Shown: piece by piece, positions 1 through 48,430 of the stretch
Position numbering within the stretch: the first letter of the stretch is position 1
How the letters are laid out: each line of letters opens with the position of its first letter
Origin: Brucella gallinifaecis
GTDB taxonomy: Bacteria; Pseudomonadota; Alphaproteobacteria; Rhizobiales; Rhizobiaceae
DNA length: 48,430 nt
Direction: 5' to 3'
NCBI RefSeq assembly: GCF_006476605.1
Contig: NZ_ML636816.1
Span: 1-48,430 of the forward strand
Made by a program: the position numbers and the translations under genes
The notes under the pieces: generated by a model
The model's input: the letters and a program-made list of their open reading frames with translations, nothing else
The model's database searches: none
Told to the model about the DNA's origin: nothing

Positions 1-61
1 TATGCTGTCACCAGTACACTTTGAACAGAACCACAAAATGAAGACGAAGAGTGTCTAATAA

Positions 62-148
62 ACTCGGGGCTATTCAGTAATTGTCATTCTTGTACCAATC
101 ATCATTGCCACCAAACTGTTCCAAATCGATGTTTTTGCTTCCAAATAA
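62..148 (+). pseudogene. possible 3' remnant of an ABC permease gene
   Basis: The frame just upstream of the binding-protein gene reads a strongly hydrophobic tail (SVIVILVPIIIATKLF) ending in a basic/polar end and TAA at 146-148, which is what the last membrane helix of an AfuB-type permease would look like. The same frame is interrupted by two consecutive stop codons at 56-61. Gene order (permease before binding protein) would fit an iron or phosphonate-type ABC operon. The stretch is short and cut by the window edge, so this could be chance. Confidence 0.22.
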
Positions 149-199
149 ACCAACGAAGCAGGCCAACTGCTCAATAACTTCATCAAATGCGAGGGAACT

Positions 200-1186
200 A
201 TGAAACTATCTTCTTATCTCTTAGCCGGCTGTATGTCGCTTGGGCTTACTCTACCGGCGTTGGCCAACGATCCTGTGCTCTACACATCAAACCCGGTTCA
301 GGCCTATGAAGCGGTGCAAGCCGTTGTGAAAGACAAGACCGGGCAAAATCTGGGCGTGATCACCGGAGGCTCCGGTGTTTTGCTGCGCCGTGCAGAAGCT
401 GAAACATCAGCGCCTCAGAGTGACATTTTCTGGTCTTCATCCGCCAACACCCTTGGTGCTTATGAAAAACTGTTTGAGCCTTATAAGGCGTCAGCGCTCG
501 AAGCTATCCCACAGAACCTGCATTACAGTGGCGATCTGTTTATTCCTGCCAATGTTCATCTGGTGACAATGTTAGTCAACTCCGACCAGCTACAAGGCAA
601 TGCAGCTCCAAAGACATGGGCTGATCTGGCCAAGCCAGAATGGAAGGGCAAGATTATCATGCCTGACCCTGTTAACAGCTCGACTGGCTACACCATCGCA
701 TGGGGGCTTTCAAAACTGCTCGATGAAGACACGTTTAAGGCTATCGTAGCCAATATCGTAACATCGGGTTCTGCTTCGAATGTGCCCAAAGGCACAGCAA
801 TGGGGGAATACACTATTGGCCTGACGTTTGAGGCAACAGCTTATCCTTATATCGACGGCGGGCAGGAAGAATTGTCCCTCGTGTATCCATCAGAAGGCAC
901 ATTCATGACGCCGGAATTTGCGGGTTTATTCAAGAATGCCCCAAGCGGTGACAATGCTAAAAAGGCACTCGACAGCCTGCTTTCAAAGGAAGCACAAATT
1001 GAGCTTTTGAAGGTCGCATTCCGTCGCCCAAGCCGCAATGATATCAAAGTATCTGAATTCGTTGAACTCCCGGAGCTCGCCGAGGTAAAAGTGTTTGAAC
1101 TTGATGAGGCAGACGCTGCCAAAAACCGCGACGCATTTCTAGGCGAATGGGCCAAGTTGCCTAAAGCTGGCGATCTACCGCAATAG
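200..1186 (+). CDS. periplasmic ABC substrate-binding protein, Fe(3+)/aminoethylphosphonate-type
   Basis: The 328-residue product starts with a clear signal peptide (cleavage expected after LPALA, about residue 22) and continues as a type 2 periplasmic binding fold of the iron(III)/2-aminoethylphosphonate family (early LYTSNP strand, central WADLAKPEWKGKI and MPDPVNSSTGY segments typical of these proteins). Length is normal. GAGGGA three bases before the ATG supports the start. It would capture a ligand in the periplasm and hand it to an inner-membrane permease, but no intact permease or ATPase lies nearby: upstream is only a possible dead permease tail and downstream are gene fragments. It is therefore an orphan here, perhaps the survivor of a broken operon. 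The ligand cannot be told from sequence alone. Confidence 0.8.
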   Translation: MKLSSYLLAGCMSLGLTLPALANDPVLYTSNPVQAYEAVQAVVKDKTGQNLGVITGGSGVLLRRAEAETSAPQSDIFWSSSANTLGAYEKLFEPYKASALEAIPQNLHYSGDLFIPANVHLVTMLVNSDQLQGNAAPKTWADLAKPEWKGKIIMPDPVNSSTGYTIAWGLSKLLDEDTFKAIVANIVTSGSASNVPKGTAMGEYTIGLTFEATAYPYIDGGQEELSLVYPSEGTFMTPEFAGLFKNAPSGDNAKKALDSLLSKEAQIELLKVAFRRPSRNDIKVSEFVELPELAEVKVFELDEADAAKNRDAFLGEWAKLPKAGDLPQ

Positions 1187-1648
1187 AGAATTGCATATGG
1201 TGCGGTTCAAGGTGTCAGTTTAAGAGCTACGGCTTCATCCAAGCGCCAGCGGGAATATTTCCGGCAGGAAATGGCTTGCATTCCTGATAAAGACCGCGGC
1301 GCCATGGCTGACAAGGCAGCAGAGCTTTCCGCACAGTATCCATCATTTTCTGCTACTGATATCATGGAAATGGCTCGTATAACTTGGGCTACTATGGGCA
1401 ACACAGAGCGCGGGAATGAGATATTGCCCGCCTTGGTAAAAGGATTGGTCACACTCCAATCATCGAAAGGGGTGAACGCCGCGCCGAAGATGGTTAATAG
1501 GCTGCTCAATGGTGTCGACAATCTGGGCAAAAACTCCATGAATGAGGTCGGTGTGAAAAACACCATTGATATCATTGATGGGATCATTCGGGCAGCACAG
1601 ATCGAAAATGGTGAAATCGAACAAAACCACCGGTTCAATGTAGCATAA
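1187..1648 (+). pseudogene. fragment resembling a phage tail tape-measure protein
   Basis: An open frame runs from directly after the TAG of the preceding gene, in the same frame, to TAA at 1646-1648. The first ATG is at 1271 (125 residues), but the residues before it (VSLRATASSKRQREYFRQE) look just as protein-like, and no ATG, GTG or TTG start precedes them, so this is probably the inside of a longer gene. The pattern (DIMEMAR, then ATMGN, then ILPALVKGLVTLQSSKG, LLNGVDNLGKN and DGIIRAAQIENGEI) recalls the helical middle part of tail tape-measure proteins in alphaproteobacterial prophages; this is from memory, not a search. No other phage gene is seen nearby. It could instead be an unrelated helical hypothetical protein. 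Confidence 0.4.
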
Positions 1649-1856
1649 TCAATCTCTACACCGCGTTCAGTCATTATTTACTAAAGATCACGATAGGAAA
1701 CGGCATAACAGATGCAAAAGAGAATAGCGTGCAGAATGGCGCTTTTGGAGAAATGAAATCTTTGAAGCCAACCATCATACGCTGTCTCCTCACTCAATTA
1801 CCCTCTCCAAAGGGAACATAACTCAAATGAAGTAAAAAGATGCGATATAATCAAAA
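1649..1856. other. intergenic stretch, no gene seen
   Basis: About 200 bases between two gene remnants. It is rather AT-rich, with no convincing open frame, RNA gene or promoter. It fits the decayed character of the first 2.2 kb. Confidence 0.4.
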
Positions 1857-1879
1857 CTGATTGCCTATGCGGCAATCAG
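1857..1879 (-). terminator. rho-independent terminator of the cpdR remnant
   Basis: Perfect 9-bp stem CTGATTGCC / GGCAATCAG around the loop TATGC. Read on the minus strand it overlaps the stop codon of the cpdR-like remnant and is followed by TTTTGATT. It seems to be the original terminator, retained although the gene is broken. Confidence 0.6.
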
Positions 1880-2212
1880 CATTTTCTCGATTTCGTTTAC
1901 CAGATCACGCAACTGGAAAAGCTTGGGAAGTGCATTTAGATCGCGTGGCGTATCAGAATCGGGATTTAGCACAATCGCTGCAAAACCGGTGATGAACATG
2001 ATTTTGAGATCTGAATCGATTTCAGTCGCGCTTTTTGCAAGTTAGATTCCGTCCATTTCCGGCAGAGCAAACCACTGCGTGAATATAGAATATGATCTCG
2101 CGCGGTATAAAGAGCGGAAATCAATCGAACGGATGTTTGGCAGACTAAAACCAATCACGCTATCGCCACCCGATACGACTAACTCCCTGGGAGTTTCATC
2201 CGCATAGTTCAT
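1865..2212 (-). pseudogene. decayed response regulator, CpdR-like
   Basis: The minus strand reads PEMDGI, then a TAA stop (2042-2044), then LAKSATEIDSDLKIMFITGF and LFQLRDLVNEIEKMLIAA before TAG. This is the second half of the receiver domain of CpdR, the single-domain response regulator that controls ClpXP proteolysis of CtrA in alphaproteobacteria. The phospho-accepting region is gone: upstream of PEMDG the same frame stays open to an ATG at 2210-2212 but no longer resembles a receiver domain (no acidic DD pocket, no LLLTDIVMP). With an in-frame stop where CpdR normally has Glu and a lost N-terminal half it cannot make a working receiver. It is probably a duplicated or displaced copy; the true cpdR should be elsewhere in the genome. 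Confidence 0.7.
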
Positions 2213-2253
2213 ACTGCCACCGCAAGATACTGGCTCAAATTCATCTACGCTGC

Positions 2254-2949
2254 CTAGTATGAATCATCCAGAAGACTATTCACCCAAAATTCTGATACAC
2301 TTGCGCTGTTGGGCAGACTGACGATATGCAATATTGAGCTTGCAACATCTTCCGGGCGCGTCAGTACATCAGACGATGATGCAAGGGGCGTTCCCATATC
2401 TGTTGCAACAAACCCGGGGCAAATCGCAGTAGACCGCACACCCTTCTCGAACCCGGCATGGCGAATTGCATGCGAAAGCCCCAATGCCGCAAACTTCGAC
2501 ACTGAATAAGAACCTGAAATCGCCGACTTAACACGTTTGGCTGAGAGCGAAGCCACAATCACAACCCGTCCGCTTCCAGTCTTAACCAATTCGTCCCAGC
2601 AGGCTTTAACAAGCAATCGCGGACCATTGACGTTGACATCCATCAAGGTGTCAAATTCTTCATCAGTCGCTTCGATAACTGACTTACGCACCATCACACC
2701 TGCATTCGCTACAACTGCATCAATGCGTCCAAAACGCTCAACCGCTGCATTGGCCCAACGTTTTGCCATAGCCGGGTCTGTAGCATCATAAGCCTCGATC
2801 TGTGTCGATGCAGCATCTGCCCAATCCGGCATTTGCGGGGTTCTCATACCAAGTGAAACATTCCAGCCCGCAGCCAGAAATGCTCTGGCAGTTGCAGCGC
2901 CAATACCTCTATTGGCCCCAGAAATAAGAATAGTTCTTTTTTGTTGCAT
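2254..2949 (-). CDS. short-chain dehydrogenase/reductase (SDR)
   Basis: Classical SDR of 231 residues. It shows the cofactor loop GANRGIG (residues 11-17), the NAG motif (82-84), a catalytic Ser near 134-136 and YSVSK with Tyr148 and Lys152. It should oxidise or reduce an alcohol/carbonyl with NAD(P)(H) in the cytosol. The ATG at 2949 is chosen because AAGGAA precedes it and the Rossmann fold starts immediately; a longer frame to 3027 adds residues that do not fit the family and overlaps a hairpin. It is the last gene of the minus-strand amine/aldehyde operon, 92 bases after the aldehyde dehydrogenase with a terminator-like hairpin between, so it may be expressed at a lower level. The substrate is unknown. 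Confidence 0.85.
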   Translation of the reverse strand: MQQKRTILISGANRGIGAATARAFLAAGWNVSLGMRTPQMPDWADAASTQIEAYDATDPAMAKRWANAAVERFGRIDAVVANAGVMVRKSVIEATDEEFDTLMDVNVNGPRLLVKACWDELVKTGSGRVVIVASLSAKRVKSAISGSYSVSKFAALGLSHAIRHAGFEKGVRSTAICPGFVATDMGTPLASSSDVLTRPEDVASSILHIVSLPNSASVSEFWVNSLLDDSY

Positions 2950-2987
2950 AGGGATTCCTTGACTAAAGCGGAGAAACTGTCCGTGAA

Positions 2988-3017
2988 ACGGCCCGGGAAA
3001 TTTGAGTCCCGGGCCGT
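2988..3017 (-). terminator. GC-rich hairpin between aldehyde dehydrogenase and SDR genes
   Basis: Perfect 11-bp stem ACGGCCCGGGA / TCCCGGGCCGT with the 8-base loop AATTTGAG, 25 bases after the stop of the upstream gene. On the minus strand only TTTCAC follows, not a full T-run, so it may be a leaky terminator or an RNA-stability hairpin inside the operon. Confidence 0.55.
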
Positions 3018-3041
3018 CTGGTTTCAAAATTTCAAGTCTGA

Positions 3042-4511
3042 TCAGCTTTGAATATAAACAACATGGGTTACGGTAAATTCGTAAAGTCCGTGCTTGCCGT
3101 CAGCACCGCCAATACCCGACTTGCGACGACCGGCATGAAACCCCTGCATAGCCTCAAAATTCTCGCGGTTAATATAGGTTTCGCCGAATTTCAGCTCACG
3201 CGAAGCCTGCATGGCCGCGGAAAGATCGCGTGTATAGATTGAAGAGGTCAGACCATAATCAGAGTCATTCGACAATGCGATTGCCTCATCCAGACTATCG
3301 ACAATCTGAACGGGCAGAACCGGACCAAAGGTCTCCTTGCGCATGATGTCCATATCAGCTTTAGCACCGGTAATCAGCGTTGGCTCGTAATGGAAACCGG
3401 AAGCGCGATCTGCCACCTTGCCACCCAGCACAACCGTTGCACCCTGCGCACGAGCCGTGTCGACAGCCTGAGCAACCTTATCAAGACCGGCCTGATTAAC
3501 AAGCGGTCCCATATGCAGATCATCTTCTACCGATGGATCACCATAGCGGGTGTTTTCAAACAGGGTCTTTAGCTTTGCGACAAACGCATCATGAACCGGG
3601 CGTTCTACATAAACACGCTCGGCACAGTTACAGACCTGACCTGTATTGATAACGCGCGAGTCATAGATCGCTTTGGCGGCCAGATCGAGATCTGCGTCTT
3701 TCAAGACAATCGCCGGAGCCTTACCACCCAGTTCAAGATTGACTTTTGTCAGGTTCTTGCCTGCGGTTTGCATAATGTGTGAACCGGTAGCGACACTACC
3801 CGTAAAGGTGATCAGGTCAATGCCCGGATGTGATGCAAGCGCTTCACCGGCAACCCGTCCACGACCACCAACCAGATTGAAAACACCCTTTGGCAGATCG
3901 GTTTCGGCCAGAAGCTCGGCAAAAACATAAGCGTTAAGCGGCGTCTCTTCGCTTGGTTTGATTACAATCGTATTGCCTGTCAGCAGCGCAGGCGCCATTT
4001 TACGTGCAATCAGGAAGAAGGGGAAGTTCCATGGAAGAATGCCAGCAACCACACCAACCGGCTTGCGCAGCAAAAGCATGGTTTCATTTGGACGGTCGCT
4101 TGTCAGCACTTCGCCTTCAATCCGGCGCGCCCATTCTGCCATATAATCTATGTAATCGGCAGTAAAATCGACTTCTACCTGAGCAAGACCACGGACCTTG
4201 CCCTGTTCCTTGACGATAATATCAGCCAGCTCAACCCGATGCTCGCGCAGCTTGGCAGAAATCTTGCGCAGGTAATTCGCGCGTTCAATGGCGGGCAGCT
4301 TTTCCCACGCGCCTTGCGCGGCGCGTGCAGCCTTTACTGCCGCATCCACCTCCTCTGCGCCTGTCTCGGGTATCCTGCCCAGCAATGCACCAGTGGCAGG
4401 ATTGGTAACATCAATCAATTCGCTGCCAGCCGCTACAAAAGCACCATCAATATAATTCTGATAGTCACGCGGCATATCTGAAAATGCCTGCGATTGCTTG
4501 CGTATGCTCAT
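3042..4511 (-). CDS. aldA: NAD-dependent aldehyde dehydrogenase, AldA (lactaldehyde/glycolaldehyde) type
   Basis: This 489-residue ALDH follows E. coli AldA closely along its length, for example FTADYIDYMAEWARR, GILPWNFPFFLIARKMAPAL and the C-terminal NRENFEAMQGFHAG. Catalytic residues are present: Asn162 (PWNFP), Glu260 (LELGGK) and nucleophile Cys294 (GQVCNCAER). AldA oxidises lactaldehyde, glycolaldehyde and other small aldehydes to acids with NAD+. Here it lies downstream of two FAD oxidases and an amino-acid importer, so it probably oxidises the aldehyde left when an amine or amino acid is oxidised. It is 57 bases after the FAD oxidase gene and in the same operon. The family call is secure; the natural substrate in this operon is inference. 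Confidence 0.88.
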   Translation of the reverse strand: MSIRKQSQAFSDMPRDYQNYIDGAFVAAGSELIDVTNPATGALLGRIPETGAEEVDAAVKAARAAQGAWEKLPAIERANYLRKISAKLREHRVELADIIVKEQGKVRGLAQVEVDFTADYIDYMAEWARRIEGEVLTSDRPNETMLLLRKPVGVVAGILPWNFPFFLIARKMAPALLTGNTIVIKPSEETPLNAYVFAELLAETDLPKGVFNLVGGRGRVAGEALASHPGIDLITFTGSVATGSHIMQTAGKNLTKVNLELGGKAPAIVLKDADLDLAAKAIYDSRVINTGQVCNCAERVYVERPVHDAFVAKLKTLFENTRYGDPSVEDDLHMGPLVNQAGLDKVAQAVDTARAQGATVVLGGKVADRASGFHYEPTLITGAKADMDIMRKETFGPVLPVQIVDSLDEAIALSNDSDYGLTSSIYTRDLSAAMQASRELKFGETYINRENFEAMQGFHAGRRKSGIGGADGKHGLYEFTVTHVVYIQS

Positions 4512-4568
4512 GCCTTTTCCTCCTTAAGCGATGATAATTCCGTTATTATTGTTCGACCTGTCAGCTGT

Positions 4569-5900
4569 TTATGCCGCATTTTTCTTTGCATAAGGCGGAC
4601 GCAAACGACTGATGTCAAACACCTTGCTGTCAACACTTGTCGGACTGCCGGTAATAAGATCCGCCATCAGCTGCCCGGCACCCGGACCGATACCAAAACC
4701 ATGCCCCGAAAAACCCGAGGCAATATGGAAGCCCGGAATATGATGGATGGGGCTGATAACCGGAATTGCATCGGGCGTAGCATCAATGACACCGGACCAT
4801 TCATTGAGCACACGCGCTTTTGCAAATTCTGGAAACCGTCGTGTCATGTTGCGCAGAGCATTGCGCGTAAAGCCCGAATTTGCCGGCGGATCCATAACGC
4901 GGCATTGCTCGAAGATTGTCTGCTCGTCCAAACGCCATTTACGTTTTGTTGCAAGCTCCTGAAAGAAGGAGCCATTAAAACGCAGGCTCAATTCACGCCA
5001 TGTCGTCAGATATGTCGGTGCAAATTCAGTGAAAAGCCGCAGATGATCAGGCGTAATGGGAGCAAGGTTTAGATTGCGCACCGCAATGGTGAAGCTGCCA
5101 TCAAGGCGCTTGCGATAAGCAAAATCCCCTGCTCCCACCGGCATATCTGTAATGCCCTCAACGCCATCGACACGGGCAACCGGACCGATAACTTTGAGCT
5201 GCGGAAAATCAATACCCATATTGCCTGCAAAAAGCCGCGACCAGATACCACCTGCCAGAACAACAGCCTGACAACGAATTTCTCCGCGCTCCGTCACAAC
5301 AGAACTGACACGACCAGCTGCCGTTTCAATGCCGCGGACCGCACAATGCGTCAGGATAATTGCACCCTTTTCACGCGCCGCTTCTGCCATGGCTGGTACG
5401 GCGATCCACGGTTCAGCACGTCCATCTGTCCCGGTATGCAAAACACCCAGTAGATTGCCGTTATTGCCCGGAATTTTTTCAGAAATTTCGGCGGGAGTGA
5501 GCATGCGGGCATCAACGCCATGCCGTTTGCCAATCTCGGCCCAACTCAGCCACTCTTTCAGCTCACGCTGCGTATAAGAGAGATAGCTGATACCAGTGCG
5601 TCGCCATCCCGTTTCACGACCAATACGCGCATTCATCTGCGACCACAGATTGACCGAATGCATGCAGAGCGGCAATTCGCGCTCATCACGCCCCATCTGC
5701 CGCGTCCAGCCCCAGTTGCGGGCTGATTGCTCACCGGCAATCACACCTTTTTCGCACACAGCAACAGAGATACCGCGTTCAGCCAGTTCAAGCGCCGTGG
5801 TAATCCCAACAATACCTCCACCGATAATGACAACATCGACAGCTTTCGGCAAAGTCTCATCACCCGCAAAAGGTGCAACCGGAATAGAAAGCGGCTTCAT
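4569..5900 (-). CDS. FAD-dependent amine/amino-acid oxidoreductase (DAO family)
   Basis: 443 residues. The dinucleotide fold VDVVIIGGGIVGITTALELAERG (about 23-45) is the FAD-binding GxGxxG motif, followed by the DAO-type NWGWTRQMGRDERE segment and a C-terminal GFSGHGFGIGPGAGQLMADL loop that closes the flavin site. Members deaminate or demethylate amino acids or amines oxidatively, giving an imine or aldehyde. No signal peptide or membrane segment is seen, so it is cytosolic or loosely membrane bound. It sits between a second FAD oxidase (48 bases upstream) and the AldA-type dehydrogenase. Two different DAO proteins in one operon suggest two successive oxidations of one substrate or two substrates. 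The exact substrate cannot be read. Confidence 0.85.
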   Translation of the reverse strand: MKPLSIPVAPFAGDETLPKAVDVVIIGGGIVGITTALELAERGISVAVCEKGVIAGEQSARNWGWTRQMGRDERELPLCMHSVNLWSQMNARIGRETGWRRTGISYLSYTQRELKEWLSWAEIGKRHGVDARMLTPAEISEKIPGNNGNLLGVLHTGTDGRAEPWIAVPAMAEAAREKGAIILTHCAVRGIETAAGRVSSVVTERGEIRCQAVVLAGGIWSRLFAGNMGIDFPQLKVIGPVARVDGVEGITDMPVGAGDFAYRKRLDGSFTIAVRNLNLAPITPDHLRLFTEFAPTYLTTWRELSLRFNGSFFQELATKRKWRLDEQTIFEQCRVMDPPANSGFTRNALRNMTRRFPEFAKARVLNEWSGVIDATPDAIPVISPIHHIPGFHIASGFSGHGFGIGPGAGQLMADLITGSPTSVDSKVFDISRLRPPYAKKNAA

Positions 5901-5947
5901 TTATAGAACTCACTTAAAGAGGATATATGCGAAGTTGATTGATTACT

Positions 5948-7264
5948 TTACCGACCGGGACGGTCGATAAAGTCACGCAATCGATACCAGCCGGTGAAAA
6001 GCGGCAGAAACCACGGTTTCTCGGAATAAAGCGGAATAGCCATAAATTTCTCGCGGTCAAACGCCGATGGCATATTCTGTTGTCCGAGAATTTTACGCGC
6101 GACCTGATAGCCAAGATAGGTCATCAGCGCGACGCCATTGCCATTACATCCGACCGCGAAATGCGCACCATCTCGCTCGCCAATATGCGCAATTTTGTCG
6201 GCAGTCATGGCAACGCTTCCTACCCATGAATGGGTGATCTTAACGCCCTCAAGTTGCGGCCAAAGTGCAACCATCCGCGCATAAATGCGTTTTGCTGCCT
6301 GCTTCTCCGTCATCTCAAAAACACCGGGACGAGACCCAAAAAGTATTCGCGTGCCATCAGGAGAAACACGACTGTAAATAAGATCACGTCTTGTATCTGA
6401 AACCATGCGTCCATTTGGAATAAGCTCTGCCAACAGATCAGCTGGAAGAGGCTCGGTTGCGATCTGATAACTCTTCACCGGCACAAGACGTCGGGCGAGC
6501 TCAGGAGATGCATCTTTTCCGGTATAGCCATTGGTTGCCTGAATGACATTCGTCGCCCGGATTGAACCGCGTGCAGTGGGGACGATCTTTTCACCGTTTC
6601 CGACTTCTTCCACGCGTCCGGCGCGTGCATGCGAGCGCAACATGACACCGGCAGCTTTCGCACGCTCCCGCAAGGCTTTGTGAAACATGGCAGGATGCAA
6701 GCCGCCATAATCATCCACCAGCATTCCGCCATGATAAAAGTCTGAGCCAATCACCGAACGCTGCTCTTCACGGGAAATCTGGTGTACCTTAACGCTGGTC
6801 TTCTCGTTGAGAAGCGTGCCATGTCTTTTAAGCGTTTCGTAATCGCGTGCAGTATAAGCACCAAAAAAACGCCCCTTCAATGTCAGCGCGGCATCGAGAT
6901 TCTCGCTGTCAATCAAGGTCTTGAGATAATCAAAGCTTTCATTGCTTTCACCAATCAGCCGGGAAACAAGGGCCGGGTCGATGCCATTAATCGCACCGCC
7001 GACCACAAGCTTCTGGGCACTGGAAACCATACCACCAGAACGTGTGGAGCAGCCTGCACCCAGTTGTTCACCATCAAGCACGACAACCGAACGTCCGGCA
7101 CGCGCCAGATGTGTTGCCGCATTCAACCCGGCATATCCAGAACCAACCACAACGACATCAACGCGTGCGGGTAGTGGATCAAGGTTGGTTTCAGGCTGTG
7201 CAGCCTCCCACCAATAGGGAGCTTCCTTGAAGTTCTCAGCATAAATATGGTCGTAGCGGGACAT
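5948..7264 (-). CDS. FAD-dependent oxidoreductase, PuuB/gamma-glutamylputrescine oxidase-like
   Basis: 438 residues with the same layout as E. coli PuuB: short N-terminal arm with YWW, FAD loop VVVVGSGYAGLNAATHLARAG (about 36-56), GAGCSTRSGGM after it, and a C-terminal FAVGCNGNGVALMTYLG flavin loop. PuuB-like enzymes oxidise a secondary or N-substituted amine to an aldehyde and amine with release of H2O2. It lies in a minus-strand operon with a polar amino-acid importer upstream and a second FAD oxidase and AldA-type ALDH downstream, which supports amine catabolism. There is no gamma-glutamyl ligase (PuuA) or hydrolase (PuuD) here, so the complete Puu route is not encoded and the substrate may differ from gamma-glutamylputrescine. 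Confidence 0.82.
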   Translation of the reverse strand: MSRYDHIYAENFKEAPYWWEAAQPETNLDPLPARVDVVVVGSGYAGLNAATHLARAGRSVVVLDGEQLGAGCSTRSGGMVSSAQKLVVGGAINGIDPALVSRLIGESNESFDYLKTLIDSENLDAALTLKGRFFGAYTARDYETLKRHGTLLNEKTSVKVHQISREEQRSVIGSDFYHGGMLVDDYGGLHPAMFHKALRERAKAAGVMLRSHARAGRVEEVGNGEKIVPTARGSIRATNVIQATNGYTGKDASPELARRLVPVKSYQIATEPLPADLLAELIPNGRMVSDTRRDLIYSRVSPDGTRILFGSRPGVFEMTEKQAAKRIYARMVALWPQLEGVKITHSWVGSVAMTADKIAHIGERDGAHFAVGCNGNGVALMTYLGYQVARKILGQQNMPSAFDREKFMAIPLYSEKPWFLPLFTGWYRLRDFIDRPGR

Positions 7265-7344
7265 TGAACGTCAAGCCTTAAGGCTCGTCCTTTTGAAATA
7301 AAGTGATCTCAGATGCGATCCCATAATAGGAGCGGATGCAGGAA

Positions 7345-8091
7345 TTAGAGAACCTGACCAAGAAATTCCCGCGTGCGTGGGTCCTGCGGGTTATCAAATA
7401 TCTGTGCCGGCGGTCCACTTTCAACAATCATCCCATGATCTGTGAAGCAGACGCGATGCGAAACTTCACGGGCGAATTTCATTTCATGCGTGACAAGAAT
7501 ACAGGTCAGTCCATCTTCGACCAGTTCACGAATGGTCATGAGCACATCCTTCACCGTTTCGGGATCAAGTGCCGCTGTTACTTCGTCGAACAAAATAACT
7601 TCCGGCTGCATGGCAAGCGCCCGGGCAATTGCGACACGCTGTTGCTGGCCACCTGAAAGCTGGCCGGGATAGCTGTCTGCCTTATGGGAAAGGCGCACCT
7701 TATCCAATAATTTGCATGCACGCTTTTCAACCTCGGCACGATCATGACGGAGCACCTGAATTGGTGCCATCATGATATTCTCGAGCGCCGTTTTATGCGG
7801 AAACAGATTATATTGCTGGAACACCATCGCGACCTCATGGCGAAGCGGACGCATCGCTTTTTCGGTCTTCAGTTCATGAACCTGATACGGTCCAACGCGG
7901 ATGGTTCCACTATCAATCGGGATCAGGCCGTTAATGCAGCGCAGGATCGTTGATTTGCCCGAGCCGGATGGGCCGATAATGCATACAGCCTCGCCTTTTT
8001 TAACCGACAGATCGATGCCTTTGAGAACTTCAAAACTACCGAAGGCTTTGCGAACATTTTTAATTTCGATAAGGGGGGCAGACTGGTTCAT
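7345..8091 (-). CDS. polar amino-acid ABC transporter ATPase (GlnQ/HisP type)
   Basis: 248 residues with Walker [11 protein letters not shown]-loop [10 protein letters not shown], signature [15 protein letters not shown], Walker [15 protein letters not shown] and the switch His in LVTHEM. This is the standard ATPase of the amino-acid importer family. The usual DEPTSALD is DEVTAALD here, a tolerated variant of that family. The ATG at 8091 overlaps the stop of the upstream permease as ATGA, which fixes the start; a longer frame to 8400 only reads through the permease gene. It drives the two permeases encoded just upstream and precedes the FAD oxidase genes by 80 bases. Confidence 0.93.
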
Positions 8092-8903
8092 AGATTTTCT
8101 CCCTTGACTGCACGTTCCAGACGGCGGGCAAACAGCGCAATCGGATAGCAGTAGGCAAAGAACAGGAAGAGCACGGTAAGGTAGAAGTAAACGAGTGCGA
8201 GCTCGCTCTCCATGGCAATAGACGTGTTCAAAATGGTGATGACGTCCTGAATACCGGTAACGGTAGCAAGCGATGTTGCAATCATCAGCAGGGCATAAAG
8301 GTTCATCCAGCCCGGGATCATGCGCCGGAACGCCTGCGGTAAGATAACATAGCGATAGATCTGCATCGGCGTATATCCGAGCGACCGTGCTGCTTCCCAT
8401 TGACCGGAGTGAATGGACTGCACGGCACCGCGAATAACTTCCGAAAAGTTTGCAGCCGTTGGCAAAGCCAAACCAATTGTAGCCTTAACAAAGGTCGGAA
8501 AAGGAATAACCAGGCCGAAAATTCGGACTTCAAACGGAATGATGTAAAGCATCGCAAACAGCAGCACGAGCCATGGCGAATTGCGAAGAAAATTCATCAC
8601 AAGCAAAGCTGGCACCCGCACCGAGGCATTCTTCACCATGGTTGCAAGACCCATAGCAGTCCCAAGAGCCGTAGCAAGTGCCATAGCTGCAATCGACAGC
8701 AGGATATTCAAGGCAAAGCCGCCAGTAATTGGCCAGCCGGAACCGGACCCGGTCAGAAGCAAAGGCAAGCGCGCGGCAACTCTGCGCCACTGATCAGCAC
8801 CACCTGAAAGCGCATCGACAGCAACCCATGCTGCAATAGCAAGAGCGATGAAAAGAAGAACAGCTCGCTTCTTATTCTCATATGTCATGACACTGTTCAT
8901 CAT
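8088..8903 (-). CDS. polar amino-acid ABC transporter permease
   Basis: 271 residues with a first helix after a short basic N-terminus (about 14-30), a periplasmic segment, then the block of five helices typical of HisM/GlnP permeases, including the cytoplasmic EAA-type loop EAARSLGYTPMQIYRYVILPQAFRRMIP that contacts the ATPase. It overlaps the upstream permease (start inside its stop) and the downstream ATPase (ATGA), so the three are translationally coupled. Together with the second permease it should form a heterodimeric channel for an amino acid or small amine. Confidence 0.9.
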   Translation of the reverse strand: MMNSVMTYENKKRAVLLFIALAIAAWVAVDALSGGADQWRRVAARLPLLLTGSGSGWPITGGFALNILLSIAAMALATALGTAMGLATMVKNASVRVPALLVMNFLRNSPWLVLLFAMLYIIPFEVRIFGLVIPFPTFVKATIGLALPTAANFSEVIRGAVQSIHSGQWEAARSLGYTPMQIYRYVILPQAFRRMIPGWMNLYALLMIATSLATVTGIQDVITILNTSIAMESELALVYFYLTVLFLFFAYCYPIALFARRLERAVKGENL

Positions 8904-9619
8904 CCACCAGCCTTTCCGTAACCGGGGAAAGCCATCCAGGCTTCAAGCTTGGCCATGCCATAAGTCAGAACCGATACGAGGCTCACATATATAACCAGTA
9001 CCAGCACCATAACTTCGAGTGTGCGGAAGTTATCATTGTAGATCTGTCCGGCGTAATACATCAGTTCAGGGACAGCAATCACCGAAGCCTGAGAGGTCGT
9101 CTTGAAAAGATTACTCAGGATATTTGTGAGTGCCGGAAGGCAGATACGCGTTGCGATCGGCGCTTCAATGCGCCAGAAACGCGACCAGCGGCCATAGCCA
9201 AGAGAGCGTGACGCTTCAATAATCGAACGAGGCATGGTTTCAATGCCAGAACGAAATGCTTCAATTGCCAATGCGCCACCAAACAGGCTGAGCGAAATAG
9301 CAGCGCAAGAGAAGGCACTTAATAACGGAACTGAAAGGCCCGTCACCGGATCGACAACTTTCAAACCTAAAGTCGACAAGGTGAAATACGCAAACAACAT
9401 TTGCAGCAAAGGCGGTGTGTTGCGAAAAACCTCGACAAAAAGCTCAATAAGCGCATCAAGCCAGAAAATACGCAAGGTCAGACCAAGCGCACCCAACATA
9501 CCAATCAGCACCGCAACGAATGAAGAAATCGCTGCGAGCTGAATAGTGTTGAGGACCCCAATCACTAACCAATGCTGGTAGGTCGGATCACCGAGCCATG
9601 AATAATCAAGACCGAACAA
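8900..9619 (-). CDS. polar amino-acid ABC transporter permease
   Basis: 239 residues, HisQ/GlnP-type. A short periplasmic N-terminus is followed by five hydrophobic segments and the EAA loop EASRSLGYGRWSRFWRIEAP (about 138-157), with the VFRNTPPLLQ motif of amino-acid permeases near 64. It starts 21 bases after the binding-protein stop and overlaps the next permease by four bases. It is the partner of that permease in the import channel. Confidence 0.9.
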   Translation of the reverse strand: MFGLDYSWLGDPTYQHWLVIGVLNTIQLAAISSFVAVLIGMLGALGLTLRIFWLDALIELFVEVFRNTPPLLQMLFAYFTLSTLGLKVVDPVTGLSVPLLSAFSCAAISLSLFGGALAIEAFRSGIETMPRSIIEASRSLGYGRWSRFWRIEAPIATRICLPALTNILSNLFKTTSQASVIAVPELMYYAGQIYNDNFRTLEVMVLVLVIYVSLVSVLTYGMAKLEAWMAFPGYGKAGG

Positions 9620-9640
9620 AAGTGCCTCTCCGAGCTGAGC

Positions 9641-10465
9641 TTAGTTGTTTACAGCAGCGGCAGCGGCTTTGGCCCGCTCTGCAATATAATCGGAGGCAGG
9701 CATGTTAAATTCCTTCTCCCACTCGATGAGCTTTCCTTCAGCTTCCGCTTTGTGAATGGCTTTGTCGACGACTTCCTTGAAAGCCACGTCGCCTTCACGA
9801 ATGCCGCCACCCATCGGCGCAAACTCATAAGGCTGAACAGCGATTTTGTAGCCGGCCCAGTCTGCTTCACGCAGCTTCATGCGCAATGTGATGTCGTCAA
9901 AAACGAAACCGATGCAGCGATTATCCTTAAGGGCACGATAGGCTTCCGGCGGGTTCTTGAAAGCAACCAGCTTCATGCCGAATTCTTCTGTCATCTTCTT
10001 ATTGAAGTATGAACCCTGAATGCCGCACACAGTTTGACCTTTAAACTGATCCCAGCTGTCGATCTTGGCTTCCTTTGCCATCATGACCGAAGGACCGCCA
10101 GCCGAAACATACTGCGTGGTGAAATCGATTACCCGATCCCGTTCCGGCGAAATTCCAAGCGTCGCGAACACAATATCAACACGGCCAGCCGACAAAAATT
10201 CAATACGGTTTGCCGCGACTACCGGAACCAATTCGATCTTATCTTCAGAACCAAGAAGTTCTTTTGCAACATATTTTGCCAACTCTATTTCAAAGCCGAC
10301 GATCTCACCTTTTTCATTCAAATAACCATAAGGCGCATAATCATTTTTCACGCCGACAATGAGCTTGTCGCGCTCTTTAATCGTCGCAAGCGTATCGGCC
10401 ACAGCATTCTGAGCTGCCAGTACCGCGCACATGGCCACCGTCGACAGAATAATTTTTCTGATCAT
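9641..10465 (-). CDS. periplasmic amino-acid-binding protein (SBP family 3)
   Basis: 274 residues with a signal peptide (cleavage near AVA-DT, residue 23) and the family 3 core: IKERDKLIVGVKNDYAPYGY, IVGFEIELAKYVAKE and DIVFATLGISPERDRVIDFT. These proteins bind polar or cationic amino acids and related amines in the periplasm. It is the first gene of the minus-strand operon and the first product made, as usual for binding proteins needed in excess. The ligand is not determined; the downstream oxidases suggest an amine, an N-alkyl amino acid or an opine-like compound. Confidence 0.9.
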   Translation of the reverse strand: MIRKIILSTVAMCAVLAAQNAVADTLATIKERDKLIVGVKNDYAPYGYLNEKGEIVGFEIELAKYVAKELLGSEDKIELVPVVAANRIEFLSAGRVDIVFATLGISPERDRVIDFTTQYVSAGGPSVMMAKEAKIDSWDQFKGQTVCGIQGSYFNKKMTEEFGMKLVAFKNPPEAYRALKDNRCIGFVFDDITLRMKLREADWAGYKIAVQPYEFAPMGGGIREGDVAFKEVVDKAIHKAEAEGKLIEWEKEFNMPASDYIAERAKAAAAAVNN

Positions 10466-10618
10466 TTAAGTTCCCTTTTTTGAATATTCAGAATCCACTC
10501 GATATGAGGCCGCTGCTTTTTTAATCATTTTCCCATGCAGCCTTTATTTCATCATTGAACACCGATATTTCTCACTATACAAGTTATGTTGGTAGTATTT
10601 TTTACAATGTGAGAATTC
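10466..10618. promoter_or_regulatory. divergent promoter region, importer operon / IclR gene
   Basis: 153 bases between the divergent binding-protein gene and the IclR gene. On the plus strand TTGAAC (10555-10560), 17 bases, TACAAG (10578-10583) is a plausible weak sigma70-type promoter for the regulator. A matching minus-strand promoter was not assigned with confidence. The divergent arrangement suggests the IclR protein binds here, but no strong palindrome stands out. Confidence 0.4.
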
Positions 10619-11392
10619 ATGATCAAAAATCCCAAAACTTCTCCAACAGGCGGCACCCAACTTTTGGATCGCGCTGTGCAATTGCTTGATCTGGTCGCTG
10701 ACGGAGGCAATGATGGGCTTACATTGAAGAGGCTCACGGAGCTGTCGGGGCTTAACAACGCCACCTGCCATCGCATTCTCAACACGCTTGTCGGCCATAA
10801 GCTTCTTGCAAGAGATGATAAAAAACGCTGCTATCGGTTAGGCGCACGTATGTCGATTTACGGTGCGCGGGCAGCAAGAGGCCCGGGACTCATAAGCCGC
10901 TGCGAAATTGCGCTGACCCGACTACGCCGTCGTACCGGAGATACTGTACACCTCATGGCACGGTTTAATCATGATTCTGTCTGCCTTGACCGCAGAGATG
11001 GAGAATGCGTGGTCCCCACCTTAACCGGCATGATCGGTGGTTCAGTGCCACTGGGTGTCGGCCCTGGATCAATTGCCATGCTGTCTTATCTTGATGAGGA
11101 CGAGCAAGACTTTATCATTCGTGCCAATCTTGAACGCTATTCAGGCTATAAGGGATTAACCGTCGATAGAATTCACGAATTGATAGAAGAAACGCGGGAA
11201 CGCGGATATGCTATCGATAATGAGGAGCTCATAAAAGGAATTGTAGGAATCGCTGTGCCTATTTTCACGGACGGTGTGACTGCTGGAGCATCCATAGGCT
11301 TCACGATACTCGGCGCAAAACTGGCTCCCAATTCCTTAACCGAATACGCCCGCATACTCAAAGATGAAGTAACCGCTATTCTGGATCAGTAA
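10619..11392 (+). CDS. IclR-family transcriptional regulator
   Basis: 257 residues: N-terminal winged helix-turn-helix (GLTLKRLTELSGLNNATCHRILNTL, about 35-60) and a C-terminal IclR effector domain ending in the conserved GIVGIAVPIF segment. IclR proteins act as dimers or tetramers that repress or activate neighbouring catabolic genes in response to a small metabolite. It is divergent from the amino-acid importer and amine oxidase operon and convergent with the ALDH16 operon, from which a bidirectional terminator separates it, so the importer operon is the likely target. Confidence 0.9.
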   Translation: MIKNPKTSPTGGTQLLDRAVQLLDLVADGGNDGLTLKRLTELSGLNNATCHRILNTLVGHKLLARDDKKRCYRLGARMSIYGARAARGPGLISRCEIALTRLRRRTGDTVHLMARFNHDSVCLDRRDGECVVPTLTGMIGGSVPLGVGPGSIAMLSYLDEDEQDFIIRANLERYSGYKGLTVDRIHELIEETRERGYAIDNEELIKGIVGIAVPIFTDGVTAGASIGFTILGAKLAPNSLTEYARILKDEVTAILDQ

Positions 11393-11479
11393 TGGTTTGA
11401 TCCAGAAGAAACAGGCTGGTTCATGAGAATTTAGAAAACAAACGCGAAGTTTAAAACAAATAAATGACTAATTAGAAAT

Positions 11480-11511
11480 AGAAAGGCCCGGTGAACTCAC
11501 CGGGCCTTTCT
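11480..11511. terminator. strong bidirectional terminator
   Basis: Perfect 13-bp stem AGAAAGGCCCGGT / ACCGGGCCTTTCT with loop GAACTC, placed between the convergent IclR gene and the ALDH16 gene, two bases from the ALDH16 stop. The A-rich left side and T-rich right side give it terminator form in both directions. Confidence 0.85.
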
Positions 11512-11513
11512 AT

Positions 11514-13910
11514 TTATGCACCGTATGGTACCCAGATGTTTTTGACCTGGATAGCTTTACGCAGATAATCACGGCCCTGTGCTTCGGCTTTATTGCTCCA
11601 GTTCGGCAGACGACCATTGCTGACCCATGTCGCTTTGAGGTTTCCTGCGGAAGCTTTTTCAACCATAGCGCTGCCATCTTTTGAGCCGAAGTACCAAAGA
11701 GCTGCCACTTCATCATGCTCGGCCAAGGTTTTGGTAAGGACATCACGCTCGCCAGTGACGATATTGACGACACCACCCGGAACATCCGATGTATCGAGCA
11801 GTTGATAAAAATCACCCGCAATCAGCGGATGACGGCTTGACGGCACGACAACCGTACGATTGCCCATGGTAATGGCAGGCAGAACAAGCGAGACAAGTGA
11901 GAGAAGCGGGGCCTCATCCGGGCAGACAATTCCCATCACTCCCCATGGTTCATTCATGGCAAGTGTCACATGACGAGACTTGGTTGAGTGGACAGCACCA
12001 TCGAATTTGTCGGCCTGTGCTGCGTAGTAGAAAATCCGGCGTAACGATGCCTCGACTTCCTCTGTGGCTTTCTTTTCGCTGACGCCGGTGCTTTCGACCA
12101 GTCGATTGATAAAGTCACTGCGGCGGGCATCGAGATTTTCACCCAGATAATAAAGCACCTGCGCCCGGTTATGCGCTGTTGCATTGCCCCAGCTTGATGC
12201 CTTTGCGGCAGCCTCAACCGCATTGCGAATGTCTTTGCGGTTGCTGATCCCGACCTGACCGATAACCGTACCAGCCTTGCCAATAACAGAATAACTGTAA
12301 CCACTGTCGGAACGTACCTGCTTTCCGCCAATATAGTTCTTCATCGTACGGTCAATGCCGTTGGTTGCAATCTTTGCCTCACCTGAAGGCAAAGCGGATG
12401 GCACGAAGCTTTCATTCACCTTGGATGGAGCAAGCGCCTTTTCCCAATCGGCTACGAGATATTCGTAAAGCCCTTCACGTGCCCCTTCACGGCCATAGCC
12501 GCTTTCGCGATAGCCACCAAAGCCTGCCCCCGCATCAAGCATATTGGTACAGTTGATCCAGACAACCCCAGCCTTCACGTGCGCCGCAAGATCAAGCGCG
12601 ACATTGATGTTTTCTGACCAGATGGATGCAGCGAGGCCATAACGCGTGTTATTTGCAAGGGCTACAGCTTCATCCGGCGTGCGAAAACTTGTAGCAGCAG
12701 CAATTGGTCCGAAGATTTCCACCTGACAAACCGTTGCAGCCTGATCAACATCTGTGAAGAAACCCGGTGCAATATAATTGCCTTTCGCTGGCATAGGGTT
12801 GGGTGTTTGCCAAAGCTGGCCGCCTTCCTCAATGCCCTTTTGAATGAGATCAGAAATGCGCTTCACCTGTGTCGGCGAGACAATCGCACCAACATCGGTC
12901 GATTTATCAAGCGGGTCACCGACGCGTAAGGTCTCAAGCCGCTTTCTCAGCTTGGCATAAAAACGATCGGCAATGCCTTCCTGCACCAGAAGACGTGAGC
13001 CTGCACAACAGACTTCACCCTGATTAAACCAGATGGCATCGACCACGCCTTCAACGGCTGCATCAAGATCAGCATCTTCAAACACAATGAAAGGCGACTT
13101 GCCACCAAGTTCCAGAGAAAGCTTCTTGCCAGAGCCGGCAGTCTGCTCGCGAATAATGCGGCCCACCTGTGTTGAACCGGTGAAGGCAACCTTGTTCACG
13201 TCTTCATGACCACAGATGCTAGCGCCTGTTGTACCATCGCCCTGAACAATATTGACCACGCCCGCAGGCAGACCAACTTCATGGCAGATTTCTGCAAAGG
13301 CAATGGCCGTCAATGGTGTCAGATCGGCAGGCTTTAACACCACCGTATTGCCTGCTGCGAGTGCAGGGGCGATCTTCCATGCCAGCATCAAAAGCGGGAA
13401 GTTCCATGGAATGACCTGCGCGCAGACACCAACAGGCGAAAAGCCTTTAAACTCGTCTTCGACCATCTCTGCCCAACCGGCATGATGGTAAAAGTGACGA
13501 ACAGCGAGAGGAATATCGATGTCGCGGGTTTCGCGCAGCGGCTTGCCATTATCCATTGCTTCGAGCACCGAAAGAAAGCGTTCGCGCTTCTGGATATGGC
13601 GGGCAATGGCATAAAGATATTTGGCACGTTCATGGCCGGAAAGCTTCGACCATTTACCAAAGGAGTTACGTGCCGCTTTTACCGCCTGATCAACATCTTC
13701 CACTGTGCCAAGCAGAATCTCCGCCAGCTTGTCGCCATTGGCGGGATTGGCTACAGCAATGGTCTGACGACCTTCCGGCTTGGTGAAAGAGCCATTGATG
13801 TAATGACCAAACGAACGGCCATGCTGTTCCAGCCACTGCTTCACATCGGCGCTGGCTTCGGGGGAAGGTCCATATTCCATGGTCTTCAGAATGTCCTTGA
13901 TAGGTCGCAT
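11514..13910 (-). CDS. two-domain aldehyde dehydrogenase, ALDH16-like
   Basis: 798 residues, about 300 longer than an ordinary ALDH. Residues about 30-505 form a complete ALDH with Asn170 (IPWNFP), Glu267 (LELGGK) and the nucleophile in GEVCCAGS (Cys301, perhaps Cys302). Residues about 530-798 repeat the cofactor-binding half (YIGGKQVRS, NEPWGVMGIVCPDE, GNRTVVVPSSRHPL) but have no Cys/Glu pair, so the second half is catalytically dead. This is the plan of the ALDH16 family, known in animals and some bacteria. The ATG at 13910 has GGAAC before it; a longer frame to 13979 adds residues unlike the family. It is the last gene of the eight-gene operon, 71 bases after deoC, so it probably oxidises the acetaldehyde released by that aldolase. 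Confidence 0.87.
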   Translation of the reverse strand: MRPIKDILKTMEYGPSPEASADVKQWLEQHGRSFGHYINGSFTKPEGRQTIAVANPANGDKLAEILLGTVEDVDQAVKAARNSFGKWSKLSGHERAKYLYAIARHIQKRERFLSVLEAMDNGKPLRETRDIDIPLAVRHFYHHAGWAEMVEDEFKGFSPVGVCAQVIPWNFPLLMLAWKIAPALAAGNTVVLKPADLTPLTAIAFAEICHEVGLPAGVVNIVQGDGTTGASICGHEDVNKVAFTGSTQVGRIIREQTAGSGKKLSLELGGKSPFIVFEDADLDAAVEGVVDAIWFNQGEVCCAGSRLLVQEGIADRFYAKLRKRLETLRVGDPLDKSTDVGAIVSPTQVKRISDLIQKGIEEGGQLWQTPNPMPAKGNYIAPGFFTDVDQAATVCQVEIFGPIAAATSFRTPDEAVALANNTRYGLAASIWSENINVALDLAAHVKAGVVWINCTNMLDAGAGFGGYRESGYGREGAREGLYEYLVADWEKALAPSKVNESFVPSALPSGEAKIATNGIDRTMKNYIGGKQVRSDSGYSYSVIGKAGTVIGQVGISNRKDIRNAVEAAAKASSWGNATAHNRAQVLYYLGENLDARRSDFINRLVESTGVSEKKATEEVEASLRRIFYYAAQADKFDGAVHSTKSRHVTLAMNEPWGVMGIVCPDEAPLLSLVSLVLPAITMGNRTVVVPSSRHPLIAGDFYQLLDTSDVPGGVVNIVTGERDVLTKTLAEHDEVAALWYFGSKDGSAMVEKASAGNLKATWVSNGRLPNWSNKAEAQGRDYLRKAIQVKNIWVPYGA

Positions 13911-13981
13911 TTTATGTTCCTTACGAGCATTTCCAGCAAAGTTCTTGGCGCCCTGCGCCTGGAAATGCGTAAAAGCCAAAT

Positions 13982-15001
13982 TTAAGCAGCGGCGTGACGG
14001 TTGGTGCTCGAATAACGTCCGGTCACGAAGTGCTCCAATTGCCGTTCAATATCGCCAAGCATCGATGATGCGCCGATGCGGAACAGATCCGGTTCCAGCC
14101 AGCGATTGCCGAGTTCTTCTTTCATAAGCGTGAGCCATGCCAGAGCATCTTTGGAGGTCTTGAGACCACCGGCCGGCTTGAAGCCAACGATCTGGCCAGA
14201 CAATTCGCCATAATCGCGCAAGGCGCGTACCATGGTCAGGCTAACTGGCAGCGTCGCATTAACATCTTCCTTGCCGGTCGAGGTCTTGATAAAATCGGAA
14301 CCCGCCTGCATAGCCACCATCGAGGCGCGATAAACATTGCTCAGCGTGTTAAGGTCGCCGGTCGCAAGAATGGCCTTCATATGAGCGTCACCACAGGCTT
14401 CACGCATGGCTGAAATCTCATCATAAAGCGCTGACCAGTTCTGTGTGAGCACATGCTCGCGTGTAATCACGATGTCGATCTCATCCGCACCCTGCTCAAC
14501 CGCATAGGCAATTTCGGCCAGCCGCAATGGCAGCGGCGTCAATCCTGCCGGAAAGCCTGTCGCAACCGACGCCACAGGAATGCCGGCCCCCTCAAGCGCC
14601 TTAACCGCATGGGGCACCATGGTCGGATAAACACAGACAGCACCTGTGGTAATGCCGGCATCGCCGAGCCCAAGCGCCTCCAGAATATCATCGCGTACCG
14701 GACGGCGTGCCTTGGCGCAAAGACGGCGCACACGACCTTCAGTATCGTCACCGGCAAGGGTAGTCAGATCAATGCATTGAATCGCCCGGACAAGCCAAGC
14801 TGCCTGATATTCTTTCTTGATCGAACGACGTGTCGGCAAGCTCGAAGCACGCCGCTCCGATGCACTGCGGTTTACAACAACATCTTCAAACCATTCAGGC
14901 CGTAAAGATGTGCCACTATTGCGGGGAAAATTCATAATTTCATCAACCATACTCGCAGAGGAAGAAAGCGTAGTGAAACTGGCAGGAATTGAGACCGTCA
15001 T
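13982..15001 (-). CDS. deoC: deoxyribose-phosphate aldolase
   Basis: 339 residues, the long DERA form with an N-terminal extension and a C-terminal HFVTGRY segment as in eukaryotic DERA. The catalytic set is intact: Schiff-base Lys239 in DFIKTSTGK, Lys275 in VGFKPAGG and Asp176 in DEIDIV. DERA splits 2-deoxyribose-5-phosphate into glyceraldehyde-3-phosphate and acetaldehyde. Its ATG overlaps the permease stop as ATGA, so it belongs firmly to the sugar operon. Next to an ALDH16 enzyme, the acetaldehyde would go to acetate. There are no nucleoside phosphorylase or phosphopentomutase genes here, so it serves an imported sugar or polyol and not nucleoside salvage (inference). Confidence 0.92.
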   Translation of the reverse strand: MTVSIPASFTTLSSSASMVDEIMNFPRNSGTSLRPEWFEDVVVNRSASERRASSLPTRRSIKKEYQAAWLVRAIQCIDLTTLAGDDTEGRVRRLCAKARRPVRDDILEALGLGDAGITTGAVCVYPTMVPHAVKALEGAGIPVASVATGFPAGLTPLPLRLAEIAYAVEQGADEIDIVITREHVLTQNWSALYDEISAMREACGDAHMKAILATGDLNTLSNVYRASMVAMQAGSDFIKTSTGKEDVNATLPVSLTMVRALRDYGELSGQIVGFKPAGGLKTSKDALAWLTLMKEELGNRWLEPDLFRIGASSMLGDIERQLEHFVTGRYSSTNRHAAA

Positions 15002-16011
15002 CCTCGGCCCTTTCTGTGATCGATAAACCGGTTAAGAAGAATGGCAGCGACAATAATGACCCCGGTAACGGTCATCTGATAGAAAGACCCCCAACCAAGC
15101 AGGTTGAAGATATTTCTGAGCACCTGAAGCAGCATGACTGCGAAGAACGTGCCCAATATGCTGCCACGCCCGCCAAACAAACTGGTTCCGCCCAGCACGA
15201 CAGCAGCGATTGCATCGAGTTCAAGGCCCTGTGCCGCTGTTGGCTGCCCGATGCGCAAACGAGAGGTAAGCAATATGCCAGCAAAAGATGCCATCAGACC
15301 GGAAATCGAAAAGACGGCGATGATCATGCCACGTGTCGGCAAACCGGAAAGGCGTGCAGCTTCAGGATTGCCACCCGTTGCATAGACATATTCGCCAAAA
15401 ACCGTATAGCGAAGAACAAGACCCGCAATAATACAAAGGGCAATGAAGATTATTCCCATTGAGGCTATAGCGAAGCCCGGGAAGACTGGCACCATTGTTG
15501 AACTGATCGTTGCAAAACCTGCTGGTAATCCACTCACAGGAACGCCATCAGTCAAAAGATAAGTCAGGCCACGAAATGAAACCAAACCGGCCAGTGTGAT
15601 AATAAAGCTCGGCACCTGTGCGAGGGCGGATATAGCTCCCATTCCTGCTCCGCAAGCCATACCTGCAAATGCAGTTATGACAACGGCTACAACCGGATCA
15701 TAACCTTGCGCCATGAGCACGGCGACCAGCATGCCACAAAGTGCGGCAACGCTCCCCACTGACAAATCAATATTGCCGGTCAGAATGACGAAGGTCATGC
15801 CAACCGCAACAACGCCGACAACCGATGCCTGCTGAAACAGGTTTGCAATATTACCGAAGGTTAGAAAGTTGCTGGAAAGACTGGAGGCGATTGCAACGAC
15901 CAACAGGAAGATAACGATAAAATTATATTCTACCGCCAGATTGATCAGGCGTTTGGTCACAGGAGCCCTGTCTGCTTGAGCGCTCAATAATGGTGTATCA
16001 GTGCTGGACAT
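14998..16011 (-). CDS. ribose-type ABC transporter permease (RbsC family)
   Basis: 337 residues, mostly hydrophobic, about 8-10 membrane helices. It has the family hallmarks GNIDLSVGSVAALCGM (about 79-94), the cytoplasmic GNPEAARLSGLPTRG loop that meets the ATPase, and AVVLGGTSLFGGRG near the end. It overlaps the ATPase gene upstream by 14 bases and deoC downstream by 4. Two copies should form the sugar channel with the two-domain ATPase and the binding protein of the same operon. Confidence 0.9.
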   Translation of the reverse strand: MSSTDTPLLSAQADRAPVTKRLINLAVEYNFIVIFLLVVAIASSLSSNFLTFGNIANLFQQASVVGVVAVGMTFVILTGNIDLSVGSVAALCGMLVAVLMAQGYDPVVAVVITAFAGMACGAGMGAISALAQVPSFIITLAGLVSFRGLTYLLTDGVPVSGLPAGFATISSTMVPVFPGFAIASMGIIFIALCIIAGLVLRYTVFGEYVYATGGNPEAARLSGLPTRGMIIAVFSISGLMASFAGILLTSRLRIGQPTAAQGLELDAIAAVVLGGTSLFGGRGSILGTFFAVMLLQVLRNIFNLLGWGSFYQMTVTGVIIVAAILLNRFIDHRKGRG

Positions 16012-17497
16012 GGAAACTGTCCCCCAGAATTGTTGTTTTCAGGATCGTGTCACGATCGGTTTTTGAAGGATCATAGCGAGCAATAATGCGGCCTTCATGG
16101 AAGACCCATATGCTATCGCAGGATGAGTAAAGTTCATCCAGTTCACTGCTGGCGACGATAACAGCTGCGCCCTCATCGGCAAGCTTGTGGACCAGATTAT
16201 AGAGATCAGCCTTGGCACCAATATCAAGTCCGCGACTTGGTTCATCGAGCAGCAGAATTCGGGCGCCATTGATTATCCACTTGGCCAGAACAACCTTTTG
16301 CTGATTACCGCCGGAAAGCTGGACAACCGACTGTTCGGGAAAACCATATTTGATTGAAAGACTAGCGAGAACTGGCTGCGTGCGCTGTTTCTGGAAACTG
16401 TGGCGGGTAAGCCAGTTCGATTTCATAGCTGGCAAAGTGGCATTCTTATAGATTGGCGCATGAAGGATAAGCCCTTCAGTCTTTCGGTTCTCCGGCACAA
16501 GCCCAATACCGAACCGAATGGCGTCTGATGGATAACGCGGCTTAAACGGCTTGCCATCAATCTGAACATCGCCCTGAAAAGCCCGTGCTCCAAACAGTGA
16601 TTTCAGAAAGCTCGTACGCCCGGAACCATTCAGCCCCGTCAACCCCGTCACTTCACCCCAACGCACCTGAAAATCATCAATATGCAGGCCTTCATCGCCT
16701 TTGAGACTGGTCACCTTCAGCGCGACTTCACCTGTTGCTGGCGGACGTTCCTGTCGCTCGACCAGTGAGCGCTCGCGGCCTATAATCGCCTCGACCAGCA
16801 TTTCATCGCCGGTAGAACTCAATTCAAAAGTCTCGATCGTTTTGCCGCCGCGCAAGACAGTCACGCGGTCACCAATTTCACGCAGCTCACCAAGGCGATG
16901 GCTGACATAAAGGATTGCAACCCCTTGCCGGGTCAGTTCGCGAATAACCTCAAAAACGCTTTTGAGTTCTGTTTCGTTAAGCGCTGCCGACGGCTCATCC
17001 ATAATGATGATTTTTGCGTCCATGGTCAGTGAACGCGCGATTGCAGTAAGTTGCTGGTTTGCGACCGATAGCGTCTCAATACGCGCATCGGGTGCGAAAT
17101 TCGCCCCCACTCGCTTGAGTGCTTCCACAGCTTTGCGCCGACGATCCTTTTTTCTCAGAAAGCCTAATGTTTTTGGCGCATGTCCCAGAAACATATTTTC
17201 TTCGACGGTCAGTTGCGGAACCAGATCAAGTTCCTGATAAATCATCGAAATACCAAGACGTGAGGCTTCCGACGGTGATCTTGGCGAGACTTTTTTGCCA
17301 TCTATCGCGACAGTGCCCGTCGAAGGGCGCAGTGCACCCGCAATGATTTTGAGAAATGTCGACTTTCCAGCGCCATTTGCGCCCAGCAAACAATGTATTT
17401 CGCCTTTTTGAATGTCGATTGAAGCATGTTCCAGCGCAACAATATTGGGCGGAAACCGCTTGGAGACGTTGCTTACGGACAAAACGCTATGGGACAT
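15998..17497 (-). CDS. two-domain sugar ABC transporter ATPase (RbsA/MglA family)
   Basis: 499 residues with two ATPase halves. The first has Walker A GANGAGKST, signature-like LSVANQQLTAIARSL and Walker B IIIMDEPSAAL. The second has the usual degenerate Walker A (GLNGSGRTSFLK), signature LSGGNQQKVVLAKW and DEPSRGLD. This one-chain double ATPase powers ribose/galactose-type importers. It overlaps the regulator gene by 11 bases and the permease by 14. Confidence 0.92.
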   Translation of the reverse strand: MSHSVLSVSNVSKRFPPNIVALEHASIDIQKGEIHCLLGANGAGKSTFLKIIAGALRPSTGTVAIDGKKVSPRSPSEASRLGISMIYQELDLVPQLTVEENMFLGHAPKTLGFLRKKDRRRKAVEALKRVGANFAPDARIETLSVANQQLTAIARSLTMDAKIIIMDEPSAALNETELKSVFEVIRELTRQGVAILYVSHRLGELREIGDRVTVLRGGKTIETFELSSTGDEMLVEAIIGRERSLVERQERPPATGEVALKVTSLKGDEGLHIDDFQVRWGEVTGLTGLNGSGRTSFLKSLFGARAFQGDVQIDGKPFKPRYPSDAIRFGIGLVPENRKTEGLILHAPIYKNATLPAMKSNWLTRHSFQKQRTQPVLASLSIKYGFPEQSVVQLSGGNQQKVVLAKWIINGARILLLDEPSRGLDIGAKADLYNLVHKLADEGAAVIVASSELDELYSSCDSIWVFHEGRIIARYDPSKTDRDTILKTTILGDSFHVQH

Positions 17498-18485
17498 TTG
17501 AAACCTCTAGGGCATGTCGTGCTGTGGCCTCATCGGTCACGATAACCTTGAGATATCCAGCTGCGAGTGCGGCGACAGCGATATTGTGTTTTTCGGGACC
17601 GGAAACGACGCCGATACTGTGTTGCTTTCTGGAAAGGGATTCCAGGCGCAATCCCAGTGTACGATCATCGATCGAGCTATCGACAATGGCGCCCTTCATA
17701 TCGACAAAGCGTCCAAGAATATCACCCACGGCACCCGCATCACGCAAACGATCAATGTCGGTTTCGTTGAGATAACCTGAGCTTAAAAGGACCGATTGAT
17801 GCGTGATGCCGCCCATGCCAAAACAAACGGTTTCTGCCTGTTCTGCCAGTTCCATCACCCGCTCGACAATTGGATCCTCTTCAAGCGCATCGCGTGTACT
17901 CTTCTTGCCAAGAATGGCCGGAACCGGCAGCAATGTGGTTTTGCCATTGCCTGCTGCGGCTGCAAATTCTTCAGCAACGGCACTGGTTCTGACGGTTGTT
18001 GAATGCAGATGCGTTGATCCATTGACTAAGACGACATGCAATCCGGGGCACCAGTTGCTTGGCAAAAATTTCGCCACGGCGGACATGGTTCGCCCCCAGG
18101 AAACCCCCACTAAGTCTGGCTTTGGATGCATGGCTGCAAGATAATGTGCCGCCGCCTGCGCCACACTTTCCATCAACAAAGCCGAATCTGTGCTGTCCCC
18201 TGTCGGCACTACGATTGCATCATGAAGATGATATTGCTGCTGCAACATGATTTCGAGTTCGGTGCGGCGCTGTGCACGTGGAGTAATCTCAATCCTGACA
18301 ACACCCAGCTCCTTGGCTTCGGTCATAAGCCGTCCCACCTGCCAGCGGGTAAGTCCAAGTTCCTTTGCGATCTCACTCTGCGTCCGCTCGAGTTCATAAT
18401 AGAGCTTGGCAACCCGCACCATAAGATGCTCGCGCTGTTCATCGGAAGGAAGACGTACGGATGGGTTCAAACGGCTGTCGTTCAT
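17487..18485 (-). CDS. SorC/DeoR-family sugar-responsive regulator
   Basis: 332 residues. The N-terminal helix-turn-helix is YELERTQSEIAKELGLTRWQVGRLMTEA (about 30-57); the rest is the SorC sugar-binding domain (LVGVSWGRTM, VCFGMGGI, AIVDSSIDDRTLGL), which binds phosphorylated sugars in relatives such as SorC, EryD and LsrR. It lies inside the operon between kinase and ATPase, with its ATG overlapping the kinase stop (ATGA), which fixes the start; a longer frame only reads the kinase gene. It probably represses its own operon by binding the inverted repeat at 22215-22261 and is released by the phosphorylated product of the kinase (inference). Confidence 0.87.
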   Translation of the reverse strand: MNDSRLNPSVRLPSDEQREHLMVRVAKLYYELERTQSEIAKELGLTRWQVGRLMTEAKELGVVRIEITPRAQRRTELEIMLQQQYHLHDAIVVPTGDSTDSALLMESVAQAAAHYLAAMHPKPDLVGVSWGRTMSAVAKFLPSNWCPGLHVVLVNGSTHLHSTTVRTSAVAEEFAAAAGNGKTTLLPVPAILGKKSTRDALEEDPIVERVMELAEQAETVCFGMGGITHQSVLLSSGYLNETDIDRLRDAGAVGDILGRFVDMKGAIVDSSIDDRTLGLRLESLSRKQHSIGVVSGPEKHNIAVAALAAGYLKVIVTDEATARHALEVSNVP

Positions 18486-20002
18486 ATTGGAGCTCCTGTT
18501 GCCTGTCGCGCAGACAACCGATGCAGCGTGGGAGTCAGCGCTGCGGTTGCTTCGCGATAAAGCTCCAATGTATCCGCGAACCAAGCACTGCGCACCGCAT
18601 TTGGATGCAATTCCTCTGTATATGCAGCGCAATTTTTTGCGGCTGTAATCAAGTCAGGGAAAAATCCCAGTGCATGGGCCGCACTGACCGAAGCGCCAAT
18701 GAGCGAGAGATTGTCGCTTTGCGCAACCAAGACTGGACGCGCAAAAGCATCAACTGTGCTTTGCAGCCATAGCGGGTTTTTACAAATACCGCCGGCCATA
18801 ACGATACGGTTGATCGTTACATCGCGTTTTTCCAAAGAGTAGAGAACATTGGCCGAGCCAAGCGCGATTGAGTCAACGGCCGATGCATAAATATCTGCTC
18901 TTCCATGTCCCAGCGAAAGCCCCAGCATTGCACCGCGCAAGTGCCCATCCCGGTAAGGTGTCCGGTTCCCCATCCAGTAATCAAGGGTTAGCAATCCAGA
19001 GCCAGCCTGTTGCGCGACACTGGCCTGTTGAATAAGTGCCCTGTGCTCATCAGCATCCAGACCAAATATCTGACCGCTTAACCAGTTGAGAATGGAACCA
19101 GTAGAGACCTGCCCTGCCTCAACCAGCCAGTAATCATCCACCAGCGCATTGGGATAAGGCCCCCAAAAGCCGTTAACATCGCTATAGCCTGCAAGATGCG
19201 TCAAAAGCACATTGGACGTGCCGCCGATAGCGAGCATCGAGCCAACATCAACTGTATCGGATCCGAGCATACCGATATGCGCGTCAATTCCGCCCTGCGC
19301 AATCAGCGGACAGGAAGTCAATCCAAGCGCTTCAGCCACATGCTTTTGCAAAGCGCCAATGGTTCCGCCAACAGGAATAATGCGCTGCGGGAGTTTAGCT
19401 GCCAGCTCTTCAACACCAAGCTGCGTATAAATTTCAGGAACGAACCGGGATGCAAGAGAATCGTAATTCCATTTGCAGGCTGCGTTCATACGCGAGCCAA
19501 CCCATTCACCTGACAGCTTGAAATTGATGAAATCAAGGGCTTCGCAAATGACGTCTGCCTGCGCATAGATTTCCGGCTCATTGCGCGCCAGCCACATTGC
19601 TTTCGGAACAAGCCATTCCACCGCATCGCCACCACCGCTAAAGGCCATCACGGGATGATCGACCTGTGTGGTAAGATGCGCTTCCGCTGTGGCGCGACAA
19701 TCCATCCATAACAAGGCCGGACGCAAAGGCTGGCCATCCCTTTTGCACACGGCGACAGTTGATGCCGTCGTTGCAGCACAGATTGCAGCCACATCCCGTA
19801 TGCCACTTTGCTCAACAGCCTTGCGACCCGCAACCAAAAGGGCTTCCCACCATTCACCCGGCTGCTGCTCAGCCCATCCGGCGCGTGGATAGGTGGTGTT
19901 ATATTGTACTTCAGCAACAGCAATCATATTGCGTCGCTCAAGGTCATATACACCGGCACGAACGCTGCCGGTGCCAAGATCAAAACTAAGAACACATGTC
20001 AT
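18482..20002 (-). CDS. FGGY-family carbohydrate kinase
   Basis: 506 residues. The phosphate loop FDLGTGSVRAG is at 7-17, the catalytic Asp240 in QGGIDAHIG, and the adenine-side motif MAGGICKNPLWLQ near 390; YWMGNRTPYRDGHLRG is the hinge seen in ribulokinase-like members. FGGY kinases phosphorylate sugars, ketoses or polyols with ATP in the cytosol. GGAGG at good spacing supports the ATG at 20002. It is 51 bases after the GatD-like dehydrogenase gene. With DERA downstream, the product should be a phosphate that can be turned into a deoxyribose-5-phosphate-like aldol. Xylulose, ribulose or glycerol kinase would be too specific a name. Confidence 0.9.
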   Translation of the reverse strand: MTCVLSFDLGTGSVRAGVYDLERRNMIAVAEVQYNTTYPRAGWAEQQPGEWWEALLVAGRKAVEQSGIRDVAAICAATTASTVAVCKRDGQPLRPALLWMDCRATAEAHLTTQVDHPVMAFSGGGDAVEWLVPKAMWLARNEPEIYAQADVICEALDFINFKLSGEWVGSRMNAACKWNYDSLASRFVPEIYTQLGVEELAAKLPQRIIPVGGTIGALQKHVAEALGLTSCPLIAQGGIDAHIGMLGSDTVDVGSMLAIGGTSNVLLTHLAGYSDVNGFWGPYPNALVDDYWLVEAGQVSTGSILNWLSGQIFGLDADEHRALIQQASVAQQAGSGLLTLDYWMGNRTPYRDGHLRGAMLGLSLGHGRADIYASAVDSIALGSANVLYSLEKRDVTINRIVMAGGICKNPLWLQSTVDAFARPVLVAQSDNLSLIGASVSAAHALGFFPDLITAAKNCAAYTEELHPNAVRSAWFADTLELYREATAALTPTLHRLSARQATGAPI

Positions 20003-20053
20003 GTAAAACCTCCCTATACCAACTCCCGATTGGTATATTACCGTCGCTGATGC

Positions 20054-21076
20054 TCAGGGACGAAACATGACTTTAGAGAAAAACATCGATTTGTCAGATT
20101 TGAATTTCTCGAACATTTCCGGCAGTTCAGCGAGATCAAGATCATGGCTGATCATGAATTCCCACTTCAGATCGCCCGCTCCCAGCTTATCCAGTGCCAC
20201 GGTCCATTGCGGTCCCGGATAAGGAGCACCGAATGAATTCCACGAGCCGTGCAACGAGATTTCCTGACGCAAAAAATGCTGAAAGGTTTTGTTATCCAGC
20301 GTGACATCCGATACCGGTATGCCGATGAAGACAACATGGCCGCCCGGAGCAGCCAGTTTCACAGCCGCATTGATTGATGAAGGGTGGCCAGCTGCTTCGA
20401 CAATGATTTCGCAAAGCAAATCTGCGGGGATTTCCTCACCGGGCAAGAATGTATGCGTAGCTCCCGCCTCACGAGCAAGATCAAGCTTTTGCTGTGAAAC
20501 ATCGATTGCAACGACTTCGCTTGCCCCCATCAGTTTCATCCACTGGATCGCAAACAGGCCAATTGGCCCACAGCCGATAACCGCTCCGCGCTGCCCGATC
20601 GTAACGCTGCCCGCTTTCCAGATAGCATGCAGCGCAATGGATGCAGGATCGGTCATTGCGACAGCACGAGGATCGAGATCTTGCGGTGTCTTGAGAAGAT
20701 TTTCGACCGGAACACAGACAAATTCCGTATAGGCACCATCTCTGCGCGATCCAAAATAATCATAATCGCGGCAACGTGAAAACTGGCCTTTTTGGCATTG
20801 ATCGCATTTCCGACAAGGCAACATTGGAGGAATGGCCACCAGCTCACCCAGTGCAAAACCGTCAACACCATCACCTATCTCAGTAATATGCCCGGAAAAT
20901 TCATGCCCGCAGATAATGGGCATCTTATGTGCGCCCTTGATAAGCATACGCGGCAAGTCAGACCCGCAAACACCAACAGACGCAACCCGCAAAATGACGT
21001 GCCCAGGGCGCACCTTTGGGACGGGTACATCTTCGATACGAATATCGCCGGGAGTATATAATACTGCTGCACGCAT
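20054..21076 (-). CDS. zinc-dependent polyol dehydrogenase, GatD-like
   Basis: 340-residue medium-chain dehydrogenase. Catalytic zinc ligands Cys37 (GVCGSD) and His58-Glu59 (GHEF), structural zinc Cys88, Cys91, Cys94 and Cys102, and the NAD loop IGCGPIGLFA near 163. Several segments resemble E. coli GatD (galactitol-1-phosphate 5-dehydrogenase): CGSDLPR, YDYFGSRRDGAYTEF, LRQEISLHGSWNSF and PYPGPQW. It should oxidise a secondary alcohol of a polyol or polyol phosphate with NAD+. It is the second gene of the operon, between binding protein and kinase. Whether it acts before or after phosphorylation cannot be told. Confidence 0.87.
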   Translation of the reverse strand: MRAAVLYTPGDIRIEDVPVPKVRPGHVILRVASVGVCGSDLPRMLIKGAHKMPIICGHEFSGHITEIGDGVDGFALGELVAIPPMLPCRKCDQCQKGQFSRCRDYDYFGSRRDGAYTEFVCVPVENLLKTPQDLDPRAVAMTDPASIALHAIWKAGSVTIGQRGAVIGCGPIGLFAIQWMKLMGASEVVAIDVSQQKLDLAREAGATHTFLPGEEIPADLLCEIIVEAAGHPSSINAAVKLAAPGGHVVFIGIPVSDVTLDNKTFQHFLRQEISLHGSWNSFGAPYPGPQWTVALDKLGAGDLKWEFMISHDLDLAELPEMFEKFKSDKSMFFSKVMFRP

Positions 21077-21186
21077 GGGAAAAATCCTGAGTGAATTTGA
21101 TATTTTACTTGGAACTTTTGGCTGGAACCGGACAAAGGCAAGCCATGCGAGCCGCTGATTTTCAATCCAGCGACCCGGTTTATGCA

Positions 21187-21206
21187 GTGCTCCGGTGAAA
21201 GAGCAC
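21187..21206 (-). other. small hairpin after the binding-protein gene
   Basis: Stem GTGCTC / GAGCAC with loop CGGTGAAA in the 145-base gap between binding protein and dehydrogenase genes. No T-run follows on the minus strand, so it is more likely an RNA-stability or processing hairpin that favours the binding-protein message than a full terminator. Confidence 0.35.
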
Positions 21207-21221
21207 CGACAATTTTAATGA

Positions 21222-22196
21222 TTACTTTGCGAGCGCCTCTGGCCGGTATTCGGCAAACAGACTCTCATGCGGGAATTTGCTCACATTCTCTTTTGTGACA
21301 ACGGCTGTTCCTGCATCTACAAATTTTGGCACGTCTTTCTTAGCTGCCGCCTGAACCGCAACCTGAATGGTCACATCACCAAGATATTTCGGATCATTAA
21401 GCGCCGTTGCAATGTAATGATCACCTTTCGACATTGTCTCAAGGGCTTCCGACAAACCGTCGACACCTGCAACCGAAACGTCACTCCGCCCAGTTTCCTG
21501 CAAAACCTGCAATGCACCAAGCGCCATGTCGTCATTATGTGCATACACAACCTTCACATCAGGATTGGCCTGTAGCAAATCCTGCATCGCAGTAACGGCA
21601 TTTGCCCGTATATATTCGGCATAAGGCCCGGCAACAATTATATGCTTGCTGCCTTCAATCGCCTTATGGAAACCATCGCGGCGATCCATCATAACGGCGC
21701 CGCCGGCATCACCCTGAATTTCAATGATCTTGGCACTTTCAATGCCATCAGCTTTCAGCTTTGCAAGAACAGCTTCACCAACGAGCTGACCCATTTTCTT
21801 ATTATCACGACCAATATGTGCACTCACACCATCGCCATTAACGCTGCGGTCTACTGTGATCACGGGTATTTGCGCACTCACTGCAGCTTCCAGTGAGGGC
21901 ACAACAGCGTCCGGGTTAACTGGATTGATGATGATCGCATCCACGCCCTGCGTGATGAGATCTTGAATATCGTTGTTCTGCTTGCTCACATCACCATTGG
22001 CATCAAGAAACACGAGCGTATTGCCCGAAGCCTTAGCCGCTGCCTCAGCCCCTTCTTTTAACTGAACATAAAATGGCGACTGCAACGTTACCTGACTAAA
22101 GCCGATTTTAAGCCCCTCGGCCAAAGCAAGTGATGGCAACATCAATGAAGCTGAGATGGCCGTGAAAGCCATGAGTATATTACGACGATTGAGCAT
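21222..22196 (-). CDS. periplasmic sugar-binding protein (ribose type)
   Basis: 324 residues with a signal peptide (cleavage after ALA, about residue 26) and the RbsB-type fold: KIGFSQVTLQSPFYVQLKEG, the repeated DANGDVSKQNNDIQDLITQGVDAI segment, IIINPVNPDAV and VVYAHNDDMALGAL. It binds a sugar or polyol in the periplasm for the permease/ATPase pair downstream. GGGAGG precedes the ATG. It is the first gene of the eight-gene minus-strand operon, directly after a promoter overlapped by a long inverted repeat. Confidence 0.92.
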   Translation of the reverse strand: MLNRRNILMAFTAISASLMLPSLALAEGLKIGFSQVTLQSPFYVQLKEGAEAAAKASGNTLVFLDANGDVSKQNNDIQDLITQGVDAIIINPVNPDAVVPSLEAAVSAQIPVITVDRSVNGDGVSAHIGRDNKKMGQLVGEAVLAKLKADGIESAKIIEIQGDAGGAVMMDRRDGFHKAIEGSKHIIVAGPYAEYIRANAVTAMQDLLQANPDVKVVYAHNDDMALGALQVLQETGRSDVSVAGVDGLSEALETMSKGDHYIATALNDPKYLGDVTIQVAVQAAAKKDVPKFVDAGTAVVTKENVSKFPHESLFAEYRPEALAK

Positions 22197-22214
22197 TCTT
22201 TTCCTCCCTAAGAT

Positions 22215-22261
22215 ACTCGAACCAACAAATGTGAATTTAATGCACTTTTGTTGGTTCGAGT
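22215..22261. promoter_or_regulatory. operator: 19-bp inverted repeat upstream of the sugar operon
   Basis: Arms at 22215-22233 and 22243-22261, reading ACTCGAACCAACAAATGTG and CACTTTTGTTGGTTCGAGT, pair over 19 bases with one mismatch around a 9-base centre. The repeat begins 19 bases upstream of the binding-protein ATG and touches the -10 box. It is the best candidate binding site for the SorC-type regulator of this operon; a leader-RNA hairpin is the alternative. Confidence 0.65.
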
Positions 22262-22288
22262 TTTATTCAAGGAAAAGGTTATTGTCAA
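22260..22288 (-). promoter_or_regulatory. sigma70-type promoter of the sugar operon
   Basis: Minus-strand TTGACA (22283-22288), a 17-base spacer and TAAAAC (22260-22265). The -35 is perfect and the spacing ideal. Transcription would start within the inverted repeat at 22215-22261, which is what a repressor-controlled promoter would show. Confidence 0.65.
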
Positions 22289-22753
22289 TCCCCACGATCA
22301 CATCGGGCAATCCAATTCTGATGCAGAATTCACGCAAATACAGAGCTTCGTTCAGGAGTAAGTCCGATCGATTAATTGTATTGGCAAGCCAGCCACCAAC
22401 ATGATCTCCAGCGATGAGTTGAAGATCCTTAAAGAAAAAGCAAAGGTTCGCTTTTTGAGATATTTGACAACGAAATCATCAATCAGAATTGTGCCCAATG
22501 CAGTTTGATAGCCCTGCGGACGTTGACAGCATGATAATTGGCGACCGTTTTGGTGTGCGTGAGCGTGCTGTATTAATTTCTAAATGGCGTGCAAAGCCGA
22601 TATTCCGTAATTAGAAAAAACATATGTCCAAAAAAACCATTTCTGTCATATGTATGTATAAAATAAAGTACGACCAGATGTCGGCAAAATGAATAAAATC
22701 ATTATAAAGAATGCTACAATTGGATTTAAAGTGTTATCCTTATGTTTTCTGTA
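22289..22753. other. 465-base intergenic stretch, possible gene debris
   Basis: It separates the promoter of the sugar operon from the end of the CoA operon. It holds an ACATATG-type repeat (22620-22653). A 38-codon frame at 22498-22614 and an open minus-strand stretch from about 22470 to 22263 both read protein-like but lack a start signal, so old gene remnants are possible. No RNA gene was seen. Confidence 0.35.
22620..22653. promoter_or_regulatory. ACATATG-type inverted repeat (site A)
   Basis: ACATATG at 22620-22626 and CATATGT at 22647-22653, with an A-rich middle. The element and the sequence to its right (TGTATAAAAT) resemble the element at 30405-30436 (TCGTATAACGAT), and half of it resembles the palindrome at 29455-29474. 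It may be a binding site of the IclR regulator at 29517. Confidence 0.35.
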
Positions 22754-22792
22754 TCGCCTGAGCATCAGCACACAAAGTGCACACTCAGGCGA
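22754..22792 (-). terminator. hairpin at the end of the CoA operon
   Basis: Nine-bp perfect outer stem TCGCCTGAG / CTCAGGCGA with an inner GCAC / GTGC stem, starting nine bases after the stop of the GguC-like gene. There is no T-run after it on the minus strand, so it may need Rho or act as a 3' stabiliser. Confidence 0.5.
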
Positions 22793-22800
22793 CTTGGCTT

Positions 22801-23790
22801 TTAAGCGATATCGATTACTGGCATAGAATAATCTGGGTCAAAGCCAATTGTATTTCGTAAGGGCAATCCGAACCCCTGAGCCTCAATTTCAAAAATATCA
22901 CCAACTTTTGTAACGATCCCATCCGCAACACTAAGCGTAGCAGTTCCAAACATGTGAACATGCACATCACCTGGTTGGCGAAACAAACCATACTTGAAAT
23001 GGTGATACTCAAGATTGGCTATTGAATGGCTCATATTGTCTTCGCCCGACAAGAATGGCTTTTCCCAAAAGACTTTTCCCTCGCGAAGAATGCGTGATGT
23101 TCCCTCGATATGGGCAGGAAGGGCACCCAGCCTTAGTTCAGGACCAATGGAACAAGGACGCAACTTGGAATGGGCGAGATAAAGGTAATTTGCTCGTTCC
23201 GTGATATGATCAGAAAACTCATTCGCGAGTGTAAAGCCAAGCCTGCAAGGATTTCCATCCGCATCTATGATATAAATACCGGCAATTTCAGGTTCTTCAC
23301 CTGCATCAAGTGCAAAGGCGGGAGAACGAAGTTCCGAGCAGGGAGCCGCTAAGCAATGTCCGTTACCTTTGTAAAACCATTCCGGCTGGACACCTCTAGT
23401 GCCGGTAACTGGCTTGCCCTGCTCCAACCCCATCTGGAACATTTTCATCGAGTCCGTGAGTACCTCATCCTGTTCAACTCCTGACTTATGCATTGCATCA
23501 CGCGTTGATGCGGAACCAAGATGAGTAAGGCCGGTACCTGTAAGATAAAGATGTGAAGGATCAGGGTGATCGATAGGCGAAAGTAACCGTCCGTCATCCA
23601 GCAACTGCAGGTAATTAATATTTTCGCTCAGACCAGCTTCCCTGATGGTGTTACCTATCCCCTTGCCTGACAAGGATGCAGTGGCAATCGCATAAACAGA
23701 TGTATAACCGTTTACCTTACGGGCAACACCATCATTAACCACGGCCACCGCACGTTCACCGTTCTGGTCTAGATATTGAATCAGATTCAA
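22801..23790 (-). CDS. GguC/AraD1-family protein (FAH-superfamily enzyme)
   Basis: 329 residues, recognised as the GguC/AraD1 family (LYLTGTGLTHLGSA, MFQMGLEQGKP, QPEWFYKGNG, CRLGFTLANEFSDH, KLRPCSIGPEL). Relatives belong to the fumarylacetoacetate hydrolase superfamily, and some are reported as 2-keto-3-deoxy sugar acid (L-arabonate) dehydratases; acidic residues in EPEIAGIYII and NEFSDH would hold the divalent metal. It is the last gene of the TRAP/CoA operon, its ATG overlapping the stop of the preceding gene. A sugar-acid dehydratase beside a CoA-transferase and a MaoC hydratase is an odd mix, so the reaction here should be treated as open. Confidence 0.75.
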   Translation of the reverse strand: MNLIQYLDQNGERAVAVVNDGVARKVNGYTSVYAIATASLSGKGIGNTIREAGLSENINYLQLLDDGRLLSPIDHPDPSHLYLTGTGLTHLGSASTRDAMHKSGVEQDEVLTDSMKMFQMGLEQGKPVTGTRGVQPEWFYKGNGHCLAAPCSELRSPAFALDAGEEPEIAGIYIIDADGNPCRLGFTLANEFSDHITERANYLYLAHSKLRPCSIGPELRLGALPAHIEGTSRILREGKVFWEKPFLSGEDNMSHSIANLEYHHFKYGLFRQPGDVHVHMFGTATLSVADGIVTKVGDIFEIEAQGFGLPLRNTIGFDPDYSMPVIDIA

Positions 23791-24941
23791 CGCTCAAGCC
23801 CTCCCAGTTCAAGCAATCGCTGTCTAGCAACAGATGCATCTTCTCCATTTGCTAAAGATCTTGCGATTGCTTCACCGCCCAGTTGCTGGAATTCGACATA
23901 TCCTTGAAAGCGAGGTCTGATCCAGGCTGCTTCCACAGTTGATATAACGGAACTGAAAAATCCATTATAACGAGCATCCATGTCCGCATCGGTCCATCCA
24001 CAATGACCACCCGGTTGCCCATGATGTTCGGCAACAAGGCTTGCTTGAATGACATCGCTCGCCATATAGCTTGCAAAAGCCAGTGCTGCATCCTGCTGGA
24101 CGCTGTGGCGCGAAATTCCCATAGCCGTACCGCCAATGGCTGTACCGGCATGGTAGGGAACAGCTATTCCGGCAAAAGCTGCAAAGCCAAGACGATTAAC
24201 ATTGTCCGGCTCACCATATGTCGCATAGCCATAAACGAGTGGCGCATAGACAATATCATCGCGGACGGCCATCTGCTCATGAATATCTATACTGTTCCAG
24301 CCCCAAGTTTCCAGCGGTGATAAATCAAGGATCGCACGAACGGCATCATAAGCCTGTGTAAAGCTGTGCTCCGGGATTGCCAGCAATTGTTTATCACTTG
24401 CTTCAACTGGCTTTCCCAAATTCGCCATATATGCAAATACGCTCAGTAGAGCATGTGGGGTTTGCACAGGCGTACCCAGATAAAGCCCTTTACCGCGAGC
24501 TTGCCTGCCAAGCTGCAGCACATCGGCATATGTTGTTGGAAGTTTAGCATTCATTTCAGCTAAAAGATCGTTGCGTACCAAAGCATGCTGGGTTGCACCG
24601 TCGATCGGCAGACCCCAAACATGCCCGGCGAACCGATATGTCTCAAGACTCGGACCAATATAAGAAGAGCTTGCTAAAGCAGATGTCAGCTCAGGCAGCC
24701 TGTCGTCGAGCGTCAGGAAGCATTCGCTCGTGGCAATGGCGCCACAAAAAGGGTGATCAAAAATGACGATGTCATGTTCCTTCGCCACTTGCTCGATACC
24801 CTGATGCTCAAAATCGCTTAAGGGACGGATAACCTGCTCGATTTCTACATTGGGATGATCGCGGCGATAGGCCTGTATTGCTGCTGCAACAGGCGCCGTG
24901 GCGCGCCGGTTATTCCAATTAAGAACAGAAAGTCTGATCAA
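23787..24941 (-). CDS. binding-protein-like protein (SBP family 1) without signal peptide
   Basis: 384 residues with the fold pattern of sugar-type extracellular binding proteins: early YRRDHPNVEIEQV, VWGLPIDGATQHALVRNDLL, an AAFASYMASD helix late in the chain and a Trp-rich C-terminal third. The start is TTG at 24941 with AAGGAGG six bases before it, one base after the MaoC stop. The protein begins MIRLSVLNWNNRR directly with the first strand, so there is no signal peptide and it should stay in the cytosol. It is not next to any ABC permease; neighbours are a MaoC-type hydratase and a GguC-like enzyme. It may bind a CoA-pathway intermediate or act as a sensor or new enzyme; its function is unknown. 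Confidence 0.75.
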   Translation of the reverse strand: MIRLSVLNWNNRRATAPVAAAIQAYRRDHPNVEIEQVIRPLSDFEHQGIEQVAKEHDIVIFDHPFCGAIATSECFLTLDDRLPELTSALASSSYIGPSLETYRFAGHVWGLPIDGATQHALVRNDLLAEMNAKLPTTYADVLQLGRQARGKGLYLGTPVQTPHALLSVFAYMANLGKPVEASDKQLLAIPEHSFTQAYDAVRAILDLSPLETWGWNSIDIHEQMAVRDDIVYAPLVYGYATYGEPDNVNRLGFAAFAGIAVPYHAGTAIGGTAMGISRHSVQQDAALAFASYMASDVIQASLVAEHHGQPGGHCGWTDADMDARYNGFFSSVISTVEAAWIRPRFQGYVEFQQLGGEAIARSLANGEDASVARQRLLELGGLER

Positions 24942-24942
24942 T

Positions 24943-25386
24943 TCAAGCCTCCTTTCTCGTCACAATATGAATGTGGTTGCAGATCAGTGCGAGCGAGTCA
25001 TCCTGCTTGAGAACTTCGACCTGTTCGATCACGAGCCCCTGTTCCGGACGCTTGTGATCGCGTTTTTCGATAATTGTCGAGCGAACACGAATCGTATCAC
25101 CAATAAAGGTCGGCACGATGAAACGCAGGCGGTCATAACCATATGACATGGAATGCGGATTGATGACACTTGCCGCCATACCAATGCCGACACTAAACAC
25201 AAGCGTCCCATGGGCAATGCGCTGCTTGAATGGCTGTGTAGCACACCACGCAGCATCCATGTGGTGCGGAAAGAAATCTCCGGTCTGCCCCGCATGCAAT
25301 ACGATATCGGCTTCAGTGATAGTTCGTCCACTGGTTACATTGGTTTCGCCAATGGCATAGTCTTCAAAATATCGTTCGATAATCAT
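24943..25386 (-). CDS. MaoC-family (hot-dog) acyl-CoA hydratase/dehydratase
   Basis: 147 residues, single hot-dog domain. The hydratase-type active-site region is [12 protein letters not shown] (about 33-44), with Asp37 and His42 in the positions of the catalytic Asp/His pair, followed by [11 protein letters not shown]. MaoC proteins add water across the double bond of an enoyl-CoA, for example mesaconyl- or itaconyl-CoA. It follows the CaiB/BaiF CoA-transferase with a four-base overlap, which fits a pathway where the acid is first activated to a CoA thioester and then hydrated. The acyl group is not known. Confidence 0.85.
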
Positions 25387-26588
25387 CGTGCCGTTTCCAT
25401 TTCGTATTTTTGCTTGAGATATTCATTGTCTTCGCCGATTTTGGGCGCACCTTTGGCGGATCGCAGAACACGGCCATCAATGCGGATCGGGCATCGCGTC
25501 GTGTTAACTTTGGCGCCGGTATTGGTGAAGACGTCCTGCAACATGTCGAGTGCCTTGAACCCCTCGTGCTGCACAAGCGTCGGCCAATCCATAACCTGCG
25601 CACACCATATGTCAGCCGGTTCTAAAATGGCCAACCAGTCGGCCGTCGACCGCTGGACAAGGCGATCCCAGATCAGTTTTTTAGCTTCATCCCGATCATT
25701 AAACATACGTTCGGGATGATCAAATGTCGCCAACTCCGGAATAGACAACAGCTGCGCAAGATTGCTCAGAGAGTTCATAGCAAGAGCCAGAAAGCCATCC
25801 TTAGTCGGATAAATTCCATAAGGTGCGCTAAGATAAGCACTGGCACTCCCGATACCACTTCGCATCGGTCCCTGTCCGTCACCATTTAAGAAAGTGCTGA
25901 AGAACTCGAATTGCAGATCAAGGATGGATTCCATCAGGCTGACGTCAACGCGAGCGCCCTGTCCTGTCACACCACGACGAACCAGAGCGGCCAGAATACC
26001 CTGTGCAAGATGCGCACCTGTCATCATATCAGCAACCGCAACACCGGTGGCGACCGGTGGGTGCCCGCAATCGCCCGTCATCCATGCCAGTCCCGACATG
26101 GACTGCACCAACAGGTCCTGACCCGGCTTATTACGCCATGGTCCTTCATCACCATACCCTGTTACGGAACCATAAATCAGCCGCGGATTGATCATGCGTA
26201 CATCGTCATAACTCAACCCCAACCGCTCTATGACACCTGGACGAAAATTCTGGATCATCACATCCGCACGGCGAATAAGCGTTTTCACATTTTCTACGTC
26301 AGCCGGATTCTTGAGATCCGCCGAGAAACTGCGCTTGTTGCGATTGATTGTATGGAACAGCGTGCTATCGCCATCGACCTGAAGATTTGAGACATAAAGG
26401 CGACGGCTTAAGTCACCGCCTTCCGGCCTTTCAACCTTAATGACATCTGCTCCAAGATCGGCCAGTCGAAGGGCCGCCGAGGGGCCTGCGAGAAACTGGC
26501 TAAGGTCCAGTACGACAAGCCCGGAAAGCGGCAGAACTTGCTTTTCGTCTACTGCAATCGATGCCTGTTTGAAAGATGAGTGCATCAT
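25383..26588 (-). CDS. CaiB/BaiF-family (type III) CoA-transferase
   Basis: 401 residues. Family segments are [16 protein letters not shown] (21-36), [17 protein letters not shown] (43-59), [21 protein letters not shown], and [16 protein letters not shown], whose Asp is the catalytic residue that forms the acyl anhydride. It moves CoA from one acyl-CoA to a free acid. The ATG at 26588 shares its A with the TGA of the restored dctM frame (TGATG), a coupling that fixes the start; GGAG lies just before. A longer frame to 26669 only reads across the dctM end. It is followed directly by the MaoC gene. Confidence 0.9.
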
Positions 26589-27875
26589 CAGACTCCAATC
26601 ATAAGTGATGGCAAAAAGAGGGAAATGGCGGGGATCAATGTCACCAGAGCCAAGACAATGAACATGCAAATTAAGAAAGGCACAGATTCCAGAAACGTCT
26701 CGGTAATCGGAGTGTTAAGAGTACTTGAGGCTGTAAACGATAATGTACCAACCGGGGGGGGTAATGCCGCCCATTGTTAAGTTCAAAACCATTATTATAC
26801 CGAAGTGAACAGGATCGATGCCCAGCGCTGTGACAACAGGAACGAGGATGGGAGTAAGTAAAATAATCCCTGCTGTACCTTCGATAAACATGCCGATAAC
26901 CAATAGCATTAGGTTAATAAGTAAAAGCAGAAACAGGGGGTTATCAGTCAGTGCAATCAAAGCTGTTGCAATCTGACCGGGCACTCGTTCCCAAACCATA
27001 TAATATCCAAATGTCGATGCAGCACAGATGATCAGCATGACAATTGAGATGGTCATTACAGAGTCACGAATGATGGTCGGAATCTGGTTCCAATGTAGTT
27101 CACGATGGCAAACCACGCCGATAAAGATTGCATAAATAACGGCAATCGCACCCGCTTCTGTAGGCGTGAAGAGACCATAACGCAGGCCGATCACGATAAA
27201 GACTGGAACTGTCAGCGCCCATGCAGCTTCCCTGAAAGCCACCCAGAGTTCCCGACCTGTCATCATACGATCACGACCACGCTTAAAGCCGCGGGCTTTC
27301 GAGACGAAAAACACCGTAATCATCAGGCAAACTGCAATAAACAAGCCCGGCACGACTCCGGCCAGAAACAGGCGGCCAATAGAAACATTCGCCATGAACG
27401 CATATACGATCAGGCCGATGCCAGGAGGGATCATCGCCACAATGATTGACGATGCCGCAACGACTGCGGCTGCGAAGCCACGCGGATAACCTTTTGCAAT
27501 CATCGTTGGACCAAGCATCTTCGACAACATTGCCGCATCTGCATTGGCCGACGCTGTGAGGCCGCCCATCATAGTCGCTAGAATTACTGCAATCTGTGCC
27601 AGACCGCCGGTAAGATGCCCAACAAAGGCATCCGCCAGATACAGCAAACGACGGGTGATGCCAGCTGCATTCATGATACTTCCGGCAATGACAAAGAAGG
27701 GCAGCGCAAGAAGCGGAAAGGATTCCGTGCTAGAGACAATACGCTGAGCAAAAAGATCAATCGGTAGTGCACCACCGAGATAGAAATACAGTAAGCTTGG
27801 CGCCATAAGGGCCATTGCAACTGGCACACTCAACAGAAGCAGACCTAACATCAGAAAAATCGGCCATATGATCAT
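26588..27875 (-). pseudogene. dctM: TRAP transporter large permease DctM, frameshifted in a C8 tract
   Basis: The frame from 27875 encodes a normal DctM (about 12 membrane helices, e.g. GGLTASANADAAMLSKML and LNLTMGGITPP) but leaves the family after ITPP and stops at 26715, giving 386 residues. At 26754-26761 the plus strand has eight G. With seven, the frame continues VGTLSFTASSTLN and a last hydrophobic helix to PSLMIGV, ending in TGA at 26588-26590, total 428 residues, the usual DctM length, and overlapping the CoA-transferase start. So one base is inserted, either in the cell or as a sequencing error. As written, the last helices are lost and import by this TRAP system would probably fail. 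The start overlaps the DctQ stop by four bases. Confidence 0.88.
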
Positions 27876-28378
27876 GTCGTTGACGCCTTCTTAAAGAGCA
27901 TTTCATAACTGGCGATGGTATGGCGAATAGTCATAGCTCCAAAGCCAACCGCAGCTGCGGCATAGATAACGGCTTGGGGCCAGCGAAGAATGGTCGTCGG
28001 TGTATCGGTGGTGGAAAGTGTGAAGTTGGTTGCTAGGCAGGTCACTATAAAAAGCGTGACGAACGTAATAAACGCAGCAAGAATACGCATTGCATAAGCC
28101 ACACGTTCAGGAACCAGATGCAGGAAACTGTCGATGGCAATATGCCCCGAGCGCCGAAAGGCTGCAGCGGATCCCAGAAATACCGCCCATGCAAACATGA
28201 TACTGGCCAGTTCACCCGACCAACTTGCTGGAGTAGCAGTCACATACCGGGTCACTACACCCCAGGTAACGGAAAGAATGACAATTAGAAGAGCAATTGT
28301 TGCCAAAACCTCTTCTAACATCAAATCGGCGAACAGAATCCTGCTCTGCCCGGACTTGGTGTCGGACTGATGGGTCAT
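27872..28378 (-). CDS. dctQ: TRAP transporter small permease DctQ
   Basis: 168 residues with four hydrophobic segments and the DctQ patterns WSGELASIMFAWAVFLG and SGHIAIDSF. It is the small membrane subunit that joins DctM in importing a carboxylate with a sodium gradient. The ATG at 28378 is preferred over a TTG at 28417, which adds thirteen non-conserved residues. It overlaps dctM by four bases and follows dctP by 58 bases. Confidence 0.87.
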   Translation of the reverse strand: MTHQSDTKSGQSRILFADLMLEEVLATIALLIVILSVTWGVVTRYVTATPASWSGELASIMFAWAVFLGSAAAFRRSGHIAIDSFLHLVPERVAYAMRILAAFITFVTLFIVTCLATNFTLSTTDTPTTILRWPQAVIYAAAAVGFGAMTIRHTIASYEMLFKKASTT

Positions 28379-28436
28379 GATAAACTCGTTGTTAGAAAAG
28401 ATGCGTACAGGCTCCAAACCCGCACGCGATTATGGC

Positions 28437-29414
28437 TTAATCCAGAATTGTCCGGATTTCAGTGTAGACGCCGGGTGTCCACTTCGGAAAAGCATCATAG
28501 ACTTTAGCAGTTGTTTCACGAAATGAAGCAATATCGATATCTTCGACGACCGTGACTCCCTGAGACTTAAGCTGCTCGAGCAGCTTCTGGTCATTTGCGA
28601 GCGTAGTCTCGGTCATAAAAGTTCCCGCTTTCACAGATTCTTCTTGTAGAATCTGCTGCAATTCAGGGTCCAGTGAATTAAATATCTTTTCACTCATGAC
28701 CAAACCAAGAAAGGCTGTGAAATGCCCAGTCAAAGATAGGGTTTTACGCTGTTCTTGCAGTTTTGATCCAACCAGAGAGCCCAACGGTGCTTCAACGGCT
28801 TCAACCACATTTTGCGAAAGAGCACTGTAAACTTCTGTCCATGGTAAAGGTGTGCCGCGTGCCCCCAAAGCAGCAAAGGTTTCAATCCAGATTGGATTCG
28901 GGGAAATACGCATTGTCACGCCTGCAAGGTCAGCCGGTTTGTTAAACGGCTTGTTGCCAAGCATATGACGATTACCGAAGAAGTAATTGAACGACAATGG
29001 TCGGAAACCAGCTTCGGCCGCACGTCCGGTCAACTGATCATACCATTTGCTATCCAGTATCTTCTGGAAATCTTCTGGCGCATTCAACAAGTATGGTCCG
29101 TTCATAACACCAAAATCAGGTACATAATCAGACATAAAGCCTGGATCAGCTACCTGGATAATCGGTGCACCATGACGTACCTGTTCGTAAACCTCACGAT
29201 TGATACCAAGCTGCTCAGAAGGAAAGACCGTGATGTTTAGACGACCTTCACTACGCTCATTAACAGCCTTCGCAAATGCTTCTACTGCCTGATTGATTGG
29301 CTCAGTTGGTGCTAGCGCATGAGCAACGCGTAGATTGACTGTTTGCGCTGACGCGACAACAGGCAGCAATGAGATTACTGAAGCGGCAATTGCCGCCCTT
29401 AAAATTTTATGCAT
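28437..29414 (-). CDS. dctP: TRAP transporter periplasmic binding protein DctP
   Basis: 325 residues with a signal peptide (cleavage after ASA, about residue 23) and the DctP fold: LRVAHALAPTEPINQAVEAF, FPSEQLGINREVYEQV, and the anchor region PADLAGVTMRISPNPIWIETFAALGA, whose Arg holds the ligand carboxylate in this family. GTPLPWTEVYSAL follows as usual. It captures an organic acid for DctQM. It is the first gene of the minus-strand operon, divergent from the IclR gene. The downstream CoA-transferase and hydratase suggest a C4-C6 acid, but the ligand is unknown. Confidence 0.9.
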   Translation of the reverse strand: MHKILRAAIAASVISLLPVVASAQTVNLRVAHALAPTEPINQAVEAFAKAVNERSEGRLNITVFPSEQLGINREVYEQVRHGAPIIQVADPGFMSDYVPDFGVMNGPYLLNAPEDFQKILDSKWYDQLTGRAAEAGFRPLSFNYFFGNRHMLGNKPFNKPADLAGVTMRISPNPIWIETFAALGARGTPLPWTEVYSALSQNVVEAVEAPLGSLVGSKLQEQRKTLSLTGHFTAFLGLVMSEKIFNSLDPELQQILQEESVKAGTFMTETTLANDQKLLEQLKSQGVTVVEDIDIASFRETTAKVYDAFPKWTPGVYTEIRTILD

Positions 29415-29429
29415 GTTTCTCTCCCATAA

Positions 29430-29447
29430 GCACCACTCCTCTGGTGC
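29430..29447 (-). other. leader hairpin before dctP
   Basis: GCACCA / TGGTGC stem with a six-base loop, ending about 16 bases before the dctP ATG on the minus strand. It lies close to the purine-rich GGGAGAG ribosome binding site and may affect translation; it is short, so the case is weak. Confidence 0.3.
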
Positions 29448-29454
29448 CTCGACA

Positions 29455-29474
29455 ATATGTAAAATTTCACATAT
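29455..29474. promoter_or_regulatory. operator palindrome between dctP and iclR (site C)
   Basis: ATATGTAAAATTTCACATAT is a 20-base palindrome with a single mismatched pair, flanked by CGACA and GTCGA. It sits just downstream of the likely dctP transcription start and within the promoter of the divergent IclR gene. It is the most likely IclR binding site in this intergenic region. Confidence 0.6.
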
Positions 29475-29483
29475 GTCGAGCTC

Positions 29484-29511
29484 ATTCTATATATGGAATA
29501 AAAGGCGTCAA
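29484..29511 (-). promoter_or_regulatory. sigma70-type promoter of the TRAP/CoA operon
   Basis: Minus-strand TTGACG (29506-29511), 16 bases and TAGAAT (29484-29489), near-consensus boxes. Transcription would begin about 29477, next to the palindrome at 29455-29474. Confidence 0.55.
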
Positions 29512-29516
29512 GAGCT

Positions 29517-30320
29517 ATGATTGAAACAGATACGGGAAACCGTGTTCCGGCCTTGGAAAAAGGACTTGATATCCTAGAGGTTCTAGCCTCCGAACACGGT
29601 GGCTTGCTGCAAAAAGAAGTAGCGAGCCGGGTCGGCCGATCGGTGAGTGAAATATTTCGCGTTCTCAACGCTCTGGAAGCTCGAGGATACGTTTCACGAG
29701 ATGAGCTTAAAGGGACTTATAGGCTAACGCTAAAACTCTTTGAACTGGCCCATATACACCCGCCCACACGCCGCCTCATTGAGGTGGCAACAATCCAGAT
29801 GGAAAGCTTGGCGGCCGCTATAGGATGCTCCTGTCATCTCGTTACCTGCCATCAAAATCGGTTAATGGTGGTCGCTCAGGCTCAGCCCGATTCTCTTCTA
29901 ATGGGATGGAGCGTAAAAATCGGTGCATCTTTCCCGATAAGCAGGCATTTTGCTTCTGCTCGAACCATTGCTGCGCATCAGAATGTTGAAAATATGGAAC
30001 AAATGCTCGCGAACATGATGACAGCTGACCCTCAGCTCAATCGCGATGATGTTTTGGCTGAGTTGAATACTATTCGTAATGATGGATATGAAATTTCTCA
30101 GAGTCGGATTGCACCAGGTGTCACAGATATCAGCTGTCCCGTACTCAATCATTTGGGCGTGGCGGTTGCTGCCCTCACTGTTCCAAAAGTCGGCAATCTT
30201 CCTGAACCTCAACTCTCTTCAAATGAAATAATTCATGCAGTAATTAAAGCCTCAAGCGCAATATCAATGGCAATTGGCGGACAGCCCAAAAGGAATACCA
30301 ACCCGTTAGATCACTCCTAA
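29517..30320 (+). CDS. IclR-family transcriptional regulator
   Basis: 267 residues: N-terminal helix-turn-helix (LLQKEVASRVGRSVSEIFRVLNALEARGYV, about 31-60) and the C-terminal effector domain ending in SRIAPGVTDISCPVLNHLG and AALTVPKVG. It is divergent from dctP with the 20-base palindrome at 29455-29474 between them, so it most likely controls the TRAP/CoA operon, perhaps sensing a free acid or its CoA product. It resembles the other IclR protein of this window only at family level. Confidence 0.88.
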   Translation: MIETDTGNRVPALEKGLDILEVLASEHGGLLQKEVASRVGRSVSEIFRVLNALEARGYVSRDELKGTYRLTLKLFELAHIHPPTRRLIEVATIQMESLAAAIGCSCHLVTCHQNRLMVVAQAQPDSLLMGWSVKIGASFPISRHFASARTIAAHQNVENMEQMLANMMTADPQLNRDDVLAELNTIRNDGYEISQSRIAPGVTDISCPVLNHLGVAVAALTVPKVGNLPEPQLSSNEIIHAVIKASSAISMAIGGQPKRNTNPLDHS

Positions 30321-30681
30321 AGATCATTTAAATCATATTCACTTAATATTAGATCAGAACCGCAAATTGCATAATAATTCACACAGATGCTCAGTAACAA
30401 TTCGACATATGGCAAAATTTACCTATTGCCATATGTTCGTATAACGATATCTCAAATCCTGTACGCAGAAATTCTGCTCTCGGATATTAATCACTAATGG
30501 CATTCGAGGCTAAGAACCGAAAATTAGTGCAAAAAACTATAACGCAATCAATTCGGTCACACAGCGTAGCATAACGATAAATATGATAATATCAGTCTTG
30601 TTATAAAAACCATGTCATGCTTATAGGAAATCTGAATAGGTTTTCTCTCTTATATCACATGTCCCTAATGAGGAATGCTGC
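30321..30681. other. 361-base intergenic region before the metal-chelate importer
   Basis: AT-rich stretch holding the inverted repeat at 30405-30436 and the unassigned promoter of the importer operon. No cobalamin riboswitch, Irr-type or RirA-type iron box was recognised by eye. No open frame looks real. Confidence 0.4.
30405..30436. promoter_or_regulatory. ACATATGGCA inverted repeat (site B)
   Basis: Perfect 10-bp arms ACATATGGCA (30405-30414) and TGCCATATGT (30427-30436) around a 12-base AT-rich centre. The left part, CGACATATGGCAAAATTTAC, closely matches the minus-strand reading of site C (CGACATATGTGAAATTTTAC). It lies 85 bases after the IclR gene and about 250 before the importer gene. 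It may be an operator or a transcript-end hairpin. Confidence 0.45.
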
Positions 30682-31701
30682 ATGACCCGAATGAAGTGTT
30701 TTCTAGCCGCGTCTAGCCTTTTTGCCCTGATCGCTTCTCCAAACCCAGTAACCGCAGCAACGCATTATCCATTGACTTTAGAAAACTGCGGGGCAAGTGT
30801 TACATTTGAAAAAGCACCAGAACGTGCCATCGGCCTTGGTCAGAACAGTGCCGAAATCATGCTACTCTTAGGCTTAGAGGATCGCATGGTAGGTACAGCC
30901 TTCTGGCCAAGTAAAGTTTTGCCACAGCTTGCAGAAGCCAATGCAAAAGTAAAACTTCTGACGGTCGAATTCCCAACATTTGAAACAATTCTGGCAGAAA
31001 ACCCTGATTTTGTGACTGCTGCTCTTCCAAGCTTAATCGGCCCAAGCAGTAAAGTATCCAAGCGCGAGGATTTTGATAAGGTTGCAATCCCAACCTATCT
31101 TTCACCAAGCACTTGCCTGAGCACTGAAGAAGTCAAAGACGAATATGGCAGCCGCGACAAGCTATGGAATATGGATCTTCTTTATAAAGAAATTGATGAG
31201 CTTTCCAAAATTTTTGACGTTGAAGCTCGCGGTCAAGCGCTGATAGCTGATTTCAAGGCTCGTGAAGCAAAGCTGCGCGCTGGCGTCTCTCCTGAAGATA
31301 AAAAGCTCTCCTATGTATTCTGGTTTTCAAGCCAATCTCCATCAGCGGACGCCTATTTAGGCGGTGGTAACGGCGCCTCCACATTTATTGCAGATGTGCT
31401 GGGCGGTGAAAATGCCATTAAAGCCAAAGCCGAATGGCCAACACTGAGTTGGGAAGGCATTATTGCCGCTAATCCCGATGTTATTGTGATCGCCAATCTC
31501 GATCGCAACCGCTGGGAACTCGACAAGCCCGAAGCAAAAATTAAGTTCTTAACGACAGATCCAGTCGTTAGCCAAATGCCGGCTGTCAAAAACAAAGCAA
31601 TCGTCGTCATGGATGGACAAGCAATGAATCCGACCATCCGCACCATTTATGGTGCTGAGCAGGTTGCAGAACAATTGAAAGAGTCTGGTATTTTGAAGTG
31701 A
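30682..31701 (+). CDS. periplasmic metal-chelate-binding protein (FecB/BtuF-like)
   Basis: 339 residues with a signal peptide (cleavage about residue 25, VTA-AT). The two-lobed helical-backbone fold is shown by YPLTLENCGASVTFEKAPERAIGL, AEIMLLLGLEDRMVG and WEGIIAANPDVIVI. This family delivers iron siderophores, haem, cobalamin or similar chelates to FecCD-type permeases. Its stop overlaps the GTG start of the permease. No TonB receptor or biosynthesis gene is nearby, so the ligand is unknown. Confidence 0.87.
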   Translation: MTRMKCFLAASSLFALIASPNPVTAATHYPLTLENCGASVTFEKAPERAIGLGQNSAEIMLLLGLEDRMVGTAFWPSKVLPQLAEANAKVKLLTVEFPTFETILAENPDFVTAALPSLIGPSSKVSKREDFDKVAIPTYLSPSTCLSTEEVKDEYGSRDKLWNMDLLYKEIDELSKIFDVEARGQALIADFKAREAKLRAGVSPEDKKLSYVFWFSSQSPSADAYLGGGNGASTFIADVLGGENAIKAKAEWPTLSWEGIIAANPDVIVIANLDRNRWELDKPEAKIKFLTTDPVVSQMPAVKNKAIVVMDGQAMNPTIRTIYGAEQVAEQLKESGILK

Positions 31702-32738
31702 GCACCAAAAGCCACAACCTGCGGCGTGCGAGCGTTTTCACGCTTCTGCTGTTGGTCTCACTAACCGCAATTGTTCTGGTTACAAGCATTAGCGTTGGGA
31801 TCGGTGACTTGCCGATCCCACTGAATACTACATTTGCAGCCATAACCAACCGTATTGGATGGACGGCAATTGAGCTTAATCATATTCATGAGACAGTCAT
31901 CTGGGATTATCGTCTCAGCCGTGCGCTTGTAGCCGTCTTCTGCGGTGCGGGTCTTGCCTTATCCGGCGCGATTATGCAGTCACTGTTACGCAATCCATTA
32001 GCTGAGCCTTATGTGCTCGGCATATCTGCTGGCGCTTCAACCGGAGCGGTTGGTGTCGTAATTATGGGTATCGGAGCCGGTGCAATTTCACTCTCGCTTG
32101 GTGCTTTTGTCGGTGCTTTTGCAGCGTTTTTATTTGTAGCACTGTTATCGAACGGGACGCGCGGTGGTGCGGACCGGACAATTCTCGCAGGTGTTGCCGC
32201 TTCCCAACTATTCAATGCAGCGACTGCTTATGTCGTTACAACATCAGGCAATGCGCAACAGGCACGCGACGTGATGTTTTGGTTGTTGGGAAGTTTTGGG
32301 GGCGTGCGCTGGCCTGAATTCATGCTCGTATCCATCATAATAAGCGTTGGCCTTATCGCCTGTCTCCTTTATGCGCATATTCTTGATGCTTTTGCCTTTG
32401 GAGATGAAGCAGCTGCATCCTTGGGTGTGAATGTAGGGCGCGCCCGTATCGTGCTATTTGCGCTCACTGCATTAATGACAGCCACCATCGTTAGCATGGT
32501 TGGATCAATTGGATTTGTTGGTCTGGTCGTGCCACATGCTGCTCGCTTTTTAGTCGGCCCGCTTCATGTCAAGCTTCTGCCCGCATGTGCTGTAGGCGGT
32601 GCCATCTTTATGGTGCTTGCAGATATAGCTTCCCGCATCTTGATACCACAGCAGGTTTTACCCATTGGCGTAGTCACAGCCCTTGTTGGGGTTCCATTCT
32701 TCTCTATCATTCTATACCGGTTTCAGCGTGTGTCATGA
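31698..32738 (+). CDS. FecCD-family ABC permease
   Basis: 346 residues, about ten membrane helices, with family segments WDYRLSRALVAVFCGAGLALSGAIMQSLLRNPLAEPYVLG and GSIGFVGLVVPHAARFLVG, the latter containing the loop that meets the ATPase. The start is GTG within the stop of the binding-protein gene (GTGA). It forms the homodimeric channel of the chelate importer, and its stop overlaps the ATPase start as ATGA. Confidence 0.92.
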   Translation: MSTKSHNLRRASVFTLLLLVSLTAIVLVTSISVGIGDLPIPLNTTFAAITNRIGWTAIELNHIHETVIWDYRLSRALVAVFCGAGLALSGAIMQSLLRNPLAEPYVLGISAGASTGAVGVVIMGIGAGAISLSLGAFVGAFAAFLFVALLSNGTRGGADRTILAGVAASQLFNAATAYVVTTSGNAQQARDVMFWLLGSFGGVRWPEFMLVSIIISVGLIACLLYAHILDAFAFGDEAAASLGVNVGRARIVLFALTALMTATIVSMVGSIGFVGLVVPHAARFLVGPLHVKLLPACAVGGAIFMVLADIASRILIPQQVLPIGVVTALVGVPFFSIILYRFQRVS

Positions 32739-33496
32739 CAATTAAAGTCGACAATCTAACCTGGAAAGTTGGCAGAAAAACCATCATTGACAGCATTTCA
32801 TTTGAAGTAAAATCCGGAAAAATGCTTGGTCTTCTCGGTCCAAACGGCTCTGGAAAAACCACTTTATTACGCCTGATTGCTGGCCTTCGAGCGCCACACT
32901 CTGGTCAGGTGCTGTTAGATAATAAAAATATAAGCACTTTTACACGTCGCAACATTGCTCAGCGCGTAGCTTTCGTGGAGCAACATGCAACTACAAATGC
33001 CAATCTGAAAGTCTCGGATGTCGTAAAGCTGGGGCGCTTACCGCATCGTTCCATGTTTACTGGCTGGACAAGTAATGACGACAATGCTGTGGAAAATGCC
33101 CTGGAACGTACGGGCATGCAGCATAAGCGCAATGAGAGCTGGCAAAACCTATCAGGCGGCGAAAAGCAAAGGGCGCATATTGCCCGCGCTTTGGCACAAT
33201 CGCCCAGAGAACTCATCCTAGATGAGCCCACCAATCACTTGGATATTCAACACCAAATGAGCTTGCTTCGTTTGGTGGCTAGTTTGCCCGTTACGAGTAT
33301 TATCGCAATGCATGACCTTAATCATGCAGCAATGTTTTGTGATGAACTGATTATTATGCAGACCGGGAGGATCGTAGCATCAGGGGCGCCAGAAGACGTC
33401 ATCACAGACCATCTATTGAGAGATGTTTTCCGTGTCGAAGCACATATTGAGACCTCACTTTATAATAAACGGCCTCATATCCATTTCTTACGCTAA
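32735..33496 (+). CDS. metal-chelate ABC transporter ATPase (FecE/BtuD type)
   Basis: 253 residues with Walker A GPNGSGKTT, Q-loop VAFVEQH, signature LSGGEKQRAHIARAL, Walker B LILDEPTNHLDI and switch His in AMHDLNHA. The ATG at 32735 overlaps the permease stop (ATGA) and begins right at the conserved first strand; a longer frame to 32585 only reads the permease gene in another phase. It powers the FecCD permease and ends the three-gene operon. Confidence 0.93.
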   Translation: MTIKVDNLTWKVGRKTIIDSISFEVKSGKMLGLLGPNGSGKTTLLRLIAGLRAPHSGQVLLDNKNISTFTRRNIAQRVAFVEQHATTNANLKVSDVVKLGRLPHRSMFTGWTSNDDNAVENALERTGMQHKRNESWQNLSGGEKQRAHIARALAQSPRELILDEPTNHLDIQHQMSLLRLVASLPVTSIIAMHDLNHAAMFCDELIIMQTGRIVASGAPEDVITDHLLRDVFRVEAHIETSLYNKRPHIHFLR

Positions 33497-33804
33497 CCTA
33501 TAGGCACTTGGACAGAATGTGTTGAAAAAGCTTGATCTACACGGAGCGCGGCTGCGCGACGGAAGCTCTCTTTATCTATAAGAATGATACGTTTCTCTAG
33601 TATAACAAGCATATAGACCAGCACTCTAAGAACCGGTCGAGCATATTCGGCAATGACTGCTCTGGATCCTGAACAACCAACGCCTGTTTTCTGATATGTG
33701 CAGAACCTTGGGCACCCCCTACTACACTCTGCTAAATAATGGCAGCTGAAGGGGGAGGCCCTCACAACCTTTTTGGGAACATGTTACCGGGCCCTTTGCG
33801 TTGG
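33497..33804. other. 308-base convergent intergenic region
   Basis: Between the end of the chelate importer and the end of the hydrolase gene. A 90-codon minus-strand frame (33493-33765) crosses it but has no ribosome binding site and no family resemblance. Only a weak GGCCC/GGGCC pairing near 33757-33796 could serve as a terminator. Confidence 0.4.
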
Positions 33805-34641
33805 TTAGCTTGATGCGACTATATCTGCGAGCCTGCTACCCAAATGGCCAGCCGGATTTGCGAGATCCAACACTATGTTCATATGATTGAAACCTGGCAC
33901 CGGCACCGCTTCTGAAGCGTAATCTTGAGCATGAAGACGTGTTTTGAAAGCTTCTGCCTGTTCATGAAAAGGGGCTGTTTCCTCCGTTCCAAACGCAATA
34001 ATTCGCTGAGGACATGGCAGTGACTTTGAGGTTAGTGGTGACCAGTCCGCGGCCTCTTGTCTTGTCATTTTGGCCTCGTCACGCAAGAAGCTATTCGGGA
34101 TGTCCGAAAGATCATAAAGGCCGCTCACGAGCAGAAGCCCTTTAATAGTGGGTAGAACAGGCGCTGTGCTTTCTGCAGTGCCTATGGCTGATAGATATGA
34201 AGCAAGATGCGCACCTGCCGAATGGCCACTTACTGTTATTTTGTGTGGGTCAGCGCCGAATTTCCCCGCATTTTCCTCAATCCAGTATATGGATCGCCTC
34301 ACCTGATTGACCAGAACATCAAGACGCTGATCTGGCATCAGATCATATTCAATAATGGCAGCAATGCCGCCAGCCGCCAGAACAGGCGCGGCTACAAAAC
34401 GGTAATTCTCTTTTTCTCCTGAACGCCAGTAACCGCCATGGACGAACACATGTATAGGTGCGCCGTGCGCAAGGCGGTCAGGCAATATTATGTCCAGAAC
34501 TTCCCGCTCCCGCAAACCGTAGCGTATATCTGCCAACACCTTCTGCTTTGCTGAAAGGGCACGGCTTTGCTCGGTGAACTCCTGAGCAATTGCATCGAAA
34601 TCTGGCACGAAGTCTCGGATGCGATAAAAGTCCTGGGACAT
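33805..34641 (-). CDS. alpha/beta hydrolase, kynurenine-formamidase/esterase-like
   Basis: 278 residues. The HGGYW oxyanion motif at 68-72, nucleophile Ser141 in GHSAGAH and a late His in FNHMNIV give the arrangement of kynurenine formamidase-type esterases. It should cleave an ester, lactone or amide in the cytosol. The ATG at 34641 has AAGGA nine bases before it and is preferred over a start six codons upstream. It is the last gene of the minus-strand dehydrogenase operon, 21 bases after the semialdehyde dehydrogenase. No tryptophan-degradation genes are near, so kynurenine is an unlikely substrate; a sugar-acid lactone or an ester is possible. Confidence 0.82.
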   Translation of the reverse strand: MSQDFYRIRDFVPDFDAIAQEFTEQSRALSAKQKVLADIRYGLREREVLDIILPDRLAHGAPIHVFVHGGYWRSGEKENYRFVAAPVLAAGGIAAIIEYDLMPDQRLDVLVNQVRRSIYWIEENAGKFGADPHKITVSGHSAGAHLASYLSAIGTAESTAPVLPTIKGLLLVSGLYDLSDIPNSFLRDEAKMTRQEAADWSPLTSKSLPCPQRIIAFGTEETAPFHEQAEAFKTRLHAQDYASEAVPVPGFNHMNIVLDLANPAGHLGSRLADIVASS

Positions 34642-34662
34642 TAAGGGGCGTTCCTTCAAAAA

Positions 34663-36126
34663 TCAGTAATCCACTGCGTAATACTTAGCTTCCATGAATT
34701 CCAGAATACCGGTAACACCACCTTCACGGCCAAGGCCGCTTTGCTTGACGCCACCAAAAGGTGCCGCAGGGTCTGACATTAATCCCCTGTTGATGCCCAG
34801 CATACCTGTTTCAAGCCGCTTGCCAACCCGCATTGCCTGCTTGAGGTCGCGGCTGTAAATATAGGCGGCAAGTCCATATTCGGTGTTGTTTGCAAGACGG
34901 ACCGCCTCGTCTTCGCTCTCGAATTTATAAACTGGCGCAACAGGGCCGAAGATTTCCTCACGGGCGATCGCGGCATCGACCGGAACATTTTCGAGCACTG
35001 TCGGCGGATAAAAATAGCCGCTTTTTGCAAGGGGTTTGCCGCCGGTCGTGGCGCGTGCACCCAAAGAGAGCGCATCCGATACCAGTCTGTCGATTTTAAC
35101 AACAGCATTTTTTGTGATCATCGGACCGCACTGAGTATCAGGGGCATAGCCGGCACCAACCTTGAGTGCCTCCATACGAGCTGTAAGGCCGGCAACAAAT
35201 GCGTCATGTATACCTGACTGAACATAAAATCTGTTTGCGGCAGTACATGCTTCACCGGCATTGCGCATTTTTGCGATCATAGCGCCGTCGAGAGCGGCCT
35301 CGAGATCTGCATCATCGAAAACAAGGAAGGGGGCGTTGCCACCGAGTTCCATTGAACAGTTGACTACTGATTTTGCAGCTTCGCCAAGCAATGTGCGGCC
35401 TACACCCGTCGAACCCGTGAAAGAAAGCTTGCGCACACGCGGATCTGCGAGCATGGCGTTTGTGACCGCAGACGGATTGCTTGTGGTGAGCACGTTGACA
35501 ACACCCGCAGGTACGCCAGCCTCTTCGCCAAGGCGTGCCATAGCGTAAGCTGTCAGGGGTGTTTCAGAAGCAGGTTTGAGAATGACTGTACATCCGGCAG
35601 CAAGAGCGGGGCCAATTTTTCGGGTCGCCATGGCCGCGGGAAAATTCCACGGCGTAATAAGGACTGCAATGCCAATTGGTTCATGGTCGACAATGATGTG
35701 GTGAGAGCCGGAAGGCGTATGCCGGTATTCCCCCGGAATGCGCACAGCCTCTTCCGCATACCAACGCAAAAATTCGGCTGCATAGGCAATTTCGCCGCGT
35801 GCATCGGGCAGTGCCTTGCCATTTTCCAGCGAGACAAGCAAAGCAAGCTCTTCAGCATGTTGCGTCATCAGTTGAAACCAGCGGCGGAGGATTTCTGAGC
35901 GTTGACGTGATGGGGTGTTGCGCCATGCCAAGGCTGCTGCATTCGCAGCATCCACGGCGTGCATTGCATCGGCGACGGATGCGTCGGCGACTTCACCGAG
36001 TTTTTCACCTGTGGACGGATCTGTGACGGCTATCCCATTGCCTTTATGCCATTTGCCGCCGATGTAAAGACCTTCAGTGTGCATGGTCGGAGCGGCATAG
36101 CCGGTGAATTTGGCATTAATCGTCAT
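34663..36126 (-). CDS. NAD(P)-dependent aldehyde dehydrogenase, succinate-semialdehyde type
   Basis: 487 residues with Asn161 (TPWNFP), Glu260 (MELGGN) and nucleophile Cys294 (GEACTAANR). Segments such as GECYR-like [29 protein letters not shown] and the C-terminal LGREGG resemble GabD-type enzymes, which oxidise succinate semialdehyde and similar omega-acid aldehydes. AGGA eight bases before supports the ATG at 36126; a longer frame to 36153 would overlap the previous gene. It follows the iron alcohol dehydrogenase by 14 bases, which suggests alcohol to aldehyde to acid in sequence. Confidence 0.87.
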
Positions 36127-36140
36127 GGTAGAAATCCTTT

Positions 36141-37340
36141 TCAATTCGGGCATGAGCGCTCGCCATGATAGGCGGCGGTGACGAGATCGTGCATTTCAGT
36201 ATGGTTGAGGGGGCGTGGATTGTTCTGAATAAGGCGAGAGATGCCCATGCTTTGTTCAGCTACCCAGCCTATCCGGCTTTCTTCAAGCCCAAGTTCACGC
36301 AGTGTTGACGGGATGCCTATGCGTGCAAACAGAGATTCAAATTCGGGAATGACCTCGTCAGGCTCTGCCAGCCCGATAACTTGCGCTATTTGAGAAAGTT
36401 CGTCATGGATGACTGGCGCATTCCACCTCATAACATAGGGCATAAGGCAGGCCACACCGAGACCATGTGCCGTGTGCGTTAAAGCACCTACCGGATATTG
36501 AATGGCATGGGCAGCGGCTGTTCCTGCTACACCAAAAGCCAGTCCTGCAAGCGTTGCGCCCAGCATGACCTTTTCACGCGCCGCGTGATCGCTGCCGGTT
36601 GCGCATGCCGCTTCAAGCCCTTGCCACAGCAATTTGATAGCGCTCAAGGCGAAATGATCTGACAGTTCGTTTTTGCCAACGAAAACGCGTTGCTGGGCGA
36701 TACCGGGAATGGGATCGCGTCTGATTGCTGTGAAAGCCTCAAGCGCGTGGGTCAGCGCGTCCGCACCTGCAATTGCTGTAAGGGCGGGTGGACATGACAG
36801 AGTGAGTTCCGGGTCGCAGATTGAAACAGTAGGAATGAGATAGGGGCTGGAAATGCCAACCTTCAGGCTTCGCTCAGCATCAGAAAGCACTGCGACTGGC
36901 GTCACTTCCGAACCGGTGCCGGCAGTGGTGGGGATTGCAATTAATGGCATTAAAGGCCCGGGGACAGCGTATTCGCCATAATAATCCTGTGGTCGTCCGC
37001 CATGGGTGAGAAGCAGGGCCAAGCATTTGGCCATATCAAGACAAGAGCCGCCTCCAATGCCGATGACAAGATCAGGAGCAAAGCTGCGGGCAGCATCCGC
37101 GCTGCTTATAGCAGAATCGACCGGAACATCAGGCAAAGTGGTGCTATCTACAAATATTATGATGCCTGCTTCTTCAAGCTGTCGCATGAGTGTGACGAAA
37201 TTGTCGTCGGAAGCAAGGCGCATATCGGTGACGATCAATGCCCGTCGGCCAAGTTTGGCGGCAATGCTGCCAAGAGCATGCCGCTGCCCCCTGCCAAAGA
37301 GCAGTTCACGCGGCGCTCTCAATGTGCCGAAAAGGTTCAT
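36141..37340 (-). CDS. iron-containing alcohol dehydrogenase
   Basis: 399-residue group III dehydrogenase. The NAD loop is GIGGGSCLDMAK (about 93-104), TAGTGSEVTP follows, and the iron ligands are expected in ADALTHALEAF, HAIQYPVGALTHTAHG and CDPEL. Members oxidise hydroxy acids, diols or 4-hydroxybutyrate-type alcohols, or reduce lactaldehyde and maleylacetate. It is the second gene of the minus-strand operon, 20 bases after the Ldh-type gene. With a semialdehyde dehydrogenase next, a hydroxy-acid to semialdehyde step is plausible. An insert near 215-225 (QQRVFVGKNELSDH) is not typical, but the core is intact. Confidence 0.87.
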   Translation of the reverse strand: MNLFGTLRAPRELLFGRGQRHALGSIAAKLGRRALIVTDMRLASDDNFVTLMRQLEEAGIIIFVDSTTLPDVPVDSAISSADAARSFAPDLVIGIGGGSCLDMAKCLALLLTHGGRPQDYYGEYAVPGPLMPLIAIPTTAGTGSEVTPVAVLSDAERSLKVGISSPYLIPTVSICDPELTLSCPPALTAIAGADALTHALEAFTAIRRDPIPGIAQQRVFVGKNELSDHFALSAIKLLWQGLEAACATGSDHAAREKVMLGATLAGLAFGVAGTAAAHAIQYPVGALTHTAHGLGVACLMPYVMRWNAPVIHDELSQIAQVIGLAEPDEVIPEFESLFARIGIPSTLRELGLEESRIGWVAEQSMGISRLIQNNPRPLNHTEMHDLVTAAYHGERSCPN

Positions 37341-37360
37341 GAAAGATCTCCTTCAATAAT

Positions 37361-38365
37361 TCAGGCTGCTTTGAGCGCCAAAAGATGTTCTAAAAGCATT
37401 GGGGGAAGTTCTATTCCCAAGCGCTCCATTGACGCCCGTCGTTTACGTGCGCCATCACCTGGTATGGCGACCGGATTTTCTGGATCGGACGGAGTGGAAT
37501 TGCGCAAGTGATCAAGATAGGATGCAAGTGAGCAGATATTGCCATTGCCTGCCGCTACATCGATCAGAATGAGAAGGTCGCCCTTGTTGGCGGCATGGAT
37601 GTCATCAAGCGTGCCACGCACCTTTGGAGCAAGGTCGGAACCCGCAAGTGCTGCAACCAGAAGCTCAATGGCAAGACCCAGCCCGTAACCTTTTGCGCCG
37701 CCGAATGGAGCGATAGCACCGGTTTTGGCCGCTTGAGGGTCCGTCGTTGACTGACCTGCTGCATCAACCGCCCAACCGGATGGAATAGGCACCCCGCGCA
37801 GGGCATGATTGTTGATCTTGCCCATGGAAACAATGCTGGTCGCAAAATCAAGGGTGAAGGGATGATCGCCCGAGGGAATTGCAATAGCGACGGGATTGGT
37901 CCCGAGCATGGCCTGAGTGCCGCCAAACGGATGAACAAGCGCTTCACTGGTTGACATCACAATGCCAATTGTACCGTTTTTGGCGGCGGCCTCTGCGTAA
38001 TAAGCCAGCATACCAATATGATTGGCATTATGGATCGCAGCCATGGCAATGCCGGATTCACTCAGAATGGGCTGCATTTCCTGCATTGCATGCATCATCA
38101 CTACCGGCCCTAGGCCGCGCTCGCCGTCGACACTGAGAAAGGAGCGCCTGTGCCATGTTCCGGTTCCACGGCTTTGTGCATTGGCAAGCCCCTTGTCCAA
38201 TCGGGAAAGAATAAGTGGCAGTCGCTGCAAGCCGTGCGAAGGTATTCCACGCAGTTCAGCTTCTAGAAGAATATCTGCCTGGAGGCGTGCATGGGCTGTA
38301 GGTACGTCTCTCGCTTCGAGGAGAGTTACCGCTAACCCCCGGAGCCGTTCTGCTGCAAGCTTCAT
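37361..38365 (-). CDS. Ldh-family NAD(P)-dependent 2-hydroxyacid dehydrogenase
   Basis: 334 residues of the malate/L-lactate/ureidoglycolate/sulfolactate dehydrogenase family (not Rossmann-fold malate dehydrogenase). Marks are HGLQRLP near 44 (catalytic His), NANHIGMLAYYAE, FGGTQAMLGTNPVAIAIP and GGAKGYGLGLAIELL. These enzymes interconvert 2-hydroxy and 2-keto acids. It is the first gene of the operon, divergent from gntR, with the palindrome at 38384-38395 in front. The substrate is unknown. Confidence 0.87.
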   Translation of the reverse strand: MKLAAERLRGLAVTLLEARDVPTAHARLQADILLEAELRGIPSHGLQRLPLILSRLDKGLANAQSRGTGTWHRRSFLSVDGERGLGPVVMMHAMQEMQPILSESGIAMAAIHNANHIGMLAYYAEAAAKNGTIGIVMSTSEALVHPFGGTQAMLGTNPVAIAIPSGDHPFTLDFATSIVSMGKINNHALRGVPIPSGWAVDAAGQSTTDPQAAKTGAIAPFGGAKGYGLGLAIELLVAALAGSDLAPKVRGTLDDIHAANKGDLLILIDVAAGNGNICSLASYLDHLRNSTPSDPENPVAIPGDGARKRRASMERLGIELPPMLLEHLLALKAA

Positions 38366-38383
38366 ATTTTAATCCTATATCGG

Positions 38384-38395
38384 ATCGTATACGAT
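38384..38395. promoter_or_regulatory. GntR operator palindrome
   Basis: ATCGTATACGAT is a perfect 12-base palindrome about 19 bases upstream of the ldh-type gene and between it and divergent gntR. FadR/FCD-type GntR proteins bind short palindromes of this size, so this is the likely operator for both directions. Confidence 0.6.
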
Positions 38396-38402
38396 ATTGT
38401 AT

Positions 38403-38431
38403 TTGACATAGGATATCTTATTTGCAATAAA
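38403..38431 (+). promoter_or_regulatory. sigma70-type promoter of gntR and importer genes
   Basis: TTGACA (38403-38408), 17 bases, AATAAA (38426-38431). The -35 is perfect; the -10 is moderate. It begins eight bases after the ATCGTATACGAT palindrome. Confidence 0.5.
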
Positions 38432-38465
38432 CAGCAATATGTCAAGAAGCCGTTGGAGAATTTAA

Positions 38466-39152
38466 ATGACATTTACAGCGGAGCGGGAAACCAGGAGGAT
38501 GCCTATTCGCCCGAGCAGCGTGGTCGATAGCGTCTATGATAATATATATCATAGACTGATGTCCCTGGAGATTGCGCCCAGTTCACGCATTCCCATAGAT
38601 GTTCTGGCGCGTGAGATTGGCGTTTCTCAAACGCCTATCCGCGAAGCATTGAGCCGCTTGGAGCGGGAAGGCCTTGTGCGTAAGGAGCATCTGGTCGGCT
38701 ACAGTGCATCACCGCAATGGACAAAAAAACAGTTCGAAGACCTTTATGCATTCCGCTTGCTCGTCGAACCCGAAGTGGCCCGGCTCGCGACCCTCAATAT
38801 GACCCCTGAGGATCTGGATCTTCTTGAAAATGCCGCTGCTGATATGGGAAATGGCGATGCGCCTGTTGATCGCAATACGCGCTATTCACGCTTTGCGCGT
38901 GCAGACGCGCATTTTCACGATGCAATCCTACATATTGGCGGCAACGACCTGATCCGTAATGCTTTATCCAGTCAGCATGTCCATCTGCATATTTTCCGGT
39001 TGATGTTTCACACACGCGTAACGCAGGAAGCGCTTGAAGAGCACGAAAACTTGCTTTCAGCATTCCGTTCAGGTGATCCGCAGGCGGCATATGATGCCAT
39101 GCGCATTCATATAGAGCGTTCGCGCGACAGATTACTTTCGGCTTTCGAATGA
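38466..39152 (+). CDS. GntR-family regulator, FCD (FadR) subgroup
   Basis: 228 residues. The winged helix-turn-helix is PIDVLAREIGVSQTPIREALSRLEREGLV (about 43-71), followed by an all-helical FCD domain with the metal-type His/Asp positions (DAHFHDAILHIGGN, HVHLHIF, RIHIERSRD). GGAG precedes the ATG. It controls sugar-acid or hydroxyacid genes in relatives and probably both arms here. Its stop overlaps the ATPase start (ATGA), so it is made with the importer. Confidence 0.88.
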   Translation: MTFTAERETRRMPIRPSSVVDSVYDNIYHRLMSLEIAPSSRIPIDVLAREIGVSQTPIREALSRLEREGLVRKEHLVGYSASPQWTKKQFEDLYAFRLLVEPEVARLATLNMTPEDLDLLENAAADMGNGDAPVDRNTRYSRFARADAHFHDAILHIGGNDLIRNALSSQHVHLHIFRLMFHTRVTQEALEEHENLLSAFRSGDPQAAYDAMRIHIERSRDRLLSAFE

Positions 39153-40741
39153 AAACAGCCCTCTCTACCCAATCTCCGGCATTATCCGCCAGTCAGGCGA
39201 GTGCAGTCCTTCAGGCTGAAGGCCTGAGTAAGACCTATGGCCAGATCACAGTCTTGTCTGATGTCACTCTTGATGTCCGGGCGGGTGAGGTTCACGCAAT
39301 CATCGGCGAGAATGGTGCTGGCAAGTCGACCCTGATGAAGCTGTTATCCGGATATGTCGAGCCGACGCGAGGCCGGTTGTTACTGGACGGCAAGGTGACA
39401 GCATTTCGGAATGCGGTTGAAGCAGAAGATGCCGGTATCGTTTTGGTTCATCAGGAAATTCTGCTTGCCCCTGATCTGACAGTGGCGGAGAACCTGTTTC
39501 TCGGACGCGAACTTAGCCGCGGTCCGATGGTGGATGATGCCGCGATGAACCGGCGCACTACTGAGCTTCTGGCAAGAGTTGGCTCTGCAGCGCATCCGCA
39601 AGATCATGTTGGTGAATTGCCGCTTGCACAGCGCCAGCTTGTACAGATCGCCCGTGCGCTTCTGGATGACCGAAAAGTGGTTATTCTTGATGAGCCGACC
39701 GCAGTTCTGGCCAATGATGAGGTCGCAGCGCTGCTGGATATTATAAAGATGCTACGCGAACATGGCGTGGCAGTTCTCTATATTTCGCATCGTCTTGATG
39801 AAGTTCAGGCACTGGCCGATAGGATCACCGTGCTGCGTGATGGCCATATGATTGGTACATGGCCAGCCGAAAATCTCAGCCAGCGTGAAATGGCCGAGCT
39901 GATGGTCGGACGTGAACTGGCAATGCTTTATCCTCACAAACGTCCTCTGACAGAGCATGCGCCCATTCTCTCAGTCACGGATCTGTCGGTGGATCATGGT
40001 ACGGATTGTGTAAGTTTCAATGCCCGGCCCGGCGAGGTGCTTGGCATTGGCGGAATGATCGGCGCAGGCCGTACTGAACTGATCGAAGGGCTGATGGGGC
40101 TTCGTCCGTCACGGGCAGCGAGCGTTATTGTCAATGGCGAAGAAATCAAGCATCGCTCGGTTCGCACATTGATGGATGCTGGTCTTGTCTATCTGACTGA
40201 AGATCGAAAAGGAAAAGGCCTGCTTCTGGAGGAGCAGCTCGGCCCCAACCTGACACTTCAGGCGCTTGATGCAGTTAATCCTGGTACTGTCCTTAATAAG
40301 CAGCAAGAGCTTTCTCTCCTCAAGCAGGTGGTGGCGGATTATGATATCCGCGTTCGCTCACTTCAGCTTGAAGCGGGAAAACTTTCCGGCGGCAATCAGC
40401 AAAAGCTGCTGCTGGCCAAAGTAATGCTGGCCGATCCTGCGATCGTGATTATTGATGAACCAACACGCGGCATCGATATTGGTAACAAGGATCAGATCTA
40501 CCATTTTATCGATGCGATGGTGCGTGCTGGTAAGGCTTGCATCATAATCTCATCAGAAATGCCGGAACTGGTAGGACTTGCTGACCGCGTTCTCGTAATG
40601 CGGGCTGGCAGGATCGTTGCCGAGCTTACCGGCGATGAAATCAATGAGAAAAATGTCATCTACGCCGCCACTGTTGGTGGAAGTGAAGATGTGGGGGAGA
40701 ACAAACATGGCCGAAGCGGCAACACCAAGCATACCCGCTGA
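39149..40741 (+). CDS. two-domain sugar ABC transporter ATPase (RbsA/MglA family)
   Basis: 530 residues. First half: Walker A GENGAGKST, ELPLAQRQLVQIARAL as signature, VVILDEPTAVL. Second half: degenerate Walker A GMIGAGRTELIEGL, then LSGGNQQKLLLAKVM and DEPTRGIDI. The N-terminus carries about 20 extra residues. It belongs to the GntR-linked importer with the permease and binding protein that follow, and overlaps the permease start by 35 bases. Confidence 0.92.
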   Translation: MKTALSTQSPALSASQASAVLQAEGLSKTYGQITVLSDVTLDVRAGEVHAIIGENGAGKSTLMKLLSGYVEPTRGRLLLDGKVTAFRNAVEAEDAGIVLVHQEILLAPDLTVAENLFLGRELSRGPMVDDAAMNRRTTELLARVGSAAHPQDHVGELPLAQRQLVQIARALLDDRKVVILDEPTAVLANDEVAALLDIIKMLREHGVAVLYISHRLDEVQALADRITVLRDGHMIGTWPAENLSQREMAELMVGRELAMLYPHKRPLTEHAPILSVTDLSVDHGTDCVSFNARPGEVLGIGGMIGAGRTELIEGLMGLRPSRAASVIVNGEEIKHRSVRTLMDAGLVYLTEDRKGKGLLLEEQLGPNLTLQALDAVNPGTVLNKQQELSLLKQVVADYDIRVRSLQLEAGKLSGGNQQKLLLAKVMLADPAIVIIDEPTRGIDIGNKDQIYHFIDAMVRAGKACIIISSEMPELVGLADRVLVMRAGRIVAELTGDEINEKNVIYAATVGGSEDVGENKHGRSGNTKHTR

Positions 40742-41702
40742 CAAGAGACGTCGTATCCGCTGGGCTGACCTTGCGCCTTTCATTGCGCTTGCGGTGATTG
40801 TGTTTTTCGGAGCGATGGTCAATTCGAATTTCACAGCTTCTGCAAACCTGATCAATGTTATCACACGCAGCGCTTTCATCGCGATTATTGCGGTTGGAGC
40901 GACGTTTGTTATCTCATCGGGTGGTTTGGACCTTTCGGTCGGGTCCATGATGGCCTTTGTCACCGGAATTATGATCATGGTGATGAACTATCTGGCGCCA
41001 GCTTATGGTGCATGGGCAATCCCAATGGGGGCTAGTCTTGCTCTTGTTGTGGGCGCACTTTGTGGCCTTTTCAACGGGCTGATTGTGACACTCGGACGTA
41101 TAGAGCCGTTCATCGTAACACTTGGCACTATGGGTATTTTCAGAGCCTTTATCACTTTCATGACGGATGGAGGGTCATTACCGATCGACCGCAGTCTGCG
41201 TGAGGCCTATCGCCCGGTCTATTTTGGCAATCTGTTCGGCATTCCATATCCGGTTCTTATCACCTTGGTTGTGGTGATGCTTGGCGCATTCCTACTTTAC
41301 AAAACGAAGTTTGGCCGCCGCCTTACATCTGCCGGATCGAGTGAGGAGGTTGCCCGCTTTTCCGGTGTCAACGTCGCGGCTGTGCGAACCTTTGCTTATG
41401 TTATTCAGGGCATTTGCGTGGCTGTTGCGGCTATCTGTTATGTACCGCGCCTGGGAGCTGCCACGCCAACAACGGGCCAACTCTGGGAGCTGCAGGTCAT
41501 TACCGCGGTGGTGATTGGCGGCACGCTATTGCGCGGCGGACGCGGACGCATCGGAGGAACCGTGGCTGGCGCACTCATTCTCGAAGTTATCGCTAACGTC
41601 ATGGTTCTGTCAGACATGGTTTCTGAATATCTCGTCGCAGCCGTGCAGGGCGCGATTATTATCATCGCTATGCTGGCGCACCGTTTTACTGCCAACCGCT
41701 GA
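40707..41702 (+). CDS. ribose-type ABC transporter permease (RbsC family)
   Basis: 331 residues with eight to ten helices and the family hallmarks SSGGLDLSVGSMMAFVTG (about 71-88), the cytoplasmic SSEEVARFSGVNV loop and AVVIGGTLLRGGRGRIGG. The ATG at 40707 with GGGGGAGA before it is chosen; a longer frame reads back into the ATPase gene. It makes the channel of the sugar-type importer. Confidence 0.9.
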   Translation: MAEAATPSIPADKRRRIRWADLAPFIALAVIVFFGAMVNSNFTASANLINVITRSAFIAIIAVGATFVISSGGLDLSVGSMMAFVTGIMIMVMNYLAPAYGAWAIPMGASLALVVGALCGLFNGLIVTLGRIEPFIVTLGTMGIFRAFITFMTDGGSLPIDRSLREAYRPVYFGNLFGIPYPVLITLVVVMLGAFLLYKTKFGRRLTSAGSSEEVARFSGVNVAAVRTFAYVIQGICVAVAAICYVPRLGAATPTTGQLWELQVITAVVIGGTLLRGGRGRIGGTVAGALILEVIANVMVLSDMVSEYLVAAVQGAIIIIAMLAHRFTANR

Positions 41703-41732
41703 AAACAGTACTGACTTCACAAGGAGGAGAAC

Positions 41733-42701
41733 ATGAAGTCTATTTTACAAAAAACCGGTCTCTTAGGAGCGACCGTTGCATTGGCTCTTGCTCTGCCACT
41801 CGGCAGCGCACTATCCGAAGATAAAAAGGTAACAATGGCTGTCTCGATACCAGCCGCCACACACGGCTGGACAGGCGGTGTCGTTTACCACGCCGAGCAG
41901 GCAAAAAAAGAAATAGAAGCCGCATACCCGAATATCGAGGTTATTGTATCAACCTCGCCTTCAGCAACAGCTCAAGTCTCCGCTCTGGAGGATCTTTCCG
42001 CCAGTCGCAAGCTGGATGCACTGGTCATTCTGCCGTTCACTTCCGAGGAGCTGACAGGACCGGTCGAGCAGGTCAAACAAAAAGGTACTTTCATCTCTGT
42101 TGTTGACCGTGGTCTCACAGACCCAAATGTTCAGGATCTGTACGTCGCCGGTGATAACATAGCAGTTGGTGCCAACACAGCGCACTGGCTGGTAGACAAG
42201 CTCGGTGGCGAGGGTGAGATAGTCGTTCTTCGTGGCATCCCAACGGTCATTGATGATGAACGCATCAAGGGTTTCTCGGATGTTATAGGAAAGTCCAACA
42301 TCAAGATCCTCGATATTCAATATGCGAACTGGAATCAGGATGAAGCTTTCAAGCTGATGCAGGACTATCTTGCAAAATATCCTAAAATCGATGCCGTCTG
42401 GGCTAATGATGATGACATGTTGCTTGGTGTTCTTGAGGCGGTCGACAATGCAGGCCGTAAAGACATTAAATATGCACTTGGTGGCAACGGCATGAAACAG
42501 GTTATCGAGATGGTTAAGGAAAAGAACGAGCGTACGCCGATCTCAACTCCTTATCCGCCATCAATGGTCAAATCGGCCATGTATATGACGGCAGCACAAT
42601 TCGCCGGACAAGCACCAATGCGCGGTTCATTCCTGCTTGGTGCGCCACTGATCACGCCTGAAAACGCAGAGCAGTTCTATTTTCCGGATTCTCCGTTCTA
42701 A
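41733..42701 (+). CDS. periplasmic sugar-binding protein (RbsB/XylF-like)
   Basis: 322 residues with a signal peptide (cleavage near residue 28, SALS-ED) and a type 1 periplasmic fold: VTMAVSIPAATHGWTGGVVYHAEQA, LDALVILPFTSEELT, IDAVWANDDDMLLGVLEA. AAGGAGG precedes the ATG. It collects the ligand for the importer encoded upstream. The ligand is unknown; the linked dehydrogenases suggest a polyol or sugar acid. Confidence 0.9.
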   Translation: MKSILQKTGLLGATVALALALPLGSALSEDKKVTMAVSIPAATHGWTGGVVYHAEQAKKEIEAAYPNIEVIVSTSPSATAQVSALEDLSASRKLDALVILPFTSEELTGPVEQVKQKGTFISVVDRGLTDPNVQDLYVAGDNIAVGANTAHWLVDKLGGEGEIVVLRGIPTVIDDERIKGFSDVIGKSNIKILDIQYANWNQDEAFKLMQDYLAKYPKIDAVWANDDDMLLGVLEAVDNAGRKDIKYALGGNGMKQVIEMVKEKNERTPISTPYPPSMVKSAMYMTAAQFAGQAPMRGSFLLGAPLITPENAEQFYFPDSPF

Positions 42702-42722
42702 AGCATACAGGCGAAAACATAC

Positions 42723-42748
42723 TGGTGCCCGTTTCAGAATGGGCACCA
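42723..42748 (+). other. hairpin between binding protein and PfpI genes
   Basis: Perfect 8-bp stem TGGTGCCC / GGGCACCA with a ten-base loop, 22 bases after the binding-protein stop. No T-run follows, so it may protect the upstream message or reduce read-through to the PfpI gene. Confidence 0.5.
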
Positions 42749-42776
42749 TCCAATCATGAATAAGAGGAGATATGAT

Positions 42777-43364
42777 ATGAACGGCAAAAAAATTCTCATG
42801 CTGACCGGAGAGTTCACTGAGGAATATGAAATTTATGTGTTTCAGCAGGGAATGGAAGCAGTGGGTCATACGGTTCACGTGATATGCCCTGACAAAAAGG
42901 CTGGAGACCGGATTAAAACCTCACTGCATGATTTTGAAGGCGACCAGACCTATACGGAAAAGCTCGGCCATTATGCCGACATCAACAAAACGTTTTCTGA
43001 AGTCCGTGTTGAGGAATATGACGCCGTTTATGCGGCTGGCGGACGCGGTCCCGAATATATCCGTACCGACAAACGCATTCAGGATATGGTTCGCCATTTC
43101 CATGAGACGGGCAAGCCGATCTTTACCATCTGCCATGGTGTGCAGATTTTGATGGCTGTTCCCGGTGTTCTGAAGGGTAGAAAAGTTGCGGGTCTTGGTG
43201 CCTGTGAACCAGAGGTGACAGCGGTTGGCGGCACCTATATCGACCTGAGCCCGACTGATGCTTATGTTGATGGCAATATGGTTTCGGCCAAAGGATGGAC
43301 CGCATTAGCAGCATTCATGCGTGAGTGCCTAAACGTACTTGGAACAAAAATTATTCATAGCTAA
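42777..43364 (+). CDS. DJ-1/PfpI-family protein
   Basis: 195 residues, class I glutamine-amidotransferase-like fold. The nucleophile elbow is FTICHGVQIL with Cys119 and His120, and an acidic Glu near residue 12-15 completes the DJ-1-type site; YAAGGRGPEYIR is the usual preceding strand and loop. Relatives act as glyoxalase III, chaperone-like or protease-like proteins. AGGAG seven bases before fixes the ATG at 42777; a start seven codons upstream is less likely. It is the last gene of the GntR unit and could detoxify a reactive aldehyde of the pathway (inference). Confidence 0.83.
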   Translation: MNGKKILMLTGEFTEEYEIYVFQQGMEAVGHTVHVICPDKKAGDRIKTSLHDFEGDQTYTEKLGHYADINKTFSEVRVEEYDAVYAAGGRGPEYIRTDKRIQDMVRHFHETGKPIFTICHGVQILMAVPGVLKGRKVAGLGACEPEVTAVGGTYIDLSPTDAYVDGNMVSAKGWTALAAFMRECLNVLGTKIIHS

Positions 43365-43372
43365 TAGTTGTG

Positions 43373-43396
43373 ATCGGCGGGTATCCTCCCGCCGAT
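43373..43396 (+). terminator. terminator of the gntR-importer operon
   Basis: Perfect 9-bp stem ATCGGCGGG / CCCGCCGAT with loop TATCCT, nine bases after the PfpI stop, followed by TGTATATAG. Strong hairpin, modest T content. Confidence 0.7.
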
Positions 43397-43704
43397 TGTA
43401 TATAGAAGTTTCAATTTCAGATATTTGATAAATCAACGGACAGCATGATTGGTTGTGATTTAATGTCCACTTCTCTGACTGCCTTTATTTAGCAGAATGT
43501 ATCTGTCGAGCAAAAGAAGATGGTGCTTGGCTCATACTGGCGCCAAGCACATATCAAAGATATGGCAGGCTTTGAACAATTGAAGGCAAGATACTTCTCT
43601 CAATGGTGTTGCTGCGATCAACAAAGCATAGAATTGATCTTTTCTCTGCCTGCACGATCTTTAGTATAAATTACCTACCGATTTTATAAGTTTTTATATC
43701 AACT
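43397..43704. other. 308-base leader/intergenic region before the PPC-ECF operon
   Basis: No open frame. It holds a 9-bp perfect hairpin GTGCTTGGC / GCCAAGCAC at 43523-43550 and a smaller GATCAA / TTGATC pairing near 43617. Neither a TPP nor a cobalamin riboswitch core was recognised. Together with the hairpin at 43705-43737 it may be a structured leader RNA. Confidence 0.4.
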
Positions 43705-43737
43705 AACCTCCTGCTCCGCATGGCGGAAATTGAGGTT
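43705..43737 (+). promoter_or_regulatory. leader hairpin that covers the PPC ribosome binding site
   Basis: AACCTC (43705-43710) pairs with GAGGTT (43732-43737), which contains the GAGG ribosome binding site of the PPC gene; inside, TCCGC (43715-43719) pairs with GCGGA (43723-43727). When folded the site would be hidden, as in translational switches or thermometers. Confidence 0.5.
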
Positions 43738-43741
43738 GAAA

Positions 43742-44170
43742 ATGTCAAAATTTGAGAACACACGAGCCAGCCAGGCTCGTTTTTATGTCATTCGGCTCGA
43801 ACCGGGTGATGATGTTGTAGAAGAATTACGGGCTTTCGTTAATGCGAAAGGCTTGAGGGCCGTATCCATTGTATCTGTCGTTGGCAGCCTTAACACTGCC
43901 CTTTTACGTTATGCAAATACTGGCGTCTGGGCCGAAGTGTCTGGGCATTTCGAAATCGTTTCCCTCGTTGGAACGATTGATGAAAAAGGTGAGCATTTGC
44001 ATATTTCGCTTTCGGATCGGACTGGCAAGACAATTGGCGCTCACTTTGGTGTCGGCTCAGCCGTTTACACTACAGCTGAGATTGTTCTGGCAGAACTGGA
44101 AGATCTCAGCTTCCGCCGAGAATTATGCGCAAAATCCGGCTGGGAAGAACTGATCGTCGAACCGAGATAA
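43742..44170 (+). CDS. PPC/DUF296-domain protein
   Basis: 142 residues, a single PPC domain: ARFYVIRLEPGDDVVEELRAFV at the start, VVGSLNTALLRY, GHFEIVSLVGTID, HLHISLSD and GAHFGVGSAVYTTAEIVL (about 99-116), with His85, His87 and His101 as likely metal ligands. In plants the domain follows AT-hooks; in bacteria it occurs alone and its role is unclear. GAGG six bases before supports the ATG at 43742 over a TTG four codons upstream. It lies 36 bases before the ECF S gene, so it may be a ligand sensor, carrier or enzyme for the imported compound. Confidence 0.82.
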   Translation: MSKFENTRASQARFYVIRLEPGDDVVEELRAFVNAKGLRAVSIVSVVGSLNTALLRYANTGVWAEVSGHFEIVSLVGTIDEKGEHLHISLSDRTGKTIGAHFGVGSAVYTTAEIVLAELEDLSFRRELCAKSGWEELIVEPR

Positions 44171-44206
44171 TCATTTAAATAATTAAATTTAGCAGGGGTT
44201 AAACCA

Positions 44207-44800
44207 ATGACGGCTGTAGCAAAAACTCATTTCGATACGCGGATACTCGCGCTGATCGCCGTAGCGATTGTGATCAATATTGTTGGTGGGCAAATCAATG
44301 ATCTTCTACGCTTACCAATCTTTCTTGACTCTATTGGTACCATACTTGTGGCTGTGCTTGCGGGACCAATTGCAGGCGGCCTAACCGGCCTTCTCACAAA
44401 TCTTATAATCGGACTGATCTTCGCACCAGTTGCAGCTGCTTTCGCACCTGTTGCACTGGTCATTGGCGTTGTTGCAGGTCTTTTGGCACGTGCTGGCTGG
44501 TTCAGAACATTCTGGCAAGCAGCATTGTCGGGTATTGTGATTGCAGCAGCTCTCACCGTGGTTGCAGTGCCTATCCGTATTTACCTCTTTGGTGGGGTAA
44601 CCGGATCGGGTGCGGATTTCTTCATCGCCTATCTCGCAAATGTCGGACAGACCTTATTCAGTTCGGTCGCACTCACTGTATTCACCGCCAATATCGCCGA
44701 TAAGATCATTAGTGCGCTTTTGGTATGGGCAATTATCAGCAAACTTCCGGAACGCCTGTCATCGGGCTACACCTATTTAAAATATAGCCGCAAAGCATGA
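44207..44800 (+). CDS. ECF transporter S component (substrate-binding membrane protein)
   Basis: 197 residues with about six hydrophobic segments, the size and helix pattern of ECF S components. Marks are GGQINDLLRLPIFLDSIGTI (about 27-46), GPIAGGLTGLLTNLIIGL with the small-residue motif for T contact, and TGSGADFF. It would bind a vitamin-like compound and topple in the membrane with the T/A/A' module encoded next. It does not match the patterns known to me for RibU, BioY, ThiT, FolT or CbrT, so the ligand is unknown. Its stop overlaps the T gene (ATGA). Confidence 0.8.
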   Translation: MTAVAKTHFDTRILALIAVAIVINIVGGQINDLLRLPIFLDSIGTILVAVLAGPIAGGLTGLLTNLIIGLIFAPVAAAFAPVALVIGVVAGLLARAGWFRTFWQAALSGIVIAAALTVVAVPIRIYLFGGVTGSGADFFIAYLANVGQTLFSSVALTVFTANIADKIISALLVWAIISKLPERLSSGYTYLKYSRKA

Positions 44801-45564
44801 GTTCACATACATCGTTTATTTTCAGCCCGGGGGAGAGCATTCTCCACCGGGCTAATCCATTGACCAAACTTGCAATGCTCGTCTGGGTCATTGCGTTATC
44901 ATTCGTGATGTCATGGTCAGCACTTTGGCTATCAACCTTCATTCTGGTTGCACTGTCTATACTATTTGGGTTTAAGGCAAAGGTGCTTAAGCGCTTTGTC
45001 CTGTTATCACTGCCATTTGTACTCGCTGTTTGCATTTTTCATGGTCTAATTCTTCCTCAGAATGATTTTGTGTCAATTGGCTATCTGAGATACAGCCCAT
45101 ATGGATTAGAACATGCGGCACTGCTTTCGGGGCGAATTTCGCTGATGCTGGCAGCCTCGCTGCTCTTTGTGTCCTCCACTCACCCATCCACATTGTTGCG
45201 GGCGTTCGATGTGGCACACTTTTCTCCCGGCGTTTCCTATCTGCTGGCTTCACCGCTCCTGCTTCTTGATGAGTTTGGCGCACGTGCCAAATCCATCCAG
45301 GATGCACAACGTTCAAGAGGGCTGAATACAGAAGGCGGCGTGAAGGCGCGTCTAAATGCATTGTCAATGCTGGTTGTACCTCTGGTCACGAGCGCACTCT
45401 CGGACGCTCATGAACGCGCAGACGTTTTGAACGCACGCGGATTTCGCGCATTGCCCTATAGAACAACTCTTAATGCACCGAAAGACAGCGGTAGTGAAAA
45501 GCAATTCCGCCGTGTGCTTTATCTGTTATCAATACTGCAAATTGGCTATGCATTATGGCGTTGA
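44797..45564 (+). CDS. ecfT: ECF transporter T component (EcfT)
   Basis: 255 residues with an N-terminal helical membrane region and two cytoplasmic coupling helices ending in the conserved Ala/Arg/Gly motifs AQRSRGL (about 169-175) and ADVLNARGF (about 207-215), which insert in the grooves of the two ATPases. It links the S component to the ATPase pair. Its end overlaps the next gene by ten bases. Confidence 0.88.
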   Translation: MSSHTSFIFSPGESILHRANPLTKLAMLVWVIALSFVMSWSALWLSTFILVALSILFGFKAKVLKRFVLLSLPFVLAVCIFHGLILPQNDFVSIGYLRYSPYGLEHAALLSGRISLMLAASLLFVSSTHPSTLLRAFDVAHFSPGVSYLLASPLLLLDEFGARAKSIQDAQRSRGLNTEGGVKARLNALSMLVVPLVTSALSDAHERADVLNARGFRALPYRTTLNAPKDSGSEKQFRRVLYLLSILQIGYALWR

Positions 45565-46397
45565 TTGAAGTCTTAGATCTGAGTTTGGCTTTTCGTGATA
45601 AAATCATTCTGAACAATGTGAGTTTCGAGATTAATAAGTCTGAGCGGCTTGCAATTATTGGTGGCAACGGTTCTGGAAAGTCTTCTCTTGGCCGACTGAT
45701 TGCTGGCTGGCATGTTAATGCTGTCAGTTCCGGAAATGTACTTTTCGAGGGGCGTCCGTGGAAGGAATATTCAAACTCCGAACGTGCCTCTGCGATACAA
45801 CTCGTGGGCCAGATTCCTGTTCAGCATCTCTCCGGCCGTGCTTTCACTGTCGAGGAAGAAATAGCGTTCGGACCAGAGAATTTAGGCCTCACCGCCCATG
45901 AAATCCGCACACGTGTTGACTTCGCGGTCAATGCTACCAATCTTGGCCATTTGCTGTCGCGCAGTCCCTTCAGCCTTTCGGGTGGAGAGCAGCAACGCCT
46001 AGTTATCGCCGCATCACTGGCTTTGAAACCGCAAGTACTTGTTCTGGACGAACCATTTACCAATCTCGATCCTGAATCTCGCGATGCCATGCTTAGTGTG
46101 CTTGATGGATTGTCATCAGATCTGACAATCGTACTGCTTGAAACCAACCCAAGTCTCGCAGCAACTCTTGCAGAGCGGTTTATATTTTTAGACGATTCCG
46201 CACTCATTGCTGACAGCAATGCACGGGAGGTACTGTTCAACTCACAGCTGGTAGAGCGGCTAGGATTGCCTGCAGTGACGAACGCCATAGTTTCATTTCT
46301 GGGCGTTGATCATCATTTGGCCCACCGGGCAACGGTTCCGCTCTCGTCTGCCGAGTTCGATGCTTTCATTGAAAGTCTCAACAATGTTAAAAATTGA
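45555..46397 (+). CDS. ECF transporter ATPase (EcfA, full signature)
   Basis: 280 residues with Walker A GGNGSGKSS, Q-loop LVGQIPVQHLSG, EEEIAFGPENLGL typical of ECF/Cbi ATPases, signature LSGGEQQRLVIAA, Walker B VLVLDEPFTNLDPE. The switch position has Asn (LLETNPS) instead of His, so hydrolysis in this half may depend on its partner. It forms the asymmetric ATPase pair with the next gene product. Confidence 0.88.
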   Translation: MALIEVLDLSLAFRDKIILNNVSFEINKSERLAIIGGNGSGKSSLGRLIAGWHVNAVSSGNVLFEGRPWKEYSNSERASAIQLVGQIPVQHLSGRAFTVEEEIAFGPENLGLTAHEIRTRVDFAVNATNLGHLLSRSPFSLSGGEQQRLVIAASLALKPQVLVLDEPFTNLDPESRDAMLSVLDGLSSDLTIVLLETNPSLAATLAERFIFLDDSALIADSNAREVLFNSQLVERLGLPAVTNAIVSFLGVDHHLAHRATVPLSSAEFDAFIESLNNVKN

Positions 46398-47148
46398 ACA
46401 TCTTTCATTTGCCTATCCGTCTTCAAGCCTGCTTTTCCAAGAGATCAGTGCAACGCTCTCATCCGGAGATGTACTGGCTATCATCGGCAGGAATGGTGCC
46501 GGGAAAAGTACACTTTTACGGCTATTGAACGGGCTTTTGAAACCACTTCGTGGTCATGTTGAACTTGATGGCAAAAATCTATCCGAACTAAAAATACATG
46601 AGATTGCTCGCCATGTCGGCACGGTCTTTCAAAGCCCGGAACAACAGCTTTTTGCTTCAACTGTAGAAGAGGAGGTTGCTTTTGGGCCAAAACAATTTGG
46701 GCTGAGGAAGCCGCAACTTGCACAGAGGGTTAGAACTGCGCTGGACAGAACGGGACTGTCATCGTTCGCAAGCCAACATCCTCTTGATCTCGACTATGCA
46801 AGCCGTCGTTTTTTGACACTTGCCTGCGTACTGGCAAACAGCCCGAATGTACTTCTTCTTGATGAGCCTCAACGCGGACTGGACAAAGGCTGGACGGAAC
46901 GACTTGAGCAGATCATTTCTGAGGAGAAACAGTCCGGGCGTATTGTTATTCTCGTTTGTCATGACATGGATTTCGTTGAGCGTAATGCAACAGTTATCCT
47001 TCCTTTGGGTAGGAAATCAGTGAGACAATACGCAGTCAACGACTTCTTTCTCGACAAGGTTGCCGTCGATGAAACAGGTGTTGAAACACCATGGAGAATA
47101 AGAATTCAGCAGGCCTTGGATATGAAAAAGACACAGTGGATCGGGTGA
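46384..47148 (+). CDS. ECF transporter ATPase (EcfA', degenerate signature)
   Basis: 254 residues with Walker A GRNGAGKST, Q-loop VFQSPEQQLFASTVEEEVAFG, Walker B VLLLDEPQRGLDK and switch His in LVCHDMDF. The LSGGQ signature is replaced by LDYASRR, as seen in one branch of ECF ATPases. The ATG at 46384 overlaps the upstream stop by 14 bases; a longer frame reads the previous gene. The pair has complementary faults: this one lacks the signature, the other the switch His, so each should supply one half of a working ATP site. Confidence 0.87.
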   Translation: MLKIEHLSFAYPSSSLLFQEISATLSSGDVLAIIGRNGAGKSTLLRLLNGLLKPLRGHVELDGKNLSELKIHEIARHVGTVFQSPEQQLFASTVEEEVAFGPKQFGLRKPQLAQRVRTALDRTGLSSFASQHPLDLDYASRRFLTLACVLANSPNVLLLDEPQRGLDKGWTERLEQIISEEKQSGRIVILVCHDMDFVERNATVILPLGRKSVRQYAVNDFFLDKVAVDETGVETPWRIRIQQALDMKKTQWIG

Positions 47149-47161
47149 TTTTTCTGCGCCC

Positions 47162-48352
47162 TTATGCTGGCTTTCTCAAGCGTGAAATAATTACAATACC
47201 TGACAAAGCACCTGCGGTACAAAAGACAAGAAATACCCAGCCCGATAAAGCACCGGCATGAATACCGGATAATAGAACGCCAACTGTGCAACCCAATCCG
47301 GTCATGGCACCCCAGCCCATCAGAACACCGCCAATAAAGCGTTCTGCCAATCCTTTGAACGATGGCCATGTTGGCTTGAATTGCCCGGCAATCAAAGCCG
47401 AAGCAAAGCTGGATAGGACGAGACCGATCACAAATACGCCATTTGGAGAAAGCAGAGCGGTTTTGACAGCGCTGATACACCCACGAACGGTATCAAGACC
47501 AATAAGCGTTTCGGGTATGAGCGGTGAGGACGAAGCCGCAGTTCGGACGAGACTTCCCAGTTCCGCAGTAACACCGAGAGGGGCAACGCGCAGATAGGCA
47601 AATGCACTTATGGCTGCAACAAATAAACCTGTTACGACGGGGGGCCAGCGTTTCTTGAATATGGCTTCGGCATTGCTGGTATTCGCTGTGCTACCACGAT
47701 CACTACCATTATATTTTGATCGCTTAAGTACGAAAATGGTAATTACCGCCAAAACAGCCAAAGCAATGAGCGTCGTAAAAGCATAGCCAAAAATACCGGG
47801 CAACCAGATTGCCGGGTCATTATAGACGGATAATGTATAGAGGCTGTTCCAGGTCAGAAAGCCGATCAAAAAACCAATGCCCGCTCCGATAAGTGCTGCG
47901 ATAGAGCCGAAAGCGCCCTCGCCAAGTCGATAGAAATGGGCCGATAGGCACGATCCCGATATAGCCATGCCCAGCCCGAAAACGAGTGAGGCAAAAGCAA
48001 GCACGACGCCCACTGGTCCGATATGCGCACCGGGTGGCAGACGGTCTGGCTGCGGCACGGGGACCCATGCTCCCAATATGATCTGATAGAGAACGATTCC
48101 ACCAGCCAGTGCTATGATGATAGACAAAATGCCTGCGGGATCACGATTTTCTACAAAATCGCGTAAATTACACAGAAAGCAGAAACGCCCTCTTTGCAAT
48201 ACAATTCCAAATGCGCAGCCAGCCAGCAAAGAAAACGACAGTGTTCTGCCGGGCGCATCGCTTGCCAGAAAAACACTCCAAAGAACCAGTGCAGCGAGGA
48301 TAAAAGCGGCACTTACTCGGGCGAGTACTAGGCGCATGCAATGACCATTCAT
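47162..48352 (-). CDS. YeeE/YedE-family sulfur-transport membrane protein
   Basis: 396 residues with about nine to ten membrane helices in two similar halves. Conserved Cys motifs sit in the membrane: GRFCFLC (about 54-60), ISGSCLSAHFYRLGEG (about 130-145) and TGLGCTVGVLLSGIHAG near 357. In the YeeE/TsuA family such cysteines pass thiosulfate or other sulfur species through the membrane. It converges with the ECF operon, 13 bases apart. No sulfur-carrier (TusA/YeeD) gene is seen before the window end. The ATG at 48352 has no good ribosome binding site, and ATG at residue 6 is an alternative. Confidence 0.82.
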   Translation of the reverse strand: MNGHCMRLVLARVSAAFILAALVLWSVFLASDAPGRTLSFSLLAGCAFGIVLQRGRFCFLCNLRDFVENRDPAGILSIIIALAGGIVLYQIILGAWVPVPQPDRLPPGAHIGPVGVVLAFASLVFGLGMAISGSCLSAHFYRLGEGAFGSIAALIGAGIGFLIGFLTWNSLYTLSVYNDPAIWLPGIFGYAFTTLIALAVLAVITIFVLKRSKYNGSDRGSTANTSNAEAIFKKRWPPVVTGLFVAAISAFAYLRVAPLGVTAELGSLVRTAASSSPLIPETLIGLDTVRGCISAVKTALLSPNGVFVIGLVLSSFASALIAGQFKPTWPSFKGLAERFIGGVLMGWGAMTGLGCTVGVLLSGIHAGALSGWVFLVFCTAGALSGIVIISRLRKPA

Positions 48353-48430
48353 GAGAGGTGGTTCGGGAAATCTGGACAGCGGAGATAAGTGGAATTTCTG
48401 CCTGACTTCGGCTTAGATGCCGAGAACAGG

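What the first reader, a model, noticed from the sequence alone, without database searches (positions are those of the whole stretch)
11514..22288. Eight-gene operon for an unassigned sugar or polyol ending in retro-aldol cleavage and acetaldehyde oxidation
Seen: binding protein, GatD-like zinc dehydrogenase, FGGY kinase, SorC-type regulator, ribose-type ATPase and permease, DERA with intact Lys239/Lys275/Asp176, and an ALDH16-type enzyme, mostly with 4-14 base overlaps. Known: DERA releases acetaldehyde from 2-deoxyribose-5-phosphate. Inference: the imported compound is phosphorylated and oxidised to a 2-deoxy aldol phosphate that DERA splits, and ALDH16 turns acetaldehyde into acetate. No PfkB deoxyribokinase, nucleoside phosphorylase or phosphopentomutase is present, so the usual deoxynucleoside route does not explain it. 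A deoxy-pentitol or deoxy sugar would fit.
Basis: partly seen in the sequence, partly recalled or inferred. Interest (0 to 1): 0.75.

Follow-up and report, generated by a model that had tools for sequence, protein, structure and literature searches.

The report
Operon feeding deoxyribose-phosphate aldolase
A conserved set of eight bacterial genes appears to import an unidentified sugar-like compound and turn it into the DNA sugar phosphate 2-deoxyribose-5-phosphate, which is then split and burned; the likeliest food is a reduced form of the DNA sugar.

Summary
The eight genes are there as described, with intact catalytic residues. They recur as a unit: of the best 80 relatives of the kinase in named genomes, 27 have the identical order, 76 have the GatD-like dehydrogenase, and 62 have a DERA gene within 10 kb (47 the window's long type, 15 a distantly related short type). 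The window's DERA groups with DERAs from deoxyribokinase operons. Its genome has one DERA and no match to the deoB, pyrimidine phosphorylase or PNP models searched. A palindrome, CAAATGTG-N9-CACATTTG, precedes the operon, is the best such site in the genome, and recurs before relatives in Alpha-, Beta- and Gammaproteobacteria. The regulator's nearest solved relative is Bacillus subtilis DeoR, but an invariant Asn replaces the Lys that holds DeoR's aldehyde effector (recalled). Best reading: a 2-deoxypentitol (simplest, 2-deoxy-D-ribitol) is imported, phosphorylated by the FGGY kinase, oxidised by GatD to 2-deoxyribose-5-phosphate, cleaved by DERA, and ALDH16 oxidises the acetaldehyde. The DERA step is well supported; substrate and order are inferred. 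One genome keeps kinase-DERA-ALDH16 without GatD, another GatD-DERA-ALDH16 without the kinase. A new variant of the kinase-aldolase pathway.

The parts
22215..22261 (-). 47-bp inverted repeat, proposed operator of the SorC-type regulator; 25-bp core CAAATGTG-N9-CACATTTG at 22226-22250
   Evidence: 23-nt arms 91% complementary; best site in the whole genome, 1 mismatch, next best 2; changed at matched positions on both arms between the window and two genus relatives; found at 13 or more of 16 before sbp or gatD in 36 of 80 relatives
22260..22288 (-). possible promoter TTGACA-17-TAAAAC overlapping the edge of the palindrome
   Evidence: read by eye; not called by the consensus scan, so weak
21222..22196 (-). 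ribose-type periplasmic binding protein
   Evidence: PF13407 199 bits; nearest solved chain 4yv7, 337 bits
20054..21076 (-). GatD-like zinc-dependent dehydrogenase
   Evidence: NF007642 266 bits, below its cut-off of 550; GVCGSD, GHE, C-x2-C-x2-C-x7-C and GxGPIG motifs present (meaning of the motifs recalled)
18482..20002 (-). FGGY sugar kinase of an uncharacterised subfamily
   Evidence: PF00370/PF02782; best NCBIfam match PRK04123 ribulokinase 243 bits, below its cut-off of 428; Asp240 invariant in 10 of 10 aligned orthologs
17487..18488 (-). SorC-family regulator (start at MNDSRL; the TTG start at 18632 overlaps the kinase)
   Evidence: PF04198; nearest solved chain B. subtilis DeoR 8r7y, 160 bits; Asn156 invariant in 72 of 72 distinct sequences
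15998..17497 (-). sugar ABC transporter ATPase (two ABC stretches)
14998..16011 (-). sugar ABC transporter permease
   Evidence: PF02653; ribose permease model 243 bits, below its cut-off of 398
13982..15001 (-). deoxyribose-phosphate aldolase, long type
   Evidence: TIGR00126 150.6 bits above cut-off; D176, K239, K275; only DERA match in the genome
11514..13910 (-). ALDH16-type two-domain aldehyde dehydrogenase (likely start MRPIKD; the ORF is open from 13979)
   Evidence: 6mvr match over residues 26-821, 904 bits; next to DERA in the best 30 of the long-DERA matches of the order sample, 30 of 30

Best explanation
It is a SorC-controlled catabolic operon that feeds 2-deoxyribose-5-phosphate (dR5P) to DERA by a kinase-dehydrogenase route. 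Proposed path: the ribose-type ABC transporter imports a 2-deoxypentitol (simplest case 2-deoxy-D-ribitol); the FGGY kinase phosphorylates its C5; the GatD-like enzyme oxidises C1 to give dR5P; DERA splits dR5P into glyceraldehyde-3-phosphate and acetaldehyde; ALDH16 oxidises acetaldehyde to acetate. The regulator represses from the palindrome at 22215-22261 and is released by a non-aldehyde phosphorylated intermediate, for example the deoxypentitol phosphate. Shown: gene set, catalytic residues, conservation, DERA association and palindrome. Inferred: every reaction before DERA, their order, the substrate, the acetaldehyde step, operator function and effector. Split confidence: the path passes through dR5P and DERA 0.8; the imported compound is a 2-deoxypentitol 0.42; kinase before dehydrogenase 0.6.
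For: DERA lies within 10 kb of the kinase in 62 of 80 loci, 47 long and 15 short type, and in 50 of 59 loci with at least 5 kb on both sides. In nine Pseudomonas loci a DeoR gene stands before the binding protein and a short DERA is near; it is divergent in the seven whose strand was printed. The one DeoR tested passes E. coli DeoR's cut-off, 275 against 244 bits. All 10 order genomes with the GatD ortholog (10 of 297) have the long DERA, against 90 of 397; 8 of 10 have it adjacent; five of the ten are one genus. The window's DERA is nearest, outside its genus, to an Agrobacterium deoxyribokinase-operon DERA (90% identity). One DERA in the genome; no deoB, TIGR02644 or TIGR01697 match. Deoxyribose-operon genes adjoin in L063, L089, L099, L113. 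Price et al. 2019 (PMC6365646; passages and sections 11 and 12 seen): the kinase-aldolase route matters for growth on deoxyribose in two Burkholderiaceae, with no deoC data for one. Regulator nearest to B. subtilis DeoR, with Asn for the aligned Lys in 72 of 72. Palindrome before sbp or gatD in 36 of 80 loci.
Against: No biochemistry. GatD-type enzymes usually oxidise secondary alcohols (recalled); the proposed step oxidises a primary one. Chelativorans salis (L081) has kinase, DERA and ALDH16 without sbp, GatD or regulator nearby, and its genome's best GatD match is only 32% identical: the kinase alone may suffice there, or the operon is decaying. G154 has GatD, DERA and ALDH16 but no kinase ortholog (best 27%). 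18 of 80 loci lack a DERA nearby, 9 of them with full flanks; 17 of the 18 genomes hold one elsewhere, but DERA is common. S. meliloti and R. leguminosarum keep dehydrogenase and kinase with another ABC system and no DERA close by. The binding protein keeps much of the ribose-binding set (roles recalled). 2-Deoxypentitol as a natural nutrient rests on GC-MS lists. Context labels on the DERA tree are clustered, not freely mixed (17 changes; shuffled mean 22.6), and only five deoxyribokinase rows were available. The operator consensus was drawn partly from the same loci; spacing 11 also scores in 18 loci; where gatD is the first gene, 16 of 27 upstream regions score below 12 of 16.
Confidence: 0.42

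Rival explanations
1. The substrate is 2-deoxyribose itself: the FGGY enzyme replaces the PfkB deoxyribokinase, and GatD plays a side role, such as recovering deoxyribitol.
For: No PfkB kinase in the operon; the window genome has none closer than 38% to a deoxyribose-operon kinase; ribose-type binding protein; deoxyribose-operon genes nearby in several loci; Chelativorans salis (L081) keeps kinase-DERA-ALDH16 without a close GatD in its genome.
Against: L063 carries a deoxyribose transporter set with a PfkB kinase (90% to the Agrobacterium one) beside this operon, so the FGGY enzyme would be redundant there; L089 also has a PfkB kinase in a DeoR-DERA-ALDH16-RbsD run, but only 36% identical. 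GatD is kept in 76 of 80 loci, and three of the other four lie at contig edges. The effector-site Asn is invariant.
Confidence: 0.23
2. Two pathways share one operon: GatD and the FGGY kinase handle an ordinary pentitol or hexitol to a ketose phosphate, while DERA-ALDH16 serves deoxyribose or deoxynucleoside debris separately.
For: The GatD-kinase pair exists without DERA nearby in 18 of 80 loci, some truncated; the DERA-ALDH16 pair exists without GatD in other loci; a xylulokinase-like FGGY and SDR genes sit next to gatD in some clusters.
Against: Repeated association with two distantly related DERA types. In L104, L117 and L124, which carry the other ABC system upstream, the palindrome sits directly before gatD, as if gatD to ALDH16 were one unit. 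A kinase matching the deoxyribose-operon reference was seen in only 2 of 80 loci.
Confidence: 0.2
3. DERA here is a variant that cleaves another aldol phosphate (for instance releasing glycolaldehyde or lactaldehyde from a normal or branched sugar phosphate), and ALDH16 oxidises that aldehyde.
For: The in vivo substrate of ALDH16 was not found in the passages seen; the binding protein could take ribose-like compounds.
Against: The window's DERA is 90, 84, 83, 78 and 65% identical to the five DERAs of deoxyribokinase operons seen and falls among four of them in the tree; a Pseudomonas short DERA scores 277 bits on the deoC model and such loci carry an E. coli-type DeoR.
Confidence: 0.1

Closest known systems
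Deoxyribose kinase-aldolase operon (here seen as DeoR, AI-2-type ABC transporter, aldose epimerase, PfkB kinase annotated rbsK, deoC, ALDH16)
   Same: Long DERA followed by ALDH16; ABC import; ends in the same cleavage
   Different: FGGY kinase plus GatD-like dehydrogenase instead of the PfkB kinase; SorC-family regulator; ribose-type binding protein; no epimerase. That these operons serve deoxyribose is inferred from their genes and from Price et al. 2019
Deoxynucleoside deo operon (deoCABD)
   Same: DERA; a DeoR gene in the Pseudomonas version
   Different: No match to the deoB, pyrimidine phosphorylase or PNP models searched in the genome
Oxidative deoxyribose/deoxyribonate pathway (Price et al. 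2019, PMC6365646)
   Same: Also an alternative way to use a deoxypentose
   Different: Goes through deoxyribonate and a beta-keto acid, without DERA
Galactitol-1-phosphate dehydrogenase GatD, and polyol operons with FGGY kinase and SorC-type regulator (erythritol eryABCD, recalled)
   Same: GatD-type dehydrogenase, FGGY kinase and SorC regulator in one operon
   Different: GatD score is about half the equivalog cut-off; ends in DERA-ALDH16

Membership tests
Deoxyribose-phosphate aldolase (TIGR00126) | Score above curated cut-off | tested here: met
   150.6 against 117.3 bits
Deoxyribose-phosphate aldolase (TIGR00126) | Schiff-base Lys, second Lys and Asp (roles recalled) | tested here: met
   K239, K275, D176
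Deoxyribose-phosphate aldolase (TIGR00126) | Cleaves dR5P | not testable with these tools
   No assay
ALDH16 | Two-domain length and near full-length match to the solved bacterial enzyme | tested here: met
   6mvr, residues 26-821 to 3-767, 904 bits; identity of 6mvr as ALDH16 recalled
Deoxyribose kinase-aldolase operon | PfkB-type deoxyribokinase | tested here: not met
   None in the operon; best in genome 38% and ribokinase by model
Deoxynucleoside deo operon | Phosphopentomutase and nucleoside phosphorylase | tested here: not met
   TIGR01696, TIGR02644, TIGR01697 without match in the genome; TIGR00107 and TIGR02643 not searched
Galactitol-1-phosphate 5-dehydrogenase (NF007642) | Equivalog cut-off | tested here: not met
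   266 against 550 bits
Ribulokinase / xylulokinase (FGGY equivalogs) | Equivalog cut-off | tested here: not met
   243 against 428 and 219 against 380 bits; FGGY superfamily domains present
Bacillus DeoR (NF053881) | Equivalog cut-off | tested here: not met
   248.6 against 420 bits
Bacillus DeoR (NF053881) | Lysine that binds dR5P as an imine (Lys141, recalled) | tested here: not met
   Asn156 at the aligned position, 72 of 72 sequences

The most novel reading that the evidence does not exclude
A widespread, undescribed pathway for 2-deoxypentitols: import, phosphorylation by a new FGGY specificity (2-deoxypentitol 5-kinase), oxidation by a new GatD-type specificity (2-deoxypentitol-5-phosphate 1-dehydrogenase), then DERA and ALDH16, under a SorC-family repressor that senses the polyol phosphate rather than the aldehyde. 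It would be a further bacterial route for using the carbon of the DNA sugar, beside the kinase-aldolase and oxidative routes.
Probability: 0.38. Interest if true: 0.68.

Novelty: new variant of a known kind. Interest (0 to 1): 0.55.

Why it matters
In the records seen, kinase, dehydrogenase and regulator are named only by superfamily or as ribulose kinase, ribulokinase, sugar kinase and galactitol-1-phosphate dehydrogenase. If the reading holds, over a hundred genomes (122 kinase relatives) gain a defined pathway, two enzyme specificities and a regulator with its operator. It would also suggest that reduced deoxyribose is common enough in soil and on plants to be worth a dedicated transporter. 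The prediction is narrow enough to test with a handful of purified proteins.

Tried and rejected
Chance neighbourhood: rejected by the conservation counts. Deoxynucleoside salvage: no partner genes found with the three models searched. DERA fed by the genome's own ribokinase: possible as a side source, but does not explain the co-conservation. The palindrome as a CRP site: the half-sites look alike, but the centre is one base longer than CRP's N6 (recalled), and spacings 5-8, 10, 12 and 13 give 1-4 of 80 loci; spacing 11 gives 18 and is unexplained. The second-best genome site lies in a two-component gene region and is probably chance. Literature: 10 of 10 searches used. FGGY together with 'deoxyribose-phosphate aldolase' gave 0 papers, FGGY with 'galactitol-1-phosphate 5-dehydrogenase' 0, ALDH16 with 'deoxyribose-phosphate aldolase' 1, unrelated by its title, DeoR with Schiff base and two more terms 0. 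Only open-licence PMC papers were searched, so absence from print is not shown. The ligands bound in 4yv7 and in 4ry9 (nearest to the other ABC system's binding protein) could not be read: the tools used gave no titles. Structure prediction of the binding protein without alignment was poor (mean pLDDT 43.5) and was not used.

Full report
What is there. On the minus strand between 22196 and 11514 lie eight genes: binding protein, GatD-like zinc dehydrogenase, FGGY kinase, SorC-family regulator, ABC ATPase, permease, DERA and an ALDH16-type aldehyde dehydrogenase. Four of seven junctions overlap. The regulator most likely starts at 18488 and ALDH16 at 13910. DERA's Asp176, Lys239 and Lys275, GatD's zinc and NAD motifs, the kinase's Asp240, and the ALDH cysteine motif are present. 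The window lies in a 3.74 Mb genome; the nearest named relatives by kinase are Brucella (Ochrobactrum) thiophenivorans, 90%, and Ochrobactrum chromiisoli, 89%.

A recurring unit. A scan of named genomes with a ten-sequence kinase alignment gave 122 relatives, of which the best 80 were kept. Of the 80, 76 have the dehydrogenase, 75 the regulator, 49 the window-type binding protein, 21 a different binding protein seen in Sinorhizobium meliloti, 47 the long DERA, 46 ALDH16, and 15 a short DERA; 62 have some DERA. The exact eight-gene order on one strand occurs in 27. With at least 5 kb on both sides, 50 of 59 have a DERA. Of the 18 without, 9 have full 10-kb flanks; 17 of the 18 genomes have a DERA match elsewhere (16 above cut-off), five of them starting within 140 bases of a contig end, which fits a broken assembly. 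These loci are related to each other, so the counts are not independent events.

Why dR5P. The short DERA (277 bits on the deoC model) and the window's long DERA are only 30-33% identical, yet both accompany the dehydrogenase-kinase pair. In nine Pseudomonas loci a DeoR gene stands directly before the binding protein and a short DERA is near; the one DeoR tested passes the E. coli DeoR model. The window's DERA is 90% identical to an Agrobacterium DERA that follows a PfkB kinase, but 79-85% to DERAs of the same eight-gene operon in Shinella and Phyllobacterium; over the five deoxyribokinase-operon DERAs seen the range is 65-90%. The tree (85 rows, 80 different; SH-aLRT support only) needs 17 changes for three contexts, so contexts have been exchanged repeatedly, though less than in shuffles (mean 22.6) and with only five deoxyribokinase rows; most 'alone' rows were labelled from 1.5 kb of flank, 13 of 16 of these then checked on up to 14 kb. 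In the order sample all 10 genomes with the GatD ortholog hold the long DERA against 90 of 397 in general; five of the ten are one genus. DERA and ALDH16 are adjacent in the best 30 of the long-DERA matches, 30 of 30, including 16 where no other gene of this operon was seen within 1.5 kb. The own genome has one DERA and no match to three deoxynucleoside models.

What goes in. Chemistry allows few routes from one kinase and one NAD dehydrogenase to dR5P; a 2-deoxypentitol is the simplest (inference). Deoxyribose itself is less likely, because L063 carries a deoxyribose transporter set with a PfkB kinase beside this operon (L089 a weaker case, 36% identity) and because GatD is so constant. Against this, Chelativorans salis (L081) keeps kinase, DERA and ALDH16 with no close GatD in its genome (best 32%), while two other Chelativorans species have the whole operon (L077, L082): decay, or a kinase that suffices alone. 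The regulator's nearest solved relatives are two entries of Bacillus subtilis DeoR (8r7y 160 bits, 4oqp 119.5), then the sorbitol operon regulator 2w48, 115 (that the chains named deoxyribonucleoside regulator are from B. subtilis is recalled). DeoR binds dR5P through a lysine (Lys141, recalled); the aligned residue here is Asn156, invariant in 72 of 72 distinct sequences. I read this as an effector without an aldehyde. The binding protein is nearest to 4yv7. Compared with ribose-binding proteins, D116, R117, R172, N221 and D246 are retained, while the aligned Asn is Ser40 and the aligned Gln is Asn267 (alignment; roles recalled). 2-Deoxypentitol appears by name in GC-MS lists such as a wine study (listing, passage). 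A hit for 2-deoxy-D-ribitol in an Astragalus study concerned a standard made by reduction; the passages seen do not show how much the plant holds.

Control region. A 47-bp inverted repeat ends 18 bp before the binding-protein gene. Window and genus relatives differ at matched positions on both arms, so the symmetry is kept. The core CAAATGTG-N9-CACATTTG scores at least 13 of 16 in 38 of 80 loci, 36 of these within 250 bp upstream of sbp or gatD; 20 rounds of shuffled loci give 0-6 of 80; spacings 5-8, 10, 12 and 13 give 1-4 loci; spacing 11 gives 18 (17 upstream), unexplained. By class: 40 of 48 regions before sbp score at least 12 (30 at least 13), but only 11 of 27 before a leading gatD (6 at least 13). 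The consensus was drawn from some of the same loci, which inflates the counts; the whole-genome scan, where the window's copy is the best in 3.74 Mb, used the window's own site as one source too. In L104, L117 and L124, with the other ABC system upstream, the best site sits before gatD, which suggests that gatD to ALDH16 can be a unit of its own.

Results against. Sinorhizobium meliloti pSymB and Rhizobium leguminosarum keep gatD and kinase without DERA close by. G154 (L053, L187) keeps gatD, DERA and ALDH16 with no kinase ortholog in the genome (best 27%). GatD-type enzymes mostly oxidise secondary alcohols (recalled). In the rivals' favour, some clusters also hold a xylulokinase-like FGGY, SDRs and a glycerol-dehydrogenase-like gene, so the transport system there may bring in several polyols. 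Whether the deoC shown to matter in Burkholderiaceae (Price et al. 2019, passages and sections 11-12) is of the long type was not tested.

Verdict. Observation confirmed; interpretation supported as far as DERA, open for the substrate. A new variant of the kinase-aldolase pathway; interest 0.55.

Noticed in passing
L029 3066-13512, L118, L103: A neighbouring polyol cluster: cupin-type glucose-6-phosphate isomerase (PF06560, tested on L096), ABC system, xylulokinase-like FGGY, SDR genes, glycerol dehydrogenase, then gatD and the FGGY kinase of this report; the binding protein of this type in S. meliloti is nearest to 4ry9.
   Followed up: partly
L108, L109, L115, L116, L133: A HAD-family sugar-phosphatase-like gene (family 14, 12 loci) follows the permease in Pseudomonas and ALDH16 in Paraburkholderia heleia.
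   Followed up: partly
L187 6556-13631 (G154): Variant with an RpiR-type regulator and an unassigned 528-aa ORF that begins like a zinc dehydrogenase (by eye), then gatD, DERA and ALDH16, without FGGY kinase.
   Followed up: partly
L081 9959-15064: Chelativorans salis keeps only kinase, DERA and ALDH16 of the operon; no close GatD in the genome.
   Followed up: partly
upstream of sbp or gatD in 17 loci: The operator half-sites also match at spacing 11, which may mean overlapping or tandem sites.
   Followed up: no
L175 (G091) 2784-7401: DERA-ALDH16 near genes that match the 3-oxo-isoapionate-4-phosphate decarboxylase model (above cut-off) and the kinase model OiaK (below cut-off).
   Followed up: no
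window 3042-10465: Two FAD oxidoreductases beside an amino-acid-type ABC transporter and an aldehyde dehydrogenase: looks like an amino-acid or amine catabolic set.
   Followed up: no
window 30682-33496: Siderophore-type ABC system close to EitA and EitC, below the cut-offs.
   Followed up: no
window 22801-29414: GguC-type AraD1 protein, an SBP, a CoA-transferase and a TRAP transporter in one block upstream of the operon.
   Followed up: no
L022, L023: The whole operon lies on large plasmids in Phyllobacterium and Shinella.
   Followed up: yes
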